From Anaerolineales bacterium (GTDB lineage Bacteria; Chloroflexota; Anaerolineae; CG2-30-64-16): a stretch of DNA of 36,544 nucleotides. Shown here one piece after another: positions 1 to 36,544 of the stretch. The stretch spans positions 1-36,544 of the forward strand of contig JADGQF010000010.1 of NCBI GenBank assembly GCA_017882045.1. Reading direction: 5' to 3'. The stretch's first letter is position 1. Each line of letters begins with the position of its first letter. Both the position numbers and the translations under genes were made by a program. The notes beneath the pieces are model-generated. The model did no database searches and was not told the origin of the DNA. It saw nothing but the letters and a program-made list of their open reading frames with translations.

Positions 1-525
1 TGCCCGTGTGGCTACTATGGCGATAGCGAGCGAGAATGCACGTGCAGCATGACCCTGGTCAGCCGTTATCAAAAGCGCCTCTCTGGGCCGTTGCTCGACC
101 GGATTGACATCCACGTCGAAGTCCCGCGCGTCCCGTTCCAGAAGCTCAGCGACGAGCGCCGCGGCGAGACCTCGGCTTCCATCCGGGCGCGGGTGGAGGC
201 GGCGCGGGCGCGGCAGACGACGCGGTTCGCAGCGGGGACCAGCGGACCGGGGACGAAATCCGGAGCGCGGACGGGCGCCAAACCCACCCCCACCTTGACA
301 TGCAACGCCGACATGGGGCCGACGCAAGTGCGCGACTATTGCCAGATTGACGAGACGGCCCGGCAACTACTCGGCACAGCCATGCGCCAGATGCAGCTCA
401 GCGCTCGCGCCTACCATCGCATCCTGAAGCTCGCCCGCACCATCGCCGACCTGGCGGGGTCAGATCGGATTCAGATCGCTCACATCGCGGAGGCGATCCA
501 GTATCGACCAAGGCGGCAAGAGTAA
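1..525 (+). CDS. comM: ComM/YifB-type Mg-chelatase-like AAA ATPase, C-terminal part (5' truncated by window)
   Basis: The frame is open from the first base and ends at TAA 523-525, so the start lies upstream of the window. The visible N-terminal residues contain the family signature CPCGYYGD followed by a CxC pair, then RYQKRLSGPLLDRIDIHVEV, which is characteristic of the region after sensor 1 in the ComM/YifB family. The C-terminal part (SARAYHRILKLARTIADL, then HIAEAIQYR) matches the Mg_chelatase_C helical domain. ComM is a hexameric helicase that promotes branch migration during natural transformation. A Gly/Thr-rich stretch around residues 75-95 looks like a lineage insertion. The family assignment is firm; a role in transformation here is inferred. 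Confidence 0.9.
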   Translation, partial: CPCGYYGDSERECTCSMTLVSRYQKRLSGPLLDRIDIHVEVPRVPFQKLSDERRGETSASIRARVEAARARQTTRFAAGTSGPGTKSGARTGAKPTPTLTCNADMGPTQVRDYCQIDETARQLLGTAMRQMQLSARAYHRILKLARTIADLAGSDRIQIAHIAEAIQYRPRRQE

Positions 526-694
526 CGCAAAACCCCCACGTATCGTTTCAACACGCGCTCGGTGCACACCCTGTTCTTGCGGGTCAGGCCCGCACCAGAT
601 ACCGGCCTGGTCATAGGAATCTCTTACCTCATCCAGCGAGTAATGACCGGATTTGAGAAGCGACAGAAGACCAACAGCATCCCGCAGAGCCAGA

Positions 695-712
695 ATAGGT
701 ATTAGTACCTAT
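695..712. repeat. Short inverted repeat, operator-like
   Basis: ATAGGTA, a 4-base spacer, then TACCTAT: a perfect 7-bp inverted repeat in an otherwise GC-rich intergenic region. It could be a regulator binding site. No neighbouring regulator gene supports a specific protein. Confidence 0.35.
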
Positions 713-882
713 AGGCGAGCACCCTGGGAGTATGTAGCATGTAGTATGAGATTCACCGCTGTGCAGCGAGACAAGGCCCGTCTATAAGCCTTGCATCCTC
801 AATAAATCCGAACCCTCCTGAGGGCAAGACCCAAAGCAGCCATTTCAGAGTCTGCGACCCCCTCAGCCCGGACTCAGGTTTC

Positions 883-926
883 GAACGACCCCCGCCAGAG
901 GTGCAAGAATTCCCGGGGGGTCGTTC
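883..926. repeat. 11-bp perfect inverted repeat with 22-nt loop
   Basis: GAACGACCCCC (883-893) pairs perfectly with GGGGGTCGTTC (916-926). It lies about 50 bases before the NnrU-like gene. There is no U-run after it, so a classical intrinsic terminator is not supported. It could be a Rho-independent-like pause, a 5' leader structure or a protein site. Confidence 0.5.
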
Positions 927-977
927 TGTTGGCTGCCGATCGCCATTGCTCTGGATGAAGGAAGGCGGTGATTATGG

Positions 978-1577
978 ATGGAGACCGCAGTGAGAGAGCT
1001 TGTTGACCCGTTGCTGGGCATGATCGCCTTTTTCATACTTTGCGGATTCGATATGGCGAGTCTTGCCCGTTTGGCCGTCCTGAAGCGAGTGACCCTGTGT
1101 GTTGCTTCGGCTCTGTTCCTCTTTGCTCTTGTACGTGTTCTCATGCACCCGGCAATGTTACCCCTGCCAGCTTGGTGTGTGCCCCTGGGATGGCTTCTCA
1201 GCATTCTCGGCCTTATCTTGCTGGTCTATTCGCTCGCACTGGAGATCCCCTTTCAGCGTACTTACCTGACACCTGGTGCATCGAGCGAGCTGGTGACCAC
1301 GGCAACCTATGCCCTGACCCGCCACCCCGGCGTGCTCTGGCTGGCCATGCTCCTCGTCGGGCTGTTGCTTACGATCCGCTCACGTGCCATGTTGATTGCG
1401 GCGCCAGCCTGGTTGTTGATGGACATCCTGTATGTCTGGCTGCAGGATCGAGTCTTCTTTCCCCACCAGTTCGCGGATTACCGGCAGTATCAGCATCAAA
1501 CGCCCATGCTATTGCCTGATCTGGCCAGCCTCCGGCGCTGCTGGCAGACGTTGCCGTGGCGACGCGAGCGGTCGTGA
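978..1577 (+). CDS. NnrU/isoprenylcysteine-carboxyl-methyltransferase-like integral membrane protein
   Basis: 199 residues with four to five hydrophobic segments (about 8-25, 33-53, 70-90, 115-130, 135-150). The C-terminal half has the layout of the ICMT/PEMT/NnrU membrane methyltransferase superfamily: an RHPG motif (TRHPGVLW) at the end of one helix, then a helix pair, then a cytosolic tail DRVFFPHQFADYRQYQ followed by P and LLP, the usual acidic/aromatic motif near the SAM pocket. The start at 978 follows a GGAAGG element; an overlapping ATG at 974 is in another frame. Substrate unknown. It is separated by 44 bases from the GH3-type gene and may be transcribed with it. Confidence 0.7.
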   Translation: METAVRELVDPLLGMIAFFILCGFDMASLARLAVLKRVTLCVASALFLFALVRVLMHPAMLPLPAWCVPLGWLLSILGLILLVYSLALEIPFQRTYLTPGASSELVTTATYALTRHPGVLWLAMLLVGLLLTIRSRAMLIAAPAWLLMDILYVWLQDRVFFPHQFADYRQYQHQTPMLLPDLASLRRCWQTLPWRRERS

Positions 1578-1621
1578 TCGCACCCATCATCTAATACAGG
1601 CCAAGAAAGGAAACGTGTCAG

Positions 1622-3232
1622 ATGGCCACCGAACTCTCCGCCTTAGTCAGTCAGGGTAACTTCCAAGAGGTCTGGCAACACCTATGCAGCTTCCTGGATC
1701 TGACCGTGCCCGAGTTCATGACGATTCAGGAACGCCTGCTGCGCGAGCAATTGCAGATCGTAGGGCGCTCGCAACTCGGCCGGATCATCATGGGCGACCA
1801 GATCCCGGACTCCGTCGCTGCGTTTCGTCGCCAGGTGCATCTCACGAACCACGCTGATTACGAGCCCTATCTCGACGAGCACAATGAAGACGTGCTGGCG
1901 GAGAAGCCGGTGGCGTGGGCGCACACATCCGGACGTTCCGGCGCCTTCAAGTGGGCCCCTTATACGGCTCGTGCGTTCAAGAATATTGGTGTAGGCATGC
2001 TGAGCGCAACCGTGCTGAGCAATTCTCATGCCCGAGGAGATGTGCGCATTCGACCGGGCGATGCCTTCGTCTACAACATCCCTGCTCGGCCCTACATGAG
2101 CGGTCATGCGCTCTACAGCCTGGCCGAATTGTTCGATTTCAACTTCGTGCCGTCGCTGGACAAAACCGAGTCGATGTCGTTCGAAGAGCGAATTGCCGTC
2201 AGCTTCAAGATTGCACTCAGAACGGGGATTGACACCGTTGGCTCGATCTCGTCGGTGCTGATGAAGGTTGCTGAGAAATTCGCCCAGGGCGCAAGCCAAG
2301 GCGGACTGACGACTGACACCCTCCATCCGGCCGCCCTAGGGCGGCTGGCCGGAGGGTTCTTGCGCAGCAAGGCCCAGCGGCGGCGGATGTTGCCGCGGGA
2401 TCTCTGGAAGATCAAGGGCATGCTGGTCGGCGGAACCGATGCCGATATTTATCGGGCACGCCTGCAAGATTATTGGGGCATCACGCCGCACGAACAGTAT
2501 GCCTGCACCGAAGCGCCTGGGCTGATGGCCACGAACGCCTGGACGCGCCACGGCCTGTATTTCCTACCCGACACCTGCTTTTACGAGTTCATTCCTGAAG
2601 AGGAGTGGGTGAGGTCCCGTGGTGACCCCCTTTACGTGCCAACGACCGTGTTGCTGGATGAAGTCAAACCAGGATGCCGCTACGAGATGGTTATCACTAA
2701 CTTCTTTGGTGGTCCATTCTTGCGCTACCGCCTCCATGATCTGGTCGCGTGCATCTCCCTGTCGGATGAGAAAGCAGGTATCGGGCTCCCGGCCGTAGTG
2801 GTAGAGGGACGCGCCGGTGACCTCATCGACCTGGCCGGGTTTACTGGCCTGATTGATGAGTCCGTGATCTGGCATGCCATCGAGGATGCCGGAATACCCT
2901 ACGAAGACTGGCTTGTGCGCAAGGAAGTGCTAGATTCTGGGGATCCTGGGCTGCATCTCTACATCGAACTCAAAGAAGCTGCGAAAGACCAGCAAGTGAT
3001 CGAGCGCGTTAACCAGCAGCTCATGGGCCAAAACCCGGGCTATCGCGATCTGGTCAACATGCTCGGCTACACACCGCTGCGGGTCACGCAGTTCAGGGAG
3101 GGCACCTTCACCCGTTACGTACAAATGCAGCGCGCGGCTGGCGCTGACCTGTCCCATTACAAGCCCTGTCACATGAATGCGTCCGATGAGATATGCAACG
3201 CGATTCTGGCCATCGGTGGCCCTCAGAGCTGA
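1622..3232 (+). CDS. GH3-family (auxin-responsive promoter type) acyl-adenylate synthetase
   Basis: 536 residues, typical of bacterial GH3 proteins. The adenylation P-loop region is recognisable as AHTSGRSGAFKW (about residue 98-109), and the second ATP-contacting motif as EQYACTEAPGLMATN around residue 291. The GFTGLIDESVIWHAIEDAG segment resembles the hinge and C-terminal lid region. GH3 enzymes activate a carboxylic acid as acyl-AMP and usually transfer it to an amine such as an amino acid. The bacterial substrate is generally unknown and cannot be read here. The start has a GAAAGGAAA purine stretch upstream. The stop (3230-3232) is followed after one base by the kinase start at 3234, so the two are almost certainly co-translated. 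It heads a long signalling/pilus run. Confidence 0.85.
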   Translation: MATELSALVSQGNFQEVWQHLCSFLDLTVPEFMTIQERLLREQLQIVGRSQLGRIIMGDQIPDSVAAFRRQVHLTNHADYEPYLDEHNEDVLAEKPVAWAHTSGRSGAFKWAPYTARAFKNIGVGMLSATVLSNSHARGDVRIRPGDAFVYNIPARPYMSGHALYSLAELFDFNFVPSLDKTESMSFEERIAVSFKIALRTGIDTVGSISSVLMKVAEKFAQGASQGGLTTDTLHPAALGRLAGGFLRSKAQRRRMLPRDLWKIKGMLVGGTDADIYRARLQDYWGITPHEQYACTEAPGLMATNAWTRHGLYFLPDTCFYEFIPEEEWVRSRGDPLYVPTTVLLDEVKPGCRYEMVITNFFGGPFLRYRLHDLVACISLSDEKAGIGLPAVVVEGRAGDLIDLAGFTGLIDESVIWHAIEDAGIPYEDWLVRKEVLDSGDPGLHLYIELKEAAKDQQVIERVNQQLMGQNPGYRDLVNMLGYTPLRVTQFREGTFTRYVQMQRAAGADLSHYKPCHMNASDEICNAILAIGGPQS

Positions 3233-3233
3233 G

Positions 3234-5363
3234 ATGACTCCAGGCTTCTATCTCTCCATCGTTGTGCCCATCAGCGCACTGTTCTGTTACGGAGCGCTGG
3301 CCATCATGATGGCGCGCCGGGATCCAGAGTCCCGAGTTCACCGGTTCTTTCGGGTCTATCTGCTCGTCATGATGGCCTGGAGCGGCGCGGCGCTCATGCT
3401 CAGGCTGGATTCCGGGCGGGCCCTAACCTGGAATCGCGTCTCGCTCGTCGCAGGTGGCGTGCTCATGCCGCTGACCTGGTTTATGTTCGTACAGAGCTTC
3501 CTCGGCAGGAACCCATGGAACCGCCGGATCCTGCCGGGCGCGCTGATGGCCATTTTGCTGATCATCGCTACGGCTCTCGGTTACATGGGGGTAAGCGCGG
3601 CAACCGACGCACAAGGTCGCGTGCAGATGCAGTTTGGCCCGGCACTCCCGCTCTATGCCGTGTACTGGGTCACTTATGTGGCCTGGAGCGCGGTGATTCT
3701 TGTGCAGGCTTACCGCGCTGCGCATGATCCCGCCTGGCGTAACCGCATCCGCTATCCTATGATCGGTACCGTGCTGGTACTACTTGGCGGGGCCACCAAT
3801 TCTATCGATGCACTGAGCAGATATCCCCTGGATATCGCGGCCAATCTGGGCAACGCGCTGCTGCTGGCCTACGCCATTGCTCGCTACCAGTTGATGGATT
3901 TGACCCTCGTCACGCGGCGCCTCCTGGCGTGGTCGTTGGGCGTGATCGCAATATCGGCTACGTATGCAGCCAGCCTTTTCCTGCTGTATCAGGTCTTCGC
4001 CGCTCGTTGGATTGGCTTGGTGGTACTGGGGGTGGCGGTCTCCATTACCATGCTGGCCATCAATCCATTCCTGCGTGACCAGCTACAATTCTGGGTAGAT
4101 CGCAGCCTGTTCCGCGCACACTACGACCTGCAGTCGATGCTGCAGGACTTGAGCCGGGTCACGACCCGGCTGCGGCCCTTGCCCGAACTGGCCGAGCTGA
4201 TCCTGCACCGTGTGGCTTCTACGTTTGGCCTCACCCACACTATCTTCCTTTGCATGGACGAGACAGGGGAGGCACTCACGGCAATTGCCGCTACCGGCCA
4301 ACACCCCGGTGTTTCGTCGTTGCGCTGGCCACTCGACCATCCGTTGTTGACGATACTTGCCGGCAGTCACCAGCCGCGGATGATCGCGGAGCTTGTGTTG
4401 CTGCCCCACCTGAAGTCGCTCTGGACAGTCGAGCAGGAAGAACTGAGCGCGCTGCGCGGCGAGTTGTTTGTCCCCATGCTGGCTCACGGCCAGCTGCTGG
4501 CTGTGCTTGTGCTTGGCAGCAAACAGAGTGGTGAGCCATTCCTTAGTAATGACGTGACTGTCCTCAGCACACTCGCGAACCAGACCGCTGTAGCCATTGA
4601 CAACGCACGATTGTACCAGAAACTGCGTCAGGACGCGGCTGCACTCGAACAAGCCAACATCGAGCTGCGCCGGCTCGACCAGCTCAAAGACGAATTCATC
4701 CAGAACGTGTCGCACGAGTTGAGGACTCCGCTGACCTGCGTACAGGCTTATGTAGAACTCATGCTCGATGGGACACTCGGGCCCTTGACACCTGGTCAGC
4801 GTTCAGGTCTTCAGACGGTTTTGAAGAGCGGCAAGCGCATCGTCTCAATGGTGAACGACATCATCTCGTTAACTAAGAACGAGCAAGACCTCCTTGAACT
4901 CGTACCACAGGATCTGGCGGCGCTCATCCAAAAGAGTGTGGAGGCCGCCAGGCCAGTCGCAGCGTCCTCACACGTCAACTTGTGTGTGAGGACCCCTGAG
5001 AAGCTGATCATGGCGGCCGGTGATGCACGCCGCTTGGGGCAGGTCCTGGATAACCTGATGGGGAATGCCATCAAGTTCAGCCCCAACGGGGGCGAGGTGG
5101 TTGTACAGGCCACCTGTGTGGGCTCCGAGATCCATCTTACCATCTCAGATCAGGGCATCGGCATCCCGACTGAGGAATTGCCGCGTATCTGGGATCGCTT
5201 CTACCAGGTGGACGGAAGCACAAAACGTCGCTTTGGCGGCAGCGGTCTGGGACTTACGATTGTGAAACGCATCGTTGAGGCCCACGGAGGGCGGGTGTGG
5301 GCAGAAAGCACGCCTGGTCAAGGGAGCCGATTCACCTGTGCATTCCCGATCGGCGCCCCTTGA
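3234..5363 (+). CDS. 7TM-GAF sensor histidine kinase
   Basis: 709 residues from ATG 3234, chosen because it lies one base after the GH3 stop and begins directly with a hydrophobic helix; an in-frame ATG at 3177 would lie inside GH3. Order: seven predicted membrane helices over residues 1-225 or so (histidine-kinase N-terminal 7TM type), one or two more helices to about 280, a GAF domain (about 310-465), a coiled coil, HisKA with the phospho-acceptor in VSHELRTP (His494, codon 4713-4715), and HATPase_c with N-box DNLMGNAIKFSP, G1 DQGIGIP, F-box RIWDRFYQ and G2 GGSGLGLTIVKR. All catalytic motifs are intact. The likely partner is the receiver protein at 5419. The 7TM input suggests a lipophilic or small extracellular ligand, but none can be named. 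Confidence 0.92.
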   Translation: MTPGFYLSIVVPISALFCYGALAIMMARRDPESRVHRFFRVYLLVMMAWSGAALMLRLDSGRALTWNRVSLVAGGVLMPLTWFMFVQSFLGRNPWNRRILPGALMAILLIIATALGYMGVSAATDAQGRVQMQFGPALPLYAVYWVTYVAWSAVILVQAYRAAHDPAWRNRIRYPMIGTVLVLLGGATNSIDALSRYPLDIAANLGNALLLAYAIARYQLMDLTLVTRRLLAWSLGVIAISATYAASLFLLYQVFAARWIGLVVLGVAVSITMLAINPFLRDQLQFWVDRSLFRAHYDLQSMLQDLSRVTTRLRPLPELAELILHRVASTFGLTHTIFLCMDETGEALTAIAATGQHPGVSSLRWPLDHPLLTILAGSHQPRMIAELVLLPHLKSLWTVEQEELSALRGELFVPMLAHGQLLAVLVLGSKQSGEPFLSNDVTVLSTLANQTAVAIDNARLYQKLRQDAAALEQANIELRRLDQLKDEFIQNVSHELRTPLTCVQAYVELMLDGTLGPLTPGQRSGLQTVLKSGKRIVSMVNDIISLTKNEQDLLELVPQDLAALIQKSVEAARPVAASSHVNLCVRTPEKLIMAAGDARRLGQVLDNLMGNAIKFSPNGGEVVVQATCVGSEIHLTISDQGIGIPTEELPRIWDRFYQVDGSTKRRFGGSGLGLTIVKRIVEAHGGRVWAESTPGQGSRFTCAFPIGAP

Positions 5364-5418
5364 AGGATGGCTCCCTGCCGAAGCGGGGAGGGATGCGAGG
5401 AGGGATAATTAATACCTC

Positions 5419-5787
5419 ATGCCAAAAAGAATACTGATTGTGGACGACGAACAGGAGCTCCTGGACGTTATCCAACTCATTCTGAACGTGAACGGGTACG
5501 AGACTCTGACCGCCTATGGTGGCGCCGAATGCTTGAACGTGTTGGCCCAGCAAACGGTGGATCTCGTAATCCTGGATATCATGATGCCCGAAGTAGATGG
5601 CTGGGAGGTCTTGCGACAACTGAAGAGCCAGGGCAAGGCGGATGCAATTCCTGTGATGCTTCTGACAGCCAAGGCACAACCGATAGACAGAATGTTGGGG
5701 TTGAAGGTCTTCGGCGTCAGAGAGTATGTCACCAAGCCGTTTAACGTTAACGATCTTGTGGAAAAAGTCGCGCAGATTCTCGGATAG
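5419..5787 (+). CDS. Single-domain response regulator (CheY-like receiver)
   Basis: 122 residues forming one REC domain and no output domain. The acidic pair is D9/D10, the phospho-acceptor D53 (VILDIMMPE), the switch Thr lies in MLLTAK and the conserved Lys in VTKPF. An AGGAGGG element lies upstream (5399-5405), 13 bases from the ATG, somewhat far. It lies between the 7TM kinase and a diguanylate cyclase, so it probably carries phosphate from the former to a protein partner, possibly one of the c-di-GMP enzymes. The partner is inferred from position. Confidence 0.92.
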   Translation: MPKRILIVDDEQELLDVIQLILNVNGYETLTAYGGAECLNVLAQQTVDLVILDIMMPEVDGWEVLRQLKSQGKADAIPVMLLTAKAQPIDRMLGLKVFGVREYVTKPFNVNDLVEKVAQILG

Positions 5788-5806
5788 ATCAGTGAGGAGC
5801 ATGCCC

Positions 5807-7060
5807 ATGCCAGGTGAAAACAGTTTTCAGCTCCGATATTACGAAAGCGTGATGGATAGCATTCTCTCCGGGACATTGGCGCTCAATTCGGAGCTGGTGA
5901 TCGCCAGTATGAACCCTGCGGCAGAGCACATTCTAGGCTTCAAGATGCAAGAGTGCATCGGTTTCCCGCTGCAACGCTTGTTGGACCCCGTATTGGGGTC
6001 GGACGGCGCCCAGAGGCTGGCAGCCGGGCTGAAGGCTGTTTTGCGAGATCGATTCGCGCTCTCGCACGAACTCGTCATCGCCAACAGAATTATCGAGCTG
6101 AAGGCGTCACCGTTGGTCGACTCCCAGGAGGCCGTGATGGGTGTCGTGCTCGTGCTTGAGGACATCACCGAGCGCAAACAGGCGGAGGCAGCGTTGGCGG
6201 AGGAGCGCAATCTTCTGCGCACGCTGATTGACAACTTGCCGGATTTCGTCTACGCCAAAGACACGCAAGGCCGGTACGTGCTCAAGAACCTGGCGGACGG
6301 GCGGTTGATGGACGCGGCCTCGCCGGCGGAGGTCGTCGGCAAGACCGACTACGACTGCTACCCGCCGGAGGTTGCCGCCCGTTTCGCCGCCGGCGACCCG
6401 GCCGTCATCCGCTCTGGTCAACCACTCATCGACCAAGAGGAACTGATCACGACCGCAACGGGCAGTCAGCGGTGGTTGTTGACCACTAAAGCGCCCTGGC
6501 GCGATCACCAGGGGCAAATCGTCGGGCTGGTGGGGATCTGTCACGACATTACCGAACGCAAGGCGGCGGAAGAGATGCTGCGCAATCTGTCGCTGACCGA
6601 TGACCTCACAGGTCTGTACAACCGGCGCGGGTTCTTGGCGCTGGCCGAACAGCAGTTGAAACTGGCCCGTCGGATGAAGCAGAGCGCATTGCTGCTCTTC
6701 GGCGACATGGACAAGGTGAAGACTATCAACGACACTTGGGGGCACCCCCAGGGCGACCTGGCCATAATAGAGATCGCCACTGTCTTGAAGGAAACCTCTC
6801 GCGAGTCAGACATCGTAGCCCGCCTGGGCGGGGATGAGTTTGCGGTTCTGGCCCTGGAGGCTCCTGAAAGTAGTGCTCAGACCATGGTGACACGTCTAAT
6901 GGAGAATCTGGAGGCGCACAACGCACGTGGCGACCGCTACTACAAGCTAACCTTCAGTGTGGGCATCGCGCGCTATGATCCTGAGGCTCCTTGCTCTGTG
7001 ACCGACCTGATAAAACAGGCAGATAGCTCGATGTATCAGCAGAAACAAGGCAAGATCTGA
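5807..7060 (+). CDS. PAS-PAS-GGDEF diguanylate cyclase
   Basis: About 417 residues. ATG 5807 is preferred over in-frame ATG 5801 because a GAGGAG element ends at 5799, giving 7 bases of spacing instead of 1. Two PAS domains (about 10-125, ending EDITERKQ, and about 135-250, ending CHDITERK) precede a GGDEF domain that starts at LTDDLTGLYNRRGF. The active-site motif GGDEF is intact (residues 341-345, codons 6827-6841), so synthesis of c-di-GMP from two GTP is expected. An RESD inhibitory I-site lies exactly five residues before it (332-335), predicting product feedback inhibition. No membrane segment is visible, so it is probably a cytosolic sensor. An HD-GYP phosphodiesterase gene follows directly. 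Confidence 0.93.
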   Translation: MPGENSFQLRYYESVMDSILSGTLALNSELVIASMNPAAEHILGFKMQECIGFPLQRLLDPVLGSDGAQRLAAGLKAVLRDRFALSHELVIANRIIELKASPLVDSQEAVMGVVLVLEDITERKQAEAALAEERNLLRTLIDNLPDFVYAKDTQGRYVLKNLADGRLMDAASPAEVVGKTDYDCYPPEVAARFAAGDPAVIRSGQPLIDQEELITTATGSQRWLLTTKAPWRDHQGQIVGLVGICHDITERKAAEEMLRNLSLTDDLTGLYNRRGFLALAEQQLKLARRMKQSALLLFGDMDKVKTINDTWGHPQGDLAIIEIATVLKETSRESDIVARLGGDEFAVLALEAPESSAQTMVTRLMENLEAHNARGDRYYKLTFSVGIARYDPEAPCSVTDLIKQADSSMYQQKQGKI

Positions 7061-7086
7061 ACTGTCCGTTTCGAGGAGACGCTCCT

Positions 7087-9402
7087 GTGCCGATCCCAGT
7101 ACGCATCCTGATCGTCGAGGATACGCCCGACGACGCCGAGCTGATGCTCTCGTGTCTCACAGAAGAAGGCTTCCAGCCGGACTGGACGCGGGTGCAGACC
7201 GAGGCAGATTACCAGGCCGCGCTCGCAACGGCCCCCGACCTGATCCTGGCCGACTGGTCGCTGCCGCAGTTCAGCGGCCTGCGCGCCCTGCAACTCATGC
7301 GCTCGGCCGGCCTGGACATCCCCTTTATCATCGTCTCGAGCAGCATTGGCGAGGAGACCGCGATTGATGCCTTACACCAGGGCGCCTACGACTTCGTGCT
7401 GAAAGACCGGCCGGCGCGGCTGGGGTCGGCCGCGCGCCGCGCGCTAGCAGAAAAGCAACTGCGCGAGGAGCGGCAACGGATGGATGAAGCCCTCCGGCAG
7501 AGCGAAGAACAGTACCAGTACCGGTGTGTCGCCGAGATGGCGACCGACGCCATCATCACGGCCGACGCGGACGGGCGGATCGTCGCCTGGAATCGTGCCG
7601 CGCAGCAGATCTTCCAATACACCAAGGCTGAGGCGCTGGGCCAATCGCTCTCGTCGCTGATGCCTGAATCTTACCGCGCCGATCACGCGGCAGCCATGGC
7701 GCGGGTAGGCGCAGGCGGCGAGCCGCGAGTGATCGGTCAAGCCGTCGAACTACACGGACGGCGCAAGGACGGCACGGAATTTCCGCTCGAGCTTTCGCTT
7801 GCAACGTGGAAAACGCAGCAAGGCCGATTCTACAGCGCCATCCTCCGGGATATCACCAGCCGCAAGCGGGCGGAGGACGCGTTGCGCGAGTCCGAATGGC
7901 GTTTTCGCGAGATGCTCGAAACCGTCAGGCTCATCGCAGTCGGACTGGATACCGCTGGCAACGTTACCTTCTGCAACGACTTCTTGCTCAGCTTGACCGG
8001 ATGGCAGCGTGACGAAGTGATCGGTAAGAATTGGTTTGAGCACTTTCTGCCGGACGATGTGCGGAACCAGACCGGGCAGGTTTTCCTGACAACCATTCTA
8101 ACAGGTAGTTTCCCGCCTTATTATGAAAACGAGATTCAGACGCGGCAGGGAGCGCGACGTCTGATCGGGTGGAGCAATAGATTGCTGCGCGATCCGAACG
8201 GCGCGGTCACTGGCACGAACAGCATCGGCGAAGACATTACCGAACGCAAGCAAGCGGAGGATAGGATTCGACGGCAGCTTGAGCATCTTACCGCCCTGCA
8301 TGAGATTGACCGGGCCATCACTGCCAGTTTCGACCTGCGCCTCAGCCTCGCGATGATTCTCACCCAGGTGACTGCGCAATTGGGTGTCACTGCGGCCTCG
8401 GTGCTGCTATCCAACCCGAGTTCCCAGATGCTGGAATTTGCTGCCGGCCGCGGCTTTCGCACTAAGGCGATCGAACGCACGCGGCTGCGTCCAGGAGAAG
8501 GCCATGCCGGCCGGGCCGCCTTAGAGCGTCACCTCGTCCAGATCTCGAATCTAAGCGAGCCGGGCAACCAGCTCACTACACCGCTCTTGGCGGAGGAGGG
8601 TTTTGTCAGTTATTTCGGCGTGCCGTTGATCGCGAAGGGAGAGGTCAAGGGTGTGCTGGAAATCTTCCATGCTGCGCCACTCGATCCCGATGAAGAATGG
8701 CTCGACTTTCTCAATGCCATGGCCGGGCAGGCAGCGATTGCGATCGATAATGCGAAGTTGTTCGAAGCTCTGCAACGTTCCAAGATTGAACTCACCCTGG
8801 CCTACGACGCCACCATCGAGGGCTGGTCGCGCGCCCTCGACTTGCGCGATAAAGAAACCGAAGGCCACACCCAGCGCGTGATGGACATGACGGTCAAACT
8901 GGCGCGCGCCTTCGGTCTGAGCGAGGACGAACTGATGCGGGTCCGCTGGGGTGCGCTGTTGCACGACATCGGCAAGATGGGCGTTCCCGATAGCATCTTG
9001 CTCAAGCCCGGCCCGTTGACAGACGAGGAATGGGCCGTGATAAAGCAGCACCCCACCGTTGCCTACGAGATACTCTCGCCCATTCGCTACTTGCGCGCTG
9101 CGCTGGACATCCCGTATTACCACCACGAATGGTGGGACGGCACGGGATACCCGTTTGGCTTGCGAGGCGAGCAGATCCCTCTCGCGGCGCGCATCTTTGC
9201 CGTGGTGGATGTATGGGATGCGCTGCGCTCCGACCGTCCATACCGCAACGCGTGGCTGCAGCAAGCGGTGACAGAATGCCTTCGCAAACAGGCGGGCACG
9301 CACTTTGACCCCCAGGTAGTCCCGGTATTCCTCCAGTTGCTGGCGACCGAAGATCTGAGCATGTACGAAGCCAAAGCGCACCTGACCAAGACGAAGGAGT
9401 GA
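7087..9402 (+). CDS. REC-PAS-PAS-GAF-HD-GYP c-di-GMP phosphodiesterase
   Basis: 771 residues from GTG 7087, preceded by GAGGAG at 7073-7078. Order: REC (about 5-120; E11/D12, phospho-acceptor D56, conserved Lys in FVLKDR), PAS (about 140-265, ending RDITSRKR), PAS (about 275-395, ending EDITERKQ), GAF (about 410-565) and HD-GYP (about 580-750). In the last, the metal-binding HD pair is H626/D627 in LLHDIGKMG, and HHEWWDGTGYP (679-689) carries the GYP signature. This predicts hydrolysis of c-di-GMP to pGpG or GMP. The receiver domain suggests activity gated by phosphorylation. The paired cyclase and phosphodiesterase could set a local c-di-GMP level for the pilus ATPases encoded downstream. 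Confidence 0.94.
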   Translation: MPIPVRILIVEDTPDDAELMLSCLTEEGFQPDWTRVQTEADYQAALATAPDLILADWSLPQFSGLRALQLMRSAGLDIPFIIVSSSIGEETAIDALHQGAYDFVLKDRPARLGSAARRALAEKQLREERQRMDEALRQSEEQYQYRCVAEMATDAIITADADGRIVAWNRAAQQIFQYTKAEALGQSLSSLMPESYRADHAAAMARVGAGGEPRVIGQAVELHGRRKDGTEFPLELSLATWKTQQGRFYSAILRDITSRKRAEDALRESEWRFREMLETVRLIAVGLDTAGNVTFCNDFLLSLTGWQRDEVIGKNWFEHFLPDDVRNQTGQVFLTTILTGSFPPYYENEIQTRQGARRLIGWSNRLLRDPNGAVTGTNSIGEDITERKQAEDRIRRQLEHLTALHEIDRAITASFDLRLSLAMILTQVTAQLGVTAASVLLSNPSSQMLEFAAGRGFRTKAIERTRLRPGEGHAGRAALERHLVQISNLSEPGNQLTTPLLAEEGFVSYFGVPLIAKGEVKGVLEIFHAAPLDPDEEWLDFLNAMAGQAAIAIDNAKLFEALQRSKIELTLAYDATIEGWSRALDLRDKETEGHTQRVMDMTVKLARAFGLSEDELMRVRWGALLHDIGKMGVPDSILLKPGPLTDEEWAVIKQHPTVAYEILSPIRYLRAALDIPYYHHEWWDGTGYPFGLRGEQIPLAARIFAVVDVWDALRSDRPYRNAWLQQAVTECLRKQAGTHFDPQVVPVFLQLLATEDLSMYEAKAHLTKTKE

Positions 9403-9406
9403 AAGA

Positions 9407-9718
9407 ATGGATTTCCGCGTCGATCAGAAAGGCAAATACTACACCGAGCGCGTAACTAAGAAGACGCTCCAGGTTATCATCGCGACCGCAACCAACATCA
9501 TCCGCGGCACGGTGCACGTCATGCGGAACTTGCGCCTCAAGGACGAGCTGAACAACGATGAGCGGTTCATCGCGGTCACGGGCGCCGAAGTATACGACAT
9601 GAGCGGCCAGACGCGTCTGCACAGCAACGAGGTGCTCCTCTTGAACAAAGACCTGGTTGTCTGGGTATTGCCGCAAGAAGAAAGCCAACCTGCCGATGAG
9701 GAGGAGCGCAGTGAATGA
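9407..9718 (+). CDS. Small protein of unknown function (possibly DUF6812-like) linked to pilus ATPases
   Basis: 103 residues, start preceded by AAGGAG (9394-9399). I do not recognise a catalytic motif. The sequence reads as a beta-rich domain (RGTVHVMRNLRLKDELNN, then RFIAVTGAEVYDM and VLLLNKDLVVWVLP) with an acidic tail. From memory it resembles short Chloroflexota proteins annotated DUF6812; this was not checked. It sits 4 bases after the HD-GYP gene, and its last 8 bases overlap the GTG start of the AAA ATPase, so translation of the two is coupled. It may be an adaptor or regulator of the ATPase, or a c-di-GMP responder. That is inference. Confidence 0.75.
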   Translation: MDFRVDQKGKYYTERVTKKTLQVIIATATNIIRGTVHVMRNLRLKDELNNDERFIAVTGAEVYDMSGQTRLHSNEVLLLNKDLVVWVLPQEESQPADEEERSE

Positions 9719-10997
9719 CCCTGGCCGCTGCCTGCCCGAGCCCCGTTCCATCGCGGAGACCGGGTTGAGTTTCGGCTTCCTGGTCGACCTTGTCCTCAAG
9801 GTGGTCTATTTTGCCAACGAGCTGACCGGCCAGGGAGTGGTCGATCATCTCAAGCTGCCGTTCGCGCACGTCGTCGAAGAATTGCTCGCGTTCCTGATGA
9901 AGGACGATATGCTCGCCATTACCGGGAGCACAGGCTTCGGCGAACGTGCCTACAAGTATGCTGTGACGAGCAAAGGGGTCGCCAAGGCCCAAGAAGTCCT
10001 TGCGCGTTGTCAATACGCCGGGCCTGCGCCCGTGTCGCTCAAGGCCAGCAGCGCGGTGACCCGCAGCCAGTCCATCGGTGAAGTCCGTGTCAACCAGTCC
10101 CAGATGCGCGACGGCTTCCAGCATCTTGTGATCTCGGACGAAATGCTGTCCCGGGTGGGTCCAGCGGTCAACTCGGCGCGTTCGATTTTCCTCTACGGCC
10201 CTCCAGGCAATGGCAAAACGACCATCGCGGAAGGGATTTCGAAACTCCTGGGTGGTACAGTCCACATACCCTACGTCGTAGAAGTAGACGGGCAAGTCAT
10301 CAAGGTTTTTGACGAGGTCAATCACAAGCCACTGCCGGAACCGGCTAGTACACCACCAGGTTTTGGCGCTGATCCACCCTCGCACGATCGGCGATGGGTG
10401 CTATGCCGGCGTCCCTTCATCGTGGCCGGTGGAGAATTGACGCTCGCGGGCCTGGACCTGGTGTTCGACCCCATCTCGAAAACCTACGAGGCGCCCTTTC
10501 AGATGAAGGCGAACGGCGGCATGTTGCTGATTGACGACTTCGGGCGCCAGCAGGTCAGCCCGCGTGATCTGCTCAACCGTTGGATCGTGCCGCTGGAGAA
10601 GCGCGTGGATTACCTGACCTTGCAGACAGGCAAGAAAATCGAGATTCCCTTTGACGCATTGATCGTTTTCGCGACTAATCTCGATCCATCCCAATTGGTG
10701 GACGATGCGTTCTTGCGGCGCATCCGCCACAAAATCCTGGTGCCCGATCCGACCTGGGAACAATTCCGCGAGATCTTCCGTCGCCTCTGCCCGAAGCGGG
10801 GCGTGGAGTACAGCCAAGAGAACCTGGAATACTTGATACAGGAAAGCTATCTGAAGGCGAAGCGCACACCCAAGATGGTTCATCCGCGCGATCTCCTTGA
10901 TCAGATTGTAGACGCAGCACGCTACCTGGACGTCCCGCCGGCCATGAGCAAAGACTTGCTCGACCGGGCCGTGGAAGCCTATTTTGTAAAACTGTGA
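9711..10997 (+). CDS. AAA ATPase with N-terminal winged-helix-like domain, pilus-cluster associated
   Basis: 428 residues from GTG 9711, chosen because it follows GAGGAG (9701-9706) with good spacing. Residues 1-125 look like a helical/winged domain ending in a linker rich in Ala/Ser. The AAA core follows: Walker A GPPGNGKT (163-170), Walker B MLLIDDFGR (D275/D276), sensor 1 IVFATN, and an arginine-finger region DDAFLRRIRHKI. A C-terminal helical lid follows. All nucleotide-binding residues are present. ATPases of this kind occur just before cpaF in several bacterial Tad clusters; their role is not established. Six bases separate it from cpaF. Confidence 0.85.
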   Translation: MNDPGRCLPEPRSIAETGLSFGFLVDLVLKVVYFANELTGQGVVDHLKLPFAHVVEELLAFLMKDDMLAITGSTGFGERAYKYAVTSKGVAKAQEVLARCQYAGPAPVSLKASSAVTRSQSIGEVRVNQSQMRDGFQHLVISDEMLSRVGPAVNSARSIFLYGPPGNGKTTIAEGISKLLGGTVHIPYVVEVDGQVIKVFDEVNHKPLPEPASTPPGFGADPPSHDRRWVLCRRPFIVAGGELTLAGLDLVFDPISKTYEAPFQMKANGGMLLIDDFGRQQVSPRDLLNRWIVPLEKRVDYLTLQTGKKIEIPFDALIVFATNLDPSQLVDDAFLRRIRHKILVPDPTWEQFREIFRRLCPKRGVEYSQENLEYLIQESYLKAKRTPKMVHPRDLLDQIVDAARYLDVPPAMSKDLLDRAVEAYFVKL

Positions 10998-11003
10998 GGC
11001 GCT

Positions 11004-12371
11004 ATGAGCAACCTCTTTGAGCGGGTGGCGCCCGCGCAGCCAACTGATCCCGCAGCCGTCTCGCGCCTGGCCGGCCCAGAGTCCGATCCTCTTGAATGGG
11101 CCCGATTACGTCGCTCGATCACTGACCGGATACTGTCGGGTCTGTCGGCGCCTGCCGAACTGAAGCGTGACGCTGAAACAACCCAGAAGGTGCGCGAGCG
11201 GTTTGTCGCGATTCTACAGATGGGCGAGCCGCTGGCGCCCGCTGCCGAAAAGCTGATGGAACGCCAAGTGCTGGACGAGGTGCTGGGGTTTGGCCCCCTT
11301 GAATCACTGCTTAGCAATCCGAGCATCAGCGAAATCATGGTGAACGGTCCACAGCACATCTTCATCGAACAGAAAGGGCACCTCACCGAGACCGCGGTCA
11401 AATTCGATGACGAAGCCCACTTGATGCGTGTCATTGACCGCATCATCCGCCCGCTGGGTCGCCGCGTTGATCGCAAGTCGCCGATGGTGGATGCACGGTT
11501 GCCGGATGGCTCGCGCGTCAATGTCATCATTCCCCCGGCTTCGATTCATGGCCCCACGGTCACGATCCGCAAATTCTCGCAGAAGGCACTTCAGATCGAG
11601 GACCTGATTCAGTTCGGCTCACTCACGCCGCGGATGGCCGAGTTCCTGCGAGCATGTGTCGTTACGCGGCTGAACACCATCGTCGCGGGCGGCACCGGCT
11701 CCGGCAAAACGACGCTGCTCAACGTTCTCTCCAACTTTATCCCCGACGACGAACGCATCGTGACGATCGAGGATTCTGCAGAGCTGCAACTCAACAAACC
11801 GCATGTTGTGGCGCTCGAAGCGAGACCGCCAGAAGCTGACGGTACAGGTCGCATCACCATCCGCGAATTGGTCACCAACTCTCTCCGCATGCGTCCCGAC
11901 CGCATCGTCGTGGGTGAGGTGCGCGGCGGCGAAGCTTTGGACATGCTGCAGGCCATGAATACGGGCCACGATGGCTCTCTGACGACCATCCACGCGAATA
12001 CTCCGCGCGACGTCATCTCACGTTTGGAAACGTTGGTGCTGATGGCGGGCATCGACTTCCCTATCAAAGTTGTCCGCGAGCAGATCGCCGGAGCGATTGA
12101 CCTGATCGTCCAGCAAGCACGCCTGCGCGATGGCTCCCGCAAAATCGTGAAAATCAGCGAAGTGCAGGGGATGGAAGGCGACGTCGTCGTTCTTCAGGAC
12201 ATTTTCCGGTACGTCGAGAAAGGGCTCGACATGAGCGGCAAAGTTGTGGGAGAGATGCAGGCGGTTGGGATTCGCCCGAAATTCACGCCGCGCCTGGAGA
12301 CCGCCGGCTTCAAACTCCCGCCAGAGGTCTTTAGCGCCGGTCTGGCCGACGACCGTAACCGGAGGCGCTGA
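11004..12371 (+). CDS. cpaF: CpaF/TadA-type pilus assembly ATPase
   Basis: 455 residues. A helical N-terminal region (about 30-100) precedes the N2 domain (LGFGPLESLLSNPSISEIMVNG) and the secretion ATPase core: Walker A GGTGSGKT (229-236), Asp box (RIVTIEDSAELQL), Walker B region (RPDRIVVGEVRGGEALDML) and His box (GHDGSLTTIHAN). It drives assembly of type IVc (Flp/Tad) pili at the inner membrane. The normal partners TadB and TadC are not encoded next to it; the next sequence is a broken histidine-kinase tail. The C-terminal extension (about 390-455) is longer than the core needs. Confidence 0.94.
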   Translation: MSNLFERVAPAQPTDPAAVSRLAGPESDPLEWARLRRSITDRILSGLSAPAELKRDAETTQKVRERFVAILQMGEPLAPAAEKLMERQVLDEVLGFGPLESLLSNPSISEIMVNGPQHIFIEQKGHLTETAVKFDDEAHLMRVIDRIIRPLGRRVDRKSPMVDARLPDGSRVNVIIPPASIHGPTVTIRKFSQKALQIEDLIQFGSLTPRMAEFLRACVVTRLNTIVAGGTGSGKTTLLNVLSNFIPDDERIVTIEDSAELQLNKPHVVALEARPPEADGTGRITIRELVTNSLRMRPDRIVVGEVRGGEALDMLQAMNTGHDGSLTTIHANTPRDVISRLETLVLMAGIDFPIKVVREQIAGAIDLIVQQARLRDGSRKIVKISEVQGMEGDVVVLQDIFRYVEKGLDMSGKVVGEMQAVGIRPKFTPRLETAGFKLPPEVFSAGLADDRNRRR

Positions 12372-12395
12372 GATACAGGTCAGCTATCTTTGTGA

Positions 12396-12608
12396 CACAT
12401 CGATCGGTTCTACCGGGCGGACGCGCGCGACAACCAGCAGGCCTACGGCGCCGGCCTGGGCCTCTACACGGCCCGCCGGCGGGTAGAATCAATGGGTGGA
12501 CGTATCGGCGTAACCAGCGAGCCCGGCCGCGGCAGCCGGTTCGCTACCACCTTGCCGGCACTGGACACTGCCGCCCGCACGACAGGTCAGACGAAGGGTA
12601 ACGTATGA
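12396..12608 (+). pseudogene. 5'-truncated histidine kinase (HATPase_c tail only)
   Basis: This frame opens just after an in-frame stop (TGA 12393-12395) and reads about 70 codons to TGA 12606-12608. Its translation is plainly the end of a kinase: IDRFYRADAR (F-box), YGAGLGLYTARRRVESMGG (G2 box) and the terminal strand GVTSEPGRGSRFATTLP. The phospho-acceptor, N box and G1 box are missing. It begins only about 25 bases after the cpaF stop. Its stop overlaps the start of the next response regulator by ATGA (12605-12608), which is the normal arrangement of an intact kinase-regulator pair. I therefore read it as the remnant of the cognate kinase gene, cut by a deletion or rearrangement. Confidence 0.85.
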
Positions 12609-13303
12609 CGAAGCTGCTGATCATCGAAGACGACGCGACCTTGGCCCGCGGCCTGGCAATCAGCCTGGAGTTGCAGAGCTATGAGGCCCGTGTGGCGGCC
12701 AACGGCGTGGCCGGGCTGCAACTGGTCGCCAAATGGCAGCCGGACCTGGTCCTCCTCGACGTGATGATGCCCGGCATGGACGGCTGGGAGGTGTGCCGGC
12801 GGCTGCGCGAGGTAGCAGACATCCCCATAATCATGCTCACCGCCAGGGGGATGCGGCAGGACGTCATCCAGGGGCTCACATGCGGCGCCGACGACTACGT
12901 CAGGAAGCCGTTCGACCTGCAGGAGCTGGAGTTACGCATCAAGGCGCTGCTGCGCCGCTCACAGCCCCAGAGGAACGGCGATGTCGACCTGTTCGATGAT
13001 GGTCGGTTGCTGATCGACCTGGAGCGTCGGATTGTGCTGTGCCGCGGGCAGCCGCTGCATCTGACCCCCACCGAATTCCGGCTGCTGGCCTACCTCGTAC
13101 GCCACATTGGACGGGTAGTAGCGCACGAGGAGCTAGTGCGCGCGGTTTGGGGGCCGCGCTATGCCGATGAGACGGCCAACCTGGGGGTGTACATCCGCTA
13201 CCTGCGGGAGAAGCTGGAAGAGACGCCGAACAGCCCGCAGTACATCTGCACGGAATGGGGCATCGGCTACCGGTTTGCGGCCGCGGCCAGGCAGGATTCC
13301 TGA
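12605..13303 (+). CDS. OmpR/PhoB-family response regulator
   Basis: 232 residues. Receiver domain with E8/D9/D10, phospho-acceptor D52 (LVLLDVMMPG), switch Thr in IMLTAR and Lys in VRKPF. A C-terminal winged helix (about 130-228) has the typical LTPTEFRLLAYLVRH, a recognition-helix region NLGVYIRYLREKLE, and the ending ICTEWGIGYRF. It appears intact. Its natural kinase is reduced to a tail directly upstream with a 4-base overlap, so this is now an orphan regulator that may be silent or driven by another kinase. AAGGG upstream (12595-12598 region) can serve as ribosome binding site. Confidence 0.93.
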   Translation: MTKLLIIEDDATLARGLAISLELQSYEARVAANGVAGLQLVAKWQPDLVLLDVMMPGMDGWEVCRRLREVADIPIIMLTARGMRQDVIQGLTCGADDYVRKPFDLQELELRIKALLRRSQPQRNGDVDLFDDGRLLIDLERRIVLCRGQPLHLTPTEFRLLAYLVRHIGRVVAHEELVRAVWGPRYADETANLGVYIRYLREKLEETPNSPQYICTEWGIGYRFAAAARQDS

Positions 13304-13488
13304 AGATCTCGGACCTCTCCGCGCGGAGCCATTACGTAGGTTCTTTAGGGAAGCTCTAAGACACAGGATCGCCGGACCGTGCTATGCTGGCAGCGTGGTC
13401 AGGCAACAGGACAGAGGTTGCGGCCACACATCCCACCCCAACAAGCGCTTTATGGGACTATAGCATTGTGCCGGGAGTGAAGTGGACT

Positions 13489-13902
13489 ATGAAACAGGTG
13501 AAGCAAGAATCTGGCCAGGCGATCGTGGAATTCGCGCTGACAGGGCTCATATTCTTGACCTTGCTCGTGTTCATCCTGGACGGGAGCCGGATCTTCTGGC
13601 ACTGCCTCACGGTAACCGAAGCGGCGCGCGTGTGTGCGCGCTATGCGATTGTCCACGGTGCGCATTCCACGGGGCCGGTCGGACCTGGCAATTATACGGC
13701 CCTGACCAACCAGATCAAGAGCACAGCCGTCGGCCTGGACCCAGCCGCCCTGACGGTGACCCCCACGTGGCCCACCGGCAATGGGTCTGGCAGCAGCGTC
13801 ACCGTGATCGTCACGTACCGCGTACAGCCGATCACTCGCTTGTTCTGGCCGGATCAGACATTTACGCTGAGCGCCCAATCAACGATGGTGATCCAAAACT
13901 GA
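13489..13902 (+). CDS. TadE-like pseudopilin
   Basis: 137 residues from ATG 13489. The in-frame frame continues upstream (ATG 13384), but TadE proteins begin only a few residues before the conserved GQAIVEFAL motif, which is at residues 8-16 from this start. A single hydrophobic helix follows (LTGLIFLTLLVFILDGSRIF), then EAARVCARYAIVHG, again typical. The rest is a Thr/Gly-rich beta domain with VTVIVTYRV near the C terminus. TadE-type minor pilins help assemble Flp/Tad pili and are processed by prepilin peptidase, which is encoded at 15875. No TadF or major Flp pilin was seen nearby. Confidence 0.8.
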   Translation: MKQVKQESGQAIVEFALTGLIFLTLLVFILDGSRIFWHCLTVTEAARVCARYAIVHGAHSTGPVGPGNYTALTNQIKSTAVGLDPAALTVTPTWPTGNGSGSSVTVIVTYRVQPITRLFWPDQTFTLSAQSTMVIQN

Positions 13903-13984
13903 AGCGCTATGTAGATTCTCGGCTCCCCAGCCTATAGCGGGAATGCTGGCGGAAGGCCACAGAATCTGGTAAAAGGGAACTGCC

Positions 13985-15874
13985 ATGCAAGCCACCGCCG
14001 TTCGACATCGTCCCGTGTCTCCCACTTTTTGGCGCGTTTCTGACATCATCCTGGCCCTTGCGCCCGTGCTCGCGCTTGTCCCTGGCACAGATCCCGATCT
14101 TTGGGGGCACCTGCGCTTCGGCCTGGACACACTCGCTGCACGCGCGTTGCCCGCTGTTGACTCCTACCAAGCCTTCTCTCAGGGCGGGCGGAGACGCGCC
14201 GCGGTGTCGCACGAGCAGGTGGCAACTGCGGCCCTGCGGACATTCCTGGAGGATGTCTTTCCGGCACTTCAACCGCCGGTGCACTGCCTGGACGCGCTGC
14301 CCGACACGGCCGCAGAGCCGCCAAGCTGGAGCAGCGTGGATTCGGCCGGCGCGGGGAGGGCTGAAAATCTGGCCGAGGCCGTGGTGCGCATCCAGGCCGC
14401 CGATGGCCCGGTCCTAAGCACCTCGGAGGTGCGGGATAAGTTAGCGGTCGCGCTGCGCGATCGCCGGTTCACAGCGAGCCAGCGGGCGACGCAGCCTTTC
14501 GTGTTCCGGCGGAGCGGCCTGCTGGACGCCCGATCCGGCGCCTGGACCATCCGCGACGCGGTCAAGCGCATGGGCCGTTATCCCCTGGACGGGGTCTATC
14601 ACCTTTATAATGGCACCCTGGAATATTGGCTGGAGGAGCAGGGCGCCGCCGACCTGGCAGAGCTGGCGCGGGTCGCTATGAACGAAGGTCGCGCCGACCG
14701 CCGCAAGGCGTTGGAGATCTTCTTGAGCGGTACGGGGCTGGTAGCGCGGCCGAGCCTGGTGGCGCGGCCGAAGGTCCTGGATATGGGTTACGCGATCACC
14801 GGCGAGACGATCGTGGGTCATATCCGCGTGAGCCGCGGCCAGGGGCGGGGCTACCTTTTCGGCACGATGAAGCCGGGCGCCCCGTGGCTGAAGGTGTGGC
14901 CGGGAGCGTTGGCGGGCGGCGCGGTGAATCTGGCTGTGACGGCCGATACGCTCCGGCTGCTGATCCGCACCGATCCCTACGAAGAGCACGTCATGGTAGA
15001 TTGCAGTGCGGCGGCCGAGCCGATCCTGCTGCCCGTGCGCGTGCGCGTGATGCCCAACCCGACGCCATTAAACCGCTTCCTGTTCCGGCCGTTCGTCGGC
15101 TTGCTACTGGGCCTGATCCTGGGGGTGCTCGTCGCCTGGCCGTGGGCGCGGGTTGCGCCGGCGCTGCCGGCGCCGCTCACCGCCGCCCTGCACATGGGGT
15201 CGGTGCTCGCCTGGACGCTGGCCGTGACGGCCCTCTGGACCCTCGCTGGACTGGTGAGGGGCCTGCTCCAACCGCGGCCCTGGTCCGTGCTCTACGCCGC
15301 GCGGGGTTGGCTCATTCGGTTGGCGCTCTGGGCGCCGGTCCTGGCGTTGGTGGGCTTCGGGTTGGCTACTTGGTGGCAGAACGGCTTCGGCCCGCCGGGG
15401 GAGGCCACGGGCTTGCTCCGTGCCCAGGCCGCGCTGGCTGGGCTGGTCCTGGCCACGGCGCCCGCCGCCGCCTTCTCGTTGCGCCGGCATCCCGCACCGG
15501 TGCTCGCGTCGCCTGCTCGCTTATTGTACATCGCGCCCGAAGACCCGTCGCCGGGGGCCGGAACGTTGTGGGTTCCGGAACATGCCCGGGAGATTGCCTG
15601 GTGTACGCTGGGGGTGGTCCTGATGGTCCTGGTGCTGGTCTTCGCACCGAGGCTGGCTCACACAGACTGGGCGGTGGTCGGATCGGAAGCCCCGGCGACG
15701 GCCGCGCAGAGTTGGATCGAAACGCGGTGGGGCGAGCTGAACACGGGCGCCAATGATCTGCTGGACCGGCTTTACCTGCGTTACTACGACCGCCGTGCGC
15801 CCTTGCCCCCCACGGCCGGGCCGACCGCTGTCCCGCAGGGGACGCCCACCCCCACGGGTGGCGGGAAGGAGTAA
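13985..15874 (+). CDS. Large membrane protein with kinase-accessory-like soluble region, possibly chimeric
   Basis: 629 residues, start supported by AAGGGA. Three zones are visible. Residues 1-65 contain one membrane helix and TDPDLWGHLRFGLDTLA, a motif typical of the N-termini of unrelated polytopic glycosyltransferase-like proteins (D-P-D-L-W-x-H-L). Residues about 140-350 have no membrane helix. They include HLYNGTLEYWLEEQGAADLA and a beta domain (VLDMGYAITGETIVGHI, then WLKVWPG and LPVRVRV) resembling segments that accompany bacterial Ser/Thr kinases or Hsp70-like proteins. No kinase motifs are present. Residues about 365-560 hold five or six membrane helices, and the tail is Pro/Thr-rich. 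It lies in an apparent operon with tadE and prepilin peptidase (zero spacing to the latter). Function unknown. Confidence 0.6.
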   Translation: MQATAVRHRPVSPTFWRVSDIILALAPVLALVPGTDPDLWGHLRFGLDTLAARALPAVDSYQAFSQGGRRRAAVSHEQVATAALRTFLEDVFPALQPPVHCLDALPDTAAEPPSWSSVDSAGAGRAENLAEAVVRIQAADGPVLSTSEVRDKLAVALRDRRFTASQRATQPFVFRRSGLLDARSGAWTIRDAVKRMGRYPLDGVYHLYNGTLEYWLEEQGAADLAELARVAMNEGRADRRKALEIFLSGTGLVARPSLVARPKVLDMGYAITGETIVGHIRVSRGQGRGYLFGTMKPGAPWLKVWPGALAGGAVNLAVTADTLRLLIRTDPYEEHVMVDCSAAAEPILLPVRVRVMPNPTPLNRFLFRPFVGLLLGLILGVLVAWPWARVAPALPAPLTAALHMGSVLAWTLAVTALWTLAGLVRGLLQPRPWSVLYAARGWLIRLALWAPVLALVGFGLATWWQNGFGPPGEATGLLRAQAALAGLVLATAPAAAFSLRRHPAPVLASPARLLYIAPEDPSPGAGTLWVPEHAREIAWCTLGVVLMVLVLVFAPRLAHTDWAVVGSEAPATAAQSWIETRWGELNTGANDLLDRLYLRYYDRRAPLPPTAGPTAVPQGTPTPTGGGKE

Positions 15875-16621
15875 ATGTTGGCAGCGTTTGGCCCCGGTCC
15901 GATTCTGGCGGCTCTGCTCGGCTGGCTGGCGGGCGGGGCAGCCAACTGGGCGGCCGACGCATTGCCTTCGCGCGGCGCGGTCGCTACCTCGGGCAACGGC
16001 CCTGCGATAGGCGCAGGGCTGTTTCGTAGGCTGGACGCGACGTTGCATTATCTGACCTTGCCGTGGTATCCGTTCCGTCGCGGCATCTGCCCACATTGCG
16101 GCGAGCGGCGGTCGATCCGTGCGCCGCTGCTGGAGGCGGCCGCGATCGCCGCCTTCGGGTTAGCGTGGTGGCGCTTCGCGGCCAGCCCGCTGCACCTGGC
16201 GGTCGTCTGCCTCTACGCCGCATTTCTGCTGGCGGTCCTGGTGATTGACTTCGAGCACCGCCGCGTGCTCAATGTCATGCTGGCGCCGGCCGCGGTTGTT
16301 GCGCTGCTCGTCAGCCTCCTGCCCGGCCACCCGGATCTGTCCCAGGCATTGCTCGGCGGAGGGCTCGGCGGCGGCATCTTCCTGCTGCTGGGACTGATCG
16401 GCCGCGGAGCCATAGGCGCCGGTGACATCAAGCTGGCGGGCGTCATCGGCCTGCTGACCGGCTATCCGCTGGTCATTCCGGCGCTGCTCTTGGGTGTCGG
16501 GTTGGGTGGCGCGTCGGCCTTGACCTTGCTCGTCACCCGTCGCGCCGGCCGCAAGAGCAGCATGGCCTACGCGCCCTACCTGGCGGTCGGCGCGATCGTT
16601 GTGTTGATGATGGGAAGTTAG
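15875..16621 (+). CDS. Prepilin peptidase (A24 family)
   Basis: 248 residues, start directly after the previous stop with AAGGAG as ribosome binding site. An N-terminal helix ends in GGAANWAADALP, matching the GxxxNxxxxRLP element. A zinc-type pair CPHC (72-75) is present, but the second CxxC pair of classical PilD is absent. The two catalytic aspartates of the A24 aspartic peptidases are D125 (VIDFEHRRVLN) and D184 (GAGDIKLAG). A terminal AYAPYL motif is also typical. It cleaves and may methylate prepilins at the inner membrane, probably the TadE-like protein upstream and Flp pilins encoded elsewhere. Confidence 0.92.
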   Translation: MLAAFGPGPILAALLGWLAGGAANWAADALPSRGAVATSGNGPAIGAGLFRRLDATLHYLTLPWYPFRRGICPHCGERRSIRAPLLEAAAIAAFGLAWWRFAASPLHLAVVCLYAAFLLAVLVIDFEHRRVLNVMLAPAAVVALLVSLLPGHPDLSQALLGGGLGGGIFLLLGLIGRGAIGAGDIKLAGVIGLLTGYPLVIPALLLGVGLGGASALTLLVTRRAGRKSSMAYAPYLAVGAIVVLMMGS

Positions 16622-16679
16622 GACGCCTCCTACTCTTCGGCTCTTCGGCGATTTGCCATTTGGGATGTGCCATCTGCCT

Positions 16680-17045
16680 ATGCCATACAATCCTCCCTCC
16701 CCAATACGTGTTGAAAACGTGACCCGCGGTGCCCCGGTCGTCGTGTCTGGACGCGTCGCGAGCACCTTCTGGTCCCGTTTTCGCGGACTGATGGGCGTCT
16801 CATCGCTGGCCCCCGGCGCGGGGCTGGTCATTGAGCCGTGCAGTTCCATCCATACTCACTTCATGCGCATCCCGATTGATGTGCTGTACGTTAACCAGGA
16901 TCACGTGATCGCCGGCATTGACCGGAACCTGCGGCCGTGGCGCATCGGCCGGTTCTATAAGAAGGTGCACTACGTAGTGGAGCTGCCTGCCGGTGGCGCC
17001 GCGGGATGCCAGGTGGGGGATCGCCTGCAGATCAACGGAGTGTAA
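16680..17045 (+). CDS. DUF192 family protein
   Basis: 121 residues from ATG 16680; TTG 16653 is a possible earlier start in the same frame. The DUF192 signature is complete: ASTFWSRFRGLMG, then GAGLVIEPCSSIHTHFMR with IPIDVLYVN, and the terminal VVELPAGGAAGCQVGDRL. The biochemical role of the family is unknown. It commonly lies next to prepilin peptidase or Tad genes in Chloroflexota and Actinobacteria (from memory), which fits its place here as last gene of the tadE run. Confidence 0.85.
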   Translation: MPYNPPSPIRVENVTRGAPVVVSGRVASTFWSRFRGLMGVSSLAPGAGLVIEPCSSIHTHFMRIPIDVLYVNQDHVIAGIDRNLRPWRIGRFYKKVHYVVELPAGGAAGCQVGDRLQINGV

Positions 17046-17201
17046 TGGACCGCTAGCGCGTCGAGCGCAAGCAGTTGGTGTTGAATGTATGCCACATGTA
17101 AGGAGAGGTTGACCGGACGGGGTTGATCTCGTTGGCGATGGCAGAAGTAGGGGCGAGCGCGTGGGGAGAGGTTGTAGGCGCCCGCGTCCAAGAGGTGATG
17201 G

Positions 17202-19445
17202 ATGGCAAACTATCAGCGAATGACCAAGGCAGAACTGATCCCGGCACTCCGCGGCCTTGAGGCCCAGGTGGCGTCGTTGGAATCCATCGCTGCGGAACGC
17301 GATCGCCTGTCGCACGAGCTCTCGGTCCATCAGATCGAGCTCGAGGCGCAGAACCAGGAACTGCGCGAAGCGCAGCGGCTGGTGGAGGAATCCCGCGATC
17401 GTTATGCCGACCTGTATGACTTTGCCCCTGTGGGCTATGTGGCGCTCGACGCCGGTGGGCACATCCAGGAAATTAACCTGACTGGCGCAAGCATGCTGGG
17501 TGTGGAGCGGTCGCGGCTGATTGGGATACCGTTCAGCCTATATGTCGCCAGGGGCGATGCCGGCGCGTTCCGCGAGCACCTGCGTCAGAGCGGGCAGTCC
17601 CAGGAACCTGTGACCGGTGAACTCCAGGTGGTGGTGAAAGAGGCGCAAGCGATCCGGGTGCAAATGGTGAGCCTGGCGCTGCGAGACGGTGGGGGAGGGA
17701 TCTCACGCTACCGCATCACCATGAGGGATGTCACCGCGCACAGACGGGCCGAACAGGCGCTGCGCGAAAGCGAAGAGCGCTTCCGCGCGATATTCGAACA
17801 GGCTGCGGTGGGTGTGTCGCAGTGTGTTTCGCACACAGGGGAATACGTGAGGGTCAACCGGAAGTACTGCGAAATCGCAGGTTACGCTCGTGAAGAGCTG
17901 CTGACCTGGAGATTCCAGGGCATTACACATCCGGATGACCTGGAGGCCGAGCTCAATCTCATGCAGCAGTTGATGGAAGGCAAGATCCGCACTTTCTCAA
18001 TGGAAAAACGCCTCCGTCGCAAAGATGGTGAAATCGTCTGGGTCAATCTGACCGTCTCTTCCATGTGGGCAAGCGGCGAAGAGCCCACGTACCACATTGC
18101 GATCATTGAAGACATCACCGAACGCAGGCAGGCGATAGAAGACACCAAGCTCCGCCTGGCCGAACTTGAACCGGTGAGCGAAATATCTACCACGCTGCGC
18201 GCCGCCCGAACCTTGGGCGAAATGCTTCCGATGTTGCTGGATCTAACACTGGAGGCGCTGCACGCGATGGAGGGAAGCATCTGGTTGTACGACAGTGTCG
18301 AGGATGTGCTGCGTCCGGCGGCCTCACGTGGGGAGAGTGAAAAGGATGGAACGTGTCCCCACCCGCTAAAGCCCGGTGAGGGGATTGTCGGCGCCGCTTT
18401 TGCGACCGGGCAGCCTCACTTAGCAGGCGATTTTCGTCTGGATCAGGGCGCATCAGAAGCGATGTGCCAGCGAATTCCGCCCGGCATTGGTGGAGCAGCC
18501 ATCCCAATTCGCGCCGGGGAGAAGGTAATCGGCACGTTCGTGATCAACGTGTCCTTGCCCCGGAAACTGACGCCGAGCGAGGTCCATCTCTTGACCACCC
18601 TGAGCGAGCTCGCCGGCACCGCCATCCAGCGCATCATGCTCCGCGAAGAGGTGGAGCGCCGCGCGGCCAAGCTGGAGCAGCGGGTGATCCAGCGTACCGC
18701 TGAGTTGTCCCAAAGGGAGGCCGCGCTCGAGGCAGCCAACGCGAAGCTCACAGAGCTCGATCGCATGAAGAGTCAGTTCGTCTCCAACGTCTCCCATGAG
18801 TTGCGCACGCCGATCACGACGATCAAATTGTATGCGTCGTTGTTGCGGAGAGGGCCGCCGGAACGGCGTGATCAATTTCTGGACGCGTTGGAGCAGGAAG
18901 CCAACCGGCAAGCCCACCTGATCGAGGAGATTCTGCAAGTCTCCCGTATCGACTCCGGGCGGCTCGATCTCCACTACGCACCCTACGCCCTAAACGACCT
19001 GGCGGAGGCATCGGTGGTCAGCCGGGAGCCACTGGCTGCAGAAAAAGGGGTGACGCTCGCCTGCAAGCCGCTCAAACCGGGGCCGACGGTGTCGGTGGAT
19101 CGCGTACGCACGCTACAAGTGATTGATAACCTGGTCGAAAACGCACTGTGGTATACACCGACAGGGGGACAAGTAAGCGTCGCCACCGGCACAGCCGAAG
19201 CCGATGGACAGATCTGGGCGACGTTGAGCGTGACCGACACCGGCATGGGCATCCCGAAAGACGAACTACCACGGATCTTCGAGCGCTTCTTTCGCGGGGA
19301 AAAGCCGCGGGAAATGCAGTTGCCCGGCACCGGCCTCGGCCTGGCAATCGTGAAGGATATTGTCGACCTGCACGGATGGCGAGTGACGGTGGAGAGCCAG
19401 GTGGGCGGTGGTAGCACATTCACGGTCTGGATGCCGCTCGCGTAG
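17202..19445 (+). CDS. PAS-PAS-GAF sensor histidine kinase
   Basis: 747 residues. An N-terminal coiled coil (about 10-75) leads into PAS 1 (about 75-190), PAS 2 (about 195-315, ending EDITERRQ) and a GAF domain (about 330-480). A second coiled coil ends in RTAELSQREAALEAAN. HisKA has the phospho-acceptor His532 in VSHELRTP (codon 18795-18797). HATPase_c has N-box DNLVENALWYTP, G1 DTGMGIP, F-box RIFERFFRG and G2 GTGLGLAIVKD. There is no membrane helix, so the sensor is cytosolic. An AGAGG element precedes ATG 17202. The next gene encodes a protein with a receiver domain, the likely phosphate recipient. Confidence 0.93.
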   Translation: MANYQRMTKAELIPALRGLEAQVASLESIAAERDRLSHELSVHQIELEAQNQELREAQRLVEESRDRYADLYDFAPVGYVALDAGGHIQEINLTGASMLGVERSRLIGIPFSLYVARGDAGAFREHLRQSGQSQEPVTGELQVVVKEAQAIRVQMVSLALRDGGGGISRYRITMRDVTAHRRAEQALRESEERFRAIFEQAAVGVSQCVSHTGEYVRVNRKYCEIAGYAREELLTWRFQGITHPDDLEAELNLMQQLMEGKIRTFSMEKRLRRKDGEIVWVNLTVSSMWASGEEPTYHIAIIEDITERRQAIEDTKLRLAELEPVSEISTTLRAARTLGEMLPMLLDLTLEALHAMEGSIWLYDSVEDVLRPAASRGESEKDGTCPHPLKPGEGIVGAAFATGQPHLAGDFRLDQGASEAMCQRIPPGIGGAAIPIRAGEKVIGTFVINVSLPRKLTPSEVHLLTTLSELAGTAIQRIMLREEVERRAAKLEQRVIQRTAELSQREAALEAANAKLTELDRMKSQFVSNVSHELRTPITTIKLYASLLRRGPPERRDQFLDALEQEANRQAHLIEEILQVSRIDSGRLDLHYAPYALNDLAEASVVSREPLAAEKGVTLACKPLKPGPTVSVDRVRTLQVIDNLVENALWYTPTGGQVSVATGTAEADGQIWATLSVTDTGMGIPKDELPRIFERFFRGEKPREMQLPGTGLGLAIVKDIVDLHGWRVTVESQVGGGSTFTVWMPLA

Positions 19446-19480
19446 ACTGCAGCATTTGATTGTCTAAACAAGGGAAGTGT

Positions 19481-20590
19481 ATGGACGAGCCCCGTATTCT
19501 GGTCGTCGAGGATCATGAACCACTGCGGGTAGCGATCCAGACCATTTTGGAGGCAGAAGGCTGGAGCGTCCTGAGCGCGGGGGATGGGCTGGAGGGGCTC
19601 GAGGTGATGAGCCAGGTCTGCCCTGACTTGATCCTGGCGGATATCATGATGCCGCGGATGGACGGGTTGGCATTCTACGGTGCGGTCCGCGCCCGCAGGG
19701 AGTGGATGGCCATCCCCTTCATTTTCTTGACTGCCAAAACGAGCCGGGAAGACGCCCTGAAAGGGATAGAATTGGGGGCCGAGGATTACATCACCAAACC
19801 CTTCGAGCCGGAAGAGCTGGTGGTCGCGGTGCGGGCGCGGCTGAAGCGGGCGGAGGCCCTTCGGGCAGTGACAGAGGCTGAGTTCGACCGACTCAGGCAG
19901 CAGATCATCGCCATCCCGCGTCAACTCCTGGAAGCACAAGAAGCCGAGCGGCGTAGCATCGCGCGCGAGCTGCACGATGAGATCGGCCAACTTCTTACCG
20001 GGCTCAGATTGATCCTGGAAATGGCCGGACGCGAGCTACCTGGCGCCCGAGCGGACAGTCTCACCCAGGCGCAGGCGCTGGTCGGCGAATTGCTCGCGCG
20101 TGTGCGCGAGATGTCGCTCCAGCTCCGGCCGCCGATGCTCGACGATTTGGGGTTGCTGCCGGCGCTGATGTGGCATTTCGAGCGCTCTGCCGCGCTGACT
20201 CAGGTGCGCGTGAACTACAAGCACATGGGCGTCGAAGACCGCCGCTTCCCGCAGGAAGTCGAAACGGCCGCCTATCGCATCGCGCAGGAAGCGCTGACCA
20301 ATGTCGCGCGCCACGCCCAGGTGATCGAGGTCACCGTTCGCCTTTGGGCTGTCCAGGAAATGCTCGGCCTGGAAATCGAAGACCGCGGTGTGGGGTTCGA
20401 TGCCGCTTCCGTGCTCGCCACGCATAGCTCCAGCGGAATTTCCGGCATGCGTGAACGCGCGTTTCTGCTGGGCGGTCAATTCACTGTAGAGTCAGCGCCG
20501 GGCAAAGGCACTCGGATTCTGGTCGAATTGCCGTTCGGTGGAAATACTATGAGGGAACAGCATGAGCGTGCGTATTCTGCTTGTGGATGA
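19481..20590 (+). CDS. Receiver-HisKA_3 hybrid kinase (NarX/DesK-like catalytic part)
   Basis: 369 residues from ATG 19481 (AAGGGAAG upstream; an in-frame TTG at 19460 is less likely). An N-terminal REC domain has E10/D11, phospho-acceptor D54 (LILADIMMP), Thr in FLTAKT and Lys in ITKPF. It is followed by a HisKA_3 dimerisation domain with phospho-acceptor His165 in SIARELHDEIGQLL and a small HATPase_c with EALTNVARHA, EDRGVGFD and SSGISGMRERA. A receiver in front of a NarL-class kinase suggests that its activity is controlled by phosphorylation from another kinase, most simply the one encoded upstream. Its last 29 bases overlap the start of its response regulator gene. Confidence 0.92.
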   Translation: MDEPRILVVEDHEPLRVAIQTILEAEGWSVLSAGDGLEGLEVMSQVCPDLILADIMMPRMDGLAFYGAVRARREWMAIPFIFLTAKTSREDALKGIELGAEDYITKPFEPEELVVAVRARLKRAEALRAVTEAEFDRLRQQIIAIPRQLLEAQEAERRSIARELHDEIGQLLTGLRLILEMAGRELPGARADSLTQAQALVGELLARVREMSLQLRPPMLDDLGLLPALMWHFERSAALTQVRVNYKHMGVEDRRFPQEVETAAYRIAQEALTNVARHAQVIEVTVRLWAVQEMLGLEIEDRGVGFDAASVLATHSSSGISGMRERAFLLGGQFTVESAPGKGTRILVELPFGGNTMREQHERAYSACG

Positions 20591-21212
20591 CCATCCGATT
20601 GTGCGGCAGGGCTTGCGGACTTTGCTGCAAGCCGAAGCGGGATTTGCCGTAGTCGGTGAGGCGAGCAATGGGCTCGAGGCCCTGAGACTGATCGAGCGCT
20701 ACAAACCCGATGTGCTGGTCGTTGATCTGATGATGCCCGGCGTGACTGGCCTGGAGGTCGTGCACCAAACCACACAACTCTCTCCCCAGACGCGTGTGAT
20801 CGTCCTTTCGATGCATTCGGACGAGGCGTATGTGCTGGAGGCATCGAAGAGCGGGGCCATGGGTTACGTTCTCAAAGAGGCCAATCCCACCGATCTGATC
20901 CAGGGCGTGCACGAAGTAATCGCTGGTCGGCGCTATCTAAGCGCACCACTCTCCGAGCGCGCCATCGAGGTATACTTCCAAAGGGGCCAGGAAGCCGGAG
21001 AAGATCCCTACGAAACGTTGACGACGCGCGAGCGCGAAGTGCTGCAGCTCGCCGCACAGGGACTTACGAACCATGGGATCGCTGCGGCGCTCTCCATCAG
21101 TTCGCGCACTGTAGAGATCCATCGTGCGAACATGATGCACAAGCTCGGCTTGCGTCATCAGGCCGACTTGGTGCGTTATGCCGCGCGGCGGGGGCTCTTG
21201 CCCTTGGAATGA
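20562..21212 (+). CDS. NarL/FixJ-family response regulator
   Basis: 216 residues. REC domain with D9/D10, phospho-acceptor D55 (VLVVDLMMPG), switch Ser in VIVLSMH and Lys in YVLKEA. A LuxR-type helix-turn-helix (about 148-210) contains LTTREREVLQLAAQG, NHGIAAALSISSRTVEIHRANMM in two neighbouring helices, and KLGLRHQADLVRYA. The ribosome binding site GAGGGA lies inside the 3' end of the kinase gene, so the 29-base overlap couples translation. This is the cognate output of the HisKA_3 kinase. Confidence 0.94.
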   Translation: MSVRILLVDDHPIVRQGLRTLLQAEAGFAVVGEASNGLEALRLIERYKPDVLVVDLMMPGVTGLEVVHQTTQLSPQTRVIVLSMHSDEAYVLEASKSGAMGYVLKEANPTDLIQGVHEVIAGRRYLSAPLSERAIEVYFQRGQEAGEDPYETLTTREREVLQLAAQGLTNHGIAAALSISSRTVEIHRANMMHKLGLRHQADLVRYAARRGLLPLE

Positions 21213-21248
21213 CGTGGTTCTCCGTCCGGTCGGGTGGTCAGGCATAGC

Positions 21249-22157
21249 TCAGGATGAGGAGGTCTCCGCCTCTAGACGCTTACTCCAGTAGCGCGATAGA
21301 CCGTCGACGGACATGAAATGCGGATTGGTCGCCGCGTAGGCCTGAAATTCCTCTTCGCCGACCTGCCAGGCGTTCGCCCGCGCACGGTCCCAGGCCGTGT
21401 ATTCGGCGATCAAGTCTTCGCGAGCGGCCCCGGCCTGCAGGCGCGCGCGAACGAAGCCTGCCGCTTCGTCTAGGAGTCTATCCAGCGTGTCCAGGTGCTC
21501 TCGCACGTCGCTCACCACGCCAAAATGGGTTGGATAGACCGCAGCCAATTTTTCCGCTGAAAGGCGCTCGAGGCTGCGGCGCCAGGCTTCCAGGTCAAAC
21601 TCGGGCGGTGGTGTCGGGACGGAAACCAGGCGGCTGCCGGGCAGACGGATGCCGGCCACATCGCCGGCAAAGGCGATGTCTTCGAGGCGGAAAGCATGGT
21701 GGTGTCGGGCGTGTCCGGGCGTATCCAGGGCCGTAAAACTCAGGCCACAGGCCCGCACCTGGTCACCGTCATAGAGCGCCGTCAGGCAATCGACGGGAAC
21801 AGCCAGAACCTCACCCCACAAGCGCTCCATCTGCGGGCCGTAGATGCGGGCCGCGCTGGTCAGAAGCTTCGACGGATCGACCAGGTGTGGGGCGCCCAGG
21901 TGATGGACGTAGACGTGCGCGCCCTGGCGCGCCCACCAACCGGCCGCTCCCGCATGGTCAAGATGGATGTGCGTAAGTAACACGTGACGAATGTCGGCAG
22001 GCTCGTAGCCATGCGCTGCGAGGCCAACCCGCAAACTCTCCAGTGTTGTGCTGGGGCCGCTCTCCACCAACACCGGTCCGCCAGGGCCCACCACGAGGTA
22101 GGCCGCGATCACATGCGGCAGACCCAGGAACTGCAGATCCAACGTGTAAACGTCCAC
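21249..22157 (-). CDS. MBL-fold metallo-hydrolase
   Basis: About 302 residues from GTG at 22157. This start is preferred because AGAGAGG precedes it by 5 bases and it begins right at the conserved first strand (VYTLDLQFLG). A GTG at 22202 would add 15 residues with no clear ribosome binding site. The metal-binding motif HIHLDHAG is intact, followed by TPGHARHHH, GDVAG and YPTHFG, which give the other metal ligands. The C-terminal 80 residues are helical. It belongs to the glyoxalase II-like branch of the superfamily; substrate unknown. It converges with the NarL regulator gene, with 36 bases between them. Confidence 0.87.
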   Translation of the reverse strand: MDVYTLDLQFLGLPHVIAAYLVVGPGGPVLVESGPSTTLESLRVGLAAHGYEPADIRHVLLTHIHLDHAGAAGWWARQGAHVYVHHLGAPHLVDPSKLLTSAARIYGPQMERLWGEVLAVPVDCLTALYDGDQVRACGLSFTALDTPGHARHHHAFRLEDIAFAGDVAGIRLPGSRLVSVPTPPPEFDLEAWRRSLERLSAEKLAAVYPTHFGVVSDVREHLDTLDRLLDEAAGFVRARLQAGAAREDLIAEYTAWDRARANAWQVGEEEFQAYAATNPHFMSVDGLSRYWSKRLEAETSSS

Positions 22158-22229
22158 TAGCACCTCTCTTACGTGCTCGGTGATTATTGGATGCGCCGGC
22201 ACGGAATGAGGATACAGCGCCCGAGAAGG

Positions 22230-22252
22230 ATAGGCTGCCTGACCCAGCCTAT
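22230..22252 (-). terminator. Possible hairpin after the minus-strand DUF4062-like operon
   Basis: ATAGGCTG (22230-22237) pairs with CAGCCTAT (22245-22252) around a 7-base loop. It lies 14 bases past the stop of the small minus-strand gene and before the MBL gene. There is no U-run, so it is a weak terminator candidate or a leader structure for the MBL gene. Confidence 0.35.
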
Positions 22253-22265
22253 TCAGCTTTGGTGG

Positions 22266-22460
22266 TCAGGACGAGCCGAGTAGGATAGCTTCGAGATCCA
22301 GACTGCGTATCGCGTCTGCCGCAGCCTCGAAGGCGCCTTCGTGGCACAGACCATCCGTCGCGGCCTGCTCGTAGCCCTCCAGGGCAGCCTTCACACATGC
22401 GTCGCGGATTGTCGTGGCCAGGCGGCGGCGGGCGTCGAGTCCGGCCGGTCCTTGCTCCAT
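22266..22460 (-). CDS. Small conserved-looking protein of unknown function
   Basis: 64 residues, predicted all-helical, with CHEGAFEAAADAIRSLDL near the C terminus. I do not recognise a named family with certainty. The ATG follows a GGAGAGG element with 6 bases of spacing. The start lies one base after the stop of the DUF4062-like gene, so the two form an operon. This tight linkage and the good ribosome binding site support a real gene. It could be a partner or chaperone of the upstream protein. Confidence 0.7.
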   Translation of the reverse strand: MEQGPAGLDARRRLATTIRDACVKAALEGYEQAATDGLCHEGAFEAAADAIRSLDLEAILLGSS

Positions 22461-22461
22461 T

Positions 22462-23022
22462 CTATGCCTCTCCGATCACACGCGCGCCAGGCGGCTCATC
22501 TTTGCCGGGCGCAAGAATCACGCCCCCACCGGCAGCCCCGGTGGCTTTGGCCGGCAGCGGCACGTGGGGTGTCTGGTCGAGGCCCTGAATATAGCCGGTC
22601 AAGGACTGCATCTCGGTCAGCGTCACCCCATAGCGCTCCCCATGACGCAGCAAGAAGCGCCCGACATCGCGCACGAAAGCGCGCCGCAGGGCGCCCAGAT
22701 CGGCAAACCCCGTCCATTCCAGGTCCGAGTTCGCCTGCACGAACACCTGCCCGGCGGGCGTGCGCGCTCTGGCCGACCGGTAGGCGAGGATCGGCTTCTC
22801 GGTCCGGCGGGCCCAGAATAACTCCAGGCCGACCGGCGCCCAGATGTCGCTGCCAAACATAAGCAGGAACAGGTGGCATTCCGCCACGGAATCCACATCG
22901 GGCGTGCGCTTGATGACCCAACCGACATTGACGGGCAGATCGGCCAACGCCCGGCCGAGCATCTCGCGGGCCGGCTCCAGTTCGGGACCGGCGCTGACGA
23001 ACAGGCGAACTTGCGTGGGCAT
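22462..23022 (-). CDS. DUF4062/TIR-like Rossmann-fold protein
   Basis: 186 residues. The N-terminus VRLFVSAGPELEPAREMLG and the middle CHLFLLMFGSDIWAPVGLE followed by EKPILAYRS match the pattern of DUF4062 and related nucleoside-deoxyribosyltransferase/TIR-like domains: a first strand ending in S, then 'D/H-hydrophobic-G', then a 'ELxxA...KPIL' helix-strand. The C-terminal third (about 115-186) is helical and then low-complexity. Proteins of this fold are often found in defence or signalling contexts, where they may bind or cut nucleotides. No catalytic residue can be claimed here. GAGG precedes the ATG, and an extended -10 promoter lies at 23121-23129. Confidence 0.6.
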   Translation of the reverse strand: MPTQVRLFVSAGPELEPAREMLGRALADLPVNVGWVIKRTPDVDSVAECHLFLLMFGSDIWAPVGLELFWARRTEKPILAYRSARARTPAGQVFVQANSDLEWTGFADLGALRRAFVRDVGRFLLRHGERYGVTLTEMQSLTGYIQGLDQTPHVPLPAKATGAAGGGVILAPGKDEPPGARVIGEA

Positions 23023-23120
23023 ATATACCTCGCACAGATCAGACCACAGAAACTTGTCTGTGAACGGCTACGGGCAAGCATTTCGAGCGCTTGCGGCTGC
23101 AACACGGGCACTGCCGGCCT

Positions 23121-23129
23121 ATTATACCA
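23121..23129 (-). promoter_or_regulatory. Extended -10 promoter for the DUF4062-like operon
   Basis: On the minus strand the sequence reads TGGTATAAT, a perfect extended -10 element (TGnTATAAT). No good -35 box lies at the normal distance, which extended -10 promoters do not need. It would give a 5' leader of about 90 bases. Confidence 0.55.
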
Positions 23130-23150
23130 TGGCCAGGTGAGGGGGTTAGC

Positions 23151-23179
23151 TTGCGCGGGCGTGGGAAACAGGGTAAGAT
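23151..23179 (+). promoter_or_regulatory. Sigma70-like promoter for the aminotransferase gene
   Basis: TTGCGC (23151-23156), a 17-base spacer, then TAAGAT (23174-23179), 30 bases before the start codon. It is arranged back to back with the minus-strand -10 element at 23121-23129. Confidence 0.5.
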
Positions 23180-23209
23180 CGGGCCTACCACAGAAGGAGA
23201 AAGCGCATC

Positions 23210-24478
23210 ATGCCCTCAATCGACTTTTCACCCGTACGCGCGCAATTCCCGGCCCTGCAGATGCAGGACGCAGGACGGCAAGCCGTTTTCTTCGACGGGC
23301 CGGGCGGCACGCAGGTGCCCCAGCGCGTTATCGACGCCATGACGCACTACCTGATCGAGACCAATGCCAACCATGGAGGAGCGTTTCGGACCAGCCGGCA
23401 GAGCGACGCCATCCTGGCCGCGGCCCACGAAGCGATGGCCGACCTGCTCAACGCACCCTCGGCGCGGGAGATCGCTTTCGGGCCGAACATGACCAGCCTG
23501 ACTTTCCAGTTCAGCCGGGCCATCGGCCGCTTGCTCGAACCGGGTGACGAGATCATCGTCACGCGTCTGGACCACGACGCCAACCGGGCGCCCTGGCTGG
23601 CCCTGGCAGAGCGCGCCGTGACGGTGCACGAGATCGACTTCAACGCCGCCGACTGCACGCTGGACCTCCAGGACCTGTCGGCGCATCTGAACTCCCACAC
23701 GCGCCTGGTGGCCGTCGGTTATGCTTCGAACGCGGTGGGCACGATCAATCCGATTGCCCAGATTGCCCAAATGGCGCACGCCGCCGGGGCCTGGCTGTGG
23801 GTAGACGCGGTCCATTACGCCCCCCACGGCCCGATCGACGTGCAGGCACTGGATTGTGATTTCCTGGTCTGCTCGCCCTACAAATTCTTCGGTCCCCATT
23901 CAGGCGTCGTTTGGGGCCGCTACGACCTGCTCGAGGCCCTGCGCGCCTACAAGGTGCGGCCGGCAGGCGATCTGCCACCAGACAAGTTCGAGACCGGCAC
24001 GCAAAGCCATGAGGCGCAAGCGGGAGTTTTGGCAGCCGTTGACTACCTGGCCGATCTCGGCCGGACTTACGGCGGCGCCTATGCGGCGAACTTCCCGGGT
24101 TTCAGCGGCCGCCGGCTCCAGCTCAAACAGGCCATGGCCGCGGTGCGCACCTACGAGCGCGCTCTATTCGAGCACTTCGTGGACGGCCTGCTGGCCATCC
24201 CCGGCCTGAGCTTCTACGGGATCTGCGACAAAGCGCGCTTCGGCGAGCGCACACCGACCGCGGCCTTCCGGCTCAGCAATCGTTCGCCCGAGCAGGTGGC
24301 CCAGGCGCTGGCGGACCGCGGAGTTTACGTCTGGTCCGGCAACTTCTATGCGCTGGCGGTCACCGAGCGGCTGGGAATCGAGGAGACGGGCGGGGTGGTG
24401 CGCGCCGGGCTGGCGCATTACAACACGCTCGAAGAAGTGGATTACTGTCTCGGCTGCCTGCGCGAGTTGGCGGAGTAG
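23210..24478 (+). CDS. Class V aminotransferase, cysteine desulfurase-like without the catalytic cysteine
   Basis: 422 residues, start preceded by AAGGAG. Fold-type I PLP enzyme: the PLP lysine is K225 in CSPYKFFGPHSG, the PLP-binding Asp is in WLWVDAVHYAPHG, and a His-rich contact is in TRLDHDANRAPW. It resembles the VC1184-type 'cysteine desulfurase-like' group (TIGR01976, from memory). In true NifS/SufS enzymes the mobile loop carries a catalytic Cys. Here the equivalent region reads VVRAGLAHYNTLEEVDYC, without a Cys at the expected loop position. Sulfur transfer is therefore doubtful and another amino-acid lyase or transaminase activity is likely. No suf/isc genes are nearby. Confidence 0.85.
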   Translation: MPSIDFSPVRAQFPALQMQDAGRQAVFFDGPGGTQVPQRVIDAMTHYLIETNANHGGAFRTSRQSDAILAAAHEAMADLLNAPSAREIAFGPNMTSLTFQFSRAIGRLLEPGDEIIVTRLDHDANRAPWLALAERAVTVHEIDFNAADCTLDLQDLSAHLNSHTRLVAVGYASNAVGTINPIAQIAQMAHAAGAWLWVDAVHYAPHGPIDVQALDCDFLVCSPYKFFGPHSGVVWGRYDLLEALRAYKVRPAGDLPPDKFETGTQSHEAQAGVLAAVDYLADLGRTYGGAYAANFPGFSGRRLQLKQAMAAVRTYERALFEHFVDGLLAIPGLSFYGICDKARFGERTPTAAFRLSNRSPEQVAQALADRGVYVWSGNFYALAVTERLGIEETGGVVRAGLAHYNTLEEVDYCLGCLRELAE

Positions 24479-24524
24479 GGTGTCATACGCGCTAATGGGA
24501 TTATGAGCGCGTCGGAGGGAGAGC

Positions 24525-26426
24525 TTGCGTGAGCCGGGTGCGCTAGAACGCGGACGAACGCCGAAAGAAGCGGAGCCGGCCCGGGATAGCAGTCGCTCTC
24601 CGCTTCTGCGCGTCCCCTATCATTGGCTGGCCCGCGCCTGGGCGCGGCTGTCTGCAGGCGGCGGGCAGTGGCTGGCGCTCTTATTGCTGCTGCCGGCCCT
24701 GTTGCCACTGGCTGCGCCGGGCTACTTCTTCCATGCCCACGACGCTCCGCACAGCATCTTTTACCTGGTTGAGTTCGACCAAGCGCTGCGCAGCGGGGCA
24801 ATCTGGCCGGTTTGGGCGCCCGACCAGGCGATCGGCTTTGGCTACCCGCTCTGGCTGGTTATCGCCCCACTGGATTATTGGGCGGCTGAGTTGTTTCATC
24901 TGCTCGGTCTGGGCTTTGTCGTCGCCGTCAAGGCCACCTGGGCGCTTTACTTCATCGCCGGCGCGCTCGGGACCTACCGGTTGGCCCGGCGCTGGTGGGG
25001 ACCGGCGGCGGCCCTGGTCGCTTCGGTCGCCTACACTTATGGCCCCTATCACCTGGTGCAGATCTATGTACGCGCCGATCTCGGGGAATTTGCAGCCCTG
25101 GCCGTCTTCCCCTGGGTCCTTCTGGCGTTCGCCGCGTTGTGGGACGACCCCCGACCCCGCCGGCTGGCATTGGCCGGCGCCGCCCTGGGCGTGCTCCTGC
25201 TCAGCCATACGGTGTCGCAGTTGTTCTTTGTTCCGGTGCTGGCCGGCTTTCTGGCGCTCAAGTTGCTGGCCGGTCTCTGGACAGAGCGCCAACGAAGAGA
25301 TAACCCACAAAGTGAGACAGATAGTCGGGGGGCGAAACGCCTGTGGATCGCGGGCGTATATGCGGTCGCGGCCGGCGTGCTCGGCCTCTCGCTGGCAGCC
25401 ATTTTCATGCTGCCCGCCTTCATCGAGCGGAATTACCTGGTCCAATCTCAGTTCGTGGCCGGTAACTATAGTTATCTGAAGCAATTCGTGTACCCCAGCC
25501 AATTCCTCAGCCCGCTGTGGGGCTTTGGCTATGCGGTAGACGGCCCAAATGACGGCATGAGCCTGCAGATAGGTATCCTGGCTTTCCTCGGTGCGTTCAT
25601 CGGCACACTTGCCGCCCTGCGGGCGCGGCGCGACGCGCTGCCCCATCGACCGGAAGCACTATTTCTCGCCGGGGTCACCATCATCACCATCGTGGCCATG
25701 ACCCCGGCTTCAGCCGCCCTCTGGCGCGCGCTGCCGCTGGTCGGACTGATCCAGTTTCCCTGGCGCTTGCTGACGCTGACCACCATCACGCTCGCTCTGC
25801 TGGCCGGCGCCGGAACGTACTGGCTGGACAAACAGGCTCCGGCGGGCACTGCTTCCGGCCCATCTCCTTATGTCTATATTACAGCGCTGCTATTTGTGGC
25901 CGGCAGCTTCGCCTACACGCGCCCAGACATGGTCCCGGTCAGGCCACAGGACGAAGCACCTCTCTCCGTGATTGACTTCGAGCTGCGCTTTCCGGATATG
26001 CGTGGGATGACACGCTGGTCCGAACGCGTGCCCCTGGACGGCGACTCGCCTCTGCTGGCGCAGTACAAGGCAGGTCGGCCGCTACAGCGCGCCGCCGTCG
26101 ACAGCGGCCAGGGCAGGATCCTCGAGCAAGGGGCGGACGCCATCTCAGCGTATGCGCGCGTGCAGGCGGACGGCGATGTGCACCTGCGCTTTTACACCTA
26201 CTACTTCCCCGGCTGGCGCGCAACCGTTGACGGGCGCCCGGTCCAGATCGTGCCTGACCCGCCAAATGGCCTTATCGGCCTGACGGTGCCGTCCGGCACC
26301 CACCAGGTCAGCGTACGGTTCGGCGCCACTCCCCTGCGCGTGGTCGCGGGCACGGTCTCGTTAGCAGGTCTGGCATGCGTCGTCACGCTGCTGATCCTGG
26401 ACCGGAGGCGCGTGGTCGCCAGGTAG
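24525..26426 (+). CDS. Polytopic GT-C-like membrane protein (6-pyruvoyl-tetrahydropterin-synthase-related / YfhO-like)
   Basis: 633 residues from TTG 24525, chosen because GGAGGGAGA lies just before it and no ATG in this frame is suitable. After a basic N-terminus come about 10-11 membrane helices. The first extracytoplasmic loop has FFHAHDAPHSIFYLVEFDQAL and WAPDQAIGFGYPLW, the layout seen in large bacterial membrane proteins of the PTPS-related/YfhO type that resemble GT-C glycosyltransferases. The C-terminal 150 residues form an extracytoplasmic beta domain (YYFPGWRATVDGRPV, then GLTVPSGTHQVSVRF) followed by one last helix. It probably acts in assembly of cell-surface glycans or polymers. 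Substrate unknown. Confidence 0.75.
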   Translation: MREPGALERGRTPKEAEPARDSSRSPLLRVPYHWLARAWARLSAGGGQWLALLLLLPALLPLAAPGYFFHAHDAPHSIFYLVEFDQALRSGAIWPVWAPDQAIGFGYPLWLVIAPLDYWAAELFHLLGLGFVVAVKATWALYFIAGALGTYRLARRWWGPAAALVASVAYTYGPYHLVQIYVRADLGEFAALAVFPWVLLAFAALWDDPRPRRLALAGAALGVLLLSHTVSQLFFVPVLAGFLALKLLAGLWTERQRRDNPQSETDSRGAKRLWIAGVYAVAAGVLGLSLAAIFMLPAFIERNYLVQSQFVAGNYSYLKQFVYPSQFLSPLWGFGYAVDGPNDGMSLQIGILAFLGAFIGTLAALRARRDALPHRPEALFLAGVTIITIVAMTPASAALWRALPLVGLIQFPWRLLTLTTITLALLAGAGTYWLDKQAPAGTASGPSPYVYITALLFVAGSFAYTRPDMVPVRPQDEAPLSVIDFELRFPDMRGMTRWSERVPLDGDSPLLAQYKAGRPLQRAAVDSGQGRILEQGADAISAYARVQADGDVHLRFYTYYFPGWRATVDGRPVQIVPDPPNGLIGLTVPSGTHQVSVRFGATPLRVVAGTVSLAGLACVVTLLILDRRRVVAR

Positions 26427-26491
26427 GTATTGTGCGAGCGGCACGCGTGCACTACGTCGCGCCGGGTCTATGTCTCCGCGACTCGCGGGAT

Positions 26492-26520
26492 TTGCTAAAG
26501 GCGCGCATTGCACCTATAAT
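26492..26520 (+). promoter_or_regulatory. Strong promoter just before the LysM gene (near-leaderless transcript)
   Basis: TTGCTA (26492-26497), a 17-base spacer and a perfect TATAAT (26515-26520). The start codon follows only 11 bases later at 26532. Transcription would therefore begin about 4 bases before the ATG, and there is no Shine-Dalgarno sequence, so a leaderless or near-leaderless mRNA is predicted. Confidence 0.7.
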
Positions 26521-26531
26521 CACGCCCAACT

Positions 26532-27809
26532 ATGAGCCAGTCTGATATAGCCAAGTCGCACTACGGTCAAGAGCGGACTTGTCCTCACTGTGGCGCCCGT
26601 GTTGCACAACGGGCGAGAGTCTGCTTTTTTTGCGGCGCCTCTCTGGAAGATGCCCCTCGGCGCCGGTTTCCGATCCCTTGGGCAGACATCATGCTTTTCG
26701 CCGTCATCGGCGGATTGGTCGTGCTTTGGTGGTTACGTCCAACCAATGGCACTGCTCGACCGCGCATCGCGTTGCTGAACACGCCTACCGTCCAGCAGCA
26801 GGGGACCAGCGTAAGCCGAGCCCCAGAGACGAGCACGAACCAACAGGTCTCGCTCTCGGCCGGGCAAGTCGGCGCGGCAAGGGCGATAAGCGGCACGCTT
26901 GCCCTGACGGCCACCTTGTCGACGCCTGCTGCACCCCCGGCCTCCGCCACGCCCGCCGCGTCGCCGACCGTCACACCAACGGCCAGTGCCACCCCGGTGC
27001 CGTACAAGGTCAAAGCCGGCGAAAGCGTAGGACAGATCGCCGATCGTTTTAGCACGACCGTCAAAGCGATCGTCGACGCCAATAACCTGTCAGCCAATCT
27101 GCTGATCTTCCCGGGTCAGGAGCTCATTATTCCGGGACCCGGTGGAACGGCGAGCGCGAGCCCACCTGTCCCCACGCCCACTCCAACCGGCGGGACCCTG
27201 ATCTACCGCGTTTCAGCGGGCGATACCGTCGGTAGCATTGCGGGGCGTTTCGGATCGAGCACAGACTGGATCCTGGCCGCCAACAATATGAAGGCTACCG
27301 ATTTCCTCAGCATCGGGCGGGCGCTCACGATTCCCTTGAGCAACAGCACGCCCCAGCCAACGCCGACGGCAACCCCTGGCCCGGCAACCGCCACGCCGAC
27401 CGCGGGGCCGCGTTTCAGGATGCCGGTGCCGGTCGGCCCGGCCGACGGCGGCCTGATCGCGGGCAATAGCGATCTTCTCCTGACCTGGACCTCTGTGGGT
27501 GTGCTGAGCGAAGACGAATGGTACGTGGTGACACTGGTTGCCTCGGACAGCTCAGTCGCGCCGGTACCGCCTTACTGGACGAAATCCACCAGTTGGCGGT
27601 TGCCGCGCGACACCCAGAGCGGCGGGGCAGGCACCATGCAGGCCGCCAGCGCTGGAGAAGCCGGCGCCGCTAGCGCGGCCAGCCTGTCTGCAGCGACGCC
27701 TCCCGCCATTGAGTATACCTGGCAGGTGCAGGTTCTATCGGGGACGCCGGGCAAACCCGGACCGCTGCTGAGCCCACCCAGCCCGGCGCGGAAGGTTGTT
27801 TGGCAATGA
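26532..27809 (+). CDS. Zinc-ribbon, single-TM, double-LysM cell-envelope protein
   Basis: 425 residues. The N-terminus is a zinc ribbon (C17, C20, C31, C34), followed by one membrane helix (about 50-67) and a Thr/Ala/Pro-rich linker. Two LysM domains (about 155-200, YKVKAGESVGQIADRF; and about 227-270, YRVSAGDTVGSIAGRF) are separated by another TPTPTG linker. The C-terminal 130 residues form a beta-rich region ending in a fibronectin-like strand (YTWQVQVLSGTPGKPGP). LysM domains bind peptidoglycan or chitin-like glycans. The zinc ribbon would lie in the cytoplasm and the LysM part outside. It is expressed from its own promoter at 26492-26520 and ends before a hairpin terminator. Confidence 0.85.
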   Translation: MSQSDIAKSHYGQERTCPHCGARVAQRARVCFFCGASLEDAPRRRFPIPWADIMLFAVIGGLVVLWWLRPTNGTARPRIALLNTPTVQQQGTSVSRAPETSTNQQVSLSAGQVGAARAISGTLALTATLSTPAAPPASATPAASPTVTPTASATPVPYKVKAGESVGQIADRFSTTVKAIVDANNLSANLLIFPGQELIIPGPGGTASASPPVPTPTPTGGTLIYRVSAGDTVGSIAGRFGSSTDWILAANNMKATDFLSIGRALTIPLSNSTPQPTPTATPGPATATPTAGPRFRMPVPVGPADGGLIAGNSDLLLTWTSVGVLSEDEWYVVTLVASDSSVAPVPPYWTKSTSWRLPRDTQSGGAGTMQAASAGEAGAASAASLSAATPPAIEYTWQVQVLSGTPGKPGPLLSPPSPARKVVWQ

Positions 27810-27850
27810 AGGTGTGACGTTAGAGTTTGCAGGCCTACAGCGCGCAACGG

Positions 27851-27882
27851 GAAGGTCTCCGGCTTAGGAGACCTTCTCTTTT
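27851..27882 (+). terminator. Intrinsic terminator of the LysM gene, embedded in the end of the convergent gene
   Basis: A 10-bp perfect stem GAAGGTCTCC / GGAGACCTTC (27851-27860 with 27867-27876), a 6-base loop and a following TCTTTT. It is oriented for the plus-strand LysM transcript. The stem covers the last codons and the stop of the minus-strand methyltransferase gene. Confidence 0.75.
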
Positions 27883-28640
27883 GGCGTGAAAACGCCGTAC
27901 AGGTTCAGGTTCCCTTCGTGGCCGTCGGCGTAGAAGGCTTCAACTGCTTCCAGACCCGCGGCATCGGCCAGGGCAACCAGGTCATCGAGCCCGATCGCCG
28001 CGCAATAGCGTTGCCCGGCGGCGCCTTGGCCCCACGAGAGCAGGTAGTCGCCCGGCTCAACTTCGCTCTCGCTGATGCCCGCGACGCGCCAGGGCAAGAT
28101 GCGCGCCCGCAAGCGCGTCGAGCCGAGGAACTGCCAGGTTGAAATCACCAGCTTGCCGGCGGGCGCCAGCAGGGATGCACAAGCGGCCAAGAAGCGCGCG
28201 CGCTGGGCAACGCCGGGAATGTGGTGCAACACTGCCAGCGCAGCGATGCACCCGAACGACGGCTCAAGGGCGGACGGTCCGGCGCCACCGGCCAGGCGAG
28301 ACGCCCAGTCCGGGCTGAGTAAGTCCGCCAGCACAAAGCGAGCGAGGGTTCCGGAGTTACGCCCGGCGCTGAGGCCGGCATTGCGGGCGGCAATGGCGAG
28401 CAGAGCCTCGCTTCCGTCCAACCCGGTGTAATGGCCGCTCCAACCATGTTCGAGCAGAAAGGCGAGCAAGCGCGCGTTGCCGCAGCCAAGGTCCAGAAGG
28501 TTGATAGCGGAGCGCATATAGGGTAGAATACGTTCGAAGCTGGGAGGCCAAGCACGCCGCGTGCGGGCGAAGTCCCCGGCAAATCTTGTATAAAAGGCAC
28601 GATTCAGCTCGGCAAGCGCCGCGCTGGTATTTGGATCCAT
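27864..28640 (-). CDS. Trm9/ALKBH8-like SAM-dependent methyltransferase
   Basis: 258 residues. The N-terminus FYTRFAGDFARTRRAWPPS (16-34) matches the hallmark 'F-A-x-x-F-x-x-T-R-x-x-x-W-P' preceding the SAM fold in eukaryotic Trm9. Motif I is LLDLGCGNARLL (48-59), the next acidic strand end is YTGLDGSE, and a later motif reads LAVLHHIP. The C-terminal part has GDYLLSWG, then GQRYCAAIGLDDLVALADAAG, similar in layout to the Trm9 tail with its RY-H and 'EL' helix. Trm9 methylates 5-carboxymethyluridine at tRNA position 34. The adjacent divergent gene is Elp3, which makes that precursor, so the same role is proposed here. It might instead act on another substrate. Confidence 0.75.
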   Translation of the reverse strand: MDPNTSAALAELNRAFYTRFAGDFARTRRAWPPSFERILPYMRSAINLLDLGCGNARLLAFLLEHGWSGHYTGLDGSEALLAIAARNAGLSAGRNSGTLARFVLADLLSPDWASRLAGGAGPSALEPSFGCIAALAVLHHIPGVAQRARFLAACASLLAPAGKLVISTWQFLGSTRLRARILPWRVAGISESEVEPGDYLLSWGQGAAGQRYCAAIGLDDLVALADAAGLEAVEAFYADGHEGNLNLYGVFTPKEKVS

Positions 28641-28641
28641 G
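28638..28641. other. Overlapping divergent start codons (CATG)
   Basis: The minus-strand ATG of the Trm9-like gene (28640-28638) and the plus-strand ATG of elp3 (28639-28641) share two bases within one CATG. Neither side has a strong Shine-Dalgarno. Each gene's promoter must lie inside the coding region of the other. Confidence 0.75.
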
Positions 28642-30315
28642 TCTCAAGTCAATTCGGATGCTACAAATTGGGTGCCGCGTGGGCGCGATTTTGACGTCCA
28701 GGCCCATCGCGCGGCTCTGCTGGCGATCTTCGAGGCGACAAGGTCCAGCCCCACCTGGGACCAGGACGAGATCATGCGCATCTTAGCACAGCACCCACGT
28801 GACAGCAAGGGCTATTTCTCGAAGATTGAGCTTGTGACCGGCTACCAGCAGTTGACGGCGGCCGGTGACTTACCTTTCGAGCGGCAAGTGCTACGACGCC
28901 TGCAGATGAAACCGATCCGCACTTCCTCAGGTGTGGCGCCCGTCACGGTCCTCACCAAGCCCTCGGGCTGCCCAGGGCATTGCATTTTCTGTCCCGACGA
29001 TGTCCGCATGCCGAAGAGCTACCTGCCGAACGAGCCCGGCGCCCGGCGCGCCGCGCAATGCGACTTCGACCCTTATCTGCAGGTCCGCACCCGGCTCGAT
29101 ACCTTCGACGCGATGGGGCACACGGCTGACAAAATCGAGTTGCTGATCCTCGGCGGCACCTGGAGTGCTTACTCTCGTCACTACAGAGAGTGGTTCGTCA
29201 AGCGCTGCCTGGACGCGATGAATTGGGAACCTGCCCAGGGAGACCCGCTGGAATCCCGGTCGCTGGCCGAGGCGCAGGCGATCAACGAACGGACGCGCCG
29301 GCGAAACGTTGGGCTGGTGATCGAGACACGCCCTGATTGGGTCACGCCCGCCGAAGTGGTGCACCTGCGACAACTGGGGGTCACGAAGGTGCAATTGGGC
29401 GTACAGAGCCTGGATGAGCGCATCCTGAGCCTGAACGAGCGCGGACACGGCGTGGCAGAGGTGCGGCACGCGGTCAAGCTGCTGCGCGCGGCCGGTTTCA
29501 AATTGCATCTGCATTGGATGCCCAATCTGCACGGCGCCACGCCAACCTTGGACCGCGAGGACTTCGCGCGTTTGTGGGCCGACCCGTGCCTGCGGCCCGA
29601 CGAGCTGAAGATTTACCCGTGCTCGATCATTGCCGGCACCGAGCTGTACCGGCTGTGGCAAATGGGCGAGTACCGGCCGTATACGGACGAGGAACTGATC
29701 GCCCTGGTGGCGGACTGCAAGACCCTCATCCCCCCGTACTGCCGCGTCAACCGGGTCTTCCGAGATATCCCGGCCGATGACATTGTAGCAGGCAGCAAGC
29801 GCTCCAATTTGAGACAACTTGTGCACGAGTATATGGCAGAGCACGGCCAGGCTTGCCGCTGCATTCGCTGCCGAGAAGTGCGCGCCGCGGCGGTGGATGA
29901 AGCCGAGTTGCGCCTGGTGGAACACGACTACGAGACCGATATCACGCACGAGCAATTCTTGAGTTATGAGACGGCCGGCGGCCAACTGGCCGGCTTCCTG
30001 CGCCTGTCATTGCCCCAACATGAGGCTGCCTCTCTTCCGGGCACCTCCGAAATCTGGCAAGCTCTGCCCGAAATCGCCGGCGCGGCGATGATCCGCGAGC
30101 TGCACGTCTATGGACCGGCCCTGAGCATCGGCTCGACCAGCGCCGGCGAGGCGCAGCACATGGGCCTGGGTCGACGCCTGATAAGCCTGGCACAGGAACG
30201 AGCACACCAGGCAGGGTTCAACCGCCTGGCCGTGATCTCGGCCATCGGGACGCGGCGCTATTATGAGGGATTGGGTTTCGAAAGAGACGGTCTGTATATG
30301 GTGGTCCGCCTCTGA
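28639..30315 (+). CDS. elp3: Elp3-type tRNA uridine 34 carboxymethyl-type modifying enzyme (radical SAM + GNAT)
   Basis: 558 residues, full length for the family. The N-terminal helical tRNA-binding part includes HPRDSKGYFSKIELVTGY. The radical-SAM core has the iron-sulfur motif C111-x3-C115-x2-C118 (CPGHCIFCP), preceded by the Elp3-specific TSSGVAPVTVLTKP, and continues with FDPYLQVRTRLD and ELLILGGTWSAY. A zinc-type motif CRCIRCREV lies about residue 410. The GNAT domain has RELHVYG, an acetyl-CoA loop QHMGLGRRL and the ending RRYYEGLGFERDGLYMV. Elp3 uses acetyl-CoA and SAM radicals to attach a carboxymethyl-type group to U34. The start could also be a GTG at 28672, but upstream residues are Elp3-like. 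Confidence 0.93.
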   Translation: MSQVNSDATNWVPRGRDFDVQAHRAALLAIFEATRSSPTWDQDEIMRILAQHPRDSKGYFSKIELVTGYQQLTAAGDLPFERQVLRRLQMKPIRTSSGVAPVTVLTKPSGCPGHCIFCPDDVRMPKSYLPNEPGARRAAQCDFDPYLQVRTRLDTFDAMGHTADKIELLILGGTWSAYSRHYREWFVKRCLDAMNWEPAQGDPLESRSLAEAQAINERTRRRNVGLVIETRPDWVTPAEVVHLRQLGVTKVQLGVQSLDERILSLNERGHGVAEVRHAVKLLRAAGFKLHLHWMPNLHGATPTLDREDFARLWADPCLRPDELKIYPCSIIAGTELYRLWQMGEYRPYTDEELIALVADCKTLIPPYCRVNRVFRDIPADDIVAGSKRSNLRQLVHEYMAEHGQACRCIRCREVRAAAVDEAELRLVEHDYETDITHEQFLSYETAGGQLAGFLRLSLPQHEAASLPGTSEIWQALPEIAGAAMIRELHVYGPALSIGSTSAGEAQHMGLGRRLISLAQERAHQAGFNRLAVISAIGTRRYYEGLGFERDGLYMVVRL

Positions 30316-30345
30316 GGTAGCAGGCGAGCCACAAGGAGCACAAAT

Positions 30346-31371
30346 ATGCCAGCGGAACTTAACCTTTTCTCGCCCATTGAGTTGCGCGGCGTCACAGCAC
30401 GCAATCGGCTGTGGGTCTCGCCGATGTGTCAGTATTCGGTGTTCGCGGAGGACGGCGTGCCGGCAGCCTGGCACATGGTCCATCTGGGCAGCCGCGCAGT
30501 GGGAGGGGCCGGGCTCATCATCACCGAGGCGAGCGCGGTAGAAGCGCGCGGGCGGATCAGCGCGCGCGATGTGGGACTGTGGAACGAAGCCCAAGCTACG
30601 GCCTACGCGCCCATCGTACGCTTCTTGCGCGAGTACGGGGCTGTGCCTGCGGTCCAATTGGCGCACGCGGGGCGCAAGGCGCAGGTACCAGGCTCGATCG
30701 CGCCAAGCGCGCTCCCTTTCGACAGCATGCCGGTACCCAAAGAGATGGGGGCAGGTGAGATCGCGGCGGTCGTTTCCGCCTTCCAACGCGGCGCCGCGCT
30801 GGCTTTGCAGGCCGATTTCCAGGTCGTCGAGATCCATGCCGCGCACGGTTACTTGCTGCACGAGTTTCTCTCGCCCCTGTCAAACCGGCGCACAGACCAG
30901 TACGGCGGGAGTTTCGAGAACCGGATCCGCTTCCTGTCGGAGGTAGTTGTGGCGGTGAGGGGTTTCTGGCCCGCAAATCTGCCACTCTTCGTCCGCATAA
31001 GCGCGACGGATTGGCTGGAAGGTGGCTGGGACGTAGACCAGAGCGTCGCGCTGGCCAAGCATCTCGCACCCCTTGGCGTCGATCTTATCGACGTTTCCTC
31101 AGGGGGTCTGTCAGCCGAGCAACGCATACCGCTGAGCCCCGGCTACCAGGTGAGTTTCGCCGAACGAATCAAGCGCGAGGCAGGGATCGCAGTGGGGGCT
31201 GTGGGATTGATCACCGGCGCAACGCAGGCGGACGCGATCGTGAAAGAGGGGCGGGCGGACGCCGTGCTCATCGCCCGCCAATCACTGCGCGACCCATACT
31301 GGCCGTTGCGCGCGGCGCGCGAACTCGGCTACGACGTGCCTGTGCCGTTCCAATACCAACGCGCCTGGTAG
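30346..31371 (+). CDS. Old Yellow Enzyme family NADH:flavin oxidoreductase (YqjM/NamA-like)
   Basis: 341 residues, start preceded by AAGGAG. FMN-dependent TIM barrel of the thermophilic-like (YqjM) class: the redox-tuning cysteine is C28 in VSPMCQYS, the substrate-binding His pair is in EIHAAHGYLLHEF, and the usual PLSNRRTDQYGGSFENR follows. A phosphate-binding element (AVGLITGATQADAI) and a C-terminal arginine-containing segment (LIARQSLRDPYWPLRAA) are also present. It reduces activated alkenes such as alpha,beta-unsaturated carbonyls or nitro compounds with NAD(P)H. It is 30 bases after elp3 and may be co-transcribed; no functional link is obvious. Confidence 0.93.
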   Translation: MPAELNLFSPIELRGVTARNRLWVSPMCQYSVFAEDGVPAAWHMVHLGSRAVGGAGLIITEASAVEARGRISARDVGLWNEAQATAYAPIVRFLREYGAVPAVQLAHAGRKAQVPGSIAPSALPFDSMPVPKEMGAGEIAAVVSAFQRGAALALQADFQVVEIHAAHGYLLHEFLSPLSNRRTDQYGGSFENRIRFLSEVVVAVRGFWPANLPLFVRISATDWLEGGWDVDQSVALAKHLAPLGVDLIDVSSGGLSAEQRIPLSPGYQVSFAERIKREAGIAVGAVGLITGATQADAIVKEGRADAVLIARQSLRDPYWPLRAARELGYDVPVPFQYQRAW

Positions 31372-31386
31372 AAAACGAATTCAGGT

Positions 31387-32154
31387 TCATTTGATGAGGA
31401 CGGGAGCGGCGAGCCTATACGGCTGCACGTGAACGGGCCACTGCACCGACACAGAGCTCGGACAGGCATTCTGCGCGTTGAGCGTCACCGCATAGTCCTG
31501 ATCGCCAATCGAGGGCGGGAAGACATGTGGAGCTGTCGGGCCGCTCGCGCCGGCCAAGCCGTCGCCGAAGTCCCAGCTAAACGCAACCGGCTTGGCGCCG
31601 CCCGCGCTGGCGCTGAAGGTGACGACCTGGCCACTGAAGGGCCTGGGCGGTGCGTAAGTGAAGAAAAGGTAGTTGACGGGGATACAAGCCGAGGTCACCG
31701 TCAACGTCAGCGGAATGTACACGGCAGGTCGCGCCAGATCGTCGCTGCCGATACGCAGCGTGCTGGTGTAGCTCCCGACCGGCAGGCCCTGGGCTTCGAA
31801 GGTGACGCTGACCGCCGTCTTTGCCGCCGGCTCGGTGTCGCCTGCAGCCGGTGTGACGCTGAGCCAGGCGCGGGCCGGCTGCGCGATAAGCGCTGCGAAA
31901 CGCGCCGGGGATAACTGGGCCACCAGGTAGCGCTCTGCCGGGTGCGCTTCCCAGATGTCCAACGAGCGCGCAAGCTGCGCCAGGTCAGCCGCATCGGCAT
32001 AGTACACCCGGCCGACGACCGGTCCGGCGCCGGTCTCTGATGGCCCGCTATTGGCGGCCTGGACGGCACGCGCCGGGGGGAAGTTTAGAGCTGAACCGGC
32101 ACACAATGCAGCGAGGACCAGGGTGACGACGATGGCTCTGGATGTCGGTGACAT
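31387..32154 (-). CDS. Secreted PKD-domain protein with 'PVLIK' C-terminus
   Basis: 255 residues. A signal peptide is clear (residues 1-30, ending ARA). It is followed by a short region (VYYADAADLAQLARSLDIWE) like those accompanying secreted peptidases, then an Ig-like strand set starting WLSVTPAAGDTEPAAK and YIPLTLTV, and a PKD-type domain with FSWDFGDG. The join at about residue 93 (ALIAQPARAWLSV) is abrupt, and the Ig-like domain seems to lack its first strands. It lies 33 bases after the S8 protease gene on the same strand, so they probably share a transcript. Both end in a very similar motif. It may be an accessory or surface-binding protein of the protease. Confidence 0.75.
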   Translation of the reverse strand: MSPTSRAIVVTLVLAALCAGSALNFPPARAVQAANSGPSETGAGPVVGRVYYADAADLAQLARSLDIWEAHPAERYLVAQLSPARFAALIAQPARAWLSVTPAAGDTEPAAKTAVSVTFEAQGLPVGSYTSTLRIGSDDLARPAVYIPLTLTVTSACIPVNYLFFTYAPPRPFSGQVVTFSASAGGAKPVAFSWDFGDGLAGASGPTAPHVFPPSIGDQDYAVTLNAQNACPSSVSVQWPVHVQPYRLAAPVLIK

Positions 32155-32187
32155 AGCGTCTCACTGGGATGGATCGGACCGGCGCCC

Positions 32188-34029
32188 TTATGGCCCCGAA
32201 AGCTTGATCAGGACGGGCAGATAACTGACGTAAGGCACGGTGAGGGTGACCGGCACGTCGATGCGCAAGGTGATATCTAACAGGTTCGTCGCGTCGGCAA
32301 GGACCGATAGCCCGGTCGTGAGATAGGGCAGGTAGCCGGGGGCCGTCGCGGTGACGGTATACGTGCCCCCGGCCAGCGCCAACGAATAGCGCCCGTTTGA
32401 GCCGCTGCGCGTGGTGGCAAACTGGCCCGCGGCCGCGGTCGCGCGCACTGACGCGCCCACAACGGGCGTCCCGGCGCCGTTCGTGATTAGCCCGCTCAAC
32501 GCACCGGCGTCAGATGGTGTCTGGTCAACCGCCTTCTTGACGTCCAGGCGCCCATAGCCATAGGTGTTGTTGGGCCAGCCGCTGCTGCCGCAATCGGCAG
32601 CCGGGATATGCGTGGCAGCGTTATTCAGCGCTTGCTCGGTCGCGGCGATCTGGTGCCGCAGGGCAGGACGAGCCGACCAGAGCAGTGCCACGGCGCCGGT
32701 CACGTGCGGGGCGGCCATGGAGGTGCCGCTCCAGCCACCCTGGTAGAGCCCGCCCGGAATGCTCGAACGGATGTTGGTACCCGGGGCGGAAATATCCGGC
32801 TTGCGGCGGTTGCTGCCGTCGATGGTGACAGGGCCGCGGCTACTGAAGGAGGCGATGCTATCGGTACCGCTATTGAGCGCGCCGACGGTGTAAACAGCGG
32901 CATTGAGGGCCGGGGAGTCGCCGACACTCGAACAGGCCGAACCGGAGTTGCCGGCTGAGACGACTGTCATTATTCCCGCTGCCTGCTGGTTGTCCAGCGC
33001 AGCCTGCAACGTGTCCGGCGAGCAGCCCTCACTGCTGGGGCAACCCCACGAATTGTTGGTGACATCGGGCGCGCGGTCTGGGTCACCCTGGGCAGGAGTG
33101 CCGCCGACGGGATAGGGCGCGAGAAAGAACTCGAAGCATTCAAGGTAAGTCGAGGGCTGGCCTACGCCCACGTTCATATCGCGGCAACCGATCCATTTGG
33201 CTCCGGGCGCCATACCGATCTGGTTGCCCGCGCCGTCGTCGCCGACGGCGGTGCCCATGGTGTGAGTGCCGTGATCGTAGTCGTCGCAGGGCTGCGGGGA
33301 GTCGTCCCCGCAGGACCCGCCTCCTGAATGGATGCTGTCATGCCAGTTGTAGTCGTGGGACACCGTGGAACCATCCCAGCCACGATAGTGGGGCTTGAGG
33401 GCCGGGTGGTCCCACTGATAACCGGTATCCTGCCCCCCGATCACAATCCCCTGGCCGGTGAAGCCCATGGCCCATACTTCCGGCGCGCGTGTGTAAGTGA
33501 TGCCCGGTTCGGCCGTAGCCGGCTCGGCCATAGCCGACTGTTCGGCTTCCACAGTATTGGCCGCACCGCCAAAACTTGTGACCGGCCTGGGCAGGGCATT
33601 GCGAATGTGCGGATTGCCCTCAATGCGGGCGACGTCCGCACGTGCGGCCAGCGCCATCACCAGGGCACGATCGCCCGTCAGGACGACAACGCTGACGATG
33701 TAGTACGAGCGATAAGCAATCCCGCGTTGGCTGAGCCAATTGAGCAGCGGGCGCTGGCCGGACTGGGCCTTTTGCCATAGCGCATCGCGCACGTAACGCC
33801 CGCGCTCGATCTTTCCCGGCAGGCGGGCAGCGGCCGACACATCCGCCTGTTCGTTGAGGACGACCAGGAAATCCGCCCGAGCGCCGTTGGCAGTATGCTC
33901 CAGCACCCAGGGCGCGACCTTATCGATGGCCGCCGGCGGGAAAGCGCCGGCAGCAGGCGCCGAAAGGGAGGATATCGGCAAAAGGGCGATGAGTATGAGA
34001 GCCAGTAAGTGGCGCGAATTAAACACCAT
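32188..34029 (-). CDS. Secreted subtilisin-like S8 protease (bacillopeptidase F-like)
   Basis: 613 residues from ATG at 34029, chosen because it starts a classic signal peptide (RHLLALILIALLPISSLSA) and follows GGGAGAG; the frame is open further upstream but not signal-like. A propeptide-like inhibitor region (about 45-145) precedes the S8 catalytic domain: D201 (GGQDTGYQWDHP), H253 (DDYDHGTHTMG), oxyanion N361 (VVSAGNSGS) and S437 (GTSMAAPHVTG), all intact. Several extra Cys pairs in CGDDSPQPC and GCPSSEGC may form disulfides. The C-terminal beta domain (about 495-580) is of carboxypeptidase-regulatory type (GAGTPVVGASVRAT, GRYSLALAGGTYTVTATAPG). The tail ends YLPVLIKLSGP. Expected to degrade extracellular protein. 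Confidence 0.93.
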   Translation of the reverse strand: MVFNSRHLLALILIALLPISSLSAPAAGAFPPAAIDKVAPWVLEHTANGARADFLVVLNEQADVSAAARLPGKIERGRYVRDALWQKAQSGQRPLLNWLSQRGIAYRSYYIVSVVVLTGDRALVMALAARADVARIEGNPHIRNALPRPVTSFGGAANTVEAEQSAMAEPATAEPGITYTRAPEVWAMGFTGQGIVIGGQDTGYQWDHPALKPHYRGWDGSTVSHDYNWHDSIHSGGGSCGDDSPQPCDDYDHGTHTMGTAVGDDGAGNQIGMAPGAKWIGCRDMNVGVGQPSTYLECFEFFLAPYPVGGTPAQGDPDRAPDVTNNSWGCPSSEGCSPDTLQAALDNQQAAGIMTVVSAGNSGSACSSVGDSPALNAAVYTVGALNSGTDSIASFSSRGPVTIDGSNRRKPDISAPGTNIRSSIPGGLYQGGWSGTSMAAPHVTGAVALLWSARPALRHQIAATEQALNNAATHIPAADCGSSGWPNNTYGYGRLDVKKAVDQTPSDAGALSGLITNGAGTPVVGASVRATAAAGQFATTRSGSNGRYSLALAGGTYTVTATAPGYLPYLTTGLSVLADATNLLDITLRIDVPVTLTVPYVSYLPVLIKLSGP

Positions 34030-34337
34030 GTCTCTCCCGAACTTGCCTACAGGAGGAGGGGCACCGGCCGCGAAAATCCGTTGCACACCACCGGGCGAGC
34101 CGCTGGAGAAAAGATGAGGTACGTTCGTCTCGCTAGGTGGGATGGAACGATGGGAATGATTAGGCGGTCGAATCGTAGCATAGGTTCTTGCGGGGCGCAA
34201 GTCTTTTTTGCCGGAGGCCGCCGCGCTACTTTACCCGTGGTCCGTAAAACGACCTACATCCCGCCGCGCTCTTATCGTATACGCTTGTGATCCAGGCGGG
34301 ACCTCACGCCTGGCATCTTCTTCCGGCGAGGTGGCAT
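34030..34337. other. Divergent intergenic region with an unassigned terminator
   Basis: It separates the minus-strand protease gene from the plus-strand molybdoenzyme gene. A clear intrinsic terminator points along the plus strand at 34187-34209 although no plus-strand gene precedes it. No promoter with good -35 and -10 boxes was found for either gene; TATGCT on the minus strand (34182-34177) is a weak -10 candidate. Confidence 0.45.
34187..34209 (+). terminator. Orphan intrinsic terminator
   Basis: Stem CTTGCG (34187-34192), 3-base loop GGG, CGCAAG (34196-34201), then TC and six Ts. This is a good Rho-independent terminator on the plus strand, located upstream of the molybdoenzyme gene. It could end a small RNA or act as a leader attenuator. 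Confidence 0.65.
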
Positions 34338-35420
34338 TTGAGTGGCTTCGAAGCAGATCAAGAGCAATCCGGCTTAGCGCGCCAGCATGCCAAGCCGAAG
34401 GTGCACGAGGACGAGCCCCGCACGGCCGAGACCCCCCTGGCCCTGCTGGGCGAACCGCTCACTCCCCAGGGCTCATTCTACGTGCGCAACCACGGGCCGG
34501 CGCCGGCTCTGGACATTGGCGCATGGCAGTGCCTGGTCGACGGTGCGGTCGAACGGCCGCTGGCTCTCTCTTGGTCGCAACTCCGGGCGCAAGCGCCGGT
34601 AACCAGGCGCGTTACGCTGGAATGTGCCGGGAACGGGCGCGCGTACATGGCACAGCCGGCTGAAGGGACACCCTGGCAATATGGCGCAGTGGGAACCGCA
34701 GAGTTCACCGGCGTCCCTTTGCGCGTGGTGCTCGGGCAGGCCGGCGTGCGTGCCGAGGCGGTTGAGATCCTTTGCGCGGGGGCCGACGAGTGTCAGCCAG
34801 ACACCGGCAGAAGAAGCCCTTTTCAGCGCAGTCTACCGTTGGAGGCGGCCCTCCAGGGAGACTGCCTGCTGGCCTGGTCGATGAACGGGGAACCGCTGAC
34901 CCGCGAACACGGCTATCCGCTCCGGCTGGTCGTGCCCGGCTGGTACGGCATGGCATCAGTCAAGTGGCTCGTGCGCGTCACCGCCCTTGCCGGCCGGTTC
35001 GAGGGCTACTACCAGAGCGAAAGGTACATATTCAGGGGTGAACGGGGCACGGCGGAGGGCGCCCCGGTGACCCAGCAGCGCGTGCGCGCCGTGATCGCGT
35101 ATCCGATGGATGGCGCCACCCTCCGATACGCTGAGATCCAGATCGCCGGCACGGCCTGGTCTGGCGAAGCCGCAGTCGAACGGGTGGAGCTGAGCCTGGA
35201 CGGCGGCCAGTCATGGGTTCAGGCAAACGCTGAGCCCAGTTCGCCAGGCGCAGCGTCCGCCTGGTCTCTGGCCTGGAACCCGCCTGGCGCCGGTGCTTAC
35301 ACCATAATGGCCCGGGCGACAGACGGACAAGGCAATACGCAACCATTACAGCCGGGCTGGAATGTCTACGGCTACGCCAACAATGGCGTGCAGCGTGTCC
35401 GGGTTTCGATAATCGCATAG
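34338..35420 (+). CDS. Sulfite oxidase-type molybdopterin oxidoreductase
   Basis: About 360 residues from TTG 34338, preferred because GAGG lies 6 bases before it; GTG 34287 would add 17 residues. The oxidoreductase molybdopterin-binding domain starts at GSFYVRNHGPAPALD and has the molybdenum-ligating cysteine in VTLECAGNGR. A later conserved segment is HGYPLRLVVPGWYGMASVKWL. The Mo-co dimerisation domain (about 270-360) has VELSLDGGQSWVQA and YTIMARATDGQGNTQP. No twin-arginine signal or haem domain is visible, so it appears cytoplasmic, unlike many sulfite dehydrogenases. The natural substrate is uncertain: sulfite or another oxo-transfer compound. Confidence 0.88.
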   Translation: MSGFEADQEQSGLARQHAKPKVHEDEPRTAETPLALLGEPLTPQGSFYVRNHGPAPALDIGAWQCLVDGAVERPLALSWSQLRAQAPVTRRVTLECAGNGRAYMAQPAEGTPWQYGAVGTAEFTGVPLRVVLGQAGVRAEAVEILCAGADECQPDTGRRSPFQRSLPLEAALQGDCLLAWSMNGEPLTREHGYPLRLVVPGWYGMASVKWLVRVTALAGRFEGYYQSERYIFRGERGTAEGAPVTQQRVRAVIAYPMDGATLRYAEIQIAGTAWSGEAAVERVELSLDGGQSWVQANAEPSSPGAASAWSLAWNPPGAGAYTIMARATDGQGNTQPLQPGWNVYGYANNGVQRVRVSIIA

Positions 35421-35512
35421 AGACCGCATGGGAGACCCAGTCAACTGCTCCCTCCATTAGCAACATTGACAATCGGAGAGTATCGGAGTAGGCTCACGCC
35501 ATCCACGAATTG

Positions 35513-35584
35513 ATGTACAAGGAATCGCTTTCCACGGCGGTTCGGCTGGCCGAAGGCATGCAAAGGATGAGCCAGAGATTATGA
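35513..35584 (+). CDS. Possible 23-codon mini-ORF (or tail of a lost gene)
   Basis: ATG 35513 to TGA 35582-35584, encoding a helical peptide with TAVRLAEGMQRMSQRL. The frame is open back to a stop at 35489. Its stop overlaps the next ORF's start by ATGA. It may be a leader peptide, or the C-terminal remnant of a larger protein. Evidence is limited to composition and the overlap. Confidence 0.3.
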   Translation: MYKESLSTAVRLAEGMQRMSQRL

Positions 35585-35772
35585 CAAGGTATGTACCCCA
35601 CGCCTACCGCGCCTGGCTGACGCACGGGAACACTTACCAGTTCGTACCCTGCGACAACGGCGATCGACTGGTAACCGTGACCGCCAGGCGCAGCGCAGCC
35701 GGCGCCGTCTGGCTGTTGTACGAGCACATAGGCGAGACGCTCGACTTGCGCCATTGGGTGATGCCTACATGA
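35581..35772 (+). CDS. Small protein of unknown function, coupled to flavodoxin gene
   Basis: 63 residues, beta-rich look (QFVPCDNGDRLVTVTARR, then GAVWLLYEHIGETLDLRHW). No family is recognised. The ATG overlaps the stop of the preceding mini-ORF by ATGA, and its own stop overlaps the flavodoxin ATG in the same way (35769-35772). The double overlap argues for a translated gene. Its ribosome binding site is weak. Confidence 0.5.
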   Translation: MTRYVPHAYRAWLTHGNTYQFVPCDNGDRLVTVTARRSAAGAVWLLYEHIGETLDLRHWVMPT

Positions 35773-36272
35773 AGACGTTGACGTTGATCATCTACGATTC
35801 GTTCTTCGGCAACACAGAGCAAGTCGCCCGGGCGATCGGCGACTCTCTCGGCTCCCCGGGAGACGTCCGGATATGTCGGGTCGGTGAGGTGAACCCGGAA
35901 GAGCTGACGGGCCTGGAGCTGCTGATCGTCGGCTCGCCAACGCGTGGCTTTAGACCAACACCGGCGATCGCCGAGTTCCTCAAGAGCATTCCGGCTGACT
36001 GTCTGAAGGGCGTCAAGGTGGCCGCGTTCGATACCAGGATTGAAACCAGCGACATACCGTCGCCCGTGTTGCGCACTTTCGTTAAGATCGGCGGCTACGC
36101 CGCCAGGCCCATCGCAGACAGGCTCAAGAAAAAGGGTGGAGACCTGATCGCGTCTCCCGAAGGGTTTTTTGTGGCCGGGGAGAAAGGTCCGCTGAAAGAA
36201 GGCGAACTCGAAAGGGCGGCAGGCTGGGTTAGGCGAAACAGAATAACTAAAGACACCTTGCGGTCAAGATGA
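35769..36272 (+). CDS. Flavodoxin-family protein
   Basis: 167 residues from ATG 35769, which overlaps the preceding stop by ATGA. The FMN phosphate-binding loop is YDSFFGNTEQVARAI, slightly unusual for the T/S-x-T-G-x-T consensus but with N-T-E-x-V-A conserved. Later, LLIVGSPTRGFRPTPAI and VAAFDTRIE are typical of flavin-contacting loops in flavodoxin/WrbA-like proteins. The C-terminal helix ends in a basic tail. It would carry one or two electrons or sense redox state. Partner unknown; the sulfite oxidase-type gene upstream is 349 bases away and not obviously in the same operon. Confidence 0.87.
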   Translation: MKTLTLIIYDSFFGNTEQVARAIGDSLGSPGDVRICRVGEVNPEELTGLELLIVGSPTRGFRPTPAIAEFLKSIPADCLKGVKVAAFDTRIETSDIPSPVLRTFVKIGGYAARPIADRLKKKGGDLIASPEGFFVAGEKGPLKEGELERAAGWVRRNRITKDTLRSR

Positions 36273-36284
36273 CGCACAAGGTGT
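36253..36284. repeat. Inverted repeat spanning the flavodoxin stop codon
   Basis: ACACCTTG (36253-36260) pairs with CAAGGTGT (36277-36284). The 16-base loop contains the stop codon. It could end transcription or stabilise the 3' end; there is no U-run. Confidence 0.4.
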
Positions 36285-36348
36285 AGTGGTCCAGGTTCCC
36301 GACTTCAAGGCAAGACTTGTCGTGCATGACCTACCCATCCCAACCGGC

Positions 36349-36398
36349 GAGTGGTCTGCCCCGTTCGGCAGCATGCAGGGTCCCGAGGCAGACCACTC
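36349..36398. repeat. 12-bp perfect inverted repeat between convergent genes
   Basis: GAGTGGTCTGCC (36349-36360) pairs perfectly with GGCAGACCACTC (36387-36398), with a 26-base loop that contains GCATGC. It lies between the flavodoxin gene and the convergent secreted-protein gene. It is probably a shared transcription stop or RNA-stabilising structure. No T-run follows on either strand. Confidence 0.6.
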
Positions 36399-36414
36399 AG
36401 CTAAAGGACGACGG

Positions 36415-36544
36415 TCACTTGCCGAGGCCGGACACTCCGGAGCCGGTGACTTTGAGGGTGATGGTGGCGGGGCTACCGCCGGCCTGATCGACGACGATGT
36501 AGTAGGTGCCGGCCTGGTTGAAGTTGCCGGTCCAGACCAGGTCG
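36415..36544 (-). CDS. C-terminal end of a probable secreted beta-domain protein (5' truncated by window)
   Basis: Read on the minus strand, the last 43 codons before TGA (36417-36415) give a beta-rich C-terminus: DLVWTGNFNQAGTYYIVV, then SPATITLKVTGSGVSGLGK. This resembles the final strands of bacterial pre-peptidase C-terminal or similar extracellular domains. The gene continues beyond the window. The GC-rich codon use fits its neighbours. Confidence 0.7.
   Translation of the reverse strand, partial: DLVWTGNFNQAGTYYIVVDQAGGSPATITLKVTGSGVSGLGK

Follow-up and report, generated by a model that had tools for sequence, protein, structure and literature searches.

A head-to-head elp3–methyltransferase gene pair as a probable bacterial route to Trm9-type wobble-uridine modification

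Side chains on the wobble uridine of tRNA are all but indispensable for decoding; eukaryotes employ Elp3 and Trm9 to furnish this base with a methyl ester. Side chains of the cmnm5/mnm5U type, made by MnmEG, are assigned to Bacteria, and those of the cm5/mcm5U type to Eukarya and Archaea (PMC7694415). Archaeal Elp3 has been shown to make cm5U from acetate/acetyl-CoA (PMC13315578); the genes of Elp3 and a Trm9 homologue are clustered in Sulfolobus solfataricus (PMC2584109), and an Elp3 with Trm9-like genes has also been predicted in Haloferax volcanii. For the yeast Trm9–Trm112 complex, the substitutions R29A, H115A, R241A, Y243A and N271A lower both tRNA binding and kcat, with R29, H115, R241 and N271 positioning cm5U34, and a Trm9 homologue or Trm9-like gene is stated to be undetectable in bacteria (PMC5372719). 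In a review, bacterial Elp3 is restricted to Dehalococcoides and its U34 product is regarded as unproven (PMC7663514). The acetyl-CoA-site residues of the Dehalococcoides mccartyi enzyme (DmcElp3) are K77, K193, E386 and Y441 (PMC6367351). The literature searched, which did not extend to subscription papers, contains no earlier description of Elp3 and Trm9 as a pair in bacteria or of their exclusion of MnmEG.

The window analysed here is the whole stretch of 36,544 nucleotides at the start of contig JADGQF010000010.1 of an Anaerolineales bacterium. It carries two divergent genes, described in a first-pass annotation of the sequence as a head-to-head pair whose start codons overlap by two bases, and both ORFs were found at exactly those positions (Table 1). 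We consider it likely that they form a two-gene wobble-uridine pathway that replaces MnmEG, in which Elp3 makes cm5U34 and the methyltransferase converts it to mcm5U34 (mcm5s2U34 in some tRNAs), although there is no tRNA chemistry to support this. Elsewhere, the window holds a protein with the Pfam GH3 N, middle and C domains (1622-3232), whose family is known chiefly for conjugating auxin in plants, and a run of sensor and cyclic-di-GMP genes (3177-20590; histidine kinases, GGDEF, PAS/HD response regulator) that surrounds a type II/IV secretion ATPase (11004-12371). A 629-aa ORF without a Pfam match (13985-15874) lies where the G+C content of the window is highest (0.70).

Table 1. Features of the elp3–methyltransferase locus, in window coordinates.
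Feature	Position	Strand	Remarks
Elp3 by its matches; radical-SAM/GNAT, putative tRNA U34 carboxymethylation enzyme	28639..30315	+	558 aa; TIGR01211 and PDB matches
Trm9-like class I SAM methyltransferase, predicted cm5U34 carboxyl methyltransferase	27864..28640	−	258 aa
CATG, overlapping divergent start codons	28638..28641		both ATGs inside; 2-base overlap
Elp3 radical-SAM cysteines C111, C115, C118 (CX3CX2C)	28969..28992	+	invariant in 24 relatives
Elp3 zinc-type motif C406-x-C408-x2-C411	29854..29871	+	invariant in relatives
Elp3 GNAT acetyl-CoA loop QHMGLGRRL	30154..30180	+	Q506, H507, G509, G511, L514 invariant
Methyltransferase N-terminal motif F-A-R-T-R-R-A-W-P-P, about residues 24-33	28542..28571	−	R28 = yeast Trm9 R29
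Methyltransferase SAM-binding motif D-L-G-C-G-N-A, residues 50-56	28473..28493	−	D50, G52, C53, G54 invariant
Methyltransferase H139-H140 (Trm9 H115-H116)	28221..28226	−	H140 94/94; H139 88%, rest Q
Methyltransferase R211-Y212-C213-A214 (Trm9 R241-Y-Y243-H)	27999..28010	−	R211 94/94; Y212 93%, rest F
Methyltransferase N246, probable Trm9 N271 equivalent	27903..27905	−	N in 85% of family

When the actual codons were measured, all nine genomes that could be assessed in the taxonomic family of the window were found to keep the in-frame CATG. Outside this family it occurs at only five loci (L018, L065, L073, L094 and L130), with variable spacing otherwise; conservation of the shared start is thus a feature of the one family and does not extend to the system as a whole. 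Divergent promoters would have to sit within the opposite gene, and a single weak promoter-like match for Elp3 is present at 28501–28529. Co-regulation of the pair through the shared start is not shown. It should also be noted that the methyltransferase codons for Phe16-Tyr17 (28590-28595), which hardly vary among relatives, read on the opposite strand as a stop in the frame of Elp3, at a distance of 45 nt from the shared start. This stop closes the Elp3 frame on its upstream side and explains why the value 45 recurs in the start-spacing measurements.

To follow the pair beyond the window, 60 whole genomes of its class were sampled. Elp3 of the window type is present in 29 of them and the methyltransferase in 27 of those 29, while none of the 31 Elp3-less genomes carries a window-type methyltransferase; all adjacent pairs are divergent. 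Two genomes (G018, locus L020; G030, locus L021) have a window-type Elp3 without a detectable window-type methyltransferase. A wider scan covered 84,980 species genomes with one SAM-motif pattern only, from which the best 80 loci were taken. Among these, the methyltransferase relatives belong to Chloroflexota, Myxococcota/"Deltaproteobacteria", Acidobacteriota (Thermoanaerobaculia, Holophagales) and Patescibacteria (Dojkabacteria, Pacebacteria). Elp3 adjoins 53 of the 80, in four phyla and always head to head on the opposite strand, and 25 of the remaining 27 genomes encode it elsewhere, so that 78 of the best 80 methyltransferase loci come from genomes with an Elp3. The conserved adjacency that the first-pass annotation proposed to look for across Chloroflexota is thus found there and in three further phyla, and divergent adjacency across all four is more than chance. 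Within Chloroflexota, the methyltransferase was found in 35/147 genomes, all of them Elp3-positive (Fisher 1.6e-24, uncorrected for phylogeny). Furthermore, the distances among 49 Elp3s parallel those of their methyltransferases (Mantel r 0.89, p 0.0005). Judged by pairing, co-occurrence and co-divergence, the methyltransferase is functionally coupled to Elp3.

In nine Dehalococcoidia-type genomes Elp3 is present and the window-type methyltransferase was not found; the class label is inferred from a single locus's near-identity to DmcElp3, its Elp3 matching 5L7J over the full length with 985 bits. These genomes had been taken to carry Elp3 without any methyltransferase, a reading overturned when four of the loci were opened: in 4/4, another methyltransferase of a second subtype stands head to head with Elp3.

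Genomes with the pair almost always lack the enzymes by which bacteria normally modify the wobble uridine. The window's genome, which is 99% complete, has no match over the cut-off to either mnmE or mnmG. Among the 60 genomes of its class, Elp3 (29/60) coincides with neither MnmG (17/60) nor MnmE (19/60). An even sample of 91 Chloroflexota genomes has Elp3 in 19 and MnmG in 41, with an overlap of 0; for the union of 147 the figures are 46 and 57, again with an overlap of 0 (Fisher p 4.6e-13). Outside the phylum, MnmG is absent in 21/22 methyltransferase-bearing genomes. These distribution statistics are uncorrected for phylogeny, and many of the genomes are incomplete MAGs. The absence of mnmE and mnmG, which the first-pass annotation had left to be checked, is therefore borne out for the Elp3 genomes of the Chloroflexota samples. 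Counting against the proposal is Desulfuromonas sp. SDB (G068, locus L100), the one genome seen to combine MnmG with both Elp3 and a Trm9-like methyltransferase; its methyltransferase has no adjoining Elp3, and it may represent a transition state or a mixed MAG/bin. That pair-bearing genomes of four phyla are almost always without the usual bacterial U34 enzymes suggests a largely overlooked alternative pathway.

Apart from this, 11/60 class-sample relatives have neither Elp3 nor MnmE/MnmG over the cut-offs (G012, G017, G019, G033, G042, G045, G049, G050, G052, G053 and G054); several are >90% complete, and G012, G019 and G049 are 97-98% complete. MnmA is present in 56/60 genomes of the class sample, the window's own included, and 2-thiolation is therefore probably retained.

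The Elp3 protein matches TIGR01211 with 504 bits (cut-off 350) over residues 83-558, the full rSAM+KAT length, and solved Elp3 structures in the PDB with E down to 1e-113. Its annotation as a full Elp3 is confirmed by the presence of the CX3CX2C motif, the zinc-type Cys motif and the GNAT region, all invariant in relatives, and the equivalents of the DmcElp3 acetyl-CoA-site residues (K165, K288, E487 and Y541/Y542 for K77/K193/E386/Y441) are invariant in 24 relatives. CX3CX2C is found in 99/101 bacterial Elp3 frames examined, both exceptions being frames of one split gene. As a mark of a methyltransferase-paired Elp3 this motif was dropped, the Dehalococcoidia Elp3 carrying it too. By sequence, then, the window protein is shown to be Elp3, and its formation of cm5U34 is inferred. 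The in vitro activity of DmcElp3 is very weak (PMC7663514), which leaves some room for an Elp3 that is no U34 enzyme, or that stops at cm5U, with the methyltransferase as a non-catalytic regulator or chaperone. We regard this as very improbable, given that the checked rSAM and KAT residues of Elp3 are conserved, that the methyltransferase has an invariant SAM motif and that MnmEG is missing.

For the methyltransferase, Pfam and NCBIfam return generic class I matches only. Its likeness to Trm9 emerges with family profiles: one built from 22 relatives and compared with 177,635 PDB sequences ranks Trm9 (5cm2_Z) first (E 1.3e-13; next best 8.8e-13), as does one built from 36 relatives of four phyla (E 5.8e-17; next best 1.3e-13). 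The alignment spans from the TR...WP motif to the C-terminal RY-x-H…E substrate region, whereas most other matches cover the Rossmann core only. The Trm9 likeness first noticed from the sequence alone thus holds for the family through its substrate-side motifs. The F-x-x-T-R-x-x-x-W-P signature on which it had been based is present in the window protein, but its W and P vary across the wider family, and only R28 and F24 are invariant (94/94). Four of the five critical Trm9 residues are kept in the window protein (R28, H139, R211 and N246); at the fifth, Y243, it has C213, and this position is mostly C in the family and not conserved as Tyr, which counts against the assignment. The equivalence of N246 to N271 is presumed from position, as it lies beyond the HMMER-aligned YlTrm9 stretch. 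The set R28, H140, W169, R211 and Y/F212 occurs in every type A, type B (window-type, Dehalococcoidia-type) and Trm9 row, and in 0/13 control methyltransferases of related genomes.

Searches with single proteins are less clear. With a single Trm9 sequence against 31 genomes, the four strongest matches are Elp3-linked methyltransferases (G027, G028, G001, G013). In the window's own genome, however, YlTrm9 does not have the window protein as its best match (E 0.87 vs 0.06), which counts against our reading. The AF2 model is confident (pLDDT 92.5), and in a Foldseek search of the PDB it places small-molecule enzymes on top and Trm9 at rank 44, although class I methyltransferases score alike, so that this ranking is non-discriminating. 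Together with the generic Pfam and NCBIfam matches, the Foldseek result is what can be said for a small-molecule or lipid enzyme that merely adjoins elp3. Such an enzyme would hardly be confined to Elp3 genomes in Chloroflexota and found with Elp3, even where not adjacent, in nearly all of the best 80 matches; nor would it be expected to co-diverge with Elp3 or to have its place taken in Dehalococcoidia by a separate Trm9-like subtype. We therefore strongly disfavour this explanation, which is barely tenable.

In the window's genome, matches to PF03966 (Trm112) score 22-24 bits and lie inside frames of 406 and 1073 aa. No convincing small Trm112 was found by this search, which counts against our reading; short Trm112-like frames do occur in some more distant Elp3 genomes. 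Hence the methyltransferase may work alone, its activity without a eukaryote-type Trm112 being an inference.

The Dehalococcoidia subtype carries RYY(H/Y)…E, also given as RYYH…GE, and its R24, H116–H117 and R211-N212 are invariant in the four loci. All five critical Trm9 residues appear to be kept on our reading of the alignment. A four-sequence profile has Trm9 as its second-best match (3.4e-19), aligned across the RYYHLY region, behind a match confined to the core, and the subtype matches the window family with an hhalign probability of 99.6%. In a tree with Trm9, as the first-pass annotation had proposed, the Dehalococcoidia subtype joins YlTrm9 at 92/84 on long branches. The sequences of the window subfamily form one clade (98/92), but the join of this clade to Trm9 is weak (38/53) and unresolved, which counts against the assignment; exclusive common ancestry of the two remains unproven. 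As far as sequences allow, the Dehalococcoidia methyltransferase is a second subtype, more Trm9-like than that of the window.

The coupling to Elp3 leaves the methylated atom unidentified. Conceivably, the methyltransferase follows Elp3 on the same tRNAs but methylates elsewhere, be it a different position in the anticodon loop, the 2'-O of the U34 ribose or a side chain that has been modified further, and yields an end product other than mcm5U; the replacement of Y243, the deep divergence of the window subfamily and its unresolved place in the tree would all allow for this. Nevertheless, conservation falls on the residues by which yeast Trm9 positions cm5U34 (PMC5372719), the profile favours Trm9 over every other solved methyltransferase, and the RYYH motif is kept in the Dehalococcoidia subtype. 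A different methylation is thus unlikely, though not to be dismissed, and we retain cm5U34 carboxyl methylation as the preferred reading.

In the proposed pathway, Elp3 would use radical SAM chemistry and acetate from acetyl-CoA to form 5-carboxymethyluridine (cm5U34). The Trm9-like enzyme would then bind the anticodon loop, with R28, H139/H140, R211/Y212 and N246 placing the cm5U carboxylate, and move the methyl group of SAM onto it as an ester, so producing mcm5U34. Through the MnmA thiolase, which is retained, Lys, Glu and Gln tRNAs would carry mcm5s2U34. Elp3 and the methyltransferase would in this way stand in for MnmE-MnmG; this physiological replacement, like the substrate and the product, is inferred. 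The two-step pathway suggested in the first-pass annotation is thus largely supported by the adjacency, the Trm9 profile and the absence of MnmEG, whereas mcm5U itself remains a prediction.

We further propose, with somewhat more reserve than for the locus itself but still as the favoured view, that MnmE-MnmG is replaced over large portions of at least four phyla of bacteria by a complete, Elongator-free two-enzyme mcm5(s2)U34 pathway whose methyltransferase comes in two subtypes. Wobble chemistry of the eukaryotic type would then extend beyond Eukarya and Archaea, and the coupling of Elp3 with Trm9 would either be older than the boundaries between the domains or have crossed them. The adjoining pair and its near mutual exclusion with MnmEG give a direct, testable answer to the role of bacterial Elp3, and the origin of the eukaryotic U34 pathway becomes testable as well. 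In addition, the pair can serve as a marker for the alternative U34 pathway, and the window methyltransferase as a model in which one protein carries out Trm9 chemistry, perhaps without any need for Trm112.

Taken together, the pair amounts to a new bacterial form of a known pathway, with good genomic support and a product that is biochemically undemonstrated. It shares with eukaryotic Elongator (Elp3) and Trm9–Trm112/ALKBH8 the Elp3 homologue, the Trm9-type R29/H115/R241/N271 positions and the predicted order of cm5U before mcm5U; it differs in being bacterial, in its head-to-head genes, in the change of Y243 to C and in the lack of a convincing Trm112. To our knowledge, no other Elongator subunits would be expected in the window's bacterium. 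The archaeal Elp3 and Trm9-like genes are likewise clustered, there with the pathway proposed for Archaea. Closest is the crystallised DmcElp3 (PDB 5L7J), likewise a bacterial Elp3 from MnmG-less genomes with a divergent Trm9-like neighbour, although that neighbour belongs to the second methyltransferase subtype, closer to Trm9. Finally, the bacterial MnmE-MnmG(-MnmC/MnmM) system fills the same slot, C5 of U34, with unrelated enzymes that are absent wherever Elp3 occurs in the sampled Chloroflexota.
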